Positions 1 to 64,000 of a stretch of DNA of 64,000 nt are shown here, piece by piece (position 1 is the first letter of the stretch; every line of letters starts with the position of its first letter). Origin of the DNA: Desulfosporosinus youngiae DSM 17734 (GTDB taxonomy: Bacteria; Bacillota; Desulfitobacteriia; Desulfitobacteriales; Desulfitobacteriaceae); contig NZ_CM001441.1 of the NCBI RefSeq assembly GCF_000244895.1, forward strand, positions 1,364,001 through 1,428,000, written 5' to 3'. The notes beneath the pieces were generated by a model. The model saw only the letters and a program-made list of their open reading frames with translations. It made no database searches and was not told where the DNA came from. Both the position numbers and the translations under genes were made by a program.

Positions 1-369
1 CCGCCTGTTCCCAGGACGAATATGACGACGGTTGAAACCTATGCCACCTATGAACGGTGGTAAAATCGCCAACGCCTTTATCCGGAAGGCGGCTTTGCCT
101 TGTCTTGATGTTTAGCAGAAGAAGAAACCAATAAGTTCGATGAGCTAGCTGATGCCCAGTGCAAGAGGGTGATTCAAAAAACAGTATAAATAGGGCAAAG
201 ATGCTGCAAGTGAAAGATTTATATAAAAATGTTAAATTCGCCCTGATTTTCAAGAGCAGAAAATTGGGGCGAGTTTTTAGTGCTGCGCTATTTGTTCCAC
301 CGGTTACAGCTTTGATTATATTTATCGTTATGGTAATATATAGAAGAATCAGAAGGAGCGGTTCGAGTT
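1..369. other. Left edge: no intact gene; short ORF remnants
   Basis: No convincing gene is visible here. A + strand frame ending with TAA at 187-189 reads as a short polar tail (…NKFDELADAQCKRV…) with a stop about 25 codons upstream, so it looks like the C-terminal scrap of a lost gene. An imperfect hairpin at about 236-276 (TCGCCC…ATTTTC pairing with GAAAAT…GGGCGA) is followed by a T run and may be a terminator. An open frame over 159-392 runs through this hairpin and I do not treat it as a gene. A weak promoter-like pair, TTGATT (312-317) and TAATAT (334-339) with a 16-base spacer, precedes the next gene. Confidence 0.4.
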
Positions 370-921
370 ATGTCATTACCAAAGGAAGATAAAAAACATA
401 CCTACGCGGATTACTTAACTTGGTCGGAAAACGAACGCTGGGAAATAATTGATGGAGTATCCTATATGCAATCTGCTCCTAAATGGGAACATCAAAGCAT
501 TTCTGGTGAGCTTTACAGGCAGCTATCAAACTTACTAATCGACAAACCAGGCAAAGCGTTCGCAGCACCCTTCGACTTATGTCTTGCAGAAGATAATGAA
601 AAAGACGATGACATTATAAATATTATACAGCCAGGCCTGGTTATAGTTTGTGATGAGAAAAAACTAAGAAAAACCGGTTACTTTGGAGTACCTGCTCTAA
701 TCATTGAGATCTCTTCACCATCAACTGCAAGGCAGGATAGAGTAGTAAAGTTCAACAGGTACGAAAAGGCTTGCGTAAAAGAATATTGGATTGTGGAACC
801 GGACGGTAAATATATAAACGTATTTACATTACAGGAAAACAATCGATACGGCCGCATGGAAGCGTATACTGAGGAGACAAGGTGCAATTATCTGTTTTTC
901 CGAATTTCATTGTTGATTTAA
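370..921 (+). CDS. Uma2 family (DUF820) nuclease-like protein, probably decaying
   Basis: Resembles the Uma2 family, PD-(D/E)XK-fold putative endonucleases of unknown role. The family core is recognisable: a WEIIDG strand near residue 24, the IIEISSPST strand at 111-119 with Glu113, a conserved Asp, and the YEKACVKEYWIVEPD segment. Two signs point to decay. The position that should be the catalytic PD dipeptide reads PG (residues 88-89). The last ~15 residues do not fit the family, whereas the -1 frame from about 880 reads VQLSVFPNFIVDL and stops at 944, restoring the usual C-terminal strand. The start follows a good AAGGAG site. Probably inactive. Confidence 0.75.
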   Translation: MSLPKEDKKHTYADYLTWSENERWEIIDGVSYMQSAPKWEHQSISGELYRQLSNLLIDKPGKAFAAPFDLCLAEDNEKDDDIINIIQPGLVIVCDEKKLRKTGYFGVPALIIEISSPSTARQDRVVKFNRYEKACVKEYWIVEPDGKYINVFTLQENNRYGRMEAYTEETRCNYLFFRISLLI

Positions 922-979
922 AACCCGTGTTTGACGGTATATGAATGATTTAAATACTAAAGATATTTCAAGCAGATAC

Positions 980-1002
980 CCCCGGCCTTGGTCGGGGTTT
1001 TT
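980..1002 (+). terminator. Rho-independent terminator
   Basis: An 8-bp GC-rich stem (980-987 pairing with 990-997, one G-T pair) with a minimal loop is followed by a run of five T. It lies just after the restored Uma2 stop at 944. Confidence 0.7.
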
Positions 1003-1014
1003 GCAATGTAAATT

Positions 1015-1047
1015 GTGGTGCCGCGGCAGCAGCATGTCAGGTTACTC
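1015..1047 (+). repeat. 3'-end fragment of the structured repeat seen at 16.1 and 24.8 kb
   Basis: The stretch GGTGCCGCGGCAGC and the following ~18 bases match the 3' end of the repeat copy at 16449-16480, including its small terminal hairpin, with a few substitutions. The rest of the repeat is absent here. Confidence 0.5.
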
Positions 1048-1086
1048 TGAAAAAGAAAATCATAGGATTAGATTGGGGAGGTAACT

Positions 1087-2691
1087 ATGTCATTTGACTA
1101 TGGGGAGCTCAGAACAAAAGCAGAAGCCATTGTTCAGATTCCGGAGCATTACCGACTGGAAATGGAAGCTAATACTCGCGATGGGCAGGAACGGTCCTTC
1201 ATTTGGGAAGATCCAGGAAACGATGACTGCCAAATTGAAATTACGTTGGATATTGAAACGGGATAGTTGATTAGACTGGATATCGATATGGAAGCCAAAG
1301 ATTCCGTTGGCCGAGATAGCCCGGCAGAGGAAGCGAGGGCGATTACTGACGCTTTTTTAAGGAAACATGCCCCTGATTATGGGGCATTCACTTGGGTAAA
1401 TAGCGAAGAAAAACGAAACTTGCGCTTTATCACCTATAAGGAGGAAGTGGGAGGACTGCCCCTTCCCGATACGGGCTGCAAAATTACACTGGACAGTAGG
1501 CTGAATGTCATCCGCTACCAATTGGAAAGATCCGGACAAAAAGCTGCTCCTAAACCAGAATGGCCTGGCATCATCGTTGATGTGGAGTCTGTGAGGCAAG
1601 ATGTGTTGAAAAATATGCGGATGGAGCTGACGATTGTTATGTTGTATCCGTCCATGTATGAAATGGAGGGAACAGAGCCTGAATACCGGCTCGTCTATGA
1701 ACCGATTCCCGGTCATCGGTCAATCGACGCGGTTACAGGCCTTGATCTGTTTGGACTTGAACATTATAAGATGCCTCCCAGTCACCCGCTTGCTCCAAGG
1801 CAGGCAGAGGGGGTTAGTGGCTTGGATGAAATGCAAACCTTCGGTGAAAGCTTAAGGTTCGGAAAGCAACTGAAACTGGATGATCTGCCTTCAGGTTCGA
1901 ACAAAGACATCGCGGCTTTGGAGATGCGGTTGGGTATCGATCCAGAGTTATTCTTGCTTGAAAAATTTAAGGATGACGGTGAGAGGATCAAAATGTTGTA
2001 TAAGTTCAGAGCGGAGGCAGAAGAGCCGGAACCGGAACCGGAAGCACTTTCTGTGGACGCTTATATGAAACGTAAATGGGGAGATCCGCTGCGGAATCTG
2101 GAAGCCCCGTTTATGATTCAAATTGAGAAATCGACGGGGCATTTGGCAGGGTTCCACCGGAATGAGCGGAGGAAAGACGCTGAGCCGTCACTGACTCGAA
2201 AGCAGTGTTGGGAGAAGGCGGAACAGTTCTTACAACAGGTATTCCCGGATTACACATCTTACCTCCAAATCGAAGCTGATCAGGAGGATACGGACAGGCA
2301 GCCACGTGAGCGTGAGTTTTTCTATCTGCCGGTCTATATCCGCAATATTCCTGTTAATCATGAACGGGTTATGGTTAGTGTCAGCACTTCAACCGGGAAA
2401 ATCTGCGTCTATATGGGCGTCTCTTATGAAATGATTCGTGAGCTGGAAGAGCGTGATTTCCCCTATCCGACTCTGACAGCGGAAAAGGCGTTTGACCTAT
2501 ACGTTGAATATGTCAGATTCCGGCTTAGATGGTTTAAAGACTTGGAGGATGAGAATCTGCCGGTTTACCGGCTGCTCTATGAGCCTACAACCATTCGTCG
2601 AGACAGATTCCCCAGAGATGCCGGTCATAATCAAAGACTAAGATATATCGATGCCTACAGTGGTGAGCCCATTTGGGAGAGAATATTATGA
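1087..2691 (+). CDS. YcdB/YcdC-domain protein interrupted by an in-frame TAG codon
   Basis: The gene begins at ATG 1087 behind a strong GGGGAGG site and runs 59 codons to a TAG at 1264-1266. The same frame then continues without another stop to 2691. The sequence flows naturally across the TAG (…DIETG, stop, LIRLDID…), a repeated motif of the YcdB/YcdC (DUF4901) family in which this position is normally a sense codon. The full product would be about 534 residues with repeated domains, each ending in an ‘IDAYSGEP’-like signature (near 1710-1740 and 2650-2680). No signal peptide is seen. A single C-to-T or A-to-T change would create the TAG. Function is unknown; translation may restart at TTG 1267, but no ribosome site supports that. 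Confidence 0.65.
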
Positions 2692-2830
2692 GGACCTCGT
2701 GATGCCTGACTAAAATTGAGATGCCGGATCTCGGGATAATCAAAATAGAAAATAGAGGTTTGCCTGGAAGAGATCAAGAAGCCGATCAATCTTAGCAGGC
2801 TATGTGCAAACTATTAATCCTATTTCGGCA

Positions 2831-2863
2831 ATAATGCCCCATCGCCCAGCGATGGGGCATTAT
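2831..2863 (+). terminator. Perfect 15-bp inverted repeat, likely terminator
   Basis: ATAATGCCCCATCGC (2831-2845) pairs perfectly with 2849-2863 around a 3-base loop. It lacks a clear T run, so factor-independent termination is uncertain, but it sits between the end of the YcdB-like gene and the next operon. Confidence 0.5.
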
Positions 2864-3025
2864 GATGAGTAAAATGAGTCAATAAGTTTTGCATAAAGAA
2901 GGTTAATACAATAACCATAGTATGACAATTTGATGCAAAAATTCACGCGGCATCAGTGACAGACGGGTTATGACGCCAAAGTCAGCCCAAGGTTTCTCGC
3001 CGATGCAGGGAATATTATAATGTCG

Positions 3026-3054
3026 TTTAAAGTCGTAAAAAGTTATGGTATAAT
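3026..3054 (+). promoter_or_regulatory. Candidate promoter of the methyltransferase operon
   Basis: A consensus TATAAT at 3049-3054 lies 75 bases before the first methyltransferase gene. The -35 at 17-base spacing (TTTAAA, 3026-3031) is weak, so an activator may be needed. Confidence 0.35.
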
Positions 3055-3129
3055 CATTAAGTTAAATAGATACATTAATAAATGATTATAATGATTATAC
3101 CCACCACTTTATATGGTTAGGAGAATCCT

Positions 3130-4008
3130 ATGATCGCATTTACAGATTTCAAATGTCCTGAAGGGTCAGATACCAGCGGTTTTACAGAGAGAGTGGTGGA
3201 AAAGGTAGGTTTGCCTTTTCCGGAAGCTTACACTTATGGAGAAGGGATAGCAAAGATTGCTTGCACCGTACGGGAAGTAGAAGGCGGAGCCCTCTGTATG
3301 GTGCCTTTCTGTCATACCGTTGAAGCGGAGGGCTATGGCGGCAGTATTAAGCTGGGAACGGCAGGGATTGGGCCGCGCTGTCAGGCACCGGTGTGTGAAA
3401 ATGAAGAAGATTTGTTGGGGTTGCCGGATTTGGATTTCGAGAAAGGCCGATTAAGAGAGACTCTCGAAGCCGTTAAACGTCTTAAAGCGGCAAAAGAAGC
3501 GGTTGGCATCGAGATCTGCGGCCCAATGACGATCTTAAATAATTTAATCGATATTGGCAGGCTCTTTAAGATCTGGAGAAAGAATCCGGAAGTGATTCAA
3601 AAGGTAGTAGAGAAGATGCGCCTCCAGCTCTTACGTTATACTGAAAAATCCCTGGAAGCAGGGGTGGACTTCATAGCCTTTGAAGATCCGGTGGGGGGAC
3701 TCAATATCCTCGGCCCCAAATACTTTGAACAGCAGGGGCGTCATTTTTCAAAACCTTTTGTGGAAGACGTACTGGATATAATCGGCGGACAGCTGGTGAT
3801 GCATCTCTGTCCCAAGACCGCCCTTCAGTTAGTAGGGCTGGGAATGGCTGAGTGGGAAAATCATACATTACCGGAGCCCATGTCCTATGCCCAAGCCTGC
3901 TTGGAACTTCGCGGTAAAGTCAACTTGGTAGGTAATGTCTGTATCCATAATCGTGATCGCATACTTAAAGATGCTCAGATCAAGACGCTAAGGCTTCTAA
4001 CACCTTAA
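3130..4008 (+). CDS. UroD-family corrinoid methyltransferase, C-terminally truncated
   Basis: Resembles MtaA/CmuA-type methyltransferases of the uroporphyrinogen decarboxylase superfamily, which move methyl groups to or from a corrinoid protein using a zinc site. Visible family features are the CGPMTIL segment, the FEDPVGG and LGPKYF strands, the His-x-Cys zinc motif HLC (about residue 225) and the GNVCIHNRD segment. The protein stops at 292 residues, about 45-60 shorter than the two paralogues downstream, and lacks the C-terminal region carrying the third zinc ligand (GCD or ACG in the others). Sequence after about 3970 no longer matches the family. Good AGGAG site upstream. Possibly inactive, or with a role not needing that ligand. 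Confidence 0.75.
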   Translation: MIAFTDFKCPEGSDTSGFTERVVEKVGLPFPEAYTYGEGIAKIACTVREVEGGALCMVPFCHTVEAEGYGGSIKLGTAGIGPRCQAPVCENEEDLLGLPDLDFEKGRLRETLEAVKRLKAAKEAVGIEICGPMTILNNLIDIGRLFKIWRKNPEVIQKVVEKMRLQLLRYTEKSLEAGVDFIAFEDPVGGLNILGPKYFEQQGRHFSKPFVEDVLDIIGGQLVMHLCPKTALQLVGLGMAEWENHTLPEPMSYAQACLELRGKVNLVGNVCIHNRDRILKDAQIKTLRLLTP

Positions 4009-4146
4009 TTTCAAAATCAACGGATATCAAGGAGTGGGTAATACACGGCCAGCCTGTCAAAGACAGCAGACGTTGGCTTTGCCATACTCAATCCGAATGA
4101 AGCATTCTATGCCAATTCTATCCCTGTTGAGTTGTTTGATAAGTAA
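3969..4146 (+). pseudogene. C-terminal remnant of an unidentified gene
   Basis: From the point where the truncated methyltransferase loses homology, a different frame reads coherent protein (SDQDAKASNTLISKSTDIKE, then WVIHGQPVKDS to about 4065). After a frame change it continues as DVGFAILNPNEAFYANSIPV and ELFDK up to TAA at 4144-4146. This suggests a deletion joined the 5' part of the methyltransferase gene to the 3' end of another gene that then acquired a frameshift. I do not recognise its family. Confidence 0.35.
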
Positions 4147-4218
4147 GGAATTCTAGGAAAGCATCGAAAACTAAGGAAAATCAAAGGAAGTCAAACGATA
4201 GTATAGGGAGGATTTGCT

Positions 4219-5292
4219 ATGCATCCACAGGACCAAATGACGCCCAATCAACGATTACAGGCCTTCATAAAAGGAGAAAAGATGGATCGCATCCTTGCGA
4301 TGCCGATTTTAGTTTCCATCTCTCACAGAGTTTCCGGGATGACCCATCGGGAAAAACGTGCTTCGGCAGCAAAGCAGGCTCAGTCCCAGATCGATTGTTA
4401 TAAACGGTATGGAAATGATCTGATGATTATTGAATATGGCCTTCATGGTGTAGGAACCGCTCTGGGGACAGAAATGAATGACCCTGAGGATAGTCTGCCT
4501 GCAATTGTGAATCATGTTTTACAGGACCTTAAAGATATTGATCAACTGGATTTCAATAAGACAAAAAAGGAAAATGACCCCTGGCTTGCCAAAACTTTAG
4601 AGGCTTGTGAAATCTGCCAGGAAACGGTGGGACACGAGGTTCCGACTGGGGTGCTGATTGCAGGGCCTTTTACAGCTGTATCAAGTATTTATCCCACTGA
4701 AAATCTTTTAAGGGCAACCCGTAAAAATCCCGCGGCTATCCATCAACTGCTGCGCTTATGTACTGATGCTCTTAAAGATATCTACAAAGAATATATCCAA
4801 CGCGGCATTATTATTGCGATGTGTGATCCCATTGCCTCGGGGACCCTCCTTAAGAAAAGCCAGTATATAGAATTCGTAAAGCCCTATGCCACGGAATTGA
4901 TGGAGCACATTCATGAATTGGGAGGTATGTGTTGTTATCACATCTGTGGTAATACGAGGAGTATTGTCACTGAAATGGTGGATACAGGACCGGACATGCT
5001 CAGCATCGATAACCTTGTGGATCTGGAATATGTGAAAGGACAAGTGGGAGAGCGCTTACCCATACTAGGGAATGTACCTCCTGTCGACGTGCTTATGCTG
5101 GGATCAAGAGAGGATGTTTTCGAATCGGTTAAGACCTGCATCCGCAAGGGAAAAGACAGCCCGAAAGGGTATATTATTGCTTCCGGTTGTGATGTTACCC
5201 AAAATGTTCCCATAGAAAATATCGACTATATGATGGAAGCGGTTCGCAAATACGGACGTTACCCTATTGATGAAGCGTTGTTAAAGGACTGA
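4219..5292 (+). CDS. UroD-family corrinoid methyltransferase (MtaA/MtbA-like)
   Basis: A full-length member (357 residues) of the cobalamin-dependent methyltransferase branch of the UroD superfamily. The zinc ligands are visible: the His-x-Cys motif HICG near residue 240 and Cys in SGCDV near residue 325, the pattern used to activate a thiol acceptor such as coenzyme M or tetrahydrofolate-linked systems in MtaA-like enzymes. The AGPFTAVSSIYP and MCDPIASGTLL segments fit the TIM barrel. It follows a GGGAGG site and sits directly before the corrinoid protein, its likely partner. The methyl donor or acceptor cannot be told from sequence. Confidence 0.85.
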   Translation: MHPQDQMTPNQRLQAFIKGEKMDRILAMPILVSISHRVSGMTHREKRASAAKQAQSQIDCYKRYGNDLMIIEYGLHGVGTALGTEMNDPEDSLPAIVNHVLQDLKDIDQLDFNKTKKENDPWLAKTLEACEICQETVGHEVPTGVLIAGPFTAVSSIYPTENLLRATRKNPAAIHQLLRLCTDALKDIYKEYIQRGIIIAMCDPIASGTLLKKSQYIEFVKPYATELMEHIHELGGMCCYHICGNTRSIVTEMVDTGPDMLSIDNLVDLEYVKGQVGERLPILGNVPPVDVLMLGSREDVFESVKTCIRKGKDSPKGYIIASGCDVTQNVPIENIDYMMEAVRKYGRYPIDEALLKD

Positions 5293-5343
5293 AACTGATC
5301 ATTAATAGAACTGATTTTAGAAAGTAAGGTGGAGGTAAACATT

Positions 5344-6003
5344 ATGGCGAAGTCAAAAGAAGAATTATTACAACAATTATCGGATTGTGTATTCAAAATG
5401 GAAGATGATACTGCGGCAGATGTAGCCAACGAATATATAGATGCAGGCTATGAAGCGCTTGACGGGGTTCTTAAAGGGCTTGTTGACGGGATGAACCGTG
5501 CCGGCCAAATGTATGAAGAGGAAGAGTATTTCGTCACCGACCTTTTGGTGTGTTCCGATGCGATGTATAACGGTTTAGAAGTCTTAAAGCCTCATCTGCC
5601 GAAGGAGGAGGGTGCCGACGCTGTCAATTACAAATGCGTTATCGGCGTGGTAGAAGGGGATACCCATGATATCGGTAAAAATCTTGTGCGGATTATGCTG
5701 GAGACGGCAGGATTTGAAATGTACGATTTGGGCAGAGATGTGCCGCTGCCAAGTTTCGTAGAAAAAGCTAAGGACGTGAATGCGCAGCTGATATGTCTTT
5801 CCACCCTTATGACTACCACCATGCCTGGCATGAAAGAAGTCGTAGATATGCTAAAAAAAGAAGGACTTAAAGATAAAGTAAAAGTCATGATCGGCGGCGG
5901 GCCTATTTCCCAGGCTTATTGTGATCAAATCAGCGCTGATGGTTATGCCGTCAATGCTATCGGAGCGGTTTCCCTGGCCAAAGAATTGGTGGGAATGGCT
6001 TAA
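5344..6003 (+). CDS. Methyltransferase corrinoid protein (MtaC/MtbC-like)
   Basis: Carries the corrinoid cofactor that shuttles the methyl group between the methyltransferases on either side. An N-terminal helical cap domain (about residues 1-90) is followed by a B12-binding Rossmann domain with the classic DTHDIG motif at 106-111; His108 is the lower cobalt ligand. The LSTLMTTTMPGM segment and the GGGP near the C-terminus are the other cofactor-contacting loops. Length 219 residues is typical. I chose ATG 5344 because GGTGGAGG sits at the right distance; an upstream GTG at 5329 overlaps that site. Cofactor supply likely depends on the cob genes near 26 kb and the activator at 7094. Confidence 0.9.
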   Translation: MAKSKEELLQQLSDCVFKMEDDTAADVANEYIDAGYEALDGVLKGLVDGMNRAGQMYEEEEYFVTDLLVCSDAMYNGLEVLKPHLPKEEGADAVNYKCVIGVVEGDTHDIGKNLVRIMLETAGFEMYDLGRDVPLPSFVEKAKDVNAQLICLSTLMTTTMPGMKEVVDMLKKEGLKDKVKVMIGGGPISQAYCDQISADGYAVNAIGAVSLAKELVGMA

Positions 6004-6028
6004 ACATTAGAGCAAGGAAGGACTACCT

Positions 6029-7057
6029 ATGGATTCAAAGGAAAGATTATTAAATGCTTTAAAAGGTGCGAAGACCGATCGCTCACCATGTATCTGCCCA
6101 GGCGGAATGATGAATATGGTGGTCACCGCTTTGATGGAAAAAGCAAATATTCGCTGGCCTGAAGCACATACAGATCCTGTTAAAATGGCGGGATTAGCTA
6201 AGGCAGTCTATGATTATGGCTGCTTTGAAAATTATGGTGTGCCCTTCTGTATGACCATCGAAGCAGAACAGCTGGGTGCCGTCGTGGACTTAGGTTCCAC
6301 TATCTGCGAACCTCATGTTACAGGCTATGTCATCGATAACCCTTCCCAATGGAGGGAATTAACACCGTTTAATCCCTATGGCGAACGGACCAAAGTGGTG
6401 CTGGAGGCTATTAAAATTCTCAAACAAGCTGAGGACCATGTACCTATTATCGGTAATCTCTCCGGGCCTGTAAGTGTTGCCGCTTCTCTGATGGAACCGG
6501 TAAATTACTACAAAGCGTTGAGACGCAATAAAGAGGATGCCCATGCCTTCATGAAGTTTGTTACTGAAGCGCTCATTGATTTCGGCAAGGCTCAGATCGA
6601 AGCGGGAGCAGATGTAATAGCTGTCTCTGATCCCAGCGGCACAGGGGAAATCCTAGGTCCCCGTTTATTTGATGAATATGTGGTGACCTATGTGAATCAG
6701 TTGATTGATGGGCTTCACGAGATGAATCCGGAACTGCCAGTCATTGTGCACATTTGCGGGAAAATGCATAAAGTTTATGGGGAACTGAATAAAATACGCG
6801 CCGATGCCCATAGCTTTGACTCGGTTGTCAGCATCAAAGAGTCGAAAAAAATGATGCCTGCCAAGGTTATGATCGGTAATGTAAGTACCTATGCTCTGGA
6901 GTTTGCTGATACTGACCGCATTCGCCTCATGACCCGTAAGGTGATGGCTGATGGGTCAGATATCATCGCGCCTGCTTGTGGTCTGGGAACCAAGTCCTCT
7001 CTCGAAAATATTCAGGCGATGTTACAGACCGTGCAGGAAAGCAGTCATAAAGCCTAG
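6029..7057 (+). CDS. UroD-family corrinoid methyltransferase (MtaA-like)
   Basis: Third UroD-type methyltransferase of the operon, full length at 342 residues. It begins with the usual KERLLNALKGAKTDRSP opening and shows the His-x-Cys zinc motif HICGKM near residue 245 and a C-terminal Cys in APACGLG near 315, the probable third ligand. The GNLSGPVSVAASLMEP and SDPSGTGEILGPRLF stretches are family hallmarks. It starts 26 bases after the corrinoid gene with an AAGGAAGG site. With no MtaB-, MttB- or MtrH-type partner in the operon, one of the UroD-type proteins probably does the substrate:corrinoid step and another the methyl acceptor step, as in CmuA-like systems. Substrate unknown. Confidence 0.85.
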   Translation: MDSKERLLNALKGAKTDRSPCICPGGMMNMVVTALMEKANIRWPEAHTDPVKMAGLAKAVYDYGCFENYGVPFCMTIEAEQLGAVVDLGSTICEPHVTGYVIDNPSQWRELTPFNPYGERTKVVLEAIKILKQAEDHVPIIGNLSGPVSVAASLMEPVNYYKALRRNKEDAHAFMKFVTEALIDFGKAQIEAGADVIAVSDPSGTGEILGPRLFDEYVVTYVNQLIDGLHEMNPELPVIVHICGKMHKVYGELNKIRADAHSFDSVVSIKESKKMMPAKVMIGNVSTYALEFADTDRIRLMTRKVMADGSDIIAPACGLGTKSSLENIQAMLQTVQESSHKA

Positions 7058-7093
7058 GATCTTGAGAGTTTGTACCGGAAGACGAGGTTAAGA

Positions 7094-8902
7094 ATGCATA
7101 CAATTAAGTTGCCAAGACTAGATTTAACGTTTCCATATGATATAAAGGCGGAGGAAAGCCTCTTAGCTATTCTTGTCGCCCAGCAGATTTTCATTGAAAG
7201 CCCCTGTAACGGAAGAAGAAGCTGCGGCAAGTGTAAAATCAAACATTTAGGAGGGGATCTTCCGCCTCTGTCTGCTGATGAGGAAAAGCTTCTTTCTAAA
7301 AAGGAGATCAGGGATGGCATCCGTTTAGCCTGCCTCATCTATCCGACAACGGATCTGCAGATCGACATTATTGATCAGGAGAAAAATCACCAGGTTCTGA
7401 CAGGGGGCTATGTGCCGGACTATCAACCCAACCCGGCGATCTGGAAAAAGACCATCGAGATCAGAAAGCCTACCCTTAAAGACCAGACCCCTTATGAAGC
7501 TCTAATCGAAAAAGCCCTGGGGATCAAACGCCTGCCCTGGGATGTGCTCCGCCAAATCACCATGGGGGAGGGGACTTACACTGCGGTTTTCAATCAGGAT
7601 CAGCTTATCGGTATTGAAAAAGGGGATACCACTGAGAGGATTTACGGAGTTGCAGTCGATATCGGTACGACCACGGTTGTAACCTCCCTCATAAATTTAA
7701 GGACAGGGGAAGAAATTGATAGCGAAGCTGGGATCAATGCCCAGAAAAATTATGGGCAGGATGTGCTGACCCGCATCACCTATGTTCTCGATCATGGTAA
7801 GAACGGACTGGATCAGTTACAGAAGGCCATTGTCGACTCCTTAAATGAGATGATCCGGACCATGTGTGAAAGGCAGCAGCTTTCGCCTTCCTTTATCTAT
7901 GAAATTGCCGTTGCGGCTAATTGCACGATGATGCATATGGTTCTGGGGGTTGATCCCCTGTCGATTGGCAAATCTCCTTATGCGCCGGTCTTTGTCGATG
8001 AGAAAGATATTCCGGGGATAGATATTGGCTTGACGGCCCTTTCCTCTTTTGGCCGGGTCTATTGCCTGCCGGCGGTCTCCTCCTATATTGGAGCAGATAT
8101 TGTAGCCGGGGCTTATGTGGCAAAGCTCCATGACCGGAAGGATAAAGTGCTCTTTATCGATATCGGTACTAATGGAGAGATTGTTCTGTCCAGCGGGGGG
8201 AAATTAGTGTCCTGTTCCTGCGCAGCAGGACCGGCCCTTGAAGGGATGAATATCAGCAGCGGTATGCGTGCCGCCGATGGGGCCATTGAGGACGTTCACT
8301 TCGCCGGAGAAAAGGGCTTTGATCTAAAGGTTATCGGAAATAAAGCACCAGTGGGCTTATGTGGCAGCGGGATATTGGCAGTTATCCGGGAATTATTGAA
8401 ACATCATTTCGTCAATGCCCGGGGAAATATCCTTAAGCCTGAGGAACTGGAGGCGGGGGACCCTAGGCTGCCCTATATTGATCTTGACGGCAGGAAACGA
8501 CGAATTTGTATTGGAAAGGGTTCAGACAAAATCCTGATTACCCAAGGGGATATTCGCCAGGTCCAACTGGCAAAGAGTGCGATTTTATCAGGGTTTGTGG
8601 CACTGGTAAATGCTATGGACCTCACATTGCCGGAGCTGGATGAGGTAATCGTCGCCGGTCAGTTCGGCGCGCATCTTCCTGTAGAAAGCTTAGTAGGCAC
8701 GGGTATTCTGCCCGGGGCTGTAAACGATAAGATTACCTATATCGGCAATTCTTCAAAAACAGGGGCCTATTTAGCCTTGATGTCTCTTAAAACCCGTCAG
8801 GAGATGGCAGCGCTGGCCAGGGCTTTCGAATATATCGAACTAAGCGTAACAAAAGGGTATGAACGATTATTTGTTGACTGCTCCCAGTTTAACGTGAACT
8901 AG
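7094..8902 (+). CDS. Corrinoid activation/regeneration protein (ASKHA, 2Fe-2S; RACE family)
   Basis: Reductively reactivates corrinoid proteins that have slipped to the inactive Co(II) state, using ATP. The N-terminal ~95 residues form a plant-type 2Fe-2S domain with C-x5-C-x2-C (residues 38, 44, 47) and a later Cys in LACLIY. A linker and an ASKHA-type ATPase region follow, with AVDIGTTTV near 195 and FIDIGTNGEIVLSSGG near 355, plus the SCSCAAGPALEG and GLCGSG motifs typical of the DUF4445 domain. About 602 residues, normal for the family. ATG 7094 is preferred over TTG 7070 because GAGG is correctly spaced before it. It follows the methyltransferases directly, so they are its likely clients. 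Confidence 0.9.
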   Translation: MHTIKLPRLDLTFPYDIKAEESLLAILVAQQIFIESPCNGRRSCGKCKIKHLGGDLPPLSADEEKLLSKKEIRDGIRLACLIYPTTDLQIDIIDQEKNHQVLTGGYVPDYQPNPAIWKKTIEIRKPTLKDQTPYEALIEKALGIKRLPWDVLRQITMGEGTYTAVFNQDQLIGIEKGDTTERIYGVAVDIGTTTVVTSLINLRTGEEIDSEAGINAQKNYGQDVLTRITYVLDHGKNGLDQLQKAIVDSLNEMIRTMCERQQLSPSFIYEIAVAANCTMMHMVLGVDPLSIGKSPYAPVFVDEKDIPGIDIGLTALSSFGRVYCLPAVSSYIGADIVAGAYVAKLHDRKDKVLFIDIGTNGEIVLSSGGKLVSCSCAAGPALEGMNISSGMRAADGAIEDVHFAGEKGFDLKVIGNKAPVGLCGSGILAVIRELLKHHFVNARGNILKPEELEAGDPRLPYIDLDGRKRRICIGKGSDKILITQGDIRQVQLAKSAILSGFVALVNAMDLTLPELDEVIVAGQFGAHLPVESLVGTGILPGAVNDKITYIGNSSKTGAYLALMSLKTRQEMAALARAFEYIELSVTKGYERLFVDCSQFNVN

Positions 8903-9070
8903 AGCCTGAAACTCCTTTATACGAGAAACTTATACTTGGTCCGTCGTGAAGAGTTTGTATTCATCCCAACGGGAGAAGAGGTAACGGCAAAGCAGTTGAT
9001 CCTTTAATGACGATGAAGTCTTATGTAAAATCCAAGGGTTATTTTAGTTGTTCGTAAGGAGTTAAACGTA

Positions 9071-9694
9071 ATGAAGGTTTTACTGTTTGGCGGATTCTTA
9101 GGTTCCGGCAAAACTTCAGTCATCTTGCAGGTCGCGAGATATCTTGCGGAAGAAGTTTCTGCAAGCCGGCAGGATAGTGGGAAACCGTCCCTGGTTATTA
9201 TCGAAAATGAAGTTGGGGAAGCGGGTATTGATGATAAAATCCTTAAAGCTGAAGGGCTAAGTGTTCGGGAACTTTTTGCCGGGTGTATCTGCTGCACCCT
9301 AAACGCTGAGCTTACAGTCTGTCTCAATGAAATTCAGGAGGAGTTGTCGCCGGAATGGGTGATCATTGAGACAACAGGGATGGCCGTCCCAAGCAGAATC
9401 GCAGAAACGATCACTAAATTCGGGAAGGGTATCGATAATCTGAAAACGATTGTTGTGACTGATGCAGAGCGCTGGGATGATCTTATAACGATCATGCCGG
9501 GGCTGATAGAAGAGCAAATCGCTGAAGCGAACATCGTTCTCTTGAACAAAATCGATTGTTTGGAACCTGAGCAAATGAGCGAAGTCGAAGAAAGTATAAG
9601 AATCATAAATTCTTCGGCACGTTTTTATGCAATATCCGCGCATGATAAAGTTGATCCGCAAATCTGGCGTACGGCGGTGACTGATAGTGAGTGA
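9071..9694 (+). CDS. CobW/COG0523-type GTPase
   Basis: A compact (207-residue) GTPase of the CobW/HypB-UreG group, usually involved in delivering metals or assembling metal sites. Visible motifs are the P-loop GGFLGSGKTS (residues 7-16), the metal-binding GCICC at 71-75 (CxCC, diagnostic of the family), IIETTGMAVP for the switch II region and NKID for guanine recognition. It lacks the C-terminal CobW domain of longer members. The ribosome site is AAGGAG. It lies 168 bases after the activator gene and overlaps the next gene by 8 bases. Helping to load zinc into the UroD-type methyltransferases, or metal for corrinoid use, is an inference from position. Confidence 0.85.
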   Translation: MKVLLFGGFLGSGKTSVILQVARYLAEEVSASRQDSGKPSLVIIENEVGEAGIDDKILKAEGLSVRELFAGCICCTLNAELTVCLNEIQEELSPEWVIIETTGMAVPSRIAETITKFGKGIDNLKTIVVTDAERWDDLITIMPGLIEEQIAEANIVLLNKIDCLEPEQMSEVEESIRIINSSARFYAISAHDKVDPQIWRTAVTDSE

Positions 9695-10082
9695 ACAGAA
9701 TTCCCTCGGGTGCTTAACAAAGCATCCTGACCCGGCAATTTTTTCAGAAAGCCTTAGTTTGATTTTTTCAGAAAAAGTAAAGTCGGAAACGATTCAACAA
9801 TCCCTCACTCGCTGGGTTGAAGAGATCAGGGATTGGGCAAAGGATAATGCATATTTTGTTGGACATATTAAAGTCTTCCTTGAAGGTCGGGAGAATTTAT
9901 GGTTGTCATCTACAGGCAGGAGCATCAATATTAAACGCTCCGAGGGGTGGAGTGAATGGTCTGCTGATAAGGCTGTCCTGAGCGTGACAGCCATTATTTT
10001 TGGCTCGTCAAAAGCAGCTTTGAGGGAGGCAGCCCAAGAGAGGCTCAGAGCATGTCTTAATTGCCTGAATTTGATACCTTAG
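9687..10082 (+). CDS. Conserved-looking hypothetical protein of the methyltransferase operon
   Basis: 131 residues, starting with GTG inside the last codons of the GTPase gene, so probably translated by coupling. I do not recognise the family. The sequence is soluble and predicts as alpha/beta, with a central WVEEIRDWAKDNAYFVGHIK segment and a C-terminal helix carrying CLNCL, two cysteines that could touch metal. The pattern ‘GHIKVFLEG…LWLSSTG’ looks like beta strands. Its tight link to a CobW-type GTPase suggests it works with that protein. Confidence 0.65.
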   Translation: MSEQNSLGCLTKHPDPAIFSESLSLIFSEKVKSETIQQSLTRWVEEIRDWAKDNAYFVGHIKVFLEGRENLWLSSTGRSINIKRSEGWSEWSADKAVLSVTAIIFGSSKAALREAAQERLRACLNCLNLIP

Positions 10083-10537
10083 AGCCAACTGAGAATCGCT
10101 CCGTTTGATATTCCGAACAAAAAGAGGTTAGTAAAGTGACTGTAGATGTTTGGACAGGATAATATTAAAGAGATTAGAATTGTATCAAAAACTAAAACGG
10201 GGCTGTAGCAAAACCGCTTTCGGAAAATAATATGCACAAAAAATCAGCCCGAGAGGACGTTTTTAACGCCTCTCGGGCCTTTTTATTACCTTATCCTAAA
10301 AAACTTGAGCAAACTCATTTTGCAGCAGTCCCGTCCTAATGATTAAGGTTTTTTGTTTAAATTTACGTTTGATACTGAGTTGCCAATAACTTATTACATG
10401 TTTACAGCAAAGTGATAAATCGCTACTGGCTCTTATACCAATTAACATCTAATTTTTCATACGTGATTTTAGTATGAAACTACAGAGTGGAAGATAGACG
10501 TTTAATCGAGTATCCAGGTACTGTTTATTGCTTGATA
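10083..10537. other. Intergenic region with terminator; no gene seen
   Basis: Between the methyltransferase operon and the convergent membrane protein gene. It contains a GGGGCTGT-type string at 10200-10207, similar to the arm of the hairpin at 14267, and the terminator listed separately. Short open frames here (for example over 10487-10675) lie antisense to the next gene and lack support. Confidence 0.5.
10247..10285 (+). terminator. Rho-independent terminator
   Basis: GCCCGAGAGG (10247-10256) pairs with CCTCTCGGGC (10269-10278) and is followed by TTTTT. Likely ends the methyltransferase operon. Confidence 0.85.
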
Positions 10538-10966
10538 CTATACATGAAGGGTTCTATTTCGATAATATGCCAGTACCAGACCAAAAGAAGAAGCAGAGAG
10601 AAAATGAGACAGGCCGGCTATAAAAGTACGGTCTTCCAAGTGAGGCAACCTAAATCCAATGGCTACTCCATATAAGAAAAACCATACGAGTATGCTGAAA
10701 ACCCAACCTTTGAAAAATATTAAATTATCGTTTCGTATTATTATATTAAAGAGAATGCCAATAAATCCTGAGAAAAAGATCTGACCTAATTGGGCAAAGA
10801 TTAATTCACCTGTTCCGGTACTTGTTCTGCCGAGTAATACTACGCAAGCCCAATCGAATAGTCTTTCTTGATGATAGCCAATTAGATATAAAGACCAGTC
10901 AATCAAATTCATTATTATTGCCCCAAATATTCCTCCGATAAATCCTGCGAAAACTCTATCTTTCAA
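10538..10966 (-). CDS. Small integral membrane protein, unknown function
   Basis: 142 residues with about four predicted membrane segments: FAGFIGGIFGAIIMNLIDW near the N-terminus, a loop with GRTSTGTGELIF, then two hydrophobic stretches and a last one near LSASSFGLVLAYY. No catalytic motif is seen. The start is TTG at 10966 with AAGGAGG eight bases upstream, which settles the choice. It stands alone, transcribed toward the methyltransferase operon's terminator. I cannot assign a function. Confidence 0.7.
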   Translation of the reverse strand: MKDRVFAGFIGGIFGAIIMNLIDWSLYLIGYHQERLFDWACVVLLGRTSTGTGELIFAQLGQIFFSGFIGILFNIIIRNDNLIFFKGWVFSILVWFFLYGVAIGFRLPHLEDRTFIAGLSHFLSASSFGLVLAYYRNRTLHV

Positions 10967-11115
10967 ATGGCTTACCTCCTTAATGTGAGTATGGCCTATA
11001 CAACCTTTAAAATAGTTTATAGCTTTGTGTTAAGTTCATTAATCTCTTGGCGTTTAGATGATGAGTTAATCAAGAACATTATAGGTTAAGTTTCCGACTG
11101 GCGTTAATTATTGCT

Positions 11116-12192
11116 TTAGTGAATCGGAGATTGCAATTTTTCACGATTGGTGGCTTCTGGTACTCGTTCCAGCCAGCCATTCTCTATCATCAAGTCCATG
11201 CCGTCTTTGCAATAGTCAAGGATTTCCGCTATGAGACGGCTGAGAGATGTAACTAAATCTTTTCTGGACGTATTCGTCAAAGAATAACCATAAGCGGTTA
11301 AAACATAAGCCATAGTAACAGTTACATGAAACATCATTAACTTGTCACTGAACGGAGATTCTTGGGATTTAGTGACTTGGTAATTGGTGTCTTCTGGAAT
11401 AGGTAAATTCTCTTTCTCCAAAAAGGTACCAAGAATTTTTAATTGATTATCAGCGATGTTTAGTCCCTGAATTAAATAGTTTCTCAGTTTCTCCGACTCG
11501 ACAACTTGACTAAAACCTGACTTTAGAGTTTTCATGGCTATTTTCAGTTCCATAATATAGTAGATGTTGTCAACCTCTATAACGTTAAGAGGTCTGTCAC
11601 TTCCTCTAAAAAAAGAGCCGTAATAATTTTTCTCATGGACATATGAGACTTTATCCGGAATTTCGATGCAAGGCGACTTATTCAAAAGACCTTTAGCTAA
11701 AAGTACATCAGTAGCTCTTACCATGACCTCTTGAGACGTGTTTATCGCTTCCGAAAAAAAGTCTCGAAAATCTGTCCGGGCGGATTCACTTAATGATATA
11801 CAGTAGTATTGCATGATAAACTTGGTCATTAATCTTGTATATGTTAAAGAAAACGAGTCAGAGAAAAGCCCTTTAACATCAACTTTGACATCCTTTTCGC
11901 TAAAACCATCCGGGATTGGATTGTGTATTGAATTATAAATATCCTTCATTGATCTTACGCGTTTACTTGAGATATCTAAAGCCAGTTGCAAAACGTTGTG
12001 AATATCAATATCGTTTGATTTAGAAACCATATACTTAAGCATACATACTGACATATTTTCTGCCAAATAACTTGACCAAAGGTGCGCGATTTCAGAAGCC
12101 ATCGGCTTAATATCGGTCAAATTATGTTGTATATACCCCAAAGGGACTTGCTCAGCAGTCATACCGTTGTTTCTCTGATCTAAATTATTCAT
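11116..12192 (-). CDS. DUF3231 family protein (two domains)
   Basis: 358 residues containing two copies of the ~165-residue helical DUF3231 domain common in endospore formers: roughly residues 18-180 (LTDIKPMASEIAHLWSSY) and 195-350 (IEVDNIYYIMELKIAMKTL). In each repeat the second half carries the pattern of a helix followed by F…Y…S…R.D, as in YCISLSESARTDF and YGYSLTNTSRKDL. The family is thought to be ferritin-like or spore-related, but no function is established. ATG start with AGGAG upstream. It is monocistronic. Confidence 0.8.
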   Translation of the reverse strand: MNNLDQRNNGMTAEQVPLGYIQHNLTDIKPMASEIAHLWSSYLAENMSVCMLKYMVSKSNDIDIHNVLQLALDISSKRVRSMKDIYNSIHNPIPDGFSEKDVKVDVKGLFSDSFSLTYTRLMTKFIMQYYCISLSESARTDFRDFFSEAINTSQEVMVRATDVLLAKGLLNKSPCIEIPDKVSYVHEKNYYGSFFRGSDRPLNVIEVDNIYYIMELKIAMKTLKSGFSQVVESEKLRNYLIQGLNIADNQLKILGTFLEKENLPIPEDTNYQVTKSQESPFSDKLMMFHVTVTMAYVLTAYGYSLTNTSRKDLVTSLSRLIAEILDYCKDGMDLMIENGWLERVPEATNREKLQSPIH

Positions 12193-12488
12193 TGTAATAC
12201 TCCTTATTAAATAATCTAATCTAATATCTCCTTTGTCGATTACAAATATTCCTATTTATTGAATTCGTTTAGAATTAAATTCAAAATAATAGTTAAAATT
12301 TTGATAAAATATGGGAATTAGAATCTAAATTTCAAAATATTTGAAGGTATATAAAAAATATGCTAGCTATTCGTTTGATTAAGACATTTTTGTGATTAAA
12401 AATTATGTTGGTCTGAGGCTCTTTTCGACATACTTTACTTCTTCAACATGAGATAATTAACAAGACAGAAATTGAAGGAGTGTAGTAT
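12193..12488. other. AT-rich divergent intergenic region
   Basis: Separates the DUF3231 gene (leftward) from the CwBR2-VanW gene (rightward) and must hold both promoters. The DNA is strongly AT-rich with several TATAAT-like strings, so no single promoter stands out. Confidence 0.3.
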
Positions 12489-14243
12489 TTGATGAACAAC
12501 AAGATAATTGCATTAATCTTAATCTTATGTTGCGCCTTTTTGGTCGGAACACCCGCTTTGGCTAATACTACAGATAATTCAAGCTCAGTTACTACGCCAC
12601 AGCAAATTACCAGGAACAGGCTTTTTGGACTGACAAGATTTGAGACGGCCAAAGTTATCTCAGAGTATTATGGCAACGGACAGGTTGAGAACGTAATCCT
12701 TGCAACTGGAAATCAATTTGCAGATGCTTTATCGGCAAGTGTCCTGGCCCATGAAAAGGAAGCCCCTATACTATTAGTTGATTCTACGGTTGACGGCTCT
12801 AAGGATGCGTTTGATTATGTCTTTCAACATCTTGATCCAGCGGGAACGGTTTACATCATTGGCGGTACGGGAATCATAGGCACGGAATTCGAGATTAAAC
12901 TAAGTGATCTTGGATTCAAAAATGTGGTTAGGGTTGCAGGCCTGGACAGGTATGATACATCCCATAAGGTCGCCAGAGCACTTAAAGACACAACTGTATC
13001 TACAGTCGTGATATCCTCGGGAGAACAATATCCGGATGCCTTAAGTATCTCAAGTTTTGCCGCCAATAAAGGCTGGCCGATTCTGTTATCTTCTTACGAT
13101 GCACTTCCTCAAGACATAAAAAACTTTTTGCTGGACAGGAAGCCGTCGAAAGTATATATCACTGGGGGAGCAGGCGTAATATCAAATAATGTATTGTCCG
13201 AAATAACGACCCTCCTGCCAGAGGCTAGTGTCGAACGCTTGATGGGAGAATCTCAGTTTGATACGAATATTATTATTGCAGAAACCTTTGCTCCAAAGCC
13301 ATTGACGGTTTATTTAGCGACAGGTTACGACTTTGCCGATGCTTTGGCAGGCAGTACAGTGGCAGCCAAAAATGGAGACCCCATTATCTTTATAGACCCT
13401 TCCGTCCCGACCTTGCCTAAATCCGTGGCCAGATACTTTGGGAAACTTTACGCAAACATTATAAGTCCCGGCATAGTTTCATTCGGAGGAAGTGGAGTTG
13501 TAACAGATGAGATAATGAAAATCACCAGTGACTTGATTGTGGGAGCTGTGAATGAAACCAGCATTTATGGGATAGACGATCTCAATATTACGGTTATACA
13601 AAAGGAAAATTATTTGTTACCTGCAACTGTTCAAGCTAATCTTTACAATAGCGATAGGATTGAGGTGCCTGTGAGATGGAATCCCATAGCTGTCGATACC
13701 AACAACACAGGGCTGAGTGTTTATGATGGTCTGGTAGAAGGATACGGCAAACTAATCAAACTGAATCTTACTGTCAAAGAACCGGAACCTATTCTAATCT
13801 CAAAATACTCCACTCACTTTGATTCATCCCAGGTAAACCGTACGGAAAACATACGAATTTCGGCAAAAGCGATCGATGGAAAGCTATTGGCACCAGGAGA
13901 ACGATTCTCCTTCAATGCCGTTGTGGGAGAACGAACTGCTGAGGCAGGTTACAAAGAGGCTCTGATCATTGAAGGAGATGTCTTTACCCCAGGGCTTGGA
14001 GGAGGAATCTGCCAGGTCTCTTCAACCCTCTATAATGCGGTGCTGCTTGGGAATTTGGAAATTGTTGAAAGGCATGCTCACAGCTTACCCATTAGTTATG
14101 TTCCTCCCGGGCAGGACGCAACGGTTGCCTACCCTTTCCTGGATTTTAAATTTAAAAATAGTCTAAAGCATTATCTTTTAATTCGTAGTTTAGTCGAAGA
14201 AAATACTTTAAACTTTTGGATTTATCAAAAAGTAGAAGTTTAG
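12489..14243 (+). CDS. Secreted surface protein: cell-wall-binding repeats 2 plus VanW domain
   Basis: 584 residues. A signal peptide covers about residues 1-26 (hydrophobic run ending GTPALA). Three cell-wall-binding type 2 repeats follow (about 40-330), each opening with an R-x-x-G-x-x-R/F-x-T pattern (LFGLTRFETA, VAGLDRYDTS, LMGESQFDTN) and containing FADAL-type motifs. A beta-rich spacer spans ~355-440, then a VanW-like domain (445-580) with the hallmark GERFSFNAVVGERT and GGGICQVSSTLYNA motifs. CwBR2 domains attach proteins to wall polymers; the VanW role is unknown but linked to the cell envelope. TTG 12489 or ATG 12492 are adjacent candidate starts behind GAAGGAG. A hairpin follows at 14267. 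Confidence 0.85.
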   Translation: MMNNKIIALILILCCAFLVGTPALANTTDNSSSVTTPQQITRNRLFGLTRFETAKVISEYYGNGQVENVILATGNQFADALSASVLAHEKEAPILLVDSTVDGSKDAFDYVFQHLDPAGTVYIIGGTGIIGTEFEIKLSDLGFKNVVRVAGLDRYDTSHKVARALKDTTVSTVVISSGEQYPDALSISSFAANKGWPILLSSYDALPQDIKNFLLDRKPSKVYITGGAGVISNNVLSEITTLLPEASVERLMGESQFDTNIIIAETFAPKPLTVYLATGYDFADALAGSTVAAKNGDPIIFIDPSVPTLPKSVARYFGKLYANIISPGIVSFGGSGVVTDEIMKITSDLIVGAVNETSIYGIDDLNITVIQKENYLLPATVQANLYNSDRIEVPVRWNPIAVDTNNTGLSVYDGLVEGYGKLIKLNLTVKEPEPILISKYSTHFDSSQVNRTENIRISAKAIDGKLLAPGERFSFNAVVGERTAEAGYKEALIIEGDVFTPGLGGGICQVSSTLYNAVLLGNLEIVERHAHSLPISYVPPGQDATVAYPFLDFKFKNSLKHYLLIRSLVEENTLNFWIYQKVEV

Positions 14244-14266
14244 AAGCTTTCCAGATAAAAAGTAAG

Positions 14267-14306
14267 GGGCTGTGCAGAAACTTGTTGATAGTTTTCTGCA
14301 CAGCCC
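14267..14306 (+). terminator. 14-bp inverted repeat after the VanW gene
   Basis: GGGCTGTGCAGAAA (14267-14280) pairs perfectly with 14293-14306 around a 12-base loop. There is no T run. It may act as a terminator or be a small dispersed repeat; a similar left arm occurs near 10200. Confidence 0.45.
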
Positions 14307-14458
14307 ACGTTCGTCTAAATACCTGTACTCATTTTGAATTTTGAGAATTATGGTTTCGCTCAGGTCTTTATAGTGAGTTCACGTTTTTCTAGGGTTATGC
14401 CGGACATACTATAACAATAAGCAGCGGTATAACCAGATGATACATGGGGGAATATTGG

Positions 14459-15742
14459 ATGAGTCAAATGACCTATAATGAGATTTTCAGCCGGTTAGTC
14501 AAAGCATCTTATAACGGAACTCTTGAGCAGGAAATCAAAGAGATTGAAGCCGGCGGAAATGAAACAACCAAGGAATATATTTACTATGCTATGGGAAATG
14601 GTGATCAGGAAAAAGTAGTTTTTCAAATTAATGGCTGTGAAGGGACATGCCCGGAGGAAGATCATAATTGTGAAGCGGCGTGCCTATTTGATGCTATTAT
14701 ACGGGATATGGAAGGAAAGGTAGTGATCCAGGATCGGAATTGTACTCATTGTGGGCAGTGTATCGATACTTGTTCCTATAATTCACTGATCGATAAGAAA
14801 GAATTTATTCCGTTAATTGATCTTCTTAAGAAAAAAGAAGTTGCGGTTTATGCTATTGTTGCGCCGGCGATTGTTGGGCAGTTTGGTGATCAGGTCACAA
14901 TGGGTCAGCTGCGAGCCGCTTTCAAACACCTGGGTTTTTATGGAATGGTGGAGGTGGCCTTATTTGCTGATATCCTAAGTCTCAAAGAAGCCCTTGAATT
15001 TGATCATGCCGTTCATACTGAGGAAGATTTTGTTTTAACAAGTTGCTGCTGTCCCATCTGGGTAGGCATGGTAAAAAGAGTTTATCATAAATTAACCCCT
15101 CACATCCTGCCTTCCGTATCACCCATGGTTGCCTGCGGGCGGGGAATAAAGCGGCTTCATCCGGAAGCGAAAGTTGTTTTTGTGGGCCCTTGTATAGCCA
15201 AGAAGGCGGAGGCTAAAGAAAAGGATATCCGGGACGCAGTCGATGCCGTGTTAACCTTTGAAGAAGTTAAACAAATCTTTGAGGCGACCGGTATTAACCC
15301 GGCGGATATGGAGGATATCCCCAGCGGGCATTCTTCAGCCGGCGGACGCATTTATGCCCGAACCGGCGGTGTTACGAAAGCTATTTCAGATACCTTGGAT
15401 CAACTTAGACCGGACAAGCCTATACGGATCAAAGCAGTTCAAGCCGATGGGATTCAGGAGTGTAAAGAACTCCTGCGTTCAATCAACAGCGGAGATATCA
15501 AGGCCAATTTTTATGAGGGAATGGGTTGTGCCGGCGGGTGTGTCGGCGGGCCTAAAGCTCTTCTCAAATCTGAATTAGGGACCATACATGTCAACGCTTA
15601 CGGTCTTTCTGCGGAGGCTCATACCCCCTTAAATAACCCGTATATTTTAGAACTGCTTAACCGCCTCGATATAAAGGATGTCAACAGCTTGCTTGAAGGA
15701 GAATCTGCCGCCATTTTTCAGCGGGATTTTACCGCCGGCTAG
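14459..15742 (+). CDS. [FeFe]-hydrogenase-like iron-sulfur protein
   Basis: About 427 residues. The N-terminal part binds iron-sulfur clusters: CEGTCPEEDHNCEAAC (60-75) and CTHCGQCIDTC (95-105). The rest is an H-cluster domain with three recognisable signatures: TSCCCPIW (194-201, L1), GPCIAKK (L2, about 243) and EGMGCAGGCVGG (L3, about 355). In standard catalytic enzymes L2 starts MPC; here it is GPC, as seen in non-prototypical or sensory [FeFe] hydrogenases. ATG 14459 is preferred to 14444, which overlaps the GGGGGA ribosome site. It is monocistronic with no electron-transfer subunits, PAS domain or maturases nearby, so catalysis versus sensing is open. Confidence 0.85.
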   Translation: MSQMTYNEIFSRLVKASYNGTLEQEIKEIEAGGNETTKEYIYYAMGNGDQEKVVFQINGCEGTCPEEDHNCEAACLFDAIIRDMEGKVVIQDRNCTHCGQCIDTCSYNSLIDKKEFIPLIDLLKKKEVAVYAIVAPAIVGQFGDQVTMGQLRAAFKHLGFYGMVEVALFADILSLKEALEFDHAVHTEEDFVLTSCCCPIWVGMVKRVYHKLTPHILPSVSPMVACGRGIKRLHPEAKVVFVGPCIAKKAEAKEKDIRDAVDAVLTFEEVKQIFEATGINPADMEDIPSGHSSAGGRIYARTGGVTKAISDTLDQLRPDKPIRIKAVQADGIQECKELLRSINSGDIKANFYEGMGCAGGCVGGPKALLKSELGTIHVNAYGLSAEAHTPLNNPYILELLNRLDIKDVNSLLEGESAAIFQRDFTAG

Positions 15743-15765
15743 TCATCCTATTCAATACCAGATTC

Positions 15766-15960
15766 TCAAAAGTTAGACGCCCTCTTCTGTTCGTTCGTCA
15801 ATCTATAATACTTATTGAGTTCTTCATCAAGATTCTGGCTTAGTTTAAGGACGAGGGGATCTAGAATACTTCTCCCTTGTCCCACGAAGCGGTGTAATTC
15901 TTCCCGTAAATCTTCTATAGTCACAAGTAGGGTTTTTAAATCGTTGTTATAATCCTTCAC
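15766..15960 (-). CDS. Spo0E-like aspartyl-phosphate phosphatase
   Basis: A 64-residue protein matching the Spo0E family, which removes phosphate from Spo0A and so restrains sporulation. Visible are the helix IEDLREELHRFVGQG, the LDPLVLKLSQNLDEELNKYY segment containing the signature SQxLD motif (SQNLD), and the helical hairpin length typical of the family. ATG start with a GGGGAGG site just upstream. It is convergent with the hydrogenase-like gene. Consistent with the endospore-forming host suggested by the ger operon. Confidence 0.85.
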   Translation of the reverse strand: MKDYNNDLKTLLVTIEDLREELHRFVGQGRSILDPLVLKLSQNLDEELNKYYRLTNEQKRASNF

Positions 15961-16090
15961 CTTTCCTCCCCTCCTATGTTTAGAATAGCAAATATTAGGG
16001 ATCGAAAGTGTGATTCAGATCTCAATTCGGATATAAATAATCGGATTTAATTCGCACTTAAAGGATATGAATTCATTTGCTCAGAAAAAG

Positions 16091-16480
16091 ACCCTAAAAA
16101 CATGCAGAAGAATCCCCAGACCCGCAAGCAGGGCAAGCTTCGTCCACAGAAGCGAACCCATTGCATGGAGAGGCAGTAAAAGCCCACAAGACGGTGCGGG
16201 GACACGGAGCCACGGGTTCACATCAGGTACTACCCTGAGGTTTGGCACGAAAGTGTCCGGTGGACAGTTTCGCCGAAGCGGCTATCTCCAAAGAATACTT
16301 ATCCGCTGAAGGTAGCTCCCGCACCGGCGAGTGGGGGAGCCTCGGAATGCTGCGGTACACGAAGACACTGTCTTCGCACGAATTAACTAATCTTGCACGG
16401 ATGTGGGCGAAGCTGCCCGACCCGAGCGACCCCGTTTTCATCCTCTGATGGTGCCGCGGCAGCGGCATGGAGGGCTACCA
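16091..16480 (+). repeat. Structured repeat, copy 1 (HEARO/omega-RNA-like candidate)
   Basis: About 390 bp that match, in opposite orientation, 24778-25044. Nested stems are visible: GAGGC (16170-16174) with GCCTC (16339-16343), GCCCAC (16182-16187) with GTGGGG (16331-16336, last pair mismatched) and CGGTGCGGG (16192-16200) with CCCGCACCG (16318-16326). Between them lies a conserved core containing CATCAGGTACTACCC. This copy carries about 60 extra bases in the core and extra sequence after the last stem. The 3' end has a small hairpin, GTGCCGC-GGCA-GCGGCAT. No protein gene is inside. The architecture recalls IscB-associated HEARO RNAs, but I cannot confirm this. Confidence 0.6.
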
Positions 16481-16539
16481 TGAAAAAAGCAGACCCATTA
16501 GATACTCTTTATAGTGCCGACACCATGACCGGTCAAAAC

Positions 16540-17502
16540 CTATCCGATTTTTGGCCAATCCCGAACCCCGTTATCCTCAATAATCCCTAAAGTGACATCT
16601 GTGACATCTTTAGAGGCCAATAACTGATCCCGAATCTTTAATTTAATGCTGTCAGCCTGAGCCAAGGTCAGGCCTGGACGCAGTTCAATGTAGCTTTCAA
16701 CATGATAAAACCGTCCTTCTTGAAGAATGCGCATTTTATTGATATCTGTAACTTCAGGCATGGATAAGATGATTTGTGATACTTTGTCTTCAACTTCCTT
16801 GGGAGCGGATACGCCGATGAGTCCGACCATGTTGTCATATCCCACTCGAAAGGCTACACCGCCCATCAGAATTCCGATGATAATGGTGGCAATACCATCG
16901 AATACTTTGATTGGAGTGAAGCGTGTTGCCAAGATTGCGCCAAGGGCCAGAATTGCCCCGGAGGTGGCAACCAGGTCTTCGTAAAAGACGAGACGGGTGG
17001 CCGGAGAGGCCCGGTTTACATTTCTCAGAGCAATCCAGATTAAGTTTAACCCCTTTCCTTCAGCCCGGGTTTCTTTGACAATCTCGCGCATAGCCTTGAG
17101 CAAAACATATCCGTCAATAGCCATAGAGGCACCTAAACTGAAAAAGATAAGCCATAGATTCCCGATGGATACCGGATGACGGATTAACTGAATTCCCTCC
17201 AGAATCGTTTCATAGGCCATGAGGGTTATGACAATCACAGCGCCCATGCAGAATACATTGATCAGGCGACCGAAGCCGGATGGAAAACGAGAAGTTGGTT
17301 TTCGTTCGGACAGAATGCTGCCTATAAAAACAAATAGCTGGTTGACGGCATCCGCACCTGAGTGCATTGCTTCAGCAAACATAGCACCGCTGCCACTTAA
17401 GAAAGCAGCAATTCCTTTGAAAATGACCAGGAAGATATTACCCAGTACTGCGTAAAAGGATGAGGCATTCCCTTTTTTAATGAGCTCCAATGTCTTATTC
17501 AT
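16540..17502 (-). CDS. Cation diffusion facilitator (CDF) transporter, ZnT9-like
   Basis: 320 residues with about six membrane segments and a C-terminal cytoplasmic domain (about 225-320). The second membrane helix has AEAMHSGADAVNQ, the HxxxD-type metal site of CDF exporters. The fifth helix has FYEDLVATSGAIL, with Glu-Asp where many members have His/Asp, as in the ZnT9/SLC30A9-like branch. The family exchanges Zn2+, Mn2+ or Fe2+ against protons; the metal here is not clear. ATG start at 17502, with no strong ribosome site seen. Divergent from the esterase gene downstream on the other strand. Confidence 0.85.
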   Translation of the reverse strand: MNKTLELIKKGNASSFYAVLGNIFLVIFKGIAAFLSGSGAMFAEAMHSGADAVNQLFVFIGSILSERKPTSRFPSGFGRLINVFCMGAVIVITLMAYETILEGIQLIRHPVSIGNLWLIFFSLGASMAIDGYVLLKAMREIVKETRAEGKGLNLIWIALRNVNRASPATRLVFYEDLVATSGAILALGAILATRFTPIKVFDGIATIIIGILMGGVAFRVGYDNMVGLIGVSAPKEVEDKVSQIILSMPEVTDINKMRILQEGRFYHVESYIELRPGLTLAQADSIKLKIRDQLLASKDVTDVTLGIIEDNGVRDWPKIG

Positions 17503-17640
17503 CTAATTCACACCATTCAAATGCTTTTCGATTATCTTCTCATAAATCCTGAGGGTTTATTCTTCAGGGCGTGTCAGAGAAGAATATGTAAACATACCTT
17601 ATAATAATCTCATTGATGCATTTGAAAGCGGTGATTAATA

Positions 17641-18258
17641 TTGAAGTTATATCTGGCTTTAGGGGATTCAATAACTGCAGGATATGGTGTAGCAAGCCCT
17701 TTTTCCTTTCCGACTATATATGCCAGCTTTCTCAGACGGCATAATCCGGATTTATGCTTGCTTAATTTAGGTGTAAACGGCTTAACAACAAGAGGTTTGC
17801 TTAATCAATTAACGTCAAATCCCAGCCTTCGAAAGTCTGTAGCTCAAGCTTGCTTAATTACTCTTACAATCGGCTCTAATGATTTGCTTCGTCTTATTGG
17901 CAATCCTAATCAACCCTTTAGACTATCTCAGTTACCCATCATCCAGAGAAGCATGATAAAAACTCTAATGGAAATCGGACAAGAGATTAGGTTTTTAAAT
18001 CCAGGAGCCATCGTTAAAGTAGCTACAATTTATAATCCCTTGCCGGCGGGGCCCTATGCCCATTACTATCCGCAGGTTCAGGCCATTATCGACAATGCCA
18101 ATGCCATGATTACCCTCTGGGCAAGACGTTACGGATTTGTCGTTGTCAATTTAGATCGTGAGATAAAAGGCAAAGAAGTGTGGTTTATCAGCAAGGATTA
18201 TGCCCATCCCAATGCTGCCGGGTATCAGATGATAGCAAAGGCATTCGCTCGATACTAG
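17641..18258 (+). CDS. SGNH/GDSL-type esterase
   Basis: 205 residues with all four SGNH blocks: GDSITAG (residues 8-14, nucleophile Ser), LGVNGLTT (block II Gly), TIGSNDLL (block III Asn) and DYAHPNAAGY (block V Asp and His). Likely hydrolyses an ester of a lipid, sugar or peptidoglycan substituent. There is no signal peptide, so it may act in the cytoplasm. The start is TTG 17641 after a weak GCGGTGA site; a TATAAT lies at 17600-17605. Confidence 0.85.
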   Translation: MKLYLALGDSITAGYGVASPFSFPTIYASFLRRHNPDLCLLNLGVNGLTTRGLLNQLTSNPSLRKSVAQACLITLTIGSNDLLRLIGNPNQPFRLSQLPIIQRSMIKTLMEIGQEIRFLNPGAIVKVATIYNPLPAGPYAHYYPQVQAIIDNANAMITLWARRYGFVVVNLDREIKGKEVWFISKDYAHPNAAGYQMIAKAFARY

Positions 18259-18284
18259 AGGTTTTAAAAGGGATCTGGGGCGAA

Positions 18285-18935
18285 TCATAGTGAAGAATCC
18301 CTGAAACGTTTTACTGAGTAATAGCAATAGAGACTTGCTGAGCCAAAAAGGAGAGCCCCAATCATTAAGGCCAGCAAAAAGCGGCTTGGATTTTCAGCGA
18401 GCTGCCAAAAGTCGTGCCCTATCCAAGATTCCCAAAGAATCATGGGGATCTTGCCGATCAAGGAGGCGAGTAAAAACATCGGGAAGGAGATCAGGGATAA
18501 ACCAGCGGCATAATTAACGGCTGCGGAGGGAAGAATCGGAATAAACCTTGAGATCAGGATAATAGAAAAGCTATTTCCTTCAATAAGAGTACCCCATTTT
18601 CCTAATTTCCCGATCTTGGGCTGAGCCCAATCTTGTCCCAGAGTACGAGATAGCCCAAAACCTAAAGAGGCACCTAGTAAACTTCCTGCCAGAGAAAGCA
18701 GAAAACCACCAACCCAACCGAAAGCAAGGGTATTAACTCCGGCCATTAAAGCAAAGGGTACTACGGGAAAAAGTGCCAAAAGGGCTATTATAAACAGGTC
18801 AACAAAGATACTGATCCATCCCCACTGGGTGACTAAAGCTTGCAAATCAGTGGGATTTTGAAGTTTGGGATAAAGCAAGATAACAACGGTTAGGGAGAAA
18901 GCTAACGTAAAGACTGAAAAATATTTTTTGGACAA
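18285..18935 (-). CDS. TVP38/TMEM64 (VTT domain, DedA-like) membrane protein
   Basis: About 216 residues, mostly hydrophobic, with the SNARE-associated/VTT domain pattern: PVVPFALMAGVNTLAFGWVGG, then GASLGFGLSRTLG, and ISRFIPILPSAAVNYAAGLS, which carries the conserved R-x-x-P. This superfamily includes lipid scramblases and carrier-lipid flippases of the cell membrane. I chose TTG 18935 because AAGGAAGGTG lies just upstream. The in-frame ATG at 18962 is inside an inverted repeat (18955-18982) that probably ends the upstream HD gene. Confidence 0.8.
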   Translation of the reverse strand: MSKKYFSVFTLAFSLTVVILLYPKLQNPTDLQALVTQWGWISIFVDLFIIALLALFPVVPFALMAGVNTLAFGWVGGFLLSLAGSLLGASLGFGLSRTLGQDWAQPKIGKLGKWGTLIEGNSFSIILISRFIPILPSAAVNYAAGLSLISFPMFLLASLIGKIPMILWESWIGHDFWQLAENPSRFLLALMIGALLFGSASLYCYYSVKRFRDSSL

Positions 18936-18954
18936 CGGGTCACCTTCCTTAATA

Positions 18955-18982
18955 AACGGCATGCTTGAAAACGCATGCCGTT
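18955..18982 (-). terminator. Hairpin between the HD and TVP38 genes
   Basis: AACGGCATGC (18955-18964) pairs with GCATGCCGTT (18973-18982) around 8 bases. On the - strand only a short T-rich stretch follows, so termination may be partial. Confidence 0.45.
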
Positions 18983-18998
18983 CTTTAGTAACGGGCTA

Positions 18999-19541
18999 CT
19001 AGTGCTGGTAGGGTTTTGTATCTTTCGTTTTTAATTGAACAAGTTTTCCATGTTCTGAAAGGTGAAGTGATGTATATCTCTCAGAAGGCGGAAGATGGCG
19101 TTTGAATTTAAACCGAAACTCCTGGATTGAGGCCATCTTATCGGCAACCATAACCAGAAAGGCCTCCCGGCTTCGGGGCAAGCGGAGGGTTAGCGGCCAC
19201 ATATGGCTTAGAATAATGTCTTTTTCCTTTTCACTTAGGTCAAAACAGCGTTCCGCATTTTGGCAGGCAATACGCGGATGGCGAAAACCATGCCAACGAG
19301 ACCCGTCCGGACGAAGCTTATGCCAATCATAGAGGAAAAAGTCGTGGAGGAGGGCCCCCCTAGTGACCGCTTGAGTATCCAAATGAACCTTTTTTTCGAG
19401 GCGTACCGACCAGTTATAGGCTATTTGGGCGACCCGGAGAGAGTGTTCCAGAGTGGTAAAGGGGCGATGATGCGTATATAAGGCTAATTGTTGATATTCT
19501 TCATGATTTAAGATCTCCTCCACATGTTTGGGCAAATTCAA
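18999..19541 (-). CDS. HD-domain hydrolase
   Basis: 180 residues. The metal-binding HD signature is clear: H in LEHSLRVA (about 33), the HD pair in GALLHDFFLYDWH (about 67-68) and a later conserved Asp in VMVADKMAS. This matches metal-dependent phosphohydrolases of the HDIG/COG1418-like type; the substrate is unknown. The residues RWHGFRHPRIA between motifs are typical of a Firmicute subfamily. The TTG start at 19541 has GGAAGGTG correctly placed upstream. Confidence 0.8.
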   Translation of the reverse strand: MNLPKHVEEILNHEEYQQLALYTHHRPFTTLEHSLRVAQIAYNWSVRLEKKVHLDTQAVTRGALLHDFFLYDWHKLRPDGSRWHGFRHPRIACQNAERCFDLSEKEKDIILSHMWPLTLRLPRSREAFLVMVADKMASIQEFRFKFKRHLPPSERYTSLHLSEHGKLVQLKTKDTKPYQH

Positions 19542-19585
19542 TCTGTTTCACCTTCCTAGTCCAGTGAGCGGAAGTTATCCGTGTC

Positions 19586-20302
19586 TTAGGAATTATAGAA
19601 TTTTTTACGCTGCTGATTTAAAAAGTGTTCCAGTGCCTCTAGCTTATTATGAAGTAAGGCCATTTTTTCTGTGACAGTATGGCGCATTTTCGGATAAGTA
19701 TGCAGGAGGCGATAAAAGGGAGAACATTCTGAATGGAACGAAGGAAATTCTAAGCGTTCATAACGCTCTTGGAATACGGATATAAAGCGTTCCAAGCGGT
19801 GAAGTAAGAGGCTGGAGTGAATAAGATCCCCAATAACGTATCCAGTTAAGATGAGCGCTGAAATAGAACGAACCGTCGTGGGAATCTGGTATAGTTGAAT
19901 TTGAACAACCGGGTGTATGATGAGATAGAATATAAGCCCCAGAACTCCCCAGAGCAAGCTGAAGGGAAGAGAGATCCGCCCATGAAGATTAAAGGGAATG
20001 GAATGATAGTCCCAAAGTTGTAAGTGAAAAAAACGTTCGAAAAACCAACCCGCTGCATATTCCAGCAAGGTACTTAAAAAGACAAACCAGATAAACAGCC
20101 ATGGCCAAGTGAGGTTACCTATCAGTCCCGAAGACCAAATTACCAAGGTCGCGAAGAGTCCATAAATCGGCAGGAAGGGGCCGGAGAGAAACCCTGGGTT
20201 GACCATTCTGCGTTGGAGGCATGAACGGTATATGGCTTCCATGACCCAGCCGGCAAAAGCGTAAATAGAAAAAGTGAGAATAAAGTTTGTCAGTATAGTC
20301 AC
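19586..20302 (-). CDS. Putative ABC-transporter type IV (CmpB-like) membrane protein
   Basis: 238 residues with five or so membrane helices followed by a cytoplasmic helical tail (from ~175). The opening FSIYAFAGWVMEAIYRS and the GFLSGPFLPIYGLFA and LEYAAGWFFERFFHLQLWDY motifs are characteristic of the PF06541 family, annotated as ABC-transporter type IV although no ATPase is nearby. Function is not established. The GAAAGGGTG site and ATG start look sound. Confidence 0.75.
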   Translation of the reverse strand: MTILTNFILTFSIYAFAGWVMEAIYRSCLQRRMVNPGFLSGPFLPIYGLFATLVIWSSGLIGNLTWPWLFIWFVFLSTLLEYAAGWFFERFFHLQLWDYHSIPFNLHGRISLPFSLLWGVLGLIFYLIIHPVVQIQLYQIPTTVRSISALILTGYVIGDLIHSSLLLHRLERFISVFQERYERLEFPSFHSECSPFYRLLHTYPKMRHTVTEKMALLHNKLEALEHFLNQQRKKFYNS

Positions 20303-20412
20303 CCTTTCTTAAGCTTTTTCAAATATTCGCACGGTATACCCATTATACTATAATTTAGCTTAAATTCGTATCAAAGTATATAAATGGAGTCGATCGGAAA
20401 CGTGCGGGTGTT

Positions 20413-20631
20413 TCACTGATAATTTAAATGCAAGATATCCTCTATGAGATAATCGATTCCTTTAGCAGGACTGGGGAGTTTCACACCTATAGCTGGTAAG
20501 AGAGACATTAGGAAAGCCATAGATAAGAAAATAGAGAATACGATTAATTCACGCCAGTGTTTATTTCTGATCAAGCTTGGAACTTCAAAGAGGATGACTC
20601 CAATAAAAGCACACACTAATAAAAATATCAT
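20413..20631 (-). CDS. Small membrane protein at the end of the germination operon
   Basis: 72 residues with two predicted membrane segments (about 1-20 and 28-50). It begins 37 bases after the GerB-type gene in the same direction. Small two-helix proteins are often found at the end of gerA-type operons (GerD/GerQ excluded), but I cannot name this one. A GGAGG site precedes the ATG. Confidence 0.65.
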   Translation of the reverse strand: MIFLLVCAFIGVILFEVPSLIRNKHWRELIVFSIFLSMAFLMSLLPAIGVKLPSPAKGIDYLIEDILHLNYQ

Positions 20632-20668
20632 TGCTTTGTTCCTCCGGTTAGAGTTTAAGTAATCGAGT

Positions 20669-21754
20669 TTACTTTGGCAATTTGCGTAGTTTAGCGACGA
20701 GTAAGGATATCAGAGGAATGACATAGTAAAACCACATAGTGAAGACGGGAGTAATATACCTCATAGTGTAGTTTAATTGTATTTTAGATTCGAAGGATAT
20801 AAAGGCTAAGGCCATGGTAAGCATACCAATCGGCAAAACCAGCGGTTTGTAGGAACGCAGCTTTGTAATCTGAGCTATACTTAACACGATAGCATAATAA
20901 TAAACACTAGAAATAATAAATAGCAGCAGAATTTGGGCCATAGCCACGAGAACTTCCAGGCGGCTGATAATTTTTCCAATGTTGATCAAGCGTACTGCTT
21001 CTAAAGAAGGAGAAGAAACAACGGTACTAAGGGGTCCCAGAGCTGCTATATTTCGGGTTGTACCAATTATTAGTCCAAGCCCTCCTATAATTATTCCCAG
21101 GAGGACGGATTTTTTGGTTTGGTTCGGTTTGTTGATAAACGGAATGATCATCATAAAAATGATAACTTCACTGAATGAAACGTGCAGTATAATGTGAGTA
21201 CTTTGAATCAATTCGCCGAGCGGAACTTCAAGAATCGGTAAGAAATTATTAAAGTCCATATCTTTCAATAAGAGCATAAATGTTAAAATGAGAATAAAGG
21301 ATGTCATGAAGACACTCCCGATACTCATTCTGGCGATAACCTCGATCCCTTCGCGTACCGCCCAGGCACAGACGAAGGTAAACATGATCATGATTAGGAG
21401 CATGGGAGTTTCAGGCATCATATAGGTTAGAATAAAATCCCCGATAAACCAAAGGTATGCGGATAAAGCTGTTACAAATAACCAGAGATATTGCAGGGAA
21501 ACCAGCTTGCCAAGATAGGGCCCGTAAATAAGATCATGGATCTGAATTAAGGTTTTGCCCGGAAATTTATTAGCAAGCGCAATATAAACGAGAGCAAATA
21601 GTAAGCCAATGATTAAGGCAGCTGCCTCGGCCAACCAGGTATCCTGTTTGGAAATGGGATAGGCATAGGATACGGACAAGAGTCCCCCCTGGATAAAAGC
21701 TCCAATTAAAAACATCAATTGAGAACTCGATATTTCGCCTTTTTCAAGTTTCAT
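20669..21754 (-). CDS. Spore germination receptor B subunit (GerAB-type permease)
   Basis: 361 residues with about ten membrane helices, matching the endospore germination permease family (APC superfamily). The start KGEISSSQLMFLIGAFIQGG, the GKTLIQIHDLIYGPYLGKL segment and the proline-rich helices are typical. In spore inner membranes this subunit binds the germinant, for example an amino acid. It starts 6 bases after the C subunit gene, so the two are translationally close. Confidence 0.9.
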   Translation of the reverse strand: MKLEKGEISSSQLMFLIGAFIQGGLLSVSYAYPISKQDTWLAEAAALIIGLLFALVYIALANKFPGKTLIQIHDLIYGPYLGKLVSLQYLWLFVTALSAYLWFIGDFILTYMMPETPMLLIMIMFTFVCAWAVREGIEVIARMSIGSVFMTSFILILTFMLLLKDMDFNNFLPILEVPLGELIQSTHIILHVSFSEVIIFMMIIPFINKPNQTKKSVLLGIIIGGLGLIIGTTRNIAALGPLSTVVSSPSLEAVRLINIGKIISRLEVLVAMAQILLLFIISSVYYYAIVLSIAQITKLRSYKPLVLPIGMLTMALAFISFESKIQLNYTMRYITPVFTMWFYYVIPLISLLVAKLRKLPK

Positions 21755-21760
21755 GAAAGG

Positions 21761-22957
21761 TTATTGCTCCTTTGCTGGTGCTACTGGTCGTCCGATGGAG
21801 CCTGATCGCCGTAATTTAGCCTCGGCGACAACCTCTACTTCAAGATCAGGAAAGATTTCATCCCAGCTTTTTTTCAACTCTTGCCACTCCTTAGGATAGT
21901 TTCGATGCAGCACATCTCCAAACCCAAAAATATCAGCGTTAAGTTTCTGAGCCTTACTTAAAGCAGATTTGATTTCGGCTTCGATAACCTCAGATTTCAG
22001 CCTTTCTAACTCTGAGACGGGGTTAGGAGCTGTCAAATTCTTCATGCCGCATTGACTCGCAATATTTCCTTCTTCCTTAACTTCAATTTTAAAGCAGGGT
22101 TTATCATCAATGATTTCTGCGGAGATTTTGCTTTGGGCGCGAATGATTTCTAAACTCACAAAATTTTTCATTTCTGGACAATAGACATCAATAATTCCGC
22201 TCTTTATCTCATCAATAGCCCATAACAAGCCGCGGGTTTCTTCTTTGTTCATTTGCCCGATCAATTTATCTTGTTTAAAAACGGCCGTACCTTTCACTGA
22301 TATTTCCTTTTCTTCACCTTTTCCGAGAATTTCAATGATAGGTGCAATCGGAGCGGTTGTCTCACTCATTAAGCGATTACCAAGCTGATTTAGCCTGACA
22401 ACGCTGGTCATAGAGTTAGCGGCTTGGGCGTCCATTAGTTCGGCAATTTCCATAGCAGGAACTTTCTCAAGCCTTGGTCTGACATCAAATACATCCCTTG
22501 CCTTATCATCAGCGACTAAGATCAAGACCTCAAAGCGGGTTTCCTGATCCCGAAAAAAGAAATCAAGGTAACTGCGAATCCCTTGTTCGGCTAACGAACG
22601 GCCAAAGATAATAACTTGATTATGAGGAAAATATAACTTGCGGCTAACTTTATGGGTAAAATCTCTGATGGTTGCAAACATGGTCTCTCCTCTGTTTCTG
22701 ACATTCGAATAGGCACCGGTACTGCCGCTTTCCCCAGTGCTGCTATCTTCGGGAGCACTCGTTTTCAGCTCGGAGGTTTTTATGATTTGCGCAGTCACTT
22801 CTATTTGTTTTTTATCCGTGTTTTCGGACTTATCTATGCCAACACCCAAGACGATCGCCAAGCTTGGCAGTTCGCGGCGATTCCAACATCCTGTGGTGCC
22901 TAAGGTAAGAATGATAAAGGTTAGAAGTGTGACGGCTATCTTGTTGAAATACTTCAT
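21761..22957 (-). CDS. Spore germination receptor C subunit (GerAC-type lipoprotein)
   Basis: 398 residues. A lipoprotein signal is evident: hydrophobic N-terminus then LGTTGCWNRREL, with the lipid-modified Cys about residue 24. The sequence then follows the Ger(x)C family, with the GVGIDKSE motif, the REGETM-like RGETMFATIRDF stretch and a C-terminal domain containing SALSKAQKLNADIFGFGD, the family hallmark. It completes the germinant receptor with the A and B subunits flanking it. Confidence 0.9.
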   Translation of the reverse strand: MKYFNKIAVTLLTFIILTLGTTGCWNRRELPSLAIVLGVGIDKSENTDKKQIEVTAQIIKTSELKTSAPEDSSTGESGSTGAYSNVRNRGETMFATIRDFTHKVSRKLYFPHNQVIIFGRSLAEQGIRSYLDFFFRDQETRFEVLILVADDKARDVFDVRPRLEKVPAMEIAELMDAQAANSMTSVVRLNQLGNRLMSETTAPIAPIIEILGKGEEKEISVKGTAVFKQDKLIGQMNKEETRGLLWAIDEIKSGIIDVYCPEMKNFVSLEIIRAQSKISAEIIDDKPCFKIEVKEEGNIASQCGMKNLTAPNPVSELERLKSEVIEAEIKSALSKAQKLNADIFGFGDVLHRNYPKEWQELKKSWDEIFPDLEVEVVAEAKLRRSGSIGRPVAPAKEQ

Positions 22958-22978
22958 TAAATAATCCCTATCTTTACT

Positions 22979-24607
22979 TTATTTTGGCGGGGTATCTTCT
23001 TTGGAGGGAGGTCCGGGTTTTAACCGAAACTCCTCACGTTGAGGATCACGCCACCCGATGGTTCTTGGTCGTGTTATCATGGCCCAGAGCGGCGCCCTGA
23101 TAAAGGTATCTTTTAAGTCAGACACAGTAAGCGGAGCCAAAGGGGATAGATAGGGTGTTCCAAAGGATCTTAAAGATGCCAGATGTATGAAAACACCGAT
23201 TAGACCGATCATGATGCCAAAACCGCCGGAAAAGCCGGCCAGGAGCGTAAAGATAATTCGCAAGATACCTCCTGAATCTGTTTGCGCAGGAGTTACGAAA
23301 CTAGCTATGGCTGTCAGGGCCACGACAATAACCATTGGTGCTCCGATCAGCCCTGCCGATACGGCGGATTGTCCAACGACCAAGGCTCCTACGATGCTTA
23401 CGGCTTGACCGACAGGTCTGGGTAATCTTACGCCGGCCTCCCGCAGGATCTCAAATATAATCCCCATTCCCAGTGCTTCCAGCAGCACGGGAAAAGGTAC
23501 TCCTTCCTGAGCTGCAGACATGCTGAACAACAAGGCGGTCGGTATCAGTTCCTGATGATACGTCGTTAAGGCTACATAGGTAGCAGGGGCAAGGATACTT
23601 ATAGCATAGGCAATATAGCGGAACACTCGAATTATGCTTACGAAGTAAGGGCGGGAATAATAATCTTCCGAACTCTGGAAGCTTTCGATAAATAGCATGG
23701 GGACTGTGAGCACAAAGGGAGTACCGTCAACCAGAATAGCTGCCCGTCCTTCAAGGATTTTGGCAGCAGCCTTATCAGGTTTTTCCGTATTGGCTACTGT
23801 TGAAAATATGGAAAGAGGTGCATCCTCAATATATTGTTCTATCATACCTGACTCGAGGATTGAGTCGGTTTTGATGTCTTTTAGCCTGCGCTTGATTTCT
23901 TCAATGAGTAAAGGGTTAGCGATACCTTTGATATAGGCAATACAAATATTTGTCATGGTACGCTCACCGATTTTCATGGACTCTAAGACTAAATCCGGAC
24001 TTTTGATTTTTCGTCTTATTAAGGTTGTGTTAGTCAGTAAACTTTCGACGAAGCCCTCGCGAGGTCCTCGGACGACGGATTCAGTTCTAGGTTCAGTGAC
24101 GCTTCGGGCCTTCCAGTCGGCAGTCATAATTATTAAAGCTTCTTCACAGCCATCGACCAACAAAATCGTTTCCCCGGAAAGATATCGATTAATAATTTCC
24201 TGGATAGAAGTGGATTTGCCAACTTCTCCTACCGAGAGCATGGTTGCTGTAACTAGTTCTATAAACCTTTGAGTTGAATCAGCCTTATTGGTATTAGGAG
24301 GCGGCTTTAACAATAAAGGCTTAAGGATACTTTCATTAATTGTCGTCAGATCCGTCATCCCGTTAAGATAAATCAGTGCAGCATCATGTTCCTGTCCGTG
24401 CTCTCCTAAAGTGAAGTTTCGAATGACAAGATCATAGTTATCGCCTAAAAGTCCTTTGAAAATTTCCAGGTTTGTATTGAGACTTGGCGAGAGAGTTTTT
24501 GGATGGTTTTGGGAATCGTCAGAAGCGGCTTGGTTTTGTCGGCCGGCGGCATAGCTTTGATTTAGTAACTTCAGATATTTTAACTTGCTGAATATGTAAC
24601 GAAGCAT
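22979..24607 (-). CDS. Spore germination receptor A subunit (GerAA type)
   Basis: About 542 residues. A soluble N-terminal domain (roughly 1-300) is followed by four to five membrane helices (about 300-495) and a short polar tail. Family motifs include DGCEEALIIMTADWKARSV, EPRTESVVRGPREGF and RPVGQAVSIVGALVVGQSAV. The start ATG 24607 is placed by the GGAGGGGGG just upstream; an ATG at 24625 overlaps that site. First gene of a leftward operon: A, C, B and a small membrane protein. Expression is expected in the forespore, though no sigma-G promoter was pinned down. Confidence 0.9.
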   Translation of the reverse strand: MLRYIFSKLKYLKLLNQSYAAGRQNQAASDDSQNHPKTLSPSLNTNLEIFKGLLGDNYDLVIRNFTLGEHGQEHDAALIYLNGMTDLTTINESILKPLLLKPPPNTNKADSTQRFIELVTATMLSVGEVGKSTSIQEIINRYLSGETILLVDGCEEALIIMTADWKARSVTEPRTESVVRGPREGFVESLLTNTTLIRRKIKSPDLVLESMKIGERTMTNICIAYIKGIANPLLIEEIKRRLKDIKTDSILESGMIEQYIEDAPLSIFSTVANTEKPDKAAAKILEGRAAILVDGTPFVLTVPMLFIESFQSSEDYYSRPYFVSIIRVFRYIAYAISILAPATYVALTTYHQELIPTALLFSMSAAQEGVPFPVLLEALGMGIIFEILREAGVRLPRPVGQAVSIVGALVVGQSAVSAGLIGAPMVIVVALTAIASFVTPAQTDSGGILRIIFTLLAGFSGGFGIMIGLIGVFIHLASLRSFGTPYLSPLAPLTVSDLKDTFIRAPLWAMITRPRTIGWRDPQREEFRLKPGPPSKEDTPPK

Positions 24608-24720
24608 AACCCCCCTCCCTTTCATGGCACCTTCTTGTTAATATGACCAATGAAGCCGGAAGTTATTTATGATTTATGTCCGGGGATAATTGTCCTAAGT
24701 GAAATGTCAGTGAAAGTTCG

Positions 24721-24766
24721 AAAAAGCGTAGGGTTATGAACATGGTTCATAGCCATACGCTTTTTT
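24721..24766. terminator. Bidirectional terminator hairpin
   Basis: GCGTAGGGTTATGAAC pairs with GTTCATAGCCATACGC (two mismatches or wobbles) around a 3-base loop. T runs lie on both outer sides, so it can stop transcription of the leftward repeat copy before the ger operon and anything arriving from the left. Confidence 0.7.
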
Positions 24767-24777
24767 ATACTATCAGA

Positions 24778-25044
24778 GTTCTATGCCGTTGTGCGGCACT
24801 ACTGAAAATAGGTCGCTCGGGTCGGGCAGCTTCTCCCACATCCGTTAACTCAGCACTCCGAGGCTCGCCCACTCGCCGGTGCGGGACTTCGCCAAACCTC
24901 CGGGTAGTACCTGATGTGAACCCGTGGCTCCGTTTCCCCGCACCGGCTTGTGGGCTTTTATCGCCTCTCCATGCGATGAGTTCACTCCTGTGGGAGAAGC
25001 TGCCTGACTTTGAGGTCTACAGATTCTTTGAATGTTTTTGGGGT
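24778..25044 (-). repeat. Structured repeat, copy 2, inverted
   Basis: About 267 bp that match, on the - strand, the repeat at 16091-16480, but lacking two internal insertions. Stems read on the + strand are GAGGC (24860-24864) with GCCTC (24963-24967), GCCCAC (24867-24872) with GTGGGC (24950-24955), and GCCGGTGCGGG (24875-24885) with CCCGCACCGGC (24937-24947). All three pair perfectly, giving a long rod with a conserved internal loop. Transcription from the - strand would end at the terminator 24721-24766. A 105-codon open frame crossing it on the + strand is not a gene. Confidence 0.65.
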
Positions 25045-25112
25045 GTTTTTTAAAATGATTATTTGGACGAAGGTAGGGCTGTGATAACTAAATAGCGGGA
25101 TTAGCTGTGATG

Positions 25113-25850
25113 TCAGGACAGAAAAGGAAAAACCGCTAACAGGCAGATAACTTCGGCAAGTTCGATAAAGGCTCCGTATAGATCTCCTGTTAAGCCTCCT
25201 AAAAGCTTGGATATTTTGGAGGCCATGAAGGTTATTAGCAGAGCAGTTACTCCCAGGGCAAGCGGTCCGCCTAAGCCGAGAAGGAAATAGGAAATTCCGC
25301 CTATTAATCCTCCGCTGAGAAGAAACGGAATCCAGCCGGATGACTCATGAAATCCTTTGCCCAGCCCTTGAGAGCGGGCGTAGGGGAACCGGATAACCCC
25401 GATTTGAAAGACCCAGCGTGAGAGCATAGGCATCACGATGAGGACGGCAAAGGCGGAGGGAGTCAGGCTGGCCAGAAAGGCGAATTTCAGAAGCAGTAAG
25501 CCGACGAGAGCCATGGAGGCATGGGCGCCAACCCGGCTGTCCTTCATGATTTCCAAGATTCTTTCCGGGCTGCGGGCGGATAGTAAACCATCCATACTAT
25601 CCATAAACCCATCGAGATGGATTCCGCCGGTGAGGATTAACTCAGCTGCCAGCAGGAGAGCGCCCAGAACTAAGGGGGGATAATAAGGTACTAAGGCTTG
25701 GGCCAGCAGCCAGAGAAGCAGACCTATGACCAGACCTACGAGAGGGTAAAACCGGTAACTTCGGGTAAATTCCTCCGCAGTAACATCTTTGGGGATTGGC
25801 AGAGGAATCCGTGTGAAAAAGGTAAGGGCAATCAGAAATCCACGCATCAT
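25113..25850 (-). CDS. cobS: Adenosylcobinamide-GDP ribazoletransferase
   Basis: Joins alpha-ribazole (phosphate) to adenosylcobinamide-GDP, the last step of cobamide assembly, in the cell membrane. 245 residues with about six hydrophobic helices. The family motif GGIHLDGFMDSMDGLLS (about residue 75) with its Asp-rich D-G-x-x-D and the following RILEIMKDSRVGAHA are clear, as are FFTRIPLP near the start and GLTGDLYGA near the end. It overlaps the cobU start by 4 bases. Last gene of the riboswitch-controlled cobT-cobU-cobS operon. Confidence 0.92.
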   Translation of the reverse strand: MMRGFLIALTFFTRIPLPIPKDVTAEEFTRSYRFYPLVGLVIGLLLWLLAQALVPYYPPLVLGALLLAAELILTGGIHLDGFMDSMDGLLSARSPERILEIMKDSRVGAHASMALVGLLLLKFAFLASLTPSAFAVLIVMPMLSRWVFQIGVIRFPYARSQGLGKGFHESSGWIPFLLSGGLIGGISYFLLGLGGPLALGVTALLITFMASKISKLLGGLTGDLYGAFIELAEVICLLAVFPFLS

Positions 25851-26491
25851 AGATCGCCCTTGAGCAGAGAAGCAAGCAGCTTCTCGCCGGAGGGTTTAAG
25901 TTCTATGGGGTATCCGGCTGCGACCAGATAAACTTGCTCAGCCTTGCGGGCCAGGATCTGATTGCTTCGTCCGGCCAAATCCCGGTAAACCCGGGCCATA
26001 GGGTTTTCCGGGACGATTCCTTGTCCTACTTCGTTGGTGACAAAGATTACTTTAGGTTTGATCTCTTGGGCAAGTTGAGCAACCTCTTGAACGTTAGCCA
26101 AAATTTGTGGTTCTATATGTTTGTATAGATGAGAGGAGGTTTGAGATTCAGAGGGTGCCTCTTGACCGGGTTGAGCAGATTGATCAGCCTGTCCGGCCAG
26201 CAGCATATTTGTAAGCCAGAGTGTGACACAATCAAGGAGGATCACGGCCTCCTCGTCTTTAAGCTGAGTTAAGGTAGCATGGATGTTCAAGGGTTCCTCG
26301 ATGAGCCGCCAAGTGGAAGGTCGTTGTTCCTGGTGCTTTTTTACACGTATAGCCATTTCGGCATCCCATATTTGAGCGGTAGCAATGTAAATGACTGGAC
26401 GTTTGGCCTGAGCGGCAAGAAGTTCGGCAAAAGTGCTTTTGCCGCTGCGGGCACCGCCGGTAATGAGTGTGAATTGAGACATTACGTTCAT
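25847..26491 (-). CDS. cobU: Adenosylcobinamide kinase / guanylyltransferase
   Basis: Phosphorylates adenosylcobinamide and adds GMP from GTP, making the substrate for CobS. 214 residues with the P-loop GGARSGKSTFAE at the N-terminus, IYIATA, the conserved His in KKHQEQRPSTWRLIEEP that forms the GMP adduct, the LLDCVTLWLTNMLL strand and VTNEVGQGIVPENPMAR. A glutamine/serine-rich insertion (about 110-127) is unusual but tolerable. ATG 26491 has GGGAG only three bases away; ATG 26482 is the alternative start. Confidence 0.92.
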   Translation of the reverse strand: MNVMSQFTLITGGARSGKSTFAELLAAQAKRPVIYIATAQIWDAEMAIRVKKHQEQRPSTWRLIEEPLNIHATLTQLKDEEAVILLDCVTLWLTNMLLAGQADQSAQPGQEAPSESQTSSHLYKHIEPQILANVQEVAQLAQEIKPKVIFVTNEVGQGIVPENPMARVYRDLAGRSNQILARKAEQVYLVAAGYPIELKPSGEKLLASLLKGDL

Positions 26492-26514
26492 CGACTCCCT
26501 AAGTGTAGTGTGAA

Positions 26515-27594
26515 TTATACGGTTTTTTCGGTGACTCCGGCATCAGCGAAGGTAGCCATTTCCTCAAGAATATGAAGCGCGGATTCAACGATGTAAAAGG
26601 TGATGGCAGCGCCTGTTCCTTCCCCAAGTCTCATATCAAGATTAAGGATTGGATCAAGACCCAAGCCTGCTAAAGCTTTGCGATGACCTATTTCGACGGA
26701 ACCATGGGAAGGAATCATATAGGCCATGCTTTTAGGAGCAAGCTTTGCCGCGATCAGTGCGCCGGCTGTTGAGATAAACCCATCAATAATAATCGGAACA
26801 TGGCTGGCGGCAGCCTGGAGGATTGAACCGGCGATGGCTGCGATTTCTAAGCCCCCTACTTTGGAGAGGACGTCGAGGGCGTCCGTTTTATCGGGTTGAT
26901 TGACTTCAATTGCTTTTTCTATGGCGCGGCGTTTTCTGATGACTCCGGCGTCATCAATGCCGGTTCCGCGGCCAACCACATCTTCAACGGCGGAATTCGT
27001 CAAAATTGAGACAATAGCTGAGCTCGGAGTGGTATTGCCAATCCCCAGTTCTCCTGTGGCAAAGAGATTATAGCCTTCGCGGATTTTTTCTTCAGCGACC
27101 TCCGCCCCTGCCAGAAGAGCCTGCAAAGCTTGCCGGCGGGTCATTGCCGGACCTTTAGTCATGTTTTGAGTTCCATTGGCAACCCGTTTATTGATAAGGC
27201 TGCCTTCTACGGGAAAGGCAATGCCCACATCGGTTAAAATAACCTCGGCATTGGCCTGGCGGGCGAGAACATTGATGGCAGCGCCGCCATTCATGATATT
27301 ATAGGCCATCTGAGGGGTTACTTCCTGGGGAAAAGCACTTATTCCTTCTTCGACTACCCCATGATCTCCGGCCATTGTCAGGACAGCTTTCTTGAGAATT
27401 TTAGGACCGGAAGTTCGTTGAATGCCGCCAAGCTGCTTGGCCAGCTGTTCTAATTGGCCCAGGCTTCCCTGAGGTTTTGTGAGAGAATCTAAGCGCACCT
27501 GGATCTGAGCCATTGCTTCCCCGTCGAGATCTAAAATGGCCGCTGTGAGTTTTTGCAGTCGAGTATAGAGTTGCTCTTCCGTTAAGTTTTCCAT
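26515..27594 (-). CDS. cobT: Nicotinate-nucleotide:dimethylbenzimidazole phosphoribosyltransferase
   Basis: Makes alpha-ribazole phosphate from nicotinate mononucleotide and a lower-ligand base. 359 residues with family motifs SLTKPQGSLGQLE, AGDHGVVEEG, GGAAINVLA, GELGIGNTTPSSAI and LDMRLGEGTGA, whose Glu is the expected catalytic base. The start is ATG 27594 behind GGAGGAACC; a much longer upstream frame reads back into the terminator and riboswitch and is not coding. First gene of cobT-cobU-cobS. Confidence 0.92.
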   Translation of the reverse strand: MENLTEEQLYTRLQKLTAAILDLDGEAMAQIQVRLDSLTKPQGSLGQLEQLAKQLGGIQRTSGPKILKKAVLTMAGDHGVVEEGISAFPQEVTPQMAYNIMNGGAAINVLARQANAEVILTDVGIAFPVEGSLINKRVANGTQNMTKGPAMTRRQALQALLAGAEVAEEKIREGYNLFATGELGIGNTTPSSAIVSILTNSAVEDVVGRGTGIDDAGVIRKRRAIEKAIEVNQPDKTDALDVLSKVGGLEIAAIAGSILQAAASHVPIIIDGFISTAGALIAAKLAPKSMAYMIPSHGSVEIGHRKALAGLGLDPILNLDMRLGEGTGAAITFYIVESALHILEEMATFADAGVTEKTV

Positions 27595-27638
27595 GCTGGT
27601 TCCTCCTCTTATATAATATCGTAATTTAAAGAATAGAA

Positions 27639-27677
27639 AAGTCCCGACCACAAAAATAACTGTGGTCGGGACTTTAC
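27639..27677 (-). terminator. Terminator of the cobalamin riboswitch expression platform
   Basis: On the - strand AAAGTCCCGACCACAG pairs with the later TGGTCGGGACTTT, followed by TTTTCT. It lies between the B12 aptamer and cobT, the expected place for B12-dependent transcription termination. Confidence 0.85.
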
Positions 27678-27717
27678 CGTCATCACCGCCGCTCTCCATA
27701 CTATGGAAAGACGTTAA

Positions 27718-27874
27718 CATTTTAGGCAGGTCTCCTGGCTAACGAATCATTGCTTAACTCGTCACCTTCCCGGTATAGAAAACCAGTGATGACGAAACTC
27801 CTCGTATACAGTGGCGGGTCCGCGTCGGTCTTAGCCGAACTTCCCTATTCTCCCTCAAAAGGGCACCTAAAATG
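27718..27874 (-). ncRNA. Cobalamin (B12) riboswitch
   Basis: On the - strand the B12-box AGCCAGGAGACCTGCCT is present (27724-27740 region), preceded by the conserved GCGGACCCGCCACTGTA core and the AGGGAAG and GAAG-type joining segments. The closing stem P1 is visible: CATTTTAGG at the 5' end (27866-27874) pairs with CCTAAAATG at the 3' end (27718-27726). High adenosylcobalamin would favour the downstream terminator and reduce cobTUS. Confidence 0.9.
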
Positions 27875-27964
27875 GAAATATTTTTTTACTAAGCATAGCA
27901 CACCTTTTTTTGAATCTCAAGGAATATTTGAGGGAATTTTAAGAGAATAGTTTGCAACAACATT

Positions 27965-27993
27965 TTTACAAGCGTGTTTCCTTCGTATATAAT
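27965..27993 (+). promoter_or_regulatory. Promoter of the parM-like gene
   Basis: TTTACA (27965-27970) and TATAAT (27988-27993) are separated by exactly 17 bases, close to the sigma-A consensus. Downstream, the 8-mer TGACGAGT occurs at 28050 and again at 28072, 22 bases apart on the same face of the helix, a possible binding site for the partner protein. Confidence 0.7.
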
Positions 27994-28096
27994 GGTAGGT
28001 ATTAGCAGTATGTATCCAATTTTCTTCGAAGTTCGATTTAGTTTTAAGCTGACGAGTTTAACAGCCAATATTGACGAGTGAATAGGGGGAACAAGT

Positions 28097-29206
28097 GTGT
28101 TAGAAAGCGATATCCTCGTAGCCGGGGCAGATCCGGGATTCGGAGCGATAAAACTGGACACAGGGGATACAAAGATCTTATTTCCCGCAGTGATTTGTAA
28201 GGGGAATGAACGAATTTTCTCTACCTTAGGAAATGTCTTGCTTGATAAAGGATCCGACATAGAAACACAGATAGCATCCTTAGACGTTATTGTCAAAGAT
28301 AATGCCACAGGTGTGGAGAAGCATTATTTTATGGGCAGTTTGGCTGAAAGCTTAAATCCCAATGAAGCTCATTATTGCTGGGATGAAGACAAATCCTCTG
28401 ATGAAGAGGCTACCGCTTTACTGGTGGTTGCCCTGGCTCTCGCTCAGCAAAACCTAAAGGCAAATGTCTATCTTGGCACAGGTGTTCCGGTTAAATATTA
28501 TGCCAGTTTAAAGGACAAGTATGAATCAGAGTTAAAGGGATCGTTTTCAGTTGTGTTTCGTTCAGGTCCCATGGCAGGAATGACCCGCCAGCTTAACATA
28601 CTTCGTTCACGTGTGCTCCCGCAAAGTTATGGTGTCTTTATTAAAGAAACCCTCAATGAATATGGAATACCCACAAATCCCAAATTATTTGGCGGGTATG
28701 TCGTGGTTATCGATCCGGGCTTCCGGACGACAGATATTGCCACGTTCTATGATGGTGTTATGCTCGACCCGCCGAATTCGTTTAGTATTGAAAAAGGGTT
28801 AAAGTGGGCGTATATAGGGGTTGCTGAAAAGCTCAAAGAATTAACCGGTAACCACGCCAATCCCATTGAAACGGATGACAAAGAACTGGATAAGATTTTC
28901 AGAGTCAATGGAGGATTATATCCTTGGAATAATGGCACGATTAATCTTAATCCGATTATGCAAAGCATGCTTAAGCAGTTGGGGACGGACATCACCCGGG
29001 AAGTGAAGAAGGCTCTGAAACCGATGCTGGGCAAATTGCACACAGTTCTTGTCGCCGGAAAAGTAGGGGAAATGGTTTATGAGCATATTCAGATGGAAAA
29101 CAAGACACTGATTAATGATCCGCAGTTTGGTAATGCCACGGGATTCCGGATTATGGCTGCAACCCTGGTCAATAACATTACTAAGAAAGCTAATCCTTCA
29201 GCATGA
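28097..29206 (+). CDS. ParM/StbA-like actin-family protein
   Basis: 369 residues of the actin-like ATPase (ASKHA) fold, close in style to plasmid ParM/StbA and the Alp proteins that form filaments to push DNA apart. Phosphate-binding loops are visible: GADPGFGAIKL near residue 9 (phosphate 1) and VIDPGFRTTDIATF near 204 (phosphate 2); LVAGKVGEMV near 318 fits the adenosine motif. GTG start with AGGGGGA well placed. The stop overlaps the start of the next gene, which looks like a ParR-type DNA adaptor. Whether it segregates DNA or does something else on a chromosome is not known. Confidence 0.82.
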   Translation: MLESDILVAGADPGFGAIKLDTGDTKILFPAVICKGNERIFSTLGNVLLDKGSDIETQIASLDVIVKDNATGVEKHYFMGSLAESLNPNEAHYCWDEDKSSDEEATALLVVALALAQQNLKANVYLGTGVPVKYYASLKDKYESELKGSFSVVFRSGPMAGMTRQLNILRSRVLPQSYGVFIKETLNEYGIPTNPKLFGGYVVVIDPGFRTTDIATFYDGVMLDPPNSFSIEKGLKWAYIGVAEKLKELTGNHANPIETDDKELDKIFRVNGGLYPWNNGTINLNPIMQSMLKQLGTDITREVKKALKPMLGKLHTVLVAGKVGEMVYEHIQMENKTLINDPQFGNATGFRIMAATLVNNITKKANPSA

Positions 29207-29700
29207 TCACCGCTCAGCCCTTGTTTATTCCCCTCTATATAGATGAAGCTGAAGCAGATCTTTGGCTGGCCTTACAACGGATTGAACCGGAGAAGAGAAG
29301 TTCTTTTATTATAGAAACCTTGAGACAGGCGCTATTAGGAACTGATAGGGGGGACCTGCCGGAGATTCAAAATGACGGCAATCATGCTAATGGCGAAGCT
29401 CAATGTGGAGCTCAAGCTGAAGCTGATGAAGCTCCGGAAGATCCTGTTAAACAAATAGAGATGTTTTCTTTAGAGGATTTGTTTTCTCAGCCGGATATCC
29501 CATATGCCAATGAGAAATCTATGCTTGTGCCTGAATACGAAGCGGAACTGCCAATCCGGAACCGGCCCCCTGGTTTTGACTATTTAATGAAGCATATTAT
29601 CGGAACAGAAGATGATCAAGCGGTTTTAAGGGTTTTAAACCGGAGGGCGGGAAGCGCGGGGCAAAACGAAGATCAGAAACCGGGAAGGTCAGGATACTGA
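29203..29700 (+). CDS. ParR-like ribbon-helix-helix partner protein
   Basis: 165 residues, overlapping the actin gene by 4 bases (ATGA), so translationally coupled. Residues 8-46 (FIPLYIDEAEADLWLALQRI… to ETLRQALLG) have the strand-helix-helix pattern of ribbon-helix-helix DNA-binding adaptors such as ParR. A low-complexity, acidic, Ala/Glu-rich linker follows (55-95), then a C-terminal segment with FSLEDLFSQPDIPY that could bind the filament end. Family assignment is by pattern and position only; an unrelated accessory protein is possible. Confidence 0.6.
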   Translation: MITAQPLFIPLYIDEAEADLWLALQRIEPEKRSSFIIETLRQALLGTDRGDLPEIQNDGNHANGEAQCGAQAEADEAPEDPVKQIEMFSLEDLFSQPDIPYANEKSMLVPEYEAELPIRNRPPGFDYLMKHIIGTEDDQAVLRVLNRRAGSAGQNEDQKPGRSGY

Positions 29701-29929
29701 AGGCCGGTCTGGAAGTCAGTGCTCAGAAGAAAAGGTCAGACTATAGAAATAGAACTAAGAGCTGAACGTTAGATACAATATGGTATATAAGGTAAAAAGA
29801 GAGAGAAATACCTTTGATATATGTATTAATAGATGTATAATTATTGTCTGGCTTAAGTACAAATAACAATAATAGATAGACATAGACAATTGATTAGGTT
29901 TTCGTATATTAAAAAGGAGGAGAATAATC

Positions 29930-31282
29930 ATAGACGGTCTGCTCTGGAGTAGCATAAAGGTTCTAATTGCTTTCTTGTTGGTGGGTTTAAACGGTCTTTT
30001 CGTAGCTGCTGAATTTTCGATGGTTAAAGTACGTAAAACCCGTTTGGCAGAACTCGCAGAGAATGGTTCCCGGAGAGCAAAAAGCGCACTTGACGTGACC
30101 TCGCAACTCGATGCTTACCTTTCAGCCTGTCAACTGGGGATCACCCTTGCTTCGTTAGGTCTGGGCTGGCTTGGAGAACCGGCGATCGCGAGCCTGATCG
30201 AGCCCTTGTTCGCGGGGATAGGCGGCTGGAATCCGATCTACACTCATTCGATTGCCATAGCAATAGCCTTTACGATCATCTCGTTCTTACACATTGTCCT
30301 GGGAGAGCTTGTTCCCAAATCATTGGCAATTCAAAATGCCGAGGGCATTGCCCTGGCTTGTGCAGGATTCCTGAAGTTTTTCTATTGGCTGTTATATCCG
30401 GTTATTTGGGCTCTTAATAGCATAGCTAATGTCGTGCTGCGCATTTGGGGAATTGAACCGGCCAACGAAGCCGATTTATCTCATAGTGAAGAAGAACTGA
30501 GAATGTTGGTCGATGCCAGCCAAAAGCATGGATATCTGGATAAATTAGAAGGAAAGCTTTTAGACAATGTCTTTGAGTTTTCGGACAGGATTGCCAGTGA
30601 AGTCATGATTCCGCGCCAGGATATGATATGTATCTTCATACAGGATTCATTTGAGGAAATCCTGGAAATCGTCAAAGAATATGGACATACGCGTTATCTG
30701 CTGTGTGATGATGATAAAGATCACGTACTTGGCCTGGTTCATATGCGGGACATTATCCGGCTGCAGGAACAGCCGGGCAGTAAGGATATTAGTCAGATCA
30801 AACGAGATATTCTGGCTGTGCCTGAGGGTATGCCGATTTCTCATTTGGTACAAAGAATGCGGAGTCAACGAACCCATATGGCGGTTGTTGTGGATGAGTT
30901 TGGGGGATCAGCCGGACTTGTCACCCTTGAAGATATGCTGGAGGAATTAGTCGGAGAAATTTATGATGAATTTGAGATGGAACAACCGCCTGTTCAGAAG
31001 CTTGCGGAGAATGAATATGTGTTTAATGGACGTGTTCTTTTGGAAGAAGTATCAGAAATGCTTAACATTCAATTAGAAGAAGAAACAGTCTCTACCATCG
31101 GAGGATATGTATTTTCCAGGTTAGGGCGCAAGCCTGTCAAAGGGGATGCCGTTTATTTTGATGGCTTCCATTTTGAGGTTATGGAAGTTATGGGCTTTAG
31201 AATTACGAAGGTAATGGTAAAAAACAAAGATCAAGAAGCTGATAATCCCCGTGGGGTGAGTGAAGTACACGAAGCGGTTTGA
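29930..31282 (+). CDS. CNNM/CorC-type (hemolysin family) ion transporter, copy 1
   Basis: About 450 residues: a DUF21/CNNM membrane domain (about 1-190) with GLNGLFVAAEFSMVKVRKTRLAEL and LGLGWLGEPAIA, a CBS pair (about 210-335) with MIPRQDM and the FGGSAGLVTLEDMLEELVGEI signature, and a C-terminal CorC/HlyC domain. Family members export or regulate Mg2+/Co2+. No ATG, GTG or TTG lies at a sensible distance from the strong AAAAAGGAGG; the paralogue next door conserves the same N-terminus from an ATA codon, so I placed the start at ATA 29930 (ATC 29927 is possible). TTG 29975 would cut into the first helix. Confidence 0.8.
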   Translation: MDGLLWSSIKVLIAFLLVGLNGLFVAAEFSMVKVRKTRLAELAENGSRRAKSALDVTSQLDAYLSACQLGITLASLGLGWLGEPAIASLIEPLFAGIGGWNPIYTHSIAIAIAFTIISFLHIVLGELVPKSLAIQNAEGIALACAGFLKFFYWLLYPVIWALNSIANVVLRIWGIEPANEADLSHSEEELRMLVDASQKHGYLDKLEGKLLDNVFEFSDRIASEVMIPRQDMICIFIQDSFEEILEIVKEYGHTRYLLCDDDKDHVLGLVHMRDIIRLQEQPGSKDISQIKRDILAVPEGMPISHLVQRMRSQRTHMAVVVDEFGGSAGLVTLEDMLEELVGEIYDEFEMEQPPVQKLAENEYVFNGRVLLEEVSEMLNIQLEEETVSTIGGYVFSRLGRKPVKGDAVYFDGFHFEVMEVMGFRITKVMVKNKDQEADNPRGVSEVHEAV

Positions 31283-31372
31283 TTGCCTGAATAATTATTA
31301 CCTGATTAATGAACAATAAAATAAGTAAGAACAATTATGTATGGTTTAAGGATAAAAGGAGGATAAAGAATT

Positions 31373-32713
31373 ATAGACGGACTGTTTTGGAGTGTCATAA
31401 TGATCCTGATTGCGTTCTTGTTAGTCGGGTTAAATGGATTTTTTGTGGCTGCCGAATTTTCCCTGGTTAAAGTACGGAAGACACGTTTAGCAGAACTTGC
31501 GGAGAATGGTTCTTCGAGAGCACAAACTGCCCTTGATGTTACTTCGCACCTGGATGCTTACCTTTCTGCCTGTCAACTGGGGATTACCCTCGCTTCCTTG
31601 GGTTTAGGCTGGATTGGTGAACCGGCGATTGCTTCACTCATCGAACCGCTGTTTGCCGGGATAGCCGGTTGGAACTCTATTTACACCCATACTATCTCAA
31701 TAACTATAGCCTTTTCGATCATCTCATTATTACACATTGTCTTGGGTGAACTTGTTCCTAAGTCACTGGCAATTCAAAAGTCGGAGAGTACGGCACTTGC
31801 CACAGCCGGGTTTTTGAAAGCTTTTTACTGGATCTGTTATCCGGTTATTCGGGCACTCAATGGCTTAGCTAATCTTGTCTTGCGTTTGTTAAGAATTGAA
31901 CCTGCTAACGAGGCTGATCTGTCTCATAGCGAAGAAGAACTGAGAATGTTAGTCGATGCCAGTCAGAAGCACGGCTATTTGGATAAATTAGAGGGTAAAC
32001 TGTTGGACAACGTCTTTGAATTTTCCGATCGCAATGCCAGCGAAGTCATGGTACCACGGCAAGATATGGTATGTCTCTTCATACAGGACGACTTTGAGGA
32101 GATTCTTGAGGTTATTAAGAAGCATGGGCATACGCGTTATCTGCTCTGTGATGATGATAAGGACAATGTGCTTGGCCTGGTCCATATGCGGGATATTATT
32201 CGCTTGCAGGAACAATCAGGCGCTAAGGATATTACTCAGATTAAGCGGGATATCCTGGCCGTTCCTGAGGGTATGCCGATTTCTCATCTGGTACAAAGAA
32301 TGCGGAGTCAACGAACCCATATGGCGGTTGTCGTGGATGAATTCGGAGGATCAGCCGGACTGGTCACCCTTGAAGATATGCTGGAAGAATTAGTCGGAGA
32401 AATCTATGATGAATTTGAGATGGAACAGCCGCCTATTCAGCGGCTTGCGGAAAACGAATATGTGCTTAATGGGCGTGTCCTTATGGAAGAAGTTTCTGAA
32501 ATGCTTGATATTCAATTAGAGGAAGAAACTGTCACCACCATTGGGGGATATGTATTTTCCAGGTTGGGACGCAAGCCTGTCAAAGGGGATGTCATCTATT
32601 TTGAGGGGATTCAGTTTGAAGTTATGGAGGTTATGGGATTTAGAATTACTAAAGTAAAGGTTCTGAGAAAGCCCCCCGAACCAAAGGCCAGGGAAGAATC
32701 CGGCGAGGATTAA
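31373..32713 (+). CDS. CNNM/CorC-type (hemolysin family) ion transporter, copy 2
   Basis: A tandem duplicate of the gene before it, very similar over the whole length, with the same CNNM membrane domain, CBS pair and CorC/HlyC tail. The tail differs in its last ~15 residues. After AAAAGGAGG comes TAA (31364-31366) in frame, then AGA ATT ATA GAC GGA CTG; the first standard start, ATG 31400, is 30 bases past the ribosome site. Conservation of the I/M-D-G-L-x-W-S segment with copy 1 argues that translation begins at ATA 31373 or ATT 31370. Confidence 0.8.
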   Translation: MDGLFWSVIMILIAFLLVGLNGFFVAAEFSLVKVRKTRLAELAENGSSRAQTALDVTSHLDAYLSACQLGITLASLGLGWIGEPAIASLIEPLFAGIAGWNSIYTHTISITIAFSIISLLHIVLGELVPKSLAIQKSESTALATAGFLKAFYWICYPVIRALNGLANLVLRLLRIEPANEADLSHSEEELRMLVDASQKHGYLDKLEGKLLDNVFEFSDRNASEVMVPRQDMVCLFIQDDFEEILEVIKKHGHTRYLLCDDDKDNVLGLVHMRDIIRLQEQSGAKDITQIKRDILAVPEGMPISHLVQRMRSQRTHMAVVVDEFGGSAGLVTLEDMLEELVGEIYDEFEMEQPPIQRLAENEYVLNGRVLMEEVSEMLDIQLEEETVTTIGGYVFSRLGRKPVKGDVIYFEGIQFEVMEVMGFRITKVKVLRKPPEPKAREESGED

Positions 32714-32729
32714 GCCGCTTTCAAGTGAG

Positions 32730-32770
32730 AGTGGCAACTCGTTCAAGGTTAATTTAAGCGAGTTGCCACT
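32730..32770. terminator. Inverted repeat between convergent CNNM and asnB genes
   Basis: AGTGGCAACTCG (32730-32741) pairs with CGAGTTGCCACT (32759-32770). The stem is perfect but neither side has a strong T run, so its efficiency as a terminator is uncertain. Confidence 0.55.
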
Positions 32771-32788
32771 TGTAAGATTAGGACATCC

Positions 32789-34675
32789 TTAATGGAATCT
32801 GATCTTATTTTCCAGTAACCAGAAATTCGTTTGAATCAAATAGGCGAAGAGCTGCGGAAGATCCATTAATTGGCCAAACCAAGGACGGCCTGAAGGGATC
32901 GTATCTGAGAGCTTCATTAAATCCTTTAAAGCAGGTAGATTCAGAAAGGGAAGAATCGGCGAGCTTTTGTCTGCCATGATTTCTTGCAGCCATGTCCGGA
33001 CAGCTAAGAGGTAACTGGGGTGATGAGTTTTTGGATAGGGGCTTTTGCGACGCCAAAGCACATCGTCGGGTAAGACCCCGGTGAGAGCACGTCGCAGGAG
33101 TCCTTTTTCTCTGCCCTCCAGGGCTTTCATTTCCCAAGGAATATTCCAGGCATATTCGACTAAGCGATGATCACAGAAGGGAACACGTACCTCTAATCCC
33201 GCGGCCATGGTCATGCGGTCTTTCCGATCAAGGAGAGTGGGCATGAAACGGGTTAGGGTTAAATAGGTAATTTCGCGAATGCGGGCTTCCCGCTGAAGAT
33301 CCCCCTTGACAGTCCGGCTGTCTTGGTGAACAATGGAGGAACCTGGTAACCCGGAAATCTCGGCAAGGGCCTCTTCATAACGTTCCTGCAAATAATCATG
33401 AGGCTGAAGATGTTCAATAAGGTCCGGGGAAAGCACTTCCAGACGATTCTCCACATTCAGGGCCCAGGGAAAGGCTTGTGCCTCCAGTGAGTCCCGGCGG
33501 TGAAACCAAGGGTATCCGCCGAACACTTCATCGGCACATTCACCGGACAAACCGACAGTCACCGTTTTCTTAATTTCACGTGAAAAGAGCAGTAATGAAG
33601 CATCTACATCGGCCATTCCCGGAAGATCCCGAGCAAGTGTTGACTCTTTGAGTGCTTGAACTAGTTCGGGAATATTAAATTTACAGTTCTTATGCTGGGT
33701 TCCGAATGCTTGGGACATTCGCTCAATCCAGGGACCATCCGCACCAGGTTGGAAGGCATTAGGATGAAAATATTTATCATTCTCATCAAAGTCGACAGAA
33801 AAGGTTGGCAAAACCTCTTGATCATTTTGGGCCAGGGATTTGGCAGCGATCGCAGTAATCGCACTTGAATCCAAACCTCCGGAGAGCAGGGTGCCGATCG
33901 GCACATCTGAGACCAGTTGACGCTGGACAGTATCGAGAAAAAGCTCACGAATCCTGGCTATGGTCGTTTCTAAATCATCTTCATGGGGGTTATTAGGTAA
34001 GGCCCAATATCTGCGAATCTGCAGTCCGTTGGCAGAATATAAAAGGACATGCCCCGGCTTTAATTCAGATATCCCCTCGAAGACACCTGTCCCGGGACTG
34101 CGGGCCGGTCCGACGAGGAAGATTTCCGACAAGCCTTCTTTGCCGAGAATGGGAGAAATATCAGGGTGTTTTAATAATGCTTTCAGCTCGGAAGCGAAAA
34201 CCAGGGAATTAGTTTGTGCAGAGTAAAAGAGCGGCTTAACCCCTAAGCGATCACGGGCAACAAACAATCGTTGTTCTTTACTGTCCCAAATTCCAAAGGC
34301 GAAAATTCCATTGAGACGCTCGACGCAGGAGGGGCCCCATTCCAAGTAGGATAGCAGTACGGCTTCTGTATCCGAATGACCTTCGAAACGGTAACCGCGG
34401 CTCAGAAGTTCTTGACGGATTTCGGGCGTGTTATAAAGCTCACCGTTATAGATGAGGGTATAGGTATGTTCACCACGCCGGCGAATCATGGGCTGACGGC
34501 CTCCTTGAGGATCAACGACAACCAGCCGTCTATGTCCGAAAGCCGCACGAGGGGAAAGCCAGTATCCTTCTGCATCAGGACCTCGCGGGATTAGAGTATG
34601 GGTCATGTTTATCAGAACGTCTTCTTGAAGAGTTAAATCATGAGTCCAATTTACGATGCCTGCAATACCACACAT
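32789..34675 (-). CDS. asnB: Asparagine synthase (glutamine-hydrolysing)
   Basis: 628 residues. The start is fixed by MCGIAGIV: after Met removal Cys becomes the N-terminal nucleophile of the class II glutaminase domain (about 1-200), which also shows RGPDAEGYW, HRRLVVVD and YNGELYN. The synthetase domain follows with the PP-loop SGGLDSSA near residue 255, GLSGECADEVFGGY and RKDRMTMAAGLEVRVPFCDH. It converts aspartate and glutamine to asparagine, or amidates another carboxylate. A longer upstream frame would overlap the palindrome 34703-34715. Monocistronic. Confidence 0.92.
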   Translation of the reverse strand: MCGIAGIVNWTHDLTLQEDVLINMTHTLIPRGPDAEGYWLSPRAAFGHRRLVVVDPQGGRQPMIRRRGEHTYTLIYNGELYNTPEIRQELLSRGYRFEGHSDTEAVLLSYLEWGPSCVERLNGIFAFGIWDSKEQRLFVARDRLGVKPLFYSAQTNSLVFASELKALLKHPDISPILGKEGLSEIFLVGPARSPGTGVFEGISELKPGHVLLYSANGLQIRRYWALPNNPHEDDLETTIARIRELFLDTVQRQLVSDVPIGTLLSGGLDSSAITAIAAKSLAQNDQEVLPTFSVDFDENDKYFHPNAFQPGADGPWIERMSQAFGTQHKNCKFNIPELVQALKESTLARDLPGMADVDASLLLFSREIKKTVTVGLSGECADEVFGGYPWFHRRDSLEAQAFPWALNVENRLEVLSPDLIEHLQPHDYLQERYEEALAEISGLPGSSIVHQDSRTVKGDLQREARIREITYLTLTRFMPTLLDRKDRMTMAAGLEVRVPFCDHRLVEYAWNIPWEMKALEGREKGLLRRALTGVLPDDVLWRRKSPYPKTHHPSYLLAVRTWLQEIMADKSSPILPFLNLPALKDLMKLSDTIPSGRPWFGQLMDLPQLFAYLIQTNFWLLENKIRFH

Positions 34676-34702
34676 TTTAATGTCCTCCTTCATCTTGGTA
34701 AA

Positions 34703-34715
34703 GATAATCATTATC
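34703..34715. promoter_or_regulatory. Fur-box-like palindrome upstream of asnB
   Basis: GATAATCATTATC is a perfect palindrome identical to the core of the Fur operator, 28 bases before the asnB start. It may control asnB or be chance in AT-rich DNA. Confidence 0.35.
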
Positions 34716-34808
34716 AACTAACCACGATACAATCTATGTTTCTTACAGGCAAAGGGTTACCGGATTAAATTAAACGTTCGGGATTACGGCTTAGAGGAGG
34801 GGAGTTTT

Positions 34809-36008
34809 TTGCCAAACATTCACTATGACCCTGAGCGGATTCTCAATGGATTTACTGAAGAAAGTCTGAAAGATATAGCAAAGCGGTTGAAACGAAGAAT
34901 AAGGGTTAAAAAAAGCGATGTCATTGAGGATATTTTAGCTCTGCCTAAAGGCAAACCTGCTGACATAGGCAAGGTTTGGCAAGAAATCAATCGAAGTTTA
35001 AGAAGGGAATTGGAAGAGTTCTCCCTAAAGGGAAGCGAAGTTTTTCCTCCCATTGAAATGCCAAAAGAGGAGCAATTCAAGGTTAGTTATATGTTCACTT
35101 TGAGCTCGAACCCTGAGATTAGAGCAGCGGGAGAAAAATTATATTGTCAGGCCCAGGAAGCCGAGCCGGAGAAGGACGAATATATAAGACCGGAGGTAAT
35201 GGCCGGCAAGCTGGGAGAATTGCCCCGCATTGGAGATGAACGCTTGATAGCTGAAAAAAATGAAATAGAACAAATAGAAGCAAGTGAGGTCATAGACTCT
35301 ATTGTCGGAGAAGTGAGAAGCTCGTTAGAGGTTCCGGAAGTTGAAATGAAGCAAGTTAAAGGTGCAGAGGACAAACCAAAAATGATAAATAGCAACACAA
35401 AGGATAAAGTGTATTCCAGACGACAGGGGACAACAGAAACCTTCGAACTCCAAAAGAAACTAAAGAATCTGGAACGGAAATTGAGAAAAACATATTCGGA
35501 AGGACTAAGTACCAGAGAGCAACTGGAAAATCTGAAAGGTGAATTGACCGCCTTAAGAGTTCAATTGCATAAGGAAAAAGAGGAAAATGAAAACTATCGT
35601 CATCAGGTTCAAGTGCTTGAAGCGGAACGAATAGGAAAAAACAGAGAAATAGAATTATTGAAAAAGAAACTGGAACAATTGCAATACAATGACCTGCTGC
35701 AGATTAGGATTGAACAAAATGCTAAATTGGACCTTGCGGCCTACTACGGCAGGAAAGCGTTGATTTTTGCCGAACATGATCATGATCTGGACAGCAGACT
35801 GAATGCCTTGGGTATCATCCCAATCTGGGCCATGGAAATTGATTGGAATCGTCCAAGACGCAGAATGTCAACTTGTCAAATAGTTCTTTATAAAATGGAT
35901 AGCGAGAAACTAAAAAAACTTGAAGAGATTCGAGAAATCGCCAGGTACCTGAATGTTCCGTGCAGCGAGCTCTTGGATGTAGTAGGAGGCAGTGATGATC
36001 AGAGATAG
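34809..36008 (+). CDS. Coiled-coil protein of the McrBC-like operon
   Basis: 399 residues. The first ~45 residues (FTEESLKDIAKRLKRRIRVK…) look like a small helical nucleic-acid-binding module of the SAP/Rho-N kind. A charged linker follows, then a strong coiled coil at about 212-300 with heptad-like Leu/Glu/Lys pattern. The C-terminal ~95 residues (KALIFAEHDHDLDSRLNALG…, VPCSELLDVVGG) predict as an alpha/beta fold, perhaps DUF2325-like. I do not recognise the whole protein. TTG start with a strong GAGGAGGGGAG. It overlaps the McrB-like gene, so the three genes form an operon. Confidence 0.7.
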   Translation: MPNIHYDPERILNGFTEESLKDIAKRLKRRIRVKKSDVIEDILALPKGKPADIGKVWQEINRSLRRELEEFSLKGSEVFPPIEMPKEEQFKVSYMFTLSSNPEIRAAGEKLYCQAQEAEPEKDEYIRPEVMAGKLGELPRIGDERLIAEKNEIEQIEASEVIDSIVGEVRSSLEVPEVEMKQVKGAEDKPKMINSNTKDKVYSRRQGTTETFELQKKLKNLERKLRKTYSEGLSTREQLENLKGELTALRVQLHKEKEENENYRHQVQVLEAERIGKNREIELLKKKLEQLQYNDLLQIRIEQNAKLDLAAYYGRKALIFAEHDHDLDSRLNALGIIPIWAMEIDWNRPRRRMSTCQIVLYKMDSEKLKKLEEIREIARYLNVPCSELLDVVGGSDDQR

Positions 36009-38070
36009 CAGAATTTGGAACTCAATTATTATTGGGAAACCAGTTATTGAGAGCATTGATGTCGATATAAACTCCCAGTCGCTGCGCATGCAAGTCAATA
36101 TGATTTCCATTTTACCGGATAGTTTACACAAGGCCTTAGATGGAAGACGGCAAATAACCATTTGGGGCAAGGATTTAATGTTAGCCGGATTTCCGGACGA
36201 ACTTGTGACGACCTCTCATTTTCGGCAGTATGAAATCAATGAAGGCCGCAAAGCACGAGCCAAAGAATTTTTTAAAACACGGCTACTCTCGTTTACAGTA
36301 GAAGCTGTTAAGAAAGACACCTACCGAGTGTATTTTAACGGAAAGAATGTTGCCTTTCATGAGACTCCCGTTCAATTTAATCCGTTGACATCTCAATTCA
36401 CACCCATACCTATTATTGCTAAAGACGTGCCGGTTGAGCATGTCTGCAAGATTTTTTACGAGAAGCACCCTTCGGTTGACTTTATTTCCTATCAATACCC
36501 TGAGGATCCGCCCTTAGTCATTGGCTATCAGAAACATTTTTTTGGATGCCAGTCCGGCTGGCTGGGTGAACTTAAGCAGCACTGGCGCATCTATTGTCCG
36601 GATGGGGAAGAAGTGACCTGTGTCCCGGCTCAAATACCGGAAAGTCAAATTCTCCGGCGTGGTACCTTAGCCTTTTTACTGGATGAGGATTTAAATGGAA
36701 TCAGTCAGCAAATCTTAAATTGCAAGCCCTTTCCAAGTAATGAATTCATCAAGTGCTTTGGTGCGGCGGCTCAAGCCAATACAGCAGACCGTGCGCTGCA
36801 ATCAGAAAAAGCTGAGCCTAAAGCAACCGCTGTTTTCCTCCCTTCAATGACCGATGAGGGCAGGAGTAAGGGGTCTGATGAAGGTCAAACCGAGCCCCCT
36901 GTCATAGTGGATAATGGGGAGCAGACATTTATTAATGATCTGAATCACGTAGCCCTATCAAATCAGTTGGTGTACGATATGGAGGACCTTGTCAATTTTC
37001 ATATAGCGATTAAAACCGGTTCCTTAGTTGTTTTGGCCGGAATGTCCGGGGTTGGCAAATCTCAGCTGGTCATTAACTATGCCCGAGCGTTAGGTCTCTC
37101 AGGAGTGGATGAAGCCGGTGAAGAACGTAAACAGTTTTTATTTATTCCGGTTCGTCCCAGCTGGAATGACGACGCGGATTTAATCGGCTTTTATGATGCA
37201 ATTCACAAAATTTACAGACCGGCGGAAACCGGACTCGTTGATTTGCTTATAGAAGCAGCGAAAGAAGATAACAAAGATAAACTCTATCTCATTTGCTTTG
37301 ATGAAATGAATCTGGCCCGGGTTGAACATTACTTCAGTCAATTTTTAAGCATATTGGAGCTTGTAGATGATCGCTATTTAACCTTATACAGCGAAAAGCT
37401 GGCTCCCGAGGTGTATAACCGGCACGAGTATTCGCCGCGGGTTCCGATTGGGAATAATGTATTTTTTGTGGGCACGGTCAATATTGATGAATCTTCCTTT
37501 CAATTTAGTGATAAGGTTCTTGACCGGGCGAATGTCATTAACCTCAAAATTTTTGAGTCCTTACGCGCTTGGAAAATGAAGTTTGAAGAGAAAACCGTCG
37601 GCAAAACATCCGAAGAAGGGGCACAACTATCCCCTGTACCGGGCAATGTCTTTTCTTCCTGGTGTAATAATTCAGTGACCGAGATTGGCTTGACTGATCT
37701 TGAAATTGACTTTCTGGATGAGTTGAATTCAGCGCTGCGCAAAATTGATAAAGACCGGGTAATAGGTTATCGGATTATTCGTCAAATTGGATCCTACCTC
37801 AAGAACATTCCTTCCAGCAACGAAGGGAAGGGGCTTCTCGACCGCGGTAAGGCCTTTGATCTTCAACTGGTACAGCGAATCATGACCAAGTTTAAAGGCT
37901 CGGAATCCGATTTGGAACCATTCTTAGGTAAATACCCGGAACGCGAACAAGCTGCCAGTCAAATCCTTAAATTATTTGATAAGTATTCCGAAGTTTCGAC
38001 CTTTAGCTATTCCCGGGATGTTTGCCATAAAAAAGCAAAGGAACTTTTGGATCATGGCTATGCATCTTGA
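35995..38070 (+). CDS. McrB-like AAA+ ATPase with novel N-terminal region
   Basis: About 691 residues. The C-terminal half is an AAA+ motor of the McrB type: Walker A GMSGVGKS near residue 347, PVRPSWNDDADLIGFYD, Walker B LICFDEMNLARVEHYFSQFL near 430 and the sensor-like GTVNIDES near 492. McrB proteins normally use GTP to translocate DNA and recruit the McrC nuclease. The ~300-residue N-terminal region, rich in aromatic and basic residues, matches no recognition domain I know (not an evident DUF3578, EVE or YTH). GTG 35992 and ATG 35995 both follow GGAGG; overlap with the genes on both sides suggests coupled translation. Confidence 0.85.
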   Translation: MIRDSRIWNSIIIGKPVIESIDVDINSQSLRMQVNMISILPDSLHKALDGRRQITIWGKDLMLAGFPDELVTTSHFRQYEINEGRKARAKEFFKTRLLSFTVEAVKKDTYRVYFNGKNVAFHETPVQFNPLTSQFTPIPIIAKDVPVEHVCKIFYEKHPSVDFISYQYPEDPPLVIGYQKHFFGCQSGWLGELKQHWRIYCPDGEEVTCVPAQIPESQILRRGTLAFLLDEDLNGISQQILNCKPFPSNEFIKCFGAAAQANTADRALQSEKAEPKATAVFLPSMTDEGRSKGSDEGQTEPPVIVDNGEQTFINDLNHVALSNQLVYDMEDLVNFHIAIKTGSLVVLAGMSGVGKSQLVINYARALGLSGVDEAGEERKQFLFIPVRPSWNDDADLIGFYDAIHKIYRPAETGLVDLLIEAAKEDNKDKLYLICFDEMNLARVEHYFSQFLSILELVDDRYLTLYSEKLAPEVYNRHEYSPRVPIGNNVFFVGTVNIDESSFQFSDKVLDRANVINLKIFESLRAWKMKFEEKTVGKTSEEGAQLSPVPGNVFSSWCNNSVTEIGLTDLEIDFLDELNSALRKIDKDRVIGYRIIRQIGSYLKNIPSSNEGKGLLDRGKAFDLQLVQRIMTKFKGSESDLEPFLGKYPEREQAASQILKLFDKYSEVSTFSYSRDVCHKKAKELLDHGYAS

Positions 38071-39823
38071 GGACAAAGGAATTTCGATCGTTTTTTACTT
38101 AGGAAGGCAAGACAGTCCCTGTCTGGTTAGTCAGCACAGCGTAATTGAAGTTTTTGAACGGGAAAACCTTTACGTTTCTTATAGTTCAGACGAGAAGGAT
38201 GCCTACCTGTATATCGATGGGTTAGACGGCTATGATTCTTCGCTGCTTCATCTTGATGAAGAAGGGATTCCCTGTTTAAGATCAGGCACCTATCATTTTC
38301 CTCTCTATTGTGATGCCAATGAAGATTACCCGCTGATCCCCGGGGATTATATGGTGTTTGTAAAACGAAAAGGGGAAGTCAGTGATTTAATTGAAGCTAC
38401 ATTGCGGGTCAGACCGAATAACATCACTGAAGACCAGCTGGATGTGATGCGCAATGAGCTTAATGACATGGTTCAGGGGTTAGCCTATGATCAGATGCGT
38501 ACTAGTCATGGGATTAAACTCTGGGGGGAGAACGGTTTACTCCCTACGGTCGTGTTAGCCGAATATGTCCTTTTGAAGTATATGGTTAAAGAACTGGGCT
38601 TACCCCTACAGGACTTGGCGCGTCACCCGGAGCCATTGTTGGAACGCCAGTACCGTGAAGTGAAGTCTAACGTGAATTGTAAACAAGATGGCAAGTCCTA
38701 TCGCTGGTTGTTATCCCTTCAAGGGCAGCGGGCTAATGCAGCGGCTAAAAGTATGGCTCAGCCTGAGGTGATTTTAGGCGTCATCGAACACCTCACCTAC
38801 GATACCCCTGAAAACCGGATGGTTCTGGGATTTCTTCAGTGTGTTTCATCTCAAATGGAATTTGTCTTACGCTCAATCAGGAAGACGATTGCCGAAGAAC
38901 AACGGGCCATCTATTCAAGAGCCCCCTATGCCGACTTGCAAAAATCCACAAGCCATGAAGTGAGAGCTTCGCAGGTGAAAATTGAACGGCTTGAATCCAT
39001 GGAACGGGAAATGAAAAAGGGAATATTCGACGTACAAACTTTTATGGATCACCCTGTATTCAGAGGGCTTAAACCGTTAAAAACCTTCAGTCATTTCTCT
39101 CTGAAGATGCAGCGGGATTGGCGTTACAAGAAAGTAGCTTCCTGGTGGAAGCAGCTGAGAGATCAGGGCTTCGAAATTCCCCAATGTCACGATTTCAAAG
39201 TGCAGTGGAAACGTACGGATGTTTTATATGAATACTGGTGTTACATAAAAACCATCATTGCGTTAGAACAGGTGGGATTCGCCCCGGTTGCCGGTTGGAT
39301 TTATGATGCATCTTATCGGACAAATCAAGAGATAATGTTTCCGGTCCTTCAAGAGGATACTATAGTGGAAATGGTAAAAGGCTTAATCCGGCTCGCAGTG
39401 TCCTTTAATGAGAAAATGCCGCGCGCCAAGCGAAGTGCCATAAGAAACAGCCGGATCCTCTATATGGAAGGAACGAATTATAAACCCGATATTCGAATTG
39501 ATATTTTTATAAGAGATGTGTATAAAGGTTCTATTGTCGTTGATGCCAAGTATCGTAAGAGATTAAATATTTGGAACAATGACAGGGTCGAAGATGACAA
39601 CCGTCCGAAAAATATGAACACCCTGCAGAATTATTCGAACTCCCTGAAGTACGTCGGAGATCCTGCAGGGGTATCCAAGGCAATTAAAGTTATCGCCTTA
39701 CATCCCAGTTATGGATCTGAGATTGAGGAAATCGAAGATACAAATGTCAGTATTATTCAACTGCGGCCGAAAGAACGGCTGACACACTACTCCGGCTATC
39801 TGCAGGGTTTGATCCAAGGCTAG
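38054..39823 (+). CDS. McrC-like DUF2357 nuclease
   Basis: About 589 residues. The central part has the DUF2357 pattern (…LRSIRKTIAEEQRA…, FSLKMQRDWRYKKVASWWKQL). The C-terminal part has a PD-(D/E)XK nuclease core: PDIRIDIFI near 477 and VVDAKYRK near 495 provide the Asp and Asp-x-Lys. McrC homologues cut nucleic acid when driven by their McrB motor. ATG 38054 overlaps the motor gene by 17 bases and has AAAGGA upstream; an open frame extends further up to TTG 37976 but only inside the motor gene. Together with the coiled-coil protein this forms a candidate type IV restriction-like system. Confidence 0.8.
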   Translation: MAMHLEDKGISIVFYLGRQDSPCLVSQHSVIEVFERENLYVSYSSDEKDAYLYIDGLDGYDSSLLHLDEEGIPCLRSGTYHFPLYCDANEDYPLIPGDYMVFVKRKGEVSDLIEATLRVRPNNITEDQLDVMRNELNDMVQGLAYDQMRTSHGIKLWGENGLLPTVVLAEYVLLKYMVKELGLPLQDLARHPEPLLERQYREVKSNVNCKQDGKSYRWLLSLQGQRANAAAKSMAQPEVILGVIEHLTYDTPENRMVLGFLQCVSSQMEFVLRSIRKTIAEEQRAIYSRAPYADLQKSTSHEVRASQVKIERLESMEREMKKGIFDVQTFMDHPVFRGLKPLKTFSHFSLKMQRDWRYKKVASWWKQLRDQGFEIPQCHDFKVQWKRTDVLYEYWCYIKTIIALEQVGFAPVAGWIYDASYRTNQEIMFPVLQEDTIVEMVKGLIRLAVSFNEKMPRAKRSAIRNSRILYMEGTNYKPDIRIDIFIRDVYKGSIVVDAKYRKRLNIWNNDRVEDDNRPKNMNTLQNYSNSLKYVGDPAGVSKAIKVIALHPSYGSEIEEIEDTNVSIIQLRPKERLTHYSGYLQGLIQG

Positions 39824-39956
39824 GCGAAACAGGGGGACAGGTGCACTGTTTTGCCGAGGGGTCAGTTATGATGTCTGGTCATTTTGTCTTGCCAGGCAGT
39901 TCCGTCAACAAAGTTTGATGTCCAATTTTTTTCGTCCAAGGCAAGGAGGGGATTAT

Positions 39957-40160
39957 TTGTATATTGTTGATCGATTTGAAGAGAACTGGGCTATTATTGA
40001 AACCGAAAATCGTACCATGTTTAAATTACCCCGCAGTATATTGCCAATCGATCTGAAAGAAGGGGATGTCATAAACATTCAGGTCAGTATTAATTCTGAA
40101 GCAACAAAGCAGCGTTCGGATAAAGCTAAAAGTCTGTTGGATAACTTTTTCGGTGAGTGA
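39957..40160 (+). CDS. DUF3006 family protein
   Basis: A 67-residue protein of the DUF3006 family (LYIVDRFEENWAIIETENR, then LPIDLKEGDVI and a basic helix). The family often sits beside ComEC-like metallo-beta-lactamase proteins, as here. The start TTG 39957 follows AAGGAGGGG at the right distance and matches the normal family N-terminus; a longer frame from 39915 adds 14 residues not typical of the family. It overlaps the next gene's open frame. Confidence 0.75.
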   Translation: MYIVDRFEENWAIIETENRTMFKLPRSILPIDLKEGDVINIQVSINSEATKQRSDKAKSLLDNFFGE

Positions 40161-40182
40161 ATCAGAAAGGGGTCTGCATAAA

Positions 40183-41355
40183 TTGTCATGTCGTAGAAAG
40201 TGGTTGATCCCAACCATTTTATCCAGTATCGTTCTCGCCGTATTAGTTCTTTCCGGATGCAGCCAAGGGGAAACGGCTCCTGTTGCAACCCCTTCTGTAA
40301 ATCATGGAATATTACAAGTTCATTTCCTGGATGTCGGTCAGGCGGATAGTGCTCTCTTAATTTCTCCCGGCGGAGAGGCGATTCTTATTGATGGCGGAAA
40401 CAATGACGATGGACCAAAGGTGGTTGATTATTTAAAAGCACAGGGGGTCAGAGAGCTTTCTGCCATCGTCGCAACTCATCCTCATGAAGATCACATAGGA
40501 GGATTGGATTCAGTCCTTCAAAGCATACCTACTAAAACCGTCTATATGCCAAATGCTGCTTCTAATACTAGAACCTTCGAAGACTTTATTGCGGCAGTCA
40601 ATACCAGTGGCGCAGAAAAAATTCAGGCCAAATCAGGAGTAAACCTGAACATTCCGGATCTTACAGGGGTGTTTCTGGCACCAAATAATAGCGGTTATAA
40701 AGAACTGAATAATTTCAGTGCCGTTCTAAAAGTGACCTATGGCAAAGTAGCCTTTCTTTTCGAAGGAGATGCCGAAGATATTTCAGAAGCAGAAATGCTG
40801 AAGAACGGACAAGATTTGAAAGCAAATGTGCTTAAAGTAGGCCATCATGGGAGTAACAGTTCAACAACCAGCGGATTTTTGAAAGCTGTAGCTCCACAAC
40901 ATGCCATTATTTCAGTGGGGGCTGATAATGAATACGGTCACCCAACGCCTGCCATCTTGGATAGATTAGCTAAGGCCGGAACCAACGTTTACAGAACGGA
41001 TCAATCAGGAACGATTATTGTCACAACGGATGGAGAATCTATAAAAATTAATAAGACGGATTCAATTGAGCTGTCAGATATTGATCTCCATGGGGAAGTA
41101 GTGACCATAACTAATCGCAGTAATTCGGAGGTCAATCTGTCAGGGTGGAAATTAGTGAGTGAAGTCGGTGATCAAACCTATCATTTTCCATCGGGTACGA
41201 CGGTGACAGCAGGGGGATCGCTTAAAGTTGTCAGCGGGGAAAATGCAGGGGCAGGAGCGGATACACTGGTTTGGACCCAATCAAATATTTGGAACAATAA
41301 TGGTGATCCCGGAGCACTTTACGATAGTCAAGGAAAGTTGGTATCCAAACGATAA
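40183..41355 (+). CDS. Secreted ComEC-like metallo-beta-lactamase lipoprotein with lamin-tail domain
   Basis: About 390 residues. A lipoprotein signal (hydrophobic stretch then LVLSGCSQG, Cys ~25) leads to a metallo-beta-lactamase domain resembling the ComEC/Rec2 nuclease domain: HFLDVGQADSALL, THPHEDHIGGLD (the HxHxDH motif), FEGDAEDI, VGHHGSNSST and GHPTP. A lamin-tail (LTD) domain ends the protein (about 300-390, SWxL-like SGWKLVSEVGD). It may degrade extracellular DNA or another phosphodiester at the cell surface. TTG 40183 is preferred over GTG 40153 because the signal peptide then starts correctly. Confidence 0.85.
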   Translation: MSCRRKWLIPTILSSIVLAVLVLSGCSQGETAPVATPSVNHGILQVHFLDVGQADSALLISPGGEAILIDGGNNDDGPKVVDYLKAQGVRELSAIVATHPHEDHIGGLDSVLQSIPTKTVYMPNAASNTRTFEDFIAAVNTSGAEKIQAKSGVNLNIPDLTGVFLAPNNSGYKELNNFSAVLKVTYGKVAFLFEGDAEDISEAEMLKNGQDLKANVLKVGHHGSNSSTTSGFLKAVAPQHAIISVGADNEYGHPTPAILDRLAKAGTNVYRTDQSGTIIVTTDGESIKINKTDSIELSDIDLHGEVVTITNRSNSEVNLSGWKLVSEVGDQTYHFPSGTTVTAGGSLKVVSGENAGAGADTLVWTQSNIWNNNGDPGALYDSQGKLVSKR

Positions 41356-41369
41356 AAACAGGGGCAAAG

Positions 41370-41434
41370 GAAAACAGGGGGACAGGTGCCGTGTTTCGTT
41401 AAAACGAAACACGGCACCTGTCCCCCTGTTTTTT
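41370..41434. terminator. Long perfect hairpin, bidirectional terminator
   Basis: AAAACAGGGGGACAGGTGC and the next 11 bases pair perfectly with the mirror arm ending CCCCCTGTTTTTT; loop of about two bases. It separates the convergent lipoprotein and membrane protein genes. It belongs to a small repeat family (see 39829 and 62637). Confidence 0.8.
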
Positions 41435-41438
41435 GATT

Positions 41439-42320
41439 TTAGTAGAAGAAGTTGACTAAGTTAGCTGTGTTTCCAAGTTTGGCTTCGAATTCTTCGGTTT
41501 TACCATCCAAGGTTATTTTTACTTGGTATGCTTGGTTGCTGGGTATTAAGCCATTGCCTCCTCCTGAACCAAGTGTGATAACCTTTGTAAGCTCTTTAGG
41601 GGTTATTTCATCGCGTGTGCCGCCCATGTGGCTTGCGATAGTGCTGAAGCTATACTCAAGCGGAACTGGCTTCTCGGGGATTTGGCCTTTGTAAGTGATA
41701 GTAGGGGCTTTAGTATGATACCTCTCATACCGGACCTTGTTTTCACTATCAGTCCAGAAATGTTCATAATATTTTATAGAAACTTTGGCCGTCCAACTTG
41801 GGCTCTCACCGGTGAAGACAATCTCCTTTCCGGCATTAAGGCCGGTGAAGATTACCCGATTGATCTTCTTTAGATAATCATAAATTGCTTGATCACTTTC
41901 CTCGTTCGGATAGGGTATGGCATAGACTAGCTGAAGGTTTTTCACCCTGAATAGTCTGGGATAGTAAGTTTTTTCTTTAAGCGTAAACGCAAACTTTTGT
42001 ATCAGCCCATACTCATCCTTGAACTTTGCTTCTCTCTCGACAAAGGAATTAAATGTATATATAAATAGATAGTTTCCACGAGAATCAGTGTAGATCGTCG
42101 GTTCAGTATCTTCGATCATATAATCCTTTGAGTAAAGTAAGGTTGCAGGCTTAAAGGAGATCCCTTCCATTTTAAACGTCCGAATAACATCGTACGCATT
42201 AAGTATCTCTTTCCCTGTTGCTTCCTTTGCCTTGTAGGTTATTAATACGGAACTAATGAGAATAGCAATAATAAAGAAAATCAAAATCACCCGGTTAAAC
42301 TTGAAAAGGTGTTTAATCAT
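41439..42320 (-). CDS. Membrane-anchored protein of unknown function
   Basis: 293 residues with one N-terminal membrane segment (about residues 9-29, RVILIFFIIAILISSVLI), the rest predicted outside the cytoplasm and rich in aromatic residues and beta strands. No conserved motif is recognised. A Gly-rich stretch (GSGGGNGLIP) lies near residue 255. ATG start; a GGAATGAGG-like site precedes it. Convergent with the lipoprotein gene and divergent from the PucR regulator. Confidence 0.7.
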   Translation of the reverse strand: MIKHLFKFNRVILIFFIIAILISSVLITYKAKEATGKEILNAYDVIRTFKMEGISFKPATLLYSKDYMIEDTEPTIYTDSRGNYLFIYTFNSFVEREAKFKDEYGLIQKFAFTLKEKTYYPRLFRVKNLQLVYAIPYPNEESDQAIYDYLKKINRVIFTGLNAGKEIVFTGESPSWTAKVSIKYYEHFWTDSENKVRYERYHTKAPTITYKGQIPEKPVPLEYSFSTIASHMGGTRDEITPKELTKVITLGSGGGNGLIPSNQAYQVKITLDGKTEEFEAKLGNTANLVNFFY

Positions 42321-42485
42321 AATTCCTCATTCCTTCGTTTAATATCAGATGCTTGGTATCCCTAATTATACCATTAACCCTAAGGAGACTTTGCCGAATA
42401 TTGAAAGAAAACTTGAACTTTCAGTGCTAAATTCAGGTGGGAACAAAAGTGAGTTCTTGACTCCGAAACTTAGTTTCGACAATAC

Positions 42486-42526
42486 TTGACAATATCGTCA
42501 ACAAAACGAGTGAAATCTGATATAAT
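42486..42526 (+). promoter_or_regulatory. Promoter and possible operator of the PucR-type regulator
   Basis: TATAAT (42521-42526) and TCAACA (42498-42503) are 17 bases apart. TTGAC-AATATC-GTCAA, an inverted repeat at 42487-42501, overlaps the -35, and GAAAC-TTA-GTTTC lies about 20 bases further up; either could be an autoregulatory site. Confidence 0.45.
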
Positions 42527-42605
42527 AGTTAAAATGCTTTATTATTATAAACATACTCTAGAAAAGGACAACGAATCTGTCCCCTTGTCCCAGAGGAGGA
42601 ATGTT

Positions 42606-43829
42606 ATGGATATTTATGAGGTGCAAAGGGTGCAATCTGACTTATTAAAGATTGTTGCAGAAGGAGCCGGAGTCACAGGGATTGCTGAGGCCCTTATTAA
42701 AGTGACTGAAGCCCCAGTCGTTGTGACGAATGAATTTTATAAAGTCCTCGCTTCCAGCCATGAGGACTACCCAAGAAACTCATTTGTTAGAAGCAGTACT
42801 ATTGGAACTGAAAAGAACCCGGGATTATGTCAGGTAAGTCTGGGCAGCAAGATGAATCAAGCTTATGTCTTTCCAAGTTTTATAAAGAATGAATTACTCG
42901 GTTTTCTGTTTGTGTTCAGCGAAACACCGAATTCGGCGGACATTCAAACCTTAGGTGAGGCTGTGTCTCTCGTTTTAGCGGTTCAGTTGGCGAAGGAAAA
43001 GGAGTTTTCCTTGACGGAGAAGACGTATATCGATGCCTTTATGTTTGACTTGCTTTATGGCAATATTGAATCCGGAGAGGATATCATCTCCAGAGGGGAA
43101 CTTTGGGGATGGGATTTAAGCCGACCTCAATGTGTCATAGTATTCGAATTGGATGATTACGACTATTTTTCGGGAGATAGAAAGCTGCTTGAGGTACTTT
43201 TTGACAGCGTGCAAGCTGTGATGAACGAAATGAGCGAAAAACCTATTCTGACCAAAAAAAAGGGAGAAGTAATTGCGATCCTTTTCAAGTCCAAGGACAG
43301 CAAGCAGGAACAAAGAGAATATACCAAGTTATTAGTCGATAAGATCAAAAGCCTTGTACAACATAGAATTCCCTCTAAAGTACTTCGTCTGGGAATTGGA
43401 AGAATCTACAAAAATGCCAAAGATGTTTTTCGGAGTTACCAAGAAGCAAAAGTCGCCTTGGAATTGGGTAAGCTGATGGATTCGAGATTGCAAACTCCTT
43501 TTTTTATTAAATTAGGGTTAGCCAGAATTTTATATAATCATGACCGGCATGAATTAGCAGAACTATACAAAGAGACTTTAGGGGAACTTGAGCGTTATGA
43601 TCTTCAGCACAATACCGATTTTATGAAAACCTTAGAAACCTTCTTAGCACACCGCTGTGATTTAAAGGAGACTGCTAAAGTCAGTTTTGTACATCCCAAC
43701 ACGTTACGTTATCGCTTGAAGAAGATCGAAGAAATTCTAGATGTTGACCTGGATGATTTCGATACTAAACTTAATCTTATGGTTGCCTTCAAAATTAAAT
43801 TTTTGAAGAAGGCTGAGCTTGATAAGTAG
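42606..43829 (+). CDS. PucR/CdaR-type transcriptional regulator
   Basis: 407 residues. An N-terminal sensing region (about 1-130, GAF-like with VVVTNEFYKVLASS) is followed by a CdaR/GGDEF-like middle domain (about 160-300) and a C-terminal PucR helix-turn-helix, LKETAKVSFVHPNTLRYRLKKIEEILDVDL, near residue 370. ATG 42606 follows AGAGGAGGA; an upstream ATG in frame lies before this site. It directly precedes the molybdoenzyme genes and may control them, with the inducer unknown. Confidence 0.85.
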   Translation: MDIYEVQRVQSDLLKIVAEGAGVTGIAEALIKVTEAPVVVTNEFYKVLASSHEDYPRNSFVRSSTIGTEKNPGLCQVSLGSKMNQAYVFPSFIKNELLGFLFVFSETPNSADIQTLGEAVSLVLAVQLAKEKEFSLTEKTYIDAFMFDLLYGNIESGEDIISRGELWGWDLSRPQCVIVFELDDYDYFSGDRKLLEVLFDSVQAVMNEMSEKPILTKKKGEVIAILFKSKDSKQEQREYTKLLVDKIKSLVQHRIPSKVLRLGIGRIYKNAKDVFRSYQEAKVALELGKLMDSRLQTPFFIKLGLARILYNHDRHELAELYKETLGELERYDLQHNTDFMKTLETFLAHRCDLKETAKVSFVHPNTLRYRLKKIEEILDVDLDDFDTKLNLMVAFKIKFLKKAELDK

Positions 43830-43871
43830 CCTGTATGACATCCGGAAGCATTGGGGAGGGGGGAGAGGCAG

Positions 43872-45923
43872 TTGGCAGATGGGGCTAAGCTTTACAAGAA
43901 TGTTTGTCCGCGTAATTGTTACAATACTTGCGGAATGCTGTCTCATGTAGTCAATGGAAAATTGACCAAAGTAGAGGGAGATCTTCGGCATGGATACAGC
44001 CAGGGACGTCTATGTGCCAAAGGGTATGCTTATACGCGCTATGTCTATAATCCTGAGCGGCTGCGTTATCCCCTCAGACAGTACCCCAGAGGCTCAGGAA
44101 ATTGGGAACGTATCAGCTGGGATGAGGCTTTTAAGCTTATCTCCGCTAAGATATTAGAGCTCAATCATCGTTATGGTTCAAATCTTTCCTTAGCTTTCAA
44201 CAAGTGCTCCGGCAATGTCGGTTTTTTGCATTATGCTACTGAAGGAATGTTTAACAGCTTTGGTTCTCATACAAAATTAAAAGGCAATCCTTGCATGTCT
44301 GCAGGCATGGATGCCATAAGGTATAGTTCCGGCGAGGGGAGAAGCCCGGACCCTGAAGCCATGAAAGACTCAAAGTTAATCGTCCTTTGGGGAGCCAATC
44401 CGGCCTGGACGGCGGTTCATCAGTTAAACTTTATTAATCAGGCCAGAGATAAGGGTGCCGTCCTGGTCGTTATCGACCCGGTCTGTACTCCGACGGCGGC
44501 TATAGCGGACCATTATATCCAGATCCGCCCTGGAACAGATGGTCTGCTTGCGCTGGGGGTTGCCAAGGTTTTGGTTGAGGAAGGCAGGTATGATGTCTCA
44601 TTTGTTGCTGACCATGTTGAAGGATGGGAAAGTTTTCGAAGCTATCTTCGCGAGAAAGTAACCTTAGAAGAGGTACAAACCATTACCGGAGTTGCTGAAA
44701 AAACGGTACGGGTACTGGCAGACCTGTACGATAACTGCGATCCCGCAGCAAACTGGTCCGGATTCGGCTTGCAGCGTTATCAGAATGGCGGACAGAATGT
44801 CAGAGCAGTTCATGCCTTAACCGCATTAACAGGCAACATCGCTAAAGCAGGCGGAGGGTTTTATTATTTTCATCCCAGTACAGAGTTGTTTCCGCTGAAT
44901 TTATTAAATTATCAGGGCCCGAAGGATGGATTAGTGTCCCGTGAGATCGATATCAATTATTATCCATCTCAGGCCTTGTCCTTAGCAGACCCGCCCGTGA
45001 AGTTTTTATGGATTGCCGGAAGAAATCCATTGAGTCAGGACCATGAGGTTCAAAATTGGGCCCGGCTGTTTAGGGAGCTGGAGTTAGTCGTGACGGTCGA
45101 TTTATTTATGACGAAAACCGGAGAAATGTCGGATATTGTACTTCCGGCTGCGAGCCATTTTGAAGAGATTGATATAAATACAAGTTACTGGCATTATTGG
45201 TTAGCTCTTAATGAAAAAGCCATTGAATCCTATTATGAGGCCAAGAGTGATTTGGAAATTGCCCGGTTGTTGACTCGGAAGTTAAACGATTTGCAGCCAG
45301 GTTTTTCTAATTTCCCCTGCGAACGAACGGCAGAGGAATGGATTGAGAGTGAGTTTACACCGAACGTATTAGAATGTTACGGGTTGTCGAGTTGGAGAGA
45401 TTTAGCTGAAGCACCGGCAAAACTGGGATTCAGTCATAATCCGGGACCGGATTTTAAGTTTAATACTAAAACGAGAAAATTTGAGATATTTTCTCAGGAT
45501 GCCAAAGACGATAAACTGCCGGCTTTGCCAAGGTTTTGGGCGGGGAGCAGCGATTCTCCGTTTTCACTGCGTCTTTTAACCCCGCAAAGCATTGCCGGCA
45601 TTCATTCCCAAAACTGGGCCGTTGAGTGGCTGGGTGATGTAGGGGCAGATGAAGTTATTTTAAATCCCTTCGACGCAGTTCAGAGAAAGATTCAGAATGG
45701 GGATAAGGTCTGGATCTATAACGCACAGGGAAAGATTACTAGGAAGGTGAGAATAGATCCTGAAGTATTATCAGGCGTGATTATTATATACCAAGGGGGC
45801 AAAGAACCTGTGAATCGTCTTCTTTCCGGCTTATCTGCGGATATGGGGAGAAAATCCAGCGGAAGCGAAGGGGTTGCCTTTTATAATGCCTTTGTCGATG
45901 TGGAAAAGATCGTGAGGAACTAG
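43872..45923 (+). CDS. Molybdopterin oxidoreductase (DMSO reductase superfamily), no Tat signal
   Basis: About 683 residues. It begins with a [4Fe-4S] motif C-x3-C-x3-C (12, 16, 20: VCPRNCYNTCG) and a fourth Cys in GRLCAKG, then the molybdopterin-binding domains (SWDEAFKLI, GANPAWTAVHQ, IRPGTDGLLALG, LTALTGNIAKAGGG) and the C-terminal dinucleotide domain (LLTPQSIAGIHSQ, LNPFDAVQRKIQNGDKVWI). No twin-arginine signal, so it seems cytoplasmic. With the ferredoxin-like subunit next to it, it forms a soluble two-subunit reductase or dehydrogenase. Start TTG 43872 by position of GGGAGAGG. Substrate unknown. Confidence 0.87.
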   Translation: MADGAKLYKNVCPRNCYNTCGMLSHVVNGKLTKVEGDLRHGYSQGRLCAKGYAYTRYVYNPERLRYPLRQYPRGSGNWERISWDEAFKLISAKILELNHRYGSNLSLAFNKCSGNVGFLHYATEGMFNSFGSHTKLKGNPCMSAGMDAIRYSSGEGRSPDPEAMKDSKLIVLWGANPAWTAVHQLNFINQARDKGAVLVVIDPVCTPTAAIADHYIQIRPGTDGLLALGVAKVLVEEGRYDVSFVADHVEGWESFRSYLREKVTLEEVQTITGVAEKTVRVLADLYDNCDPAANWSGFGLQRYQNGGQNVRAVHALTALTGNIAKAGGGFYYFHPSTELFPLNLLNYQGPKDGLVSREIDINYYPSQALSLADPPVKFLWIAGRNPLSQDHEVQNWARLFRELELVVTVDLFMTKTGEMSDIVLPAASHFEEIDINTSYWHYWLALNEKAIESYYEAKSDLEIARLLTRKLNDLQPGFSNFPCERTAEEWIESEFTPNVLECYGLSSWRDLAEAPAKLGFSHNPGPDFKFNTKTRKFEIFSQDAKDDKLPALPRFWAGSSDSPFSLRLLTPQSIAGIHSQNWAVEWLGDVGADEVILNPFDAVQRKIQNGDKVWIYNAQGKITRKVRIDPEVLSGVIIIYQGGKEPVNRLLSGLSADMGRKSSGSEGVAFYNAFVDVEKIVRN

Positions 45924-45925
45924 TT

Positions 45926-46462
45926 ATGAATGAGCAAATGGGTTTTTTGTTCAGCCCGGAACGGTGCGTAGGGTGCAAGTCCTGTGAGACGGCTTGCAAA
46001 AATGAGAACTCCACACCCCTCAATGTTAATTGGCGCAGGGTATCATCCTTAGGGTTGGGAAATAATCTGTCCGTATCATGTAATCATTGCGAAAGCCCGG
46101 AGTGCTTTAGAGTCTGCTCCCAAAGAGCCTATGTCAAGCGCAGGGACGGCATTGTTATGATTAATGTAAATCGCTGCAATGGTTGTATGGATTGTGTTTC
46201 GGCATGTCCCTATCAAGCACCTCAATTTGATTTGGATAAACAAAAGGCCAGCAAATGCACATTTTGTTTGCCGCGCAGAGAAGAAGGTCTGCTGCCGGCT
46301 TGTGTAAGTGCCTGTCACACAGGGGCGCTTAGCATGATCAGCCTTGATGAGCCTCCGGGGGATACCATACCTACTATAGCGGGTTTTCCGGATATCCGGC
46401 TCACTAAACCATCTATCCGGTTTCAGCCGGTCAAGAAAAAGTCCAGATATTGGATAAAATAA
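45926..46462 (+). CDS. DmsB-type four-cluster iron-sulfur protein
   Basis: 178 residues with four cysteine clusters of [4Fe-4S] type: CVGCKSCETAC (14-24), CNHCESPECFRVC, CNGCMDCVSAC and CTFCLPRREEGLLPACVSAC. This is the electron-transfer subunit of DMSO-reductase-like enzymes. It starts 2 bases after the molybdoenzyme gene; no membrane anchor gene accompanies this pair, unlike the second module downstream. Confidence 0.9.
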   Translation: MNEQMGFLFSPERCVGCKSCETACKNENSTPLNVNWRRVSSLGLGNNLSVSCNHCESPECFRVCSQRAYVKRRDGIVMINVNRCNGCMDCVSACPYQAPQFDLDKQKASKCTFCLPRREEGLLPACVSACHTGALSMISLDEPPGDTIPTIAGFPDIRLTKPSIRFQPVKKKSRYWIK

Positions 46463-46521
46463 AACGTGCAGGGGATTCTTTTTGCTTACCTGAGGAAGCA
46501 AGAGAATCCCCTGCACGTTTT
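46461..46521 (+). terminator. Strong hairpin terminator after the first molybdoenzyme pair
   Basis: AAAACGTGCAGGGGATTCT (46461-46479) pairs with 46503-46521, ending TTTT on both strands' outer side. It separates the first module from the TorD gene. Confidence 0.75.
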
Positions 46522-46622
46522 CCTGAACATATTTAAAAACAGCAGCCTTTGTATTTGTATACAAAATAATGAGGGGATTTATGTAGCCATTAACAAAGCT
46601 GAGTATGCGATAATAATCCTTA

Positions 46623-47339
46623 ATGGGAGGTGATTTTACGTTAGACAGCATGGAAGTTCAAAAATCCATTCCCCCTGATAGCGAAGGTGTTTTAGCCCTA
46701 ATCGAGCTGAGGGCCTACGCCTATGACGTCTTAAGGCGGACGTTTGCTTTGGAACCATCACAAGAGTATTTGGTTTTGATGAAGGATACCATAGAACAAT
46801 TTCCGTTTGCTTCAGAAAGTGAAGACATTCGCAAGGGCATTGAAGCCGTTCATGAATCACTTAACCGAAGCACCGAGATTAGGGATGATGACAGAGATGA
46901 ACTGCATTGGGATTATACTCGTATGTTTATCGGTCCCCATAAATTAGCTGCCCCCCCTTGGGAGTCAGCTTATGCCAATGAAGGCAGACTGCTTTTTCAA
47001 AAGGAGACACTAGAGGTAAGAGAGGCCTATTTAAAGTATTTATTTCTCCCGGTTCAATTTCAACAGGAGGCGGACGACCATCTGGGTTTGGAACTGGATT
47101 TTATGTATCATCTATGTCTTATCCTTTTTGAGAAGATCAAGTCCGGTGATTTGAGCTATGCAGAGGTATTAAAGGATCAGAAAAACTTCCTTGAGCAGCA
47201 TCTCTTAACTTGGGTTAATCGGTTTTGCGGGGATGTTATCGAAAATTCCAGGACGGATTTTTACAGAGGGATGGCACTTATCTTATCAGGTTATTTGTCG
47301 ATAGATCAAAAAGCTCTCGGGGAACTCTTGGCAATCTAA
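46623..47339 (+). CDS. TorD/DmsD-type molybdoenzyme chaperone
   Basis: A predicted all-helical chaperone (up to 238 residues) that binds the signal peptide of a molybdoenzyme during cofactor loading. Family marks are LIELRAYAYDVLRRTFALEPSQEYL near the start, the WDYTRMFIGPHKLAAPPWESAY stretch with the conserved P-P-x-E/W-S, FLPVQFQQEADDHLGLELDFM and the late YRGM helix. The start is unclear: ATG 46623 overlaps the GGGAGGTGA site, and the correctly spaced codon after that site is TTA 46641; ATG 46650 is further away. The client is probably the Tat-exported enzyme that follows. Confidence 0.85.
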   Translation: MGGDFTLDSMEVQKSIPPDSEGVLALIELRAYAYDVLRRTFALEPSQEYLVLMKDTIEQFPFASESEDIRKGIEAVHESLNRSTEIRDDDRDELHWDYTRMFIGPHKLAAPPWESAYANEGRLLFQKETLEVREAYLKYLFLPVQFQQEADDHLGLELDFMYHLCLILFEKIKSGDLSYAEVLKDQKNFLEQHLLTWVNRFCGDVIENSRTDFYRGMALILSGYLSIDQKALGELLAI

Positions 47340-47375
47340 GTAATTGTGGTTAATTTCTATGGAGGTGAGTCTAAT

Positions 47376-49943
47376 ATGGCAAATCTGATCGATAAAGCAA
47401 TAACCCATAAATTAAGCAGAAGGTCTTTTCTTGGCTTGTCGGCAGGTGCAGTTGCGACCATCGCCCTTCCGGGGTGCGGGCTGCAGAAGGTTGACGCCGA
47501 TACGGCTGCTCAGTTATCCCAAGGAGAAGGAAAATGGATTTCGGCGGCTTGCTGGCATAACTGCGGGGGACGCTGCTTAAACAAAGCTTATGTTGTAGAC
47601 GGTGTCGTTCTAAAGCAAAAAACGGATGACACACACCCGGACAGTCCTGATTTTCCCCAACAAAGAGCTTGTTGGCGGGGACATTCCCAGCGTCAGCAGT
47701 GCCAAGGGGCAGATCGTCTGAAATATCCTATGAAGCGTAAGAATTGGGAACCGGGCGGCGGAAAAAAGGAATTGCGCGGTAAAGACGAATGGGTGCGGAT
47801 TTCTTGGGATGAAGCCTTAGATCTTGTCGCGACAGAGCTCAAACGAATTAAAGAAAACTATGGCAACGAATCGATCATGGGGCAGGTTAACCAGGGCATG
47901 GAACGGACCCTGGCGCTCTATGGCGGTTATGTAAGCACTTGGGGTTCCACTTCTTGGGGAACGTGGGTAGATGTAGGCCCCGCAGTCATGGGGCCCTATG
48001 GTGATAGTTATTCCAATACGGGAAATGACAGATTGACCTTGAGAAAGTCGAAGCTGATTATTATGTGGGGGGCAAACCCGGCCTGGTCTTCAGGCGGTAA
48101 TCCAACCTATAATTTCCTGCAGGCTAAGAAAGCGGGTGCCAAGTTCATCTTTGTTGATCCACTCTACTCTGACACCGCCAGAATTTTAGCGGATGAATGG
48201 ATTCCCATCAGACCTTCCACTGATGCGGCCATGTTATTAGGTATGGCCTATGTCATGATCAAGGAAGATTCCGCGGCGAATCCTTTGATTGATTGGGATT
48301 TTCTTAATAAGTGTACAGTGGGCTTTGATGCGGACCACATGCCGGAAGGGGCAGATCCAAAGGAGAACTTCAAGGATTATGTCTTAGGTACCTCTGATGG
48401 GCAGCCCAAAACCCCTGAATGGGCATCAGAAATTTGTGGGGTTGCTCCGGAGAAAATCAGGGAGCTTGCCATTGAATATGCTACAACAAAGCCGACAGCT
48501 GTCATCTGCGGTGGTGCTTCCAGCCGAACTCACAGAGCAGAACAAACGGCTCAGGCCTTCATTACCTTAGCCTGTATGACAGGCAACATTGGTATCCCGG
48601 GAGCAGGAACGGGCTTGAGCTGCCATAATCGTGCAGGAAACGCAGGACCTTCCCTTGTGAAAGCCGGTGGTAGCGGTGTAGCCGCTATCAAAAATCCCGT
48701 GAGTATTAAAATAAACCAAAACGAAATATGGAGTTCCGTCTTGACCGGAAAATACACCGCTAAGAAGGACGATATCCAGGATGTTGACATTCGTTGTATT
48801 TACTATGATGCAGTCTCCCTGCTCAATCAAAAAATGGGAGCAACCAAAGGTATTGAAGCTCACAGAACCAAACTGGAATTCGTCGTTACCCAAGCCTTTA
48901 GTTTCAATACCCAGGCGAAATTCTCGGATATTGTCTTGCCGATTACAACCCAGTGGGAAAAATACGGCGGTTTTCTGACAGGTAACCGTGAGATCCTCAT
49001 CTGGTATAGCCAGGTTATCCAGCCCATGTTTGAATCCAAAGATGATATCTGGGTTGCTGCGGAAATCGGTAAACGACTGGGGCTCGATCCTGAAAAGATT
49101 GCTCCTCTTGACTTAAAACAACAAGTATTTAACCAATTAGCAGGTGCAACCGTTGCTAAAGAGGATGGATCAGGCTTTGAAAAGCTGGTAATGATTACGG
49201 ATGCGGATATTGCCGAAATGGGTGTTAAGGGTAAAGCGCAAACCGGCCGGATCGCTGTTAAAGAATTTAGAGAAAAAGGGATTTATCAGGTACCGCGCAC
49301 ACCGGGAGATAAGCTTGGTTTCACTGAGTTGGAAAATTATCGCAATGACCCTGAGAAGTATGCCCGTGAGACTCCCAGTAAAAAAGTTGAGATTCACTGC
49401 CAGACATTAGCCGATAAAATTACCAACTACGGATGGACGGTTAAATCCCCGATTGCTCAGTATGATAAACCTGAAGAAGGCTATGAAGATACGTTCAAGG
49501 ATTGGAAAGGCAAAGTCAAGGGTGAGTTCCCATTCCAAATGTACACCATTCATTACCGGCGCAGATCTCACTCTATCTTTGATAACTTGCCCTGGCTGCG
49601 TGAAGCTTTCCCTCAAGAATTTATGATGAATGCTAAGGACGGAGCAGAACTTGGACTTAAGGACGGGGATATCGTTAAAATTACAAGCAGGCACGGTGTA
49701 GTGGTGCGTCCGGTGTATCTTACGGAACGTATGATGCCTGGTGTAACAACGCTGGGTGAAGGTGCCTGGATTGAAATGGATGAAGAAACCGGTATTTGTA
49801 CTTCAGGCACGGTTAACATTTTAGAAGGGGGTATCCCCACCGGCCAAGGGCATATGGGTGCAAACTCCTGTAACGTCAAGGTCGAAAAATGGGATAAACC
49901 ATTACTCCCGGATTATAAATGGCCGCAAAGAATCATCTTTTAA
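47376..49943 (+). CDS. Tat-exported molybdopterin oxidoreductase, DmsA-like catalytic subunit
   Basis: 855 residues. The N-terminus carries a twin-arginine signal (SRRSFLG, Arg15-Arg16, then a hydrophobic run), so it acts outside the membrane. The [4Fe-4S] site is C-x3-C-x3-C (59, 63, 67) plus a Cys in QRACWRGHS. Domain hallmarks of the DMSO reductase family follow: VRISWDEALDLVA, GYVSTWGSTSWG, GANPAWSSGGNP, IRPSTDAAMLLG, YHRRRSHSIFDNLPWLRE (C-terminal domain). ATG 47376 with GGAGGTGAG. Followed by B and C subunits, it forms a respiratory reductase facing outward. Acceptor not determined (DMSO, TMAO or other oxides are possible). Confidence 0.9.
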   Translation: MANLIDKAITHKLSRRSFLGLSAGAVATIALPGCGLQKVDADTAAQLSQGEGKWISAACWHNCGGRCLNKAYVVDGVVLKQKTDDTHPDSPDFPQQRACWRGHSQRQQCQGADRLKYPMKRKNWEPGGGKKELRGKDEWVRISWDEALDLVATELKRIKENYGNESIMGQVNQGMERTLALYGGYVSTWGSTSWGTWVDVGPAVMGPYGDSYSNTGNDRLTLRKSKLIIMWGANPAWSSGGNPTYNFLQAKKAGAKFIFVDPLYSDTARILADEWIPIRPSTDAAMLLGMAYVMIKEDSAANPLIDWDFLNKCTVGFDADHMPEGADPKENFKDYVLGTSDGQPKTPEWASEICGVAPEKIRELAIEYATTKPTAVICGGASSRTHRAEQTAQAFITLACMTGNIGIPGAGTGLSCHNRAGNAGPSLVKAGGSGVAAIKNPVSIKINQNEIWSSVLTGKYTAKKDDIQDVDIRCIYYDAVSLLNQKMGATKGIEAHRTKLEFVVTQAFSFNTQAKFSDIVLPITTQWEKYGGFLTGNREILIWYSQVIQPMFESKDDIWVAAEIGKRLGLDPEKIAPLDLKQQVFNQLAGATVAKEDGSGFEKLVMITDADIAEMGVKGKAQTGRIAVKEFREKGIYQVPRTPGDKLGFTELENYRNDPEKYARETPSKKVEIHCQTLADKITNYGWTVKSPIAQYDKPEEGYEDTFKDWKGKVKGEFPFQMYTIHYRRRSHSIFDNLPWLREAFPQEFMMNAKDGAELGLKDGDIVKITSRHGVVVRPVYLTERMMPGVTTLGEGAWIEMDEETGICTSGTVNILEGGIPTGQGHMGANSCNVKVEKWDKPLLPDYKWPQRIIF

Positions 49944-49959
49944 GGAGGTGGACTAAACA

Positions 49960-50508
49960 ATGGGACAAAAGGGATTTTATCTTGATATGACAACTTGTAT
50001 CGGCTGTAAAACATGTCAGATCGCTTGTTCTGATAAAAACAACCTGGAAGCAGGAACCCTTTTCCGAAAAGTATATGAGTCTGAAGGAGGATCATACCCC
50101 CAGCCCTGGGCTTATGCCTTCTCCTTAAGCTGTAACCACTGTGCCAAACCAAAATGCACGGAAAACTGTCCGACGGGGGCACTGTCCAAGAGAGCGGACG
50201 GAATTGTAACCCATGATAAAGATAAATGTATTGGCTGTAAATTGTGTACCTGGTCTTGCCCTTATGGCGCTCCTAAATACATTGAAAAGCGGGGCAAGGT
50301 CGGAAAATGTGATTTTTGCGCGGACCTCTTGGATAAGGGCGAAAATCCGGCTTGTGTTGATGCTTGTCTCATGAGAACCCTGAAATTTGGGGAACTTGAA
50401 GATCTTAAAATGATGAAGGACGGTACATCGGATATTAAGGGTTTGCCGGATTCAGGGATGACTCAGCCGTCATTTGTTATTACGCCCACTAAAGAAGCAA
50501 AGAAATAA
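49960..50508 (+). CDS. dmsB: DmsB-type iron-sulfur electron-transfer subunit
   Basis: 182 residues with four [4Fe-4S] cluster motifs: CIGCKTCQIAC (12-22), CNHCAKPKCTENC, CIGCKLCTWSC and CDFCADLLDKGENPACVDAC. It passes electrons from the membrane anchor to the DmsA-like subunit. It follows that gene by 16 bases with AAGGAGGTG, and precedes dmsC. Being untagged for Tat, it is expected to ride out with the catalytic subunit. Confidence 0.9.
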   Translation: MGQKGFYLDMTTCIGCKTCQIACSDKNNLEAGTLFRKVYESEGGSYPQPWAYAFSLSCNHCAKPKCTENCPTGALSKRADGIVTHDKDKCIGCKLCTWSCPYGAPKYIEKRGKVGKCDFCADLLDKGENPACVDACLMRTLKFGELEDLKMMKDGTSDIKGLPDSGMTQPSFVITPTKEAKK

Positions 50509-50529
50509 CGACAGATAAGGAGGAATAGA

Positions 50530-51366
50530 ATGTTTGCAGAAGAATGGCCCTTAATGATGTTTACCCTATTTGCTCAGTTAGCCGTTGGCAGCTTTTTGCT
50601 TTTAGTTTTAATTCGATTTATGCTGAGCTCCAGAGACTCTCAATTGGCAGCTAAAATGACGAATTTTGGAATTTTGGCAGTCGGGCCAATCATGGGTCTG
50701 GCGCTGATCTTCTCCTTGTTTCACTTGGGGACACCGCTGGGAGCTTATCGTTCGATTTCCAATTTAGGAACGTCTTGGTTAAGCCGTGAAATCGTAACGG
50801 CAGGGGGCTTTTTCGTCTTCTGGCTTTTGACTTACAATGCGTATAGGAAAGGCAAGTCAGGAAGTATTCTGGCCATAGTGACGTCTATTTTTGGATTAGC
50901 GGTTATCTTTAGTATGGCAAGTATCTATGTCTCCTCTATTTTTCCGGCCTGGGCGAACTCCAACACCTATATTGCCTTTTATGGGGCTACGTTTGCCTTA
51001 GGCGGCGCGGGAACGATGAGTTTTCTGGCCCTTGCGGCTAAAGGACAAGCCGATTCAGAAACCAAGGCGCTTGCTAAGAAGATGGGTATTGTCGCTTTGA
51101 TCGCGGTCCTGCTCCCCCTAGCCTATTTGATGACTCCATCTTCGTCCCAACTTCTCATGGAAAGTTCCCTTCTGCCCTGGATTCTTCAAGGTCTGCTCTC
51201 CCTCTTGGGCGTGGCTGTCGCCCTATATTCGTTAGGTAAAGTGGGCGGGAATCAGGCGGCAATGCCAGTCAATCTTATTAACCTGGGATTTTTAATGGTT
51301 TTTGCCGGAACCTTTATTGGTCGTTACCTGTTCTACGCTTCCGCAGGCTCAGTGATGATTGGATAA
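50530..51366 (+). CDS. dmsC: DmsC-type membrane anchor subunit
   Basis: 278 residues with eight predicted membrane helices, matching the DmsC family of quinol-oxidising anchors. The first helix (EWPLMMFTLFAQLAVGSFLLLVL), the GLALIFSLFHLGTPLGAYRSISNLGTSWLSREI segment and FSMASIYVSSIFPAW are typical; the His in FHLG is likely quinol-related. Starts with AAGGAGGAAT and a good ATG, last gene of the dmsABC-type cluster. A hairpin terminator follows. Confidence 0.9.
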   Translation: MFAEEWPLMMFTLFAQLAVGSFLLLVLIRFMLSSRDSQLAAKMTNFGILAVGPIMGLALIFSLFHLGTPLGAYRSISNLGTSWLSREIVTAGGFFVFWLLTYNAYRKGKSGSILAIVTSIFGLAVIFSMASIYVSSIFPAWANSNTYIAFYGATFALGGAGTMSFLALAAKGQADSETKALAKKMGIVALIAVLLPLAYLMTPSSSQLLMESSLLPWILQGLLSLLGVAVALYSLGKVGGNQAAMPVNLINLGFLMVFAGTFIGRYLFYASAGSVMIG

Positions 51367-51411
51367 TTCTTGGAATCAAAAAGGAATATCATTAAATACC
51401 CCAATTCACAG

Positions 51412-51458
51412 TATAAGCAAAAAATCCTCTCCCATTTGGGAAAGGATTTTTTGCTTAT
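51412..51458. terminator. Bidirectional terminator
   Basis: TAAGCAAAAAATCCT pairs with AGGATTTTTTGCTTA. T runs on both strands suit the convergent dmsC and radical SAM genes. Confidence 0.8.
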
Positions 51459-51613
51459 AACTCTTCTGCTTAGTAATAATACCCTTGCAGCTGGGCAATA
51501 CTCTTGTTTGGCACTTAACTGTCCAAGGTGAGTTCGCGGAAAAAGCATATGATACAGCTAAGATAGGGGGGATTTGGAGAAAATAGAGAGTCTGGTTTCA
51601 GCTACAAGTGATA

Positions 51614-52993
51614 TTATATGTCGGACTTTAGGTCAAATTGCTTTGGAGAAGTCACATCGAGTCTTAATTCTCTGAGATAACTTTCGTTATCTCGTTTTTC
51701 CATGACATTGTAAGAGATTCCTATTTCAATATCCAACTTCGCCAGATCTTTGATCTTCTCAACATGAAACTCAAGAAATTGATAGTCCTCATTAATGATA
51801 TAATTTGTATTGTGCAGCTTTTTAAAGACTTTAAGGACTTTGGGTATGTCCGCACCGAACACTTTAGCCGATTTGTAAAAGTAATCTCTATTAGAAAACA
51901 TGAGTGTTTTACTTACCCGCTGTCCGTGATTTTGCTGATAAATTTGAGCAGTGTGCTTGTTTTCCAAAGAACAATACTGGGCACCGAGAGTTAATTTCTG
52001 ATCAAGGATGAATTCAAGCAGCTGAAGACATTCCATTTCGCTGCGGGAGATGGGCAGCCCTCCGGCATACCAGTAGTCATACAGAACCCGATAGGCGGGA
52101 TTTTTTACCTTGAACTCTTTTTTCATAAAAACCTCAGTATTGTTGAGGGGAAAGCAGAACTCTAAAAGGTTAATGCCAAAAATACCGATAGAATCCAGCT
52201 TTAAAAGTAAGTCTTTCATCGTGTCCAAGGTTCCGGGAATGACGGGCATTTCGACCATGACAGCCGGGATGAAGGCTTTGGCCAAGGCAATTTTGGCAAA
52301 GATGTCTTGTTGTAAGGCGTGGGGGTCATCAACTTTGATGCTAAAACGGATCTCGTCGAGCTGGGCTTTTTGAAGCTCTTTCAGTATCTCCTCATCAAGC
52401 AAATCTCCGGAGGTATATAACCGAGTATAAACTTTTGGGAATTTGGCCTTTGCCTGTTGAAAGAAATCGACGGTTTCCATTTTGTGAAGCAAGGGCTCGC
52501 CACCGGTTAAACCCAAGTGGACCAGTTTGCCTCCCTTGTGAGATAAGGAATCGAGTTCATCGCGGTAGTTTCTTTTGTGCTTGGAAAACTGCTCGTAATT
52601 ATCTTGGTTTTTATTAAAGCAGAAGTAACAATCCCGATGACACATCAGAGAAATAAATAGGGAAACGCTGCCCACTCCTTTTTGACAGGCCACACAGGCA
52701 GGTGAGATTTGGTTTACGTAGATACTTTTGCCCTCATTTCTAAAGAGCGCACCTTTTGACTGGAGACGTTTAAGGAGTGTCTCAGTTTCCTCTGAAAGAT
52801 CCTTATCTAGTTCAAGCCCTGTTTGGACCACCCATTCATTAAAGCTATCGGCGATTTTTACATAAATTTGCCCATAGTCTCTAAGTACAGGATTCTTTAC
52901 GGATGCTAATTGTTCCGGTGATAAATTCCTGAGCATTTCATAAGCCCCTCTCGATATTGATACTAAGTTGAGTATTTGCTGCTTAAGACTCAA
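51614..52993 (-). CDS. Radical SAM protein
   Basis: Up to 459 residues. A C-x3-C-x2-C site (CHRDCYFC, the cluster that binds S-adenosylmethionine) lies near residue 118, preceded by ACVACQKG, two extra Cys that may hold another metal. The barrel motifs LTGGEPLLH and a later EMECLQLLEFILDQ fit this superfamily. The start is open: TTG 52993 lacks a clear ribosome site, while ATG 52936 follows GAGAGGGG and would drop 19 residues. The reaction cannot be named; the convergent position next to the dms genes hints at a role in that enzyme's maturation or in peptide modification. Confidence 0.75.
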   Translation of the reverse strand: MSLKQQILNLVSISRGAYEMLRNLSPEQLASVKNPVLRDYGQIYVKIADSFNEWVVQTGLELDKDLSEETETLLKRLQSKGALFRNEGKSIYVNQISPACVACQKGVGSVSLFISLMCHRDCYFCFNKNQDNYEQFSKHKRNYRDELDSLSHKGGKLVHLGLTGGEPLLHKMETVDFFQQAKAKFPKVYTRLYTSGDLLDEEILKELQKAQLDEIRFSIKVDDPHALQQDIFAKIALAKAFIPAVMVEMPVIPGTLDTMKDLLLKLDSIGIFGINLLEFCFPLNNTEVFMKKEFKVKNPAYRVLYDYWYAGGLPISRSEMECLQLLEFILDQKLTLGAQYCSLENKHTAQIYQQNHGQRVSKTLMFSNRDYFYKSAKVFGADIPKVLKVFKKLHNTNYIINEDYQFLEFHVEKIKDLAKLDIEIGISYNVMEKRDNESYLRELRLDVTSPKQFDLKSDI

Positions 52994-53202
52994 TTTATTA
53001 CTTCGTTTCTACTAGGATAGATACCTTGTTATCAGAGAACAAGAATATTGATTGATCTTTGGTGGCTTGTACAAATCAACCGCTTTAAGATCAACAGGAA
53101 TTAAGGGTTAAAGAGTTGAATCACGCTTAAATATACCACCATTTGCAAACCACACTTATGGTATAATAAAAAAGCAAGAACGTACTGTAAGGCGGTGAAC
53201 TT

Positions 53203-53475
53203 ATGAATGAAAATCAAGTAGGTGTAATACTTGAAGAAGTTCGGAGTATGTTCAAAACCTTGGCTGAGGGACAGCAGATTATTGAAAATAGGTTGGGCAA
53301 GGTAGAAGAAGGACAGAAAGCACTGGAAAATGGACAGAAATTGTTGGAATCTGATATGAGGAAAGTAAAATCTGATCTGCAAATAATTAAGTCATTCGTT
53401 ATCGCTGCTGATAATAGTTTTAATGACTATGAAAGCAGGATTAAGACTTTAGAGAAAAAAACAGCAAATCTATAA
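53203..53475 (+). CDS. Small coiled-coil protein
   Basis: 90 residues, with a continuous heptad pattern from ~10 to 85 (IIENRLGKVEEGQKALENGQ, then KLLESDMRKVKSDLQIIK). It looks like a stand-alone coiled coil of the kind often found in Desulfitobacterium relatives. AAGGCGGTGA site before ATG. A terminator (53494-53516) follows. No function can be inferred. Confidence 0.7.
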   Translation: MNENQVGVILEEVRSMFKTLAEGQQIIENRLGKVEEGQKALENGQKLLESDMRKVKSDLQIIKSFVIAADNSFNDYESRIKTLEKKTANL

Positions 53476-53493
53476 ATAGAAAACAAAATTCAT

Positions 53494-53516
53494 CACCCGC
53501 TTGGCGGGTGTTTTTT
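53494..53516 (+). terminator. Rho-independent terminator
   Basis: CACCCGC-TTG-GCGGGTG followed by TTTTTT. Confidence 0.85.
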
Positions 53517-53540
53517 ATTGTTTAGGAAAGTATATGTATC

Positions 53541-53690
53541 CTATAAAGCCATAACAATCAACATCGGTGCGATAGCAGTCATTACTGAGATTTTGGCGAA
53601 ATTTATATCTTCAATGTTAACTCCATCTCCATCTAACGCTGTAAACTTGCCAAACCGTTTGACTACATTACTTGCCTTTAATACTGTCAT
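53541..53690 (-). CDS. Small protein, ABC-ATPase-like N-terminus and hydrophobic tail
   Basis: A 49-residue frame with a strong GGGAGG site before ATG 53690. Its first half (VLKASNVVKRFGKFTALD) resembles the start of an ABC transporter ATPase, but no P-loop follows; the second half ends in a hydrophobic stretch (ISVMTAIAPMLIVMAL). It may be a truncated ABC gene fused to noise, or a genuine small membrane protein. A longer frame upstream is not supported by a ribosome site. Confidence 0.4.
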   Translation of the reverse strand: MTVLKASNVVKRFGKFTALDGDGVNIEDINFAKISVMTAIAPMLIVMAL

Positions 53691-53853
53691 CTTGTAACCT
53701 CCCTCGTATAAACAGTATTTTCTTCGATACAGCAAGATATTCATAAAATAAGGGTAGATAATGGGATGCATACAGACAGCGTATAAGACCCTTCGTCCCT
53801 ATTCGAGGAATTGCTGTAGGAGGAAGAAACTATGGTTTCTTTTTGCCCATACG

Positions 53854-53893
53854 AAAAGGCTTAGGAACGGTCTGTGTCTTCCTAAGCCTTTTT
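53854..53893 (-). terminator. Terminator of ilvE
   Basis: AAAAGGCTTAGGAA pairs with TTCCTAAGCCTTTTT around 11 bases; on the - strand it follows the ilvE stop and ends in TTTT. Confidence 0.8.
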
Positions 53894-53922
53894 CCTTATA
53901 ACGAAAATACTTTGGTGAGGTT

Positions 53923-54993
53923 CTAATTGCTGACGTTGTCCATCCAGCCGAACTCATCAGGAACGCTGCCGTACTGAACGCCTGTCACAAAGTCAAACAG
54001 CTTTTGGGCGAATTCCCCCGTCTGGTTATTGTTGACTATAATTCTTTGCCCTTTCCAGGAAAGCTCACCGACAGGGGATATGACAGCGGCAGTACCGGAA
54101 CCAAATACCTCTTCGAGTTCTCCTTTGGCATGTGCTTCATATATCTCTTCGATAGAAATCTGACGTTCACTTGTCTTTAAGCCCCAATTTCGAGCTAATT
54201 CCAGGACAGTTTGACGAGTGATGCCTCCTAAGATACTGCCGTTGAGCTCCGGTGTGACAATCTCACCTTTGATTTTAAAGAAGATATTCATGGTGCCCAC
54301 TTCTTCAATGTACTTTCGGTGGACTGCATCCAACCATAATACTTGGCCAAAACCTTCTGTATGGGCTTCGGCCTGAGCAGGGAGACTCATGGCATAATTG
54401 GCCGGAGTTTTGGCCTGACCCAGACCTCCTTTAGTAGCCCGAACATATTTATCTTCTACTTTAATGCTGACCGGATTAAAGCCAGTCTCATAGTAGGCTC
54501 CGACAGGGGAGAGAATAATAAATAACTTATAGGTATTAGATACTCTAACCCCAATGTAACCATCGGTAGAAATAATAAATGGTCTTATATAAAGAGATGT
54601 ACCCGGGGTGTCGGGGACCCAGTGTTTTTCTAATTCCAATAATTTAAATAAGCCGGCCTGGACTTCCTCAACATCAACAGGGGGTATGCAAAGATGACCT
54701 GCGGAGCGATTGAAGCGATTTAGATAATGCTTTGTTCTAAACACGGCAATTTGGTTGTTTGCTGCTCTAAAGGCTTTCATTCCTTCAAAGATTGCTTGTC
54801 CATAATGAAATACGATGGTTGCAGGGACGAATTGAAACTCGCCATAAGGAACTATGCGTGGGGAATGCCACCCTTTGCCTGCTTCATAGTCCATGACAAA
54901 CATATGGTCTGTAAAAATGTTCCCAAAACCGAGTTGTTTATCAGTGGGCAGTACTCCAGCCTTGTCTACCTGGTTAATGGTAATATCAGTCAT
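53923..54993 (-). CDS. ilvE: Branched-chain amino acid aminotransferase
   Basis: 356 residues of the class IV PLP aminotransferase fold. It moves the amino group between leucine, isoleucine or valine and 2-oxoglutarate. Motifs: FHYGQAIFEGMKAFR, the PLP lysine in GLGQAKTPANYAMSLPAQ, then LDAVHRKYIEEVGTMNIFF and GSGTAAVISPVGEL. ATG 54993 follows TTGGAGG; a start five codons earlier is less likely. Monocistronic with a terminator. Confidence 0.92.
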   Translation of the reverse strand: MTDITINQVDKAGVLPTDKQLGFGNIFTDHMFVMDYEAGKGWHSPRIVPYGEFQFVPATIVFHYGQAIFEGMKAFRAANNQIAVFRTKHYLNRFNRSAGHLCIPPVDVEEVQAGLFKLLELEKHWVPDTPGTSLYIRPFIISTDGYIGVRVSNTYKLFIILSPVGAYYETGFNPVSIKVEDKYVRATKGGLGQAKTPANYAMSLPAQAEAHTEGFGQVLWLDAVHRKYIEEVGTMNIFFKIKGEIVTPELNGSILGGITRQTVLELARNWGLKTSERQISIEEIYEAHAKGELEEVFGSGTAAVISPVGELSWKGQRIIVNNNQTGEFAQKLFDFVTGVQYGSVPDEFGWMDNVSN

Positions 54994-55008
54994 AACTATT
55001 GCCTCCAA

Positions 55009-55329
55009 AACTCTATTAAGTACCTATAATTCAATAATAATCCTATCAAGACAGTTGTTCAATACCAAAGAATAGGAAAGTTGGATGAATAATCATGTAT
55101 ACTGTGTTCTTAGCCGCAATGAATAACTCCATAAATAGAATTAATTCAAACTTAGGCGGAACAAACACAATTCAGCAAGAGTGTCTGGTAAATATAGGAA
55201 TCAGTTTCGAGTAAAATCTTAGGCGATTACTCTTGATTCAGTTTGGGTAATCGTATAAAATAATTCAGTATTCTTACTGTTAGAATTCTAATTAATTTTT
55301 ATTAGTTTGATTGAATCGGAGGTTTTAAG
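55009..55329. other. AT-rich intergenic region between ilvE and marR
   Basis: Divergent gap of about 320 bases. No gene, stable hairpin or leader such as a T-box is apparent. Promoter candidates are too weak to call. Confidence 0.4.
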
Positions 55330-55776
55330 ATGGATTTCAACAAAGCGAAACAAATTCATTGTTTATTATTTTCCTTCGTAGGCTTATTTTATGAGAAGGT
55401 ATTCATAGGTTTTCGGCAAGAGTCGAAGTGTGACTCCTCTTTAAAAAAGAATCATAAGAAGATCTTAAATATTCTTTATTTGCATGACAAACTAACAATA
55501 ACAGAGATTAGTAAATTAAGTGATATTGAAAAAGGGAGTTTAACCACTCTTATAGATCTTCTGGAAGAGAAGGGATATATAACCCGATTAACTGACCCTG
55601 CAGATCGAAGAAAATCTCTGATCTCACTCAGCGATAATGGCAAAAAAGAGATGGAGCGGGTCATGAATTATTTTGCGCAAAGGATGAATGAATCCTTGCA
55701 CAAGTTTAGTTCGGATGAAATCCAGAAATTTCAAAACAACTTAGAGTATGTCGTGGATTTAATGAAAAAATTGTAG
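55330..55776 (+). CDS. MarR-family transcriptional regulator
   Basis: 148 residues with the winged-helix pattern of MarR: LTITEISKLSDIEKGSLTTLIDLLEEKGYITRLTDPADRRKSLISLSDNGKKEM, in which the recognition helix and the D-x-R-x-R wing are evident. It lies 62 bases upstream of the MATE pump in the same direction, a typical regulator and pump pair. GGAGG site before ATG. Confidence 0.88.
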   Translation: MDFNKAKQIHCLLFSFVGLFYEKVFIGFRQESKCDSSLKKNHKKILNILYLHDKLTITEISKLSDIEKGSLTTLIDLLEEKGYITRLTDPADRRKSLISLSDNGKKEMERVMNYFAQRMNESLHKFSSDEIQKFQNNLEYVVDLMKKL

Positions 55777-55838
55777 AGAGAACGATATAGAGAGAACTAT
55801 ATTTACAGAGAACGATAGAGAGAGAAAGAAGTGTTTAT

Positions 55839-57206
55839 ATGAATGAGAAACTGGATTTGCGCAGTGGAAATATTGGTAAGCTTCTCTGGGAATTTTCCAT
55901 TCCTGCAATAATCGGTATGTTAGTGAATGCATTCTATAATATCATTAGTCGAATCTTTGTGGGCAGGGGTGTGGGCTCTATTGCTATAGCCGCAGTGACG
56001 GTAGGCCTCCCGATTATGACACTTTTAGCCGCAGTGGCCATGCTCATTGGGATTGGCGCGACAGCTTTAATCTCGATTCGTCTTGGTGAGCAGAAACACG
56101 AAGAGGTAGAAAAAATAGCGGGTAATGCCACTCTCCTCTTAATAGTATTACCGTTACTTCTTTCCGGGATCTATTTTCTTTTTGCTGATCCGTTCTTAAA
56201 GCTATTTGGAGCGAGTCTGGAAGTTCTTCCTTATGCCCGGGATTATGTTGGTATCATCATGTTAGGCTCAGCCGCCATGGCGATTGCTTTTGGAATCAAT
56301 AACTTTATCCGGGCTGAGGGGAATCCCCGCTATGCCATGTTTACCCAAATTGTTGGTGCAGTGGTCAATATAATCTTGAACTATGTTTTTATTTTCAATT
56401 TTGGTTGGGGTATTAAGGGTTCAGCCCTGGCCACAATCATTGGACAAACGGTGTCGGCATGTTGTGTGCTTGGTTACTTCCTTTCTGGCCGCAGCAAGAT
56501 AAAAATTAAACTGAAGAATTTTAAAATCTATGTTCCGATTGTTACCAAGATAGTTACCATTGGCTTTGCACCCTTTGCAATGCAGATTGCTAACACTGTT
56601 CAGCAAACGATCATGAACAAAACTCTCTTGACTTATGGGGGAGATTTGGCACTTTCTGCGGTGGGAATTATTATGAGTGTGGCAATGCTTCTCTTAATGC
56701 CTGTGGTGGGAATTAGTCAGGGTGCTCAGCCTCTGATTGGTTTTAATTACGGTGCTCAGCGGCATGACCGAGTGCGTGAAACATTAAAGAAGGCAATCAT
56801 CGCCGGCTTTTCCATTGCAACCATAGGATTTGTTATAATCCGGGTTTTTGCGATCCCTATCGTGGGACTCTTTAGCGAGGGGGATACAGCCCTAACCGAA
56901 TTAACGGTTCATGCGATGTCGATGTTCTTTGTGGTTCTTCCGATCGTAGGTTATCAGATTGTTGGAGCCAACTATTTTCAAGCAGTTGGTAAACCTGTTC
57001 AATCGACGATCTTAAGTCTTTCCAGACAAGTGATCATCTTTATTCCGCTCTTGTTAATATTGCCTAAATATATGGGGATTGATGGTGCCTGGATTACGGC
57101 TCCTATCGCGGATGTTCTGGCTGTGACAATTACGACTATATTCCTCTTTTATGAGTTAAGGAATAAATCAGCGAATAAAAAAGTACTCACTGCCGAAGAA
57201 AACTGA
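55839..57206 (+). CDS. MATE family efflux pump (MepA-like)
   Basis: 455 residues with 12 predicted membrane helices. The start LRSGNIGKLLWEFSIPAIIGMLVNAFYNIISRIFVGRGVG and the internal repeat FAPFAMQIANTVQQTIMNKTL are characteristic of DinF/MepA multidrug transporters, driven by Na+ or H+. GNPRYAMFTQIVGAVVNIILNYVFIF fits the usual fourth-fifth helix. The gap before it has direct repeats of AGAGAGAAC that may bind the MarR-type regulator. Confidence 0.9.
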   Translation: MNEKLDLRSGNIGKLLWEFSIPAIIGMLVNAFYNIISRIFVGRGVGSIAIAAVTVGLPIMTLLAAVAMLIGIGATALISIRLGEQKHEEVEKIAGNATLLLIVLPLLLSGIYFLFADPFLKLFGASLEVLPYARDYVGIIMLGSAAMAIAFGINNFIRAEGNPRYAMFTQIVGAVVNIILNYVFIFNFGWGIKGSALATIIGQTVSACCVLGYFLSGRSKIKIKLKNFKIYVPIVTKIVTIGFAPFAMQIANTVQQTIMNKTLLTYGGDLALSAVGIIMSVAMLLLMPVVGISQGAQPLIGFNYGAQRHDRVRETLKKAIIAGFSIATIGFVIIRVFAIPIVGLFSEGDTALTELTVHAMSMFFVVLPIVGYQIVGANYFQAVGKPVQSTILSLSRQVIIFIPLLLILPKYMGIDGAWITAPIADVLAVTITTIFLFYELRNKSANKKVLTAEEN

Positions 57207-57485
57207 AATCATGACCTGATGGTGTTTTCCGCAATGCGGCAGCAATCTGCCAAATAATCATAGGGAAGAGCGGAAGTTGCGAAGAATCTCTTGAACTTTG
57301 GGATGGAGATTTCGATGGTGGCTAAAGCAACGGGTATGACGGAAGAAGACGTTAAACGACTAAATGATTGATACACTCAATCAAGGGCCCAATCTAATGG
57401 TACTTTCCGGATTTTGCCGAATATATATCTGACCGAGATACATTTTTTCCGTTATGCCCTTAGTAACATTAATTGCAGTAGTCTA
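57207..57485. other. Intergenic region before the trp promoter
   Basis: Contains the Rpn-type remnant (57264-57371) and otherwise no gene. Confidence 0.5.
57264..57371 (+). pseudogene. C-terminal remnant of an Rpn/PD-(D/E)XK transposase-like gene
   Basis: The frame reads GRAEVAKNLLNFGMEISMVA and then KATGMTEEDVKRLND with a stop at 57369-57371. This is the conserved C-terminal tail of Rpn family recombination-promoting nucleases; the rest of the gene is missing. Confidence 0.55.
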
Positions 57486-57514
57486 TTGACAGATCTGAAG
57501 TAACAATATACAAT
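57486..57514 (+). promoter_or_regulatory. Promoter of the trp operon
   Basis: TTGACA (57486-57491) and TACAAT (57509-57514) are 17 bases apart, near-perfect sigma-A consensus, just upstream of the first T-box. Confidence 0.85.
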
Positions 57515-57529
57515 AACAAAAACACGAAA

Positions 57530-57795
57530 CCTTTGAACAAGAGAAGTACGAAAAATTGGGTGTAACCAGAGAGCTGCCGGTGGTGGGAGTGCAGCAGCAC
57601 AGATTTTTCCGAATGGGCTTGTGAGGGCAGCTTGAAACTGTGATGCAGGAGTAGACGCTGACGGGAACCCCGACCGTTATCAGAGGGGTGCATATGATGG
57701 TATGCAAAATGAGTGGGCGATTTATTATCGTCAATCAGGGTGGCAGCGCAGAAGTTTAAAAGCTTTTGTCCCTTTAAGGGGACAAAAGCTTTTTT
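57530..57795 (+). ncRNA. T-box leader 1 (tryptophan)
   Basis: A T-box leader: stem I region from about 57560, a specifier-like loop GAATGGGCTT with TGG at 57614-57616 (Trp), the T-box AGGGTGGCAGCGC (57737-57749) that pairs with the uncharged tRNA 3' end, and a terminator AAAAGCTTTTGTCCC…GGGGACAAAAGC then TTTTTT (57758-57795). Uncharged tRNA-Trp would favour antitermination. Confidence 0.85.
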
Positions 57796-57799
57796 ATTT

Positions 57800-58108
57800 A
57801 ACCACTTTAAACTTAATAAAGGAATTTAAACCATTGAAGCGGAGATAACGCTGTAAAGTGCACTTACAGAGAGCGGGGGAGGCTGAGAACCCCGCAGAAC
57901 GCAGTAGAGCAAATGGACCGCAGAGGGCGCAATGAAACGGAGTTTTTTCCGGAGTATCCTGCGACGTAACACAGACGTTAGCTTGTGAGGAATATGTTAG
58001 TATTCTTAAAGAGATGTGCGGGCATTTTGAATGCCGCAAAGCAAGGTGGTACCGCGAGTGAGGAAACACTCGTCCTTGACAATAATTGTCAATGGGCGGG
58101 TGTTTTTT
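57800..58108 (+). ncRNA. T-box leader 2 (tryptophan)
   Basis: A second T-box follows directly. The specifier-like loop AAATGGACCG has TGG at 57914-57916, exactly 300 bases after the first. The T-box AAGGTGGTACCGCGAG is at 58043-58058, and a terminator hairpin with internal TTGACAATAATTGTCAA loop ends in TTTTTT at about 58108. Two T-boxes in series make the operon respond steeply to tRNA-Trp charging. Confidence 0.88.
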
Positions 58109-58172
58109 GTATTAAGAGAATGTATACCCTACAGATACTCGACCATGAATGAAAAAGAAAGGAGTGAATCAT

Positions 58173-59639
58173 ATGTTAAGACCAACCCTGGATGAAGCCA
58201 AGAAACTAGCCCAAGGATACTCAATTTTACCTGTCAGTCGGGAAATTTACGCCGATGTAAAAACCCCGATCGCTTTACTGAAAGCGATCAATACCATCAG
58301 CCACCGATACTATCTTCTGGAAAGCGTGGAGGGCGGTGAGGTTTGGGGCAGGTACTCTTTTTTAGGGTTTGATCCGGTCACTCAGGTGACTTGTAAAGAT
58401 AATCGGGTGGAAATAAATAATGGAACCATCATCAAGCTTGAGGGACAAGATCCGACAACGGTCGTTCGTGATATTTTATCCCAGTATAAAACACCCCAGT
58501 TTGATTCTCTCCCCCCATTCACGGGAGGTTTTGTCGGTTATTTTGCTTATGATTTCATTAAATACTTTGAAAAGACCCTCCAGTCTAAAATTCCAGATGA
58601 AGACAATTTCAATGATATGGAGCTCATGCTTTTTGACAAGGTAATCGCTTATGATCACTTAAAACAAAAGATCATTATTATCATCAATGTCAAAACGGAT
58701 GCTCTTGAAGAAGGCTATCGAAAGGCGAGCTTTGAAATTGACAGTATTACTAAGCTAATTAAGCAAAATTTCCCGGAACCAGAGAGCAAACCGGTCTTAA
58801 AGTCTGATATTCAGCCGGATATCCCAAAAAACACGTTCGAAGCAATGGTCAGAAAGGCGAAGGAGTATATCTACAATGGTGATGTTTTCCAAGTCGTTTT
58901 ATCGAGACGTTTTACGGCTAAAATGGAAGGCAGTTTGATGGACACCTATCGGGTTTTGAGGACCACCAATCCATCGCCCTATATGTTCTTTATCAAGACG
59001 AATAATGTAGAGATTGCCGGGACGTCCCCTGAAACCCTGGTAAAACTTCAGAATGGCAGATTATCGACCTTTCCGCTGGCCGGGACCAGGCCGAGGGGAA
59101 CAACGGACGCGGAGGATAAGCTGATTGAGCAGGAATTAATCGAGGATGAAAAGGAACTCAGTGAACACAACATGCTGGTGGATCTGGGGAGAAATGACTT
59201 GGGCAGGATCAGCAAGTTTGGCAGCGTTAAGGTGAGTGATTATCTCAAAATCCTGCGTTTCTCTCATGTGATGCACATTGCTTCGGAGGTAAACAGTGAG
59301 ATAAAAGAGGATAAAGATGCCATGGACTCAATTATGTCCGTGCTGCCGGCAGGTACTCTTTCAGGAGCACCGAAGATCCGGGCTTGTGAAATCATTGATG
59401 AGCTGGAGCCGGTGCGCAGAGGGATTTACGGCGGGGCGGTAGGTTATATCGATTTTTCCGGGAATATGGATACTTGCATTGCCATTCGAATGGCCGTAAA
59501 AAAAGGGGATAAGGTTTATGTTCAGGCAGGGGCGGGCATCGTCGCTGACAGTATTCCTGAAAATGAATATCTGGAGTGTGAAAATAAAGCTATGGCAGTC
59601 ATACGTGCTTTGAAGCTTTCCCAGGAGGTGATGGACTAA
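58173..59639 (+). CDS. trpE: Anthranilate synthase component I
   Basis: 488 residues. Converts chorismate with ammonia from TrpG into anthranilate. N-terminal regulatory part (LLESVEGGEVWGRYSFLGF, tryptophan-site region), then the chorismate domain with FQVVLSRRFTA, NPSPYMFF, GTSPETLVKL, the FPLAGTRPRG core and AGTLSGAPKIRA, all near-canonical. ATG 58173 follows AAAGGAG; a frame 8 codons longer is less likely. First gene of trpEGDCF, overlapping trpG. Confidence 0.95.
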   Translation: MLRPTLDEAKKLAQGYSILPVSREIYADVKTPIALLKAINTISHRYYLLESVEGGEVWGRYSFLGFDPVTQVTCKDNRVEINNGTIIKLEGQDPTTVVRDILSQYKTPQFDSLPPFTGGFVGYFAYDFIKYFEKTLQSKIPDEDNFNDMELMLFDKVIAYDHLKQKIIIIINVKTDALEEGYRKASFEIDSITKLIKQNFPEPESKPVLKSDIQPDIPKNTFEAMVRKAKEYIYNGDVFQVVLSRRFTAKMEGSLMDTYRVLRTTNPSPYMFFIKTNNVEIAGTSPETLVKLQNGRLSTFPLAGTRPRGTTDAEDKLIEQELIEDEKELSEHNMLVDLGRNDLGRISKFGSVKVSDYLKILRFSHVMHIASEVNSEIKEDKDAMDSIMSVLPAGTLSGAPKIRACEIIDELEPVRRGIYGGAVGYIDFSGNMDTCIAIRMAVKKGDKVYVQAGAGIVADSIPENEYLECENKAMAVIRALKLSQEVMD

Positions 59640-60226
59640 TGGTTTTACTGATCGACAACTATGACAGCTTTTCCTATAATCTGTATCAGTTTATCGGAGA
59701 AATTAATGACGATATTAAAGTGGTGCGCAATGATGAGCTAAGCGCTGCAGAAATCAAAGCGCTGAATCCCAGTCATATTGTTATTTCACCCGGACCGGGC
59801 TTCCCTATCAATGCCGGAGTGTGTGAAGAGGTTATTCTGAAGCTGAAAGAAACAACGCCCATCTTGGGTGTTTGTCTTGGGCATCAAGCGATATGTGAAG
59901 CCTTTGGCGCTAAGATAGTCCATGCCAAAACCATGATGCATGGCAAAAAAAGCAGTATCCATATTGCGAACGGTAATGAGATTTTCAGGGGGCTGCCGCC
60001 GATCATTGAAGCGGCCAGATATCACTCGCTTATTGCGGAAAAACAAGGCATTCCCGATGAGCTTCTGGTGATAGCAGAGGATCAAAACGGTGAGATCATG
60101 GGGGTTAAGCACCGGGATTATGAGGTGTATGGGGTTCAGTTTCATCCGGAATCCATACTTACACCGAAAGGAAAACAAATCATAACCAACTTTCTTGGCC
60201 TGGAGGTGAAAGGAAATGATTGCTAA
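59639..60226 (+). CDS. trpG: Anthranilate synthase component II (glutamine amidotransferase)
   Basis: 195 residues of the class I glutamine amidotransferase fold. The nucleophile elbow GVCLGHQAI (Cys about 79) and the later HPES of QFHPESILTP supply the catalytic triad. It starts at the A of the trpE stop (TAATG), so translation is coupled. It delivers ammonia to TrpE. Confidence 0.95.
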   Translation: MVLLIDNYDSFSYNLYQFIGEINDDIKVVRNDELSAAEIKALNPSHIVISPGPGFPINAGVCEEVILKLKETTPILGVCLGHQAICEAFGAKIVHAKTMMHGKKSSIHIANGNEIFRGLPPIIEAARYHSLIAEKQGIPDELLVIAEDQNGEIMGVKHRDYEVYGVQFHPESILTPKGKQIITNFLGLEVKGNDC

Positions 60227-61232
60227 GGCGATTTATAAGATCGTTAATGGTCAGGATTTGGATCTGGAGACAACGAAAGCTGTCATGGAACAAATTATGA
60301 ATGGTGAGGCCAGCAATGCCCAGATTGGCTCCTTTCTGACAGCCATGAGAATGAAAGGAGAAAGCATTGAGGAAATAACAGCCTGTGCTATGGTCATGCG
60401 CGAGAAGTGCACTAAGCTCAATCCGGGGATGGATGTGCTGGACATTGTGGGCACAGGCGGAGACGAAGCACATACCTTTAATATTTCAACTGTCAGCTCT
60501 TTAGTTGTGTCTGCAGCGGGTGTACCGGTAGCCAAGCATGGAGGCAGGTCCGTCTCCAGCAAATGCGGAAGCGCTGATCTTTTAGAATCTTTAGGGGTCA
60601 AAATCGATATTAACGCGGCCCAAAGTGAACAAATACTGCGTAAGATCGGCCTGTGCTTCATGTTTGCGCCGACCTACCACGCTTCGATGAAGTATGCCGC
60701 GCCGGTAAGACGTGAATTGGCTATACGTACGATTTTCAATATCCTGGGTCCCCTGGCGAATCCGGCTGGAGCGAATACTCAGCTGCTCGGCGTCTATGAC
60801 GAAAATTTGGTGGAACCTCTGGCCAGAGTCCTTTTGAATTTAGGGGTTAAACGCGCTATGGTGGTGCATGGGCATGATGGACTGGACGAGGTCACGCTGT
60901 GCAGTACGACCACGGTTTGCGAAGTTTTTGAAGGCAGGCTGAACAGCTTCTTTCTTGATCCCGAGCAGCTAGGGTTCCAAAAGTGCAGACCGGAGGATTT
61001 GGTGGGGGGAAACCCTGAGGAAAATGCTCAGATCGCCCTGGATATCCTGAATGGAGAGAAGGGGCCGAAACGAGATATTGTCTTACTGAATTCGGCTGTG
61101 TGTCTATATATGTTCTATAGTCACACAACTCTTCGCGACTGCGTAAAATTAGCCGCAGAAATCATTGATAGCGGAAAAGCCAAGGCGCAACTGGAAAGGT
61201 TCATCGCCCTGTCAAATGAGGTAAGGTCATGA
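60216..61232 (+). CDS. trpD: Anthranilate phosphoribosyltransferase
   Basis: 338 residues. Joins anthranilate to PRPP. The GTGGDEAHTFNIST loop (PRPP site), KHGGRSVSSKCGSADLLE, FAPTYHASMKYAAPVRRELAIRTIFNILGPLANP and VHGHDGLDEVT motifs are all present. It overlaps trpG by 11 bases. Confidence 0.95.
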   Translation: MIAKAIYKIVNGQDLDLETTKAVMEQIMNGEASNAQIGSFLTAMRMKGESIEEITACAMVMREKCTKLNPGMDVLDIVGTGGDEAHTFNISTVSSLVVSAAGVPVAKHGGRSVSSKCGSADLLESLGVKIDINAAQSEQILRKIGLCFMFAPTYHASMKYAAPVRRELAIRTIFNILGPLANPAGANTQLLGVYDENLVEPLARVLLNLGVKRAMVVHGHDGLDEVTLCSTTTVCEVFEGRLNSFFLDPEQLGFQKCRPEDLVGGNPEENAQIALDILNGEKGPKRDIVLLNSAVCLYMFYSHTTLRDCVKLAAEIIDSGKAKAQLERFIALSNEVRS

Positions 61233-62020
61233 TATTAGACCAGATAGCACACTATACGAAAGACAGAGTTGACGCTTTAAAACAAGTAAAATCTTTTGAT
61301 GAACTCAAAAATGAAGCACTGGCGATTAAGACCCAACAGCCTTTCGCATTCGAAAAGGCGTTGGCAAATGAGGGGATGGCTTTTATCTGCGAGGTGAAAA
61401 AGGCCTCTCCTTCGAAGGGTATTATTGCTGAAACCTTTCCTTATGTAGAAATTGCTCAGGACTATGAACAAGCCGGTGCGAGTGCTATTTCCGTACTGAC
61501 GGAACCGAAATTTTTTCTCGGCAGGGACAGCTATTTGAGTGAAATAAAGGCTCGGGTAAGCATTCCTGTTCTGCGTAAGGACTTTATTGTTGACAGCTAT
61601 CAGATTTACGAGGCAAAAGTCATAGGTGCGGATGCGGTATTGCTCATTTGCACTTTGCTGGATGCAGACACACTGAGGGAATATATCGGGATTGCTGAAA
61701 GTCTGGGGCTTTCGGCGCTGGTAGAGACTCATACGGAGGAGGAAATTAAATTTGCGCTGAAAGCCGGCGCAAGGCTGATTGGGATCAATAACCGAAATTT
61801 GAAAACCTTTGAGGTCGACTTGAATACGACCACTTCCCTGCGCCATTTGGTGCCGGAAAACATTCTGCTTATTTCTGAAAGCGGTATCCGGGAACCAGAT
61901 GATATTGAACGATTGAGACAAAGCAAGGTTGATGGGGTATTGATTGGGGAAGCCTTTATGAGAAAAGCAGACAAAGCTGCATTTATGAAGAATTTAAAGG
62001 GCAAACAGGGGGGCGTATGA
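61229..62020 (+). CDS. trpC: Indole-3-glycerol-phosphate synthase
   Basis: 263 residues, TIM barrel. Closes the indole ring. CEVKKASPSKGII (catalytic Lys), ISVLTEPKFFLGR, VLRKDFIVDSYQIYEA, ALVETHTEEE, GINNRNLKTFEVD and SESGIREPDD follow the family in order. Overlaps trpD by 4 bases. Confidence 0.95.
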   Translation: MILDQIAHYTKDRVDALKQVKSFDELKNEALAIKTQQPFAFEKALANEGMAFICEVKKASPSKGIIAETFPYVEIAQDYEQAGASAISVLTEPKFFLGRDSYLSEIKARVSIPVLRKDFIVDSYQIYEAKVIGADAVLLICTLLDADTLREYIGIAESLGLSALVETHTEEEIKFALKAGARLIGINNRNLKTFEVDLNTTTSLRHLVPENILLISESGIREPDDIERLRQSKVDGVLIGEAFMRKADKAAFMKNLKGKQGGV

Positions 62021-62655
62021 CCAAAATAAAGATTTGCGGTCTGACTAGAGAGTGTGATATCGACGCGGTTAATGACGCTTATCCGGACTACGTCGGCTTT
62101 GTGTTTGCAGACAGCAAACGGCGGATCACCCCCCAGGCTGCACTTAAACTTAGAGAGCGTCTTAGTAAAAGAATTCAGACCGTGGGTGTATTTGTCGATG
62201 AGAGTATCGAGCAGATTGACGACATTTGTGCAAAGGGTATTATAGATGTCATTCAACTTCATGGGCATGAAAATCAGGCCTATATTGAACGGCTTCAAGA
62301 GAAGCTTGGCAAACCTGTCATCAAGGCTGTCCGGGTGCGTTCCAGGGAAACCATTGAGGCAGCGGAGACATTGAACTGCAATTATCTCCTGCTGGATTCC
62401 TATTCTGACAAGGGTGCCGGCGGAACAGGGGAGACCTTCGATTGGAAGGTTATCAACGAAGTCAGAACCCCTTTTTTCCTGGCAGGCGGACTCAATAGCC
62501 TTAATATCTTGCAGGCAATCAGAACCGTTAAGCCGTTTGGAGTAGATATCAGCAGCGGTGTAGAAATCGATGGGTTTAAGGATAGAGACAAGATAGCAGA
62601 AATAGTGGACTTAATAAGAAAGGAAACAGGAGGAGGAGAAACAGGGGAACAATGA
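62017..62655 (+). CDS. trpF: Phosphoribosylanthranilate isomerase
   Basis: 212 residues, TIM barrel. Performs the Amadori step before TrpC. KICGLTRECDIDAV (catalytic Cys near residue 7), VGFVFADSKRRITP, QLHGHEN, LLLDSYSDKGAGGTGETFDW and LAGGLNSLNI, then GVDISSGVEIDGFKDRDKI are typical. Overlaps trpC by 4 bases. trpB and trpA do not follow. Confidence 0.95.
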   Translation: MTKIKICGLTRECDIDAVNDAYPDYVGFVFADSKRRITPQAALKLRERLSKRIQTVGVFVDESIEQIDDICAKGIIDVIQLHGHENQAYIERLQEKLGKPVIKAVRVRSRETIEAAETLNCNYLLLDSYSDKGAGGTGETFDWKVINEVRTPFFLAGGLNSLNILQAIRTVKPFGVDISSGVEIDGFKDRDKIAEIVDLIRKETGGGETGEQ

Positions 62656-62675
62656 ACCTGTCCCCTTGTTTCAAA
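62637..62675 (+). terminator. Hairpin after trpF, member of the ACAGGGG repeat family
   Basis: GAAACAGGGGAACA and the mirror arm TGTCCCCTTGTTTC form a hairpin overlapping the end of trpF (stop at 62655). Probably terminates the operon. Confidence 0.6.
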
Positions 62676-62950
62676 CATGAAATTGTGTCTTTTAATTCAC
62701 CGTGCTTTGATCGATATTTATTGAAAAGTTGACGATTGATCGCTTATTTATTTGAGAAATAGAAACGCCCTCAAGCCATTGAGGAGGACGAGAACATGGG
62801 TGTTGCTCCAAAAGACCAAGGATATAGAGAAACATCATTGTCATTACAAAAACTAAAAAACTAAAGACATCTCTGTTCGTCCAGTGACAATTAAGATGGA
62901 AAATTTCTCCCGCTCATCTTCTGGAATCCCCAGCAGGAGAAGGGCCTGGC

Positions 62951-62992
62951 AGCAGGTCAAATTCGTCTGCGCCGACGAATTTGACCTGCTGT
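62951..62992. repeat. Perfect 18-bp inverted repeat
   Basis: CAGCAGGTCAAATTCGTC pairs perfectly with GACGAATTTGACCTGCTG across a 6-base loop. No T run follows. Function unknown. Confidence 0.6.
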
Positions 62993-63284
62993 CGTTATCG
63001 CCGGAAGTAACAGTTGATCTCCGTATTCTTCAAAGAGCTGCATCAGCCTGTGGCTGTTTGCCGGGAATAGCTTTAATAGTTTTAATTACAGTATACGTAG
63101 ACGGGCTTCGGATAGTGCAGTACATAGAAGATCAATCTCACTGCGATTCCTGTATATTATGGCAGTAAGAGTGAATTCGTTTAGCTAAGCCGAACATCGC
63201 GGCTTCGACGAACTCTCCGCTGGAGAGTATCGAGCCGGCACTCCCACTTGCAGAAATGGGAGTCTCACGTTAGGAAAAAATTTA

Positions 63285-63330
63285 AAACCCCAAAAGTGAT
63301 AACACGTAGGATCACTTTTGGGGTTTTAGT
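63285..63330. terminator. Bidirectional terminator
   Basis: AAAACCCCAAAAGTGAT pairs with ATCACTTTTGGGGTTTT; T runs on both strands. Ends the leftward prohibitin-like gene. Confidence 0.8.
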
Positions 63331-63343
63331 ATGTTTAAGGGTT

Positions 63344-64000
63344 TTATTGAGCGCTATTGACATCGACAAACGGAACAGCGCCTCCGGTAACATTCGGGAG
63401 TTTGCCATCCCATTTTTCAATGGCTTTAATCTGTGCTTCAATTTCTCTGAGTTTAACAAGTTCTGTAGTCACTTCTTGTTTTTGGAGTCGAAGAGATTCT
63501 GCTTCAGCTTTTGCCTGTTCAATTTTTTGCTTAGCTTCGATTTCAATTCTTTGAAGATCTAGATTAGCCTTTAGAGCTTGCTGCTCAGCAATTTGTTTTT
63601 GCTCAATCGCATTGTTGAATTCCTCACTAAATTTGAATTCAGTAATGTTAATTTCATCAAGAATCATATAATAGGTAGCTAATTTTAAGGCGAGAGTTTC
63701 TTTAATTTTAGCACTAACCTCGGAACGCTTGGAGATCAACTCTTCAGCAGTGTATTGGGCAGTTATGGCTTTTACCGCTTCTCCAATGGCGGGATCAACA
63801 ATTCGTTCTCCATAGGCTAACCCTACATTCTGATAAAGCTTATTTACTTGATTTGGCTCAAGGTGAAAGTTAACAGCGACTGTTGTGGTGACGATTTGCA
63901 GGTCCTTCGAAGCGGCCGTTTGATCGGATTGAGACTTTTGAACTCGTACATCAACATGTACCACGTCTTGAATGAAAGGGATCTTAAAATGAAGACCTTC
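63344..64000 (-). CDS. Prohibitin-like SPFH/Band 7 protein, 5' end outside the window
   Basis: The last ~218 residues are present; the frame stays open to the window edge (EGLHFKIPFIQDV… precedes the first internal GTG), so the N-terminal membrane anchor is cut off. The Band 7 fold shows LQIVTTTVAVNFHLEPNQVNKLYQNVG and IVDPAIGEAVKAI; a long helical coiled coil of Glu/Ala/Lys-rich sequence (about 120-190) follows, with a final GGAVPFVDV tail. Prohibitins form membrane-associated rings. Confidence 0.85.
   Translation of the reverse strand, partial: EGLHFKIPFIQDVVHVDVRVQKSQSDQTAASKDLQIVTTTVAVNFHLEPNQVNKLYQNVGLAYGERIVDPAIGEAVKAITAQYTAEELISKRSEVSAKIKETLALKLATYYMILDEINITEFKFSEEFNNAIEQKQIAEQQALKANLDLQRIEIEAKQKIEQAKAEAESLRLQKQEVTTELVKLREIEAQIKAIEKWDGKLPNVTGGAVPFVDVNSAQ

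What the first reader, a model, noticed from the sequence alone, without database searches (positions are those of the whole stretch)
34809..39823. Coiled-coil + McrB-like + McrC-like three-gene operon: candidate variant type IV restriction or RNA-targeting defence system
All three genes overlap. The motor has an unusual ~300-residue N-terminus with no known modified-base reader, and the first protein combines a possible nucleic-acid-binding head, a long coiled coil and an unknown alpha/beta tail. Coiled-coil/McrBC associations have been described as CoCoNuT systems, but here the coiled coil is a separate protein, so this may be an undescribed arrangement.
Basis: partly seen in the sequence, partly recalled or inferred. 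Interest (0 to 1): 0.7.

Follow-up and report, generated by a model that had tools for sequence, protein, structure and literature searches.

The report
Type I-B CoCoNuT defence operon
Three overlapping bacterial genes make a motor, a nuclease and a coiled-coil partner that match an already named, computer-predicted antiviral system (Type I-B CoCoNuT), so the arrangement is known although its function remains untested.

Summary
In detail: three overlapping genes at 34809-39823 encode a coiled-coil protein, an McrB-like AAA+ motor and an McrC-like nuclease. The claim of an undescribed arrangement is not. Bell et al. 2024 (PMC11090510) named it: Type I-B CoCoNuT = separate coiled-coil CnuA, CnuB without coiled coil, CnuC; mainly Bacillota. 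Met here: separate coiled coil; NxD motif (80 of 80 related loci); no coiled coil in CnuB; DUF2357 and intact PD-(D/E)xK residues (75 of 75 CnuC rows); Bacillota (Desulfosporosinus). Inconclusive: OB-like barrel (Z below 6), CARD-like head, receiver-like tail, YTH-like domain. New details: a start codon giving exactly 17 nt of cnuB/cnuC overlap in 79 of 80 loci, against 26, 29 or 23 nt in the 14 readable of 17 other NxD relatives; one chromosomal address in Desulfosporosinus with empty sites in relatives; a CnuB N-terminus more conserved than neighbouring AsnB; two natural fusions of CnuA-type head and coiled coil to the motor; and CnuA tails that mostly lack an aspartate where a phosphoacceptor would sit. 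Verdict: divergent member of a known kind, low to moderate interest.

The parts
34809..36008 (+). cnuA: coiled-coil protein, 399 aa, TTG start (most aligned relatives have ATG at the same place)
34809..35153 (+). CnuA head, residues 1-115; weak profile similarity to the N-termini of other CnuA-type proteins
   Evidence: hhalign score 25.8 against a 27-row subset (best of 20 column-shuffled controls 21.7); 23.5 against all 60 rows, no control run for that set; fold not predicted
35421..35708 (+). CnuA coiled coil, residues 205-300
   Evidence: heptad a/d excess 0.40 vs 0.15 shuffled, p about 0.001
35748..36005 (+). CnuA tail, residues 314-399, beta-alpha-beta-beta-alpha order in the model, the best conserved part of CnuA in the genus (median 83% identity over 314-389); RPRRRMSTC invariant in 12 of 12 rows
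   Evidence: fold matches weak
35998..36375 (+). CnuB N-terminal barrel, residues 2-127, OB-like (block pLDDT 79-97)
   Evidence: AlphaFold2; VIA-align best Z 5.9 (9pd3 chain N) and 5.8 (CRHSP-24)
37039..37062 (+). Walker A, GMSGVGKS
37480..37491 (+). NxD(E) signature, N-I-D-E
   Evidence: invariant in 21 of 21 rows; NxD followed by E or D in 80 of 80 genome loci
   Evidence: Pfam hits; start position, compare
39485..39550 (+). PD-(D/E)xK motif PDIRID...VVDAK
   Evidence: aligned D, D/E and K present in 75 of 75 CnuC rows
35995..36008 (+). cnuA/cnuB overlap, 14 nt
38054..38070 (+). cnuB/cnuC overlap, 17 nt, same length across the family
32789..34717 (-). asnB (named from recall of its sequence), divergent neighbour that marks the fixed chromosomal address (flank, not part of the system)
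34740..39957 (.). stretch without counterpart in the empty sites of three relatives (flank homology stops at 34739-34741 and resumes at 39958)

Best explanation
This is a Type I-B CoCoNuT system of a Desulfosporosinus-like bacterium. CnuB forms an AAA+ GTPase ring whose OB-like N-terminal barrel contacts a nucleic acid, most likely RNA or single strands. CnuC docks on the ring through DUF2357, switches on GTP hydrolysis and cuts with its PD-(D/E)xK domain. CnuA is a scaffold or trigger: its coiled coil and small head gather or activate CnuB rings. Shown here: the genes, motifs, operon, conservation and natural fusions. Inferred from homologous McrBC and the published predictions: ring formation, GTP use, activation by CnuC, cleavage, the target and the antiviral role. 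The confidence given is for the identification; the full mechanism I would put near 0.5.
For: Operon plan as described for Type I-B in the paper. NxD followed by E or D in 80 of 80 genome loci. An upstream ORF of at least 290 aa beside cnuB in 66 of 80 (judged by place and length, with shared N- and C-terminal patterns visible by eye, not each verified). The same three-gene plan in the 4 of 4 plasmid records opened. GTPase tree: window inside the set of such operons, separated from 17 other NxD relatives at 100% SH-aLRT. CnuB OB-like barrel. DUF2357 + PDDEXK_7, catalytic residues in 75 of 75. Fusions: the Metalysinibacillus CnuB carries a CnuA-type head and coiled coil before its own N-terminus and GTPase (L154); Neobacillus drentensis carries head and coiled coil directly on the GTPase (L124). 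cnuB/cnuC overlap constant.
Against: No published Type I-B protein was compared directly (only accessions were at hand). Receiver-like tail not shown: AlphaFold2 mean pLDDT 63.9, fold matches mixed (PLP enzymes, siroheme synthase, BRCT, receiver domains, all Z 6.2 or less); no profile similarity to other CnuA tails, receiver domains or DUF2325. YTH-like domain not shown (low confidence over most of 142-306). IG-like domain of CnuC not tested. In a heptad test 45 of 65 CnuA-type ORFs passed and 20 did not. No defence gene was recognised by eye among the ORFs listed at 30-45 kb and 1-24 kb (the rest of the window was not annotated), and the operon keeps one fixed site, unlike a mobile defence cassette.
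Confidence: 0.85

Rival explanations
1. A variant outside Type I-B: a lineage in which CnuA has exchanged its receiver-like tail for a different, basic and highly conserved domain, so that the trigger works differently.
For: The Desulfosporosinus tail shows no profile similarity to 60 other CnuA-type tails (score 11.4, shuffled controls up to 12.1). It is the best conserved part of CnuA in the genus and carries RPRRRMSTC in 12 of 12 rows.
Against: By eye, the order of strands and helices resembles the other tails (model against the alignment printed), and receiver domains are among the weak fold matches (3cg0 Z 5.1, 4b09 Z 4.9). CnuB and CnuC are ordinary for the family.
Confidence: 0.2
2. A domesticated system: in Desulfosporosinus the operon does a resident job (RNA or translation quality control, stress response) rather than phage defence.
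For: Beside asnB in 12 of 13 carriers; presence on the asnB tree needs 4 changes against 8.9 in shuffles. CnuB residues 1-245 have median identity 93% against 84% for AsnB. A precedent for co-opting an McrB protein exists (PcdA, PMC10602043, abstract and one section read).
Against: 16 of 29 genomes of the genus gave no CnuA match, some of them incomplete assemblies, so it is probably dispensable. The nuclease motif is intact. CnuA evolves fast (median 61% identity in 11 carriers; 343-518 aa), as expected of an arms race or of a loose coiled coil. The CnuB/AsnB distance correlation is weak (r 0.33, p 0.07).
Confidence: 0.12
3. A plain McrBC restriction system that cuts DNA with modified cytosine; CnuA is incidental.
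For: McrB/McrC domain pair with intact nuclease residues.
Against: NxD instead of NxxD; no DUF3578 or EVE hit in the N-terminus, though a missing hit is weak evidence; a CnuA-type ORF lies upstream in 66 of 80 loci and CnuA-type parts are fused to the motor in two genomes.
Confidence: 0.05

Closest known systems
Type I-B CoCoNuT (CnuA-CnuB-CnuC; Bell et al. 2024, eLife, PMC11090510)
   Same: Three genes in the same order; separate coiled-coil CnuA with an N-terminal and a C-terminal domain; NxD motor without fused coiled coil; DUF2357-PD-(D/E)xK CnuC; Bacillota.
   Different: CnuA tail and head sequences strongly diverged from the relatives compared here; receiver and YTH-like domains not demonstrated; fixed chromosomal address.
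Pseudo-Type I-B CoCoNuT (same paper)
   Same: Related CnuB and CnuC, Bacillota.
   Different: Lacks CnuA; the window has it.
Escherichia coli K-12 McrBC
   Same: McrB GTPase with McrC DUF2357-nuclease partner.
   Different: NxxD motif and DUF3578 reader (as described in the paper's Figure 1 legend); no coiled-coil gene described there.
PADLOC candidate PDC-M26 (M26A/M26B)
   Same: M26A matches CnuB (6.8e-39); M26B matches the CnuC of two relatives weakly (0.003, 0.005).
   Different: The window's CnuC and one of the three relatives' CnuC tested had no hit at 0.1. One relative's CnuA matched the N-terminal part of M26A weakly (0.0013), so the model probably describes motors with a fused coiled coil (inference).

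Membership tests
Type I-B CoCoNuT | McrB-like GTPase with NxD instead of NxxD | tested here: met
   N496-x-D498-E499 invariant in 21 rows; NxD in 80 of 80 loci
Type I-B CoCoNuT | Separate coiled-coil protein CnuA encoded with cnuB and cnuC | tested here: met
   Heptad test on residues 205-300; best 56-residue stretch of CnuA reached by 3 of 200 shuffles; gene order and overlaps
Type I-B CoCoNuT | No long coiled coil fused to CnuB | tested here: met
   Best heptad stretch in residues 1-312 no better than shuffles (125 of 200 as high); longest helix in the model 20 residues, in a low-confidence part
Type I-B CoCoNuT | Cold-shock-like OB fold at the CnuB N-terminus | tested here: inconclusive
   OB-containing chains lead the list (my reading of the titles), among them CRHSP-24, a cold-shock-domain protein (recalled), Z 5.8, rmsd 3.8, 81 residues; Z below 8 can be a common arrangement; Foldseek best E 0.086
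Type I-B CoCoNuT | YTH-like domain between OB fold and GTPase (often, not always) | tested here: inconclusive
   Most of residues 142-306 low confidence; no EVE or YTH family among the Pfam matches of 44 members
Type I-B CoCoNuT | PYD/CARD-like helical head on CnuA | tested here: inconclusive
   Weak in-register similarity to other CnuA-type heads; fold of the head not predicted
Type I-B CoCoNuT | Receiver (REC)-like C-terminal domain on CnuA | tested here: inconclusive
   Model pLDDT 63.9, mixed matches; no profile similarity
Type I-B CoCoNuT | CnuC with DUF2357 | tested here: met
   PF09823 E 2.8e-12
Type I-B CoCoNuT | IG-like beta-sandwich at the CnuC N-terminus | not tested
Type I-B CoCoNuT | CnuB GTPase in the Type I-B clade | tested here: inconclusive
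   Groups with operons that have a CnuA-type ORF, away from 17 other NxD relatives; no published reference sequence in the tree
Type I-B CoCoNuT | Found mainly in Bacillota | tested here: met
   The 7 nearest named loci are Desulfosporosinus
Escherichia coli-type McrBC | NxxD motif | tested here: not met
   Motif is NID
Escherichia coli-type McrBC | DUF3578 modified-cytosine reader | tested here: inconclusive
   Not among the Pfam hits at E up to 10 in residues 1-300; absence of a hit does not exclude it
Pseudo-Type I-B CoCoNuT | CnuA lost | tested here: not met
   CnuA-type gene present

The most novel reading that the evidence does not exclude
The Desulfosporosinus branch is a resident, vertically inherited Type I-B system in which CnuA has a different, basic, near-invariant C-terminal domain and CnuB reads a conserved host-like RNA; CnuA acts as a trigger not controlled by histidine kinases, and motor and nuclease are held at a set ratio by a fixed 17-nt gene overlap.
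Probability: 0.15. Interest if true: 0.5.

Novelty: new member of a known kind. Interest (0 to 1): 0.22.

Why it matters
No experimental test of a Type I-B CoCoNuT showed up in the listings of four searches (one search listed 20 of 123 papers), so its target and the job of CnuA look open. The locus offers natural handles: empty sites in close relatives, two natural fusions that point to a CnuA-CnuB partnership, a constant gene overlap that suggests coupled translation, and tails that mostly lack an aspartate at the likely phosphoacceptor place, which weakens the published suggestion of histidine-kinase control.

Tried and rejected
Rejected: an undescribed arrangement (published as Type I-B). 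Rejected as evidence: the profile comparison, because alignment A5 contains the window's own CnuA; a direct BLAST of the window's CnuA with one relative gave only a coiled-coil stretch at E 0.037. Rejected: one search's comparisons with receiver and DUF2325 families, because minus-strand members were translated on the wrong strand; repeated, still negative (the best, other CnuA tails against DUF2325, reached 13.5% probability). Rejected: a regular-expression count of nuclease motifs (24 true of 80 rows), too strict; replaced by aligned columns over the window and 74 loci with CnuC ORFs of at least 500 aa.

Led nowhere: Pfam and NCBIfam for CnuA and the CnuB N-terminus; PDB sequence searches with all three proteins; promoter and terminator scan (11 promoter-like sites against 9.1 expected, 4 terminator-like against 4.5); the fold search with the CnuA tail. 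Viral contigs: 3 relatives among 39 pattern matches, one of them (L168) placed within the family tree. The GTPase tree kept 78 of 81 loci (80 genome loci and L168); L158 and L165 lacked the Walker A pattern that I searched for and L093 was too short. The asnB tree holds 26 of 29 genomes with 12 of 13 carriers (G005 has no full asnB match); the RpoB tree holds 26 of 29 with 12 of 13 carriers (G016 came in two pieces). The 17 other NxD relatives used as a contrast were not shown to lack CnuA: only four were read further upstream, of which three had no upstream ORF of 120 aa or more and one had an ORF of 129 aa.
Full report
What is there. Three ORFs at 34809-39823 overlap head to tail. Better starts for the second and third genes are ATG 35995 and ATG 38054, giving overlaps of 14 and 17 nt. 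Gene 1 keeps its TTG start: most relatives begin at that column of the alignment. The genome is 5.66 Mb in one contig, and the seven nearest named loci are Desulfosporosinus.

Gene 1 (cnuA). Residues 205-300 are a coiled coil by heptad periodicity (0.40 against 0.15 in shuffles, p about 0.001); head, middle and tail are not. Among 65 CnuA-type ORFs of the scan, 45 passed a stricter heptad test of their middle and 20 did not. Within the genus (11 carriers) the tail is the best conserved part (median identity 83%), then the head (65%) and the coiled coil (60%); length runs from 343 to 518 aa. The head resembles, weakly but in register, the heads of other CnuA-type proteins (profile score 25.8 against a 27-row subset, at most 21.7 in 20 column-shuffled controls; 23.5 against all 60 rows, no control run). 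The tail shows no profile similarity to 60 other CnuA-type tails (11.4, controls up to 12.1), to receiver domains or to DUF2325. Its model (mean pLDDT 63.9) has beta-alpha-beta-beta-alpha order, and its weak fold matches are a mixture that includes receiver and BRCT domains.

Gene 2 (cnuB). Walker A GMSGVGKS and the signature N-I-D-E place it in the NxD branch of McrB-like GTPases as described in PMC11090510 (sections 6-8 read, other passages seen). Residues 2-127 form a confident barrel that aligns best to chains with OB folds, among them RPA, SSB and CRHSP-24 (Z 5.9 or less). Most of residues 142-306 is poorly modelled, so a YTH-like domain is neither shown nor excluded. There is no coiled-coil signal in residues 1-312 (125 of 200 shuffles as high).

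Gene 3 (cnuC). DUF2357 and a PD-(D/E)xK domain, with the catalytic D, D/E and K aligned in 75 of 75 rows (window and 74 loci).

What it is. The CoCoNuT paper describes Type I-B as a separate coiled-coil CnuA with a PYD/CARD-like head and a REC tail, a CnuB usually with an OB fold and no coiled coil, and a CnuC, mainly in Bacillota. The window fits this plan on every feature that could be tested firmly; head, tail, OB and YTH-like assignments stay inconclusive, and the IG-like domain was not tested. In a tree of GTPase domains the window lies among operons with an upstream CnuA-type ORF, and 17 other NxD relatives form a separate group (SH-aLRT 100). Of 80 genome loci, 66 have an upstream ORF of at least 290 aa (303-490 aa) that was not seen to be something else, 6 begin too close to a contig end to tell, 5 of a Veillonellaceae-related group have none, 2 have CnuA-type parts fused to CnuB, and 1 (L165) has none that long. 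The four plasmid records opened (of 271 with a match) show the same three-gene order.

Things that I did not see in the passages read. (1) A start codon that gives cnuC exactly 17 nt of overlap with cnuB is present in 79 of 80 loci (76 ATG, 2 TTG, 1 GTG); the exception, L093, has a shortened CnuB ORF of 611 aa. Of 17 other NxD relatives, 14 could be read: the overlapping ATG nearest the stop lies at 26 nt in 10, 29 nt in 3 and 23 nt in 1, and none of the 17 has a start codon at 17 nt. The frame relation is the same, the length differs by group. This suggests coupled translation; it may also be plain inheritance. The paper mentions overlapping frames only for other gene pairs in the passages found. 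(2) Two fusions: Metalysinibacillus (L154) has a CnuA-type head and coiled coil, then the CnuB N-terminus and GTPase; Neobacillus drentensis (L124) has head and coiled coil directly on the GTPase. Both lack the tail. This is the best evidence that CnuA works on the CnuB ring. (3) In 60 other CnuA-type tails (59 genome loci and one viral contig), an aspartate occurs in the three columns closing the likely third strand in only 4; if those columns are the phosphoacceptor site, control by histidine kinases is unlikely for most. The assignment of columns is mine. (4) In the genus the operon sits directly beside divergent asnB in 12 of 13 carriers; the thirteenth (G005) has no full asnB match (six of these regions, window excluded, compared). 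Relatives G017, G018 and G021 have asnB followed by the window's downstream genes with about 300 nt between, and coordinates suggest the same for G026; G007 has an efflux operon at the site. Downstream of cnuC the carriers compared differ from each other. Presence needs 4 changes on the asnB tree (shuffled mean 8.9, 0 of 500 as low) and 5 on the poorly resolved RpoB tree (3 of 500), consistent with old residence and repeated loss. CnuB distances correlate only weakly with AsnB (r 0.33, p 0.07), CnuC distances better (r 0.61, p 0.001). (5) CnuB residues 1-245 (median identity 93%) and the GTPase (91%) are more conserved than AsnB (84%), while the linker is free (44%): the N-terminus seems to see a constant target rather than a changing phage mark (inference).

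Mechanism. Most likely a GTP-driven ring (CnuB) that engages nucleic acid through an OB-like barrel, is activated by CnuC and cuts through its nuclease, and is gathered or triggered by CnuA. Everything beyond sequence, model and comparative evidence is inference from McrBC and from the paper's predictions. No experiment on a Type I-B system appeared in the listings of four literature searches; besides PMC11090510 I saw passages of PMC12458937 and PMC12707154 and the abstract and one section of PMC10602043.

Verdict. A real, well-conserved, already named system; a divergent genus-level member with some useful new details. Not a new arrangement.

Noticed in passing
L118, L133, L148, L151, L162: A Veillonellaceae-related CnuB group (with L141, cut by the contig end) has no CnuA-type ORF upstream; possibly another CnuA-less branch besides the Bacillus Pseudo-Type I-B.
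   Followed up: partly
L124:5014-7095 and L154:5074-7686: Natural fusions of CnuA-type head and coiled coil to the CnuB motor, both without the CnuA tail.
   Followed up: partly
L147: A Type I-B-like operon on a contig binned as Methanobrevibacter (archaeon); could be transfer or mis-binning.
   Followed up: no
L168 (viral contigs): A Type I-B-like operon with an upstream CnuA-type ORF on a 120-kb contig of the viral collection.
   Followed up: no
29975-31282 and 31400-32713: Two tandem, very similar CBS-domain membrane proteins (CNNM/HlyC-CorC type, named from recall); tandem pairs also in four relatives compared.
   Followed up: partly
40153-41355: Metallo-beta-lactamase-fold protein (ComEC-like, from recall) with a C-terminal segment that looks like a lamin-tail domain; matches in 29 of 29 genomes of the genus, many of them distant (about 35% identity inside longer frames).
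   Followed up: no
L262:7370-12413: In G007 the same address between asnB and the downstream genes holds a regulator and an RND-type efflux pair (named from recall) instead of cnuABC.
   Followed up: partly
3130-8902: Cluster of corrinoid/methyltransferase-type proteins followed by a ferredoxin-type activator, as in O-demethylation clusters (from recall).
   Followed up: no
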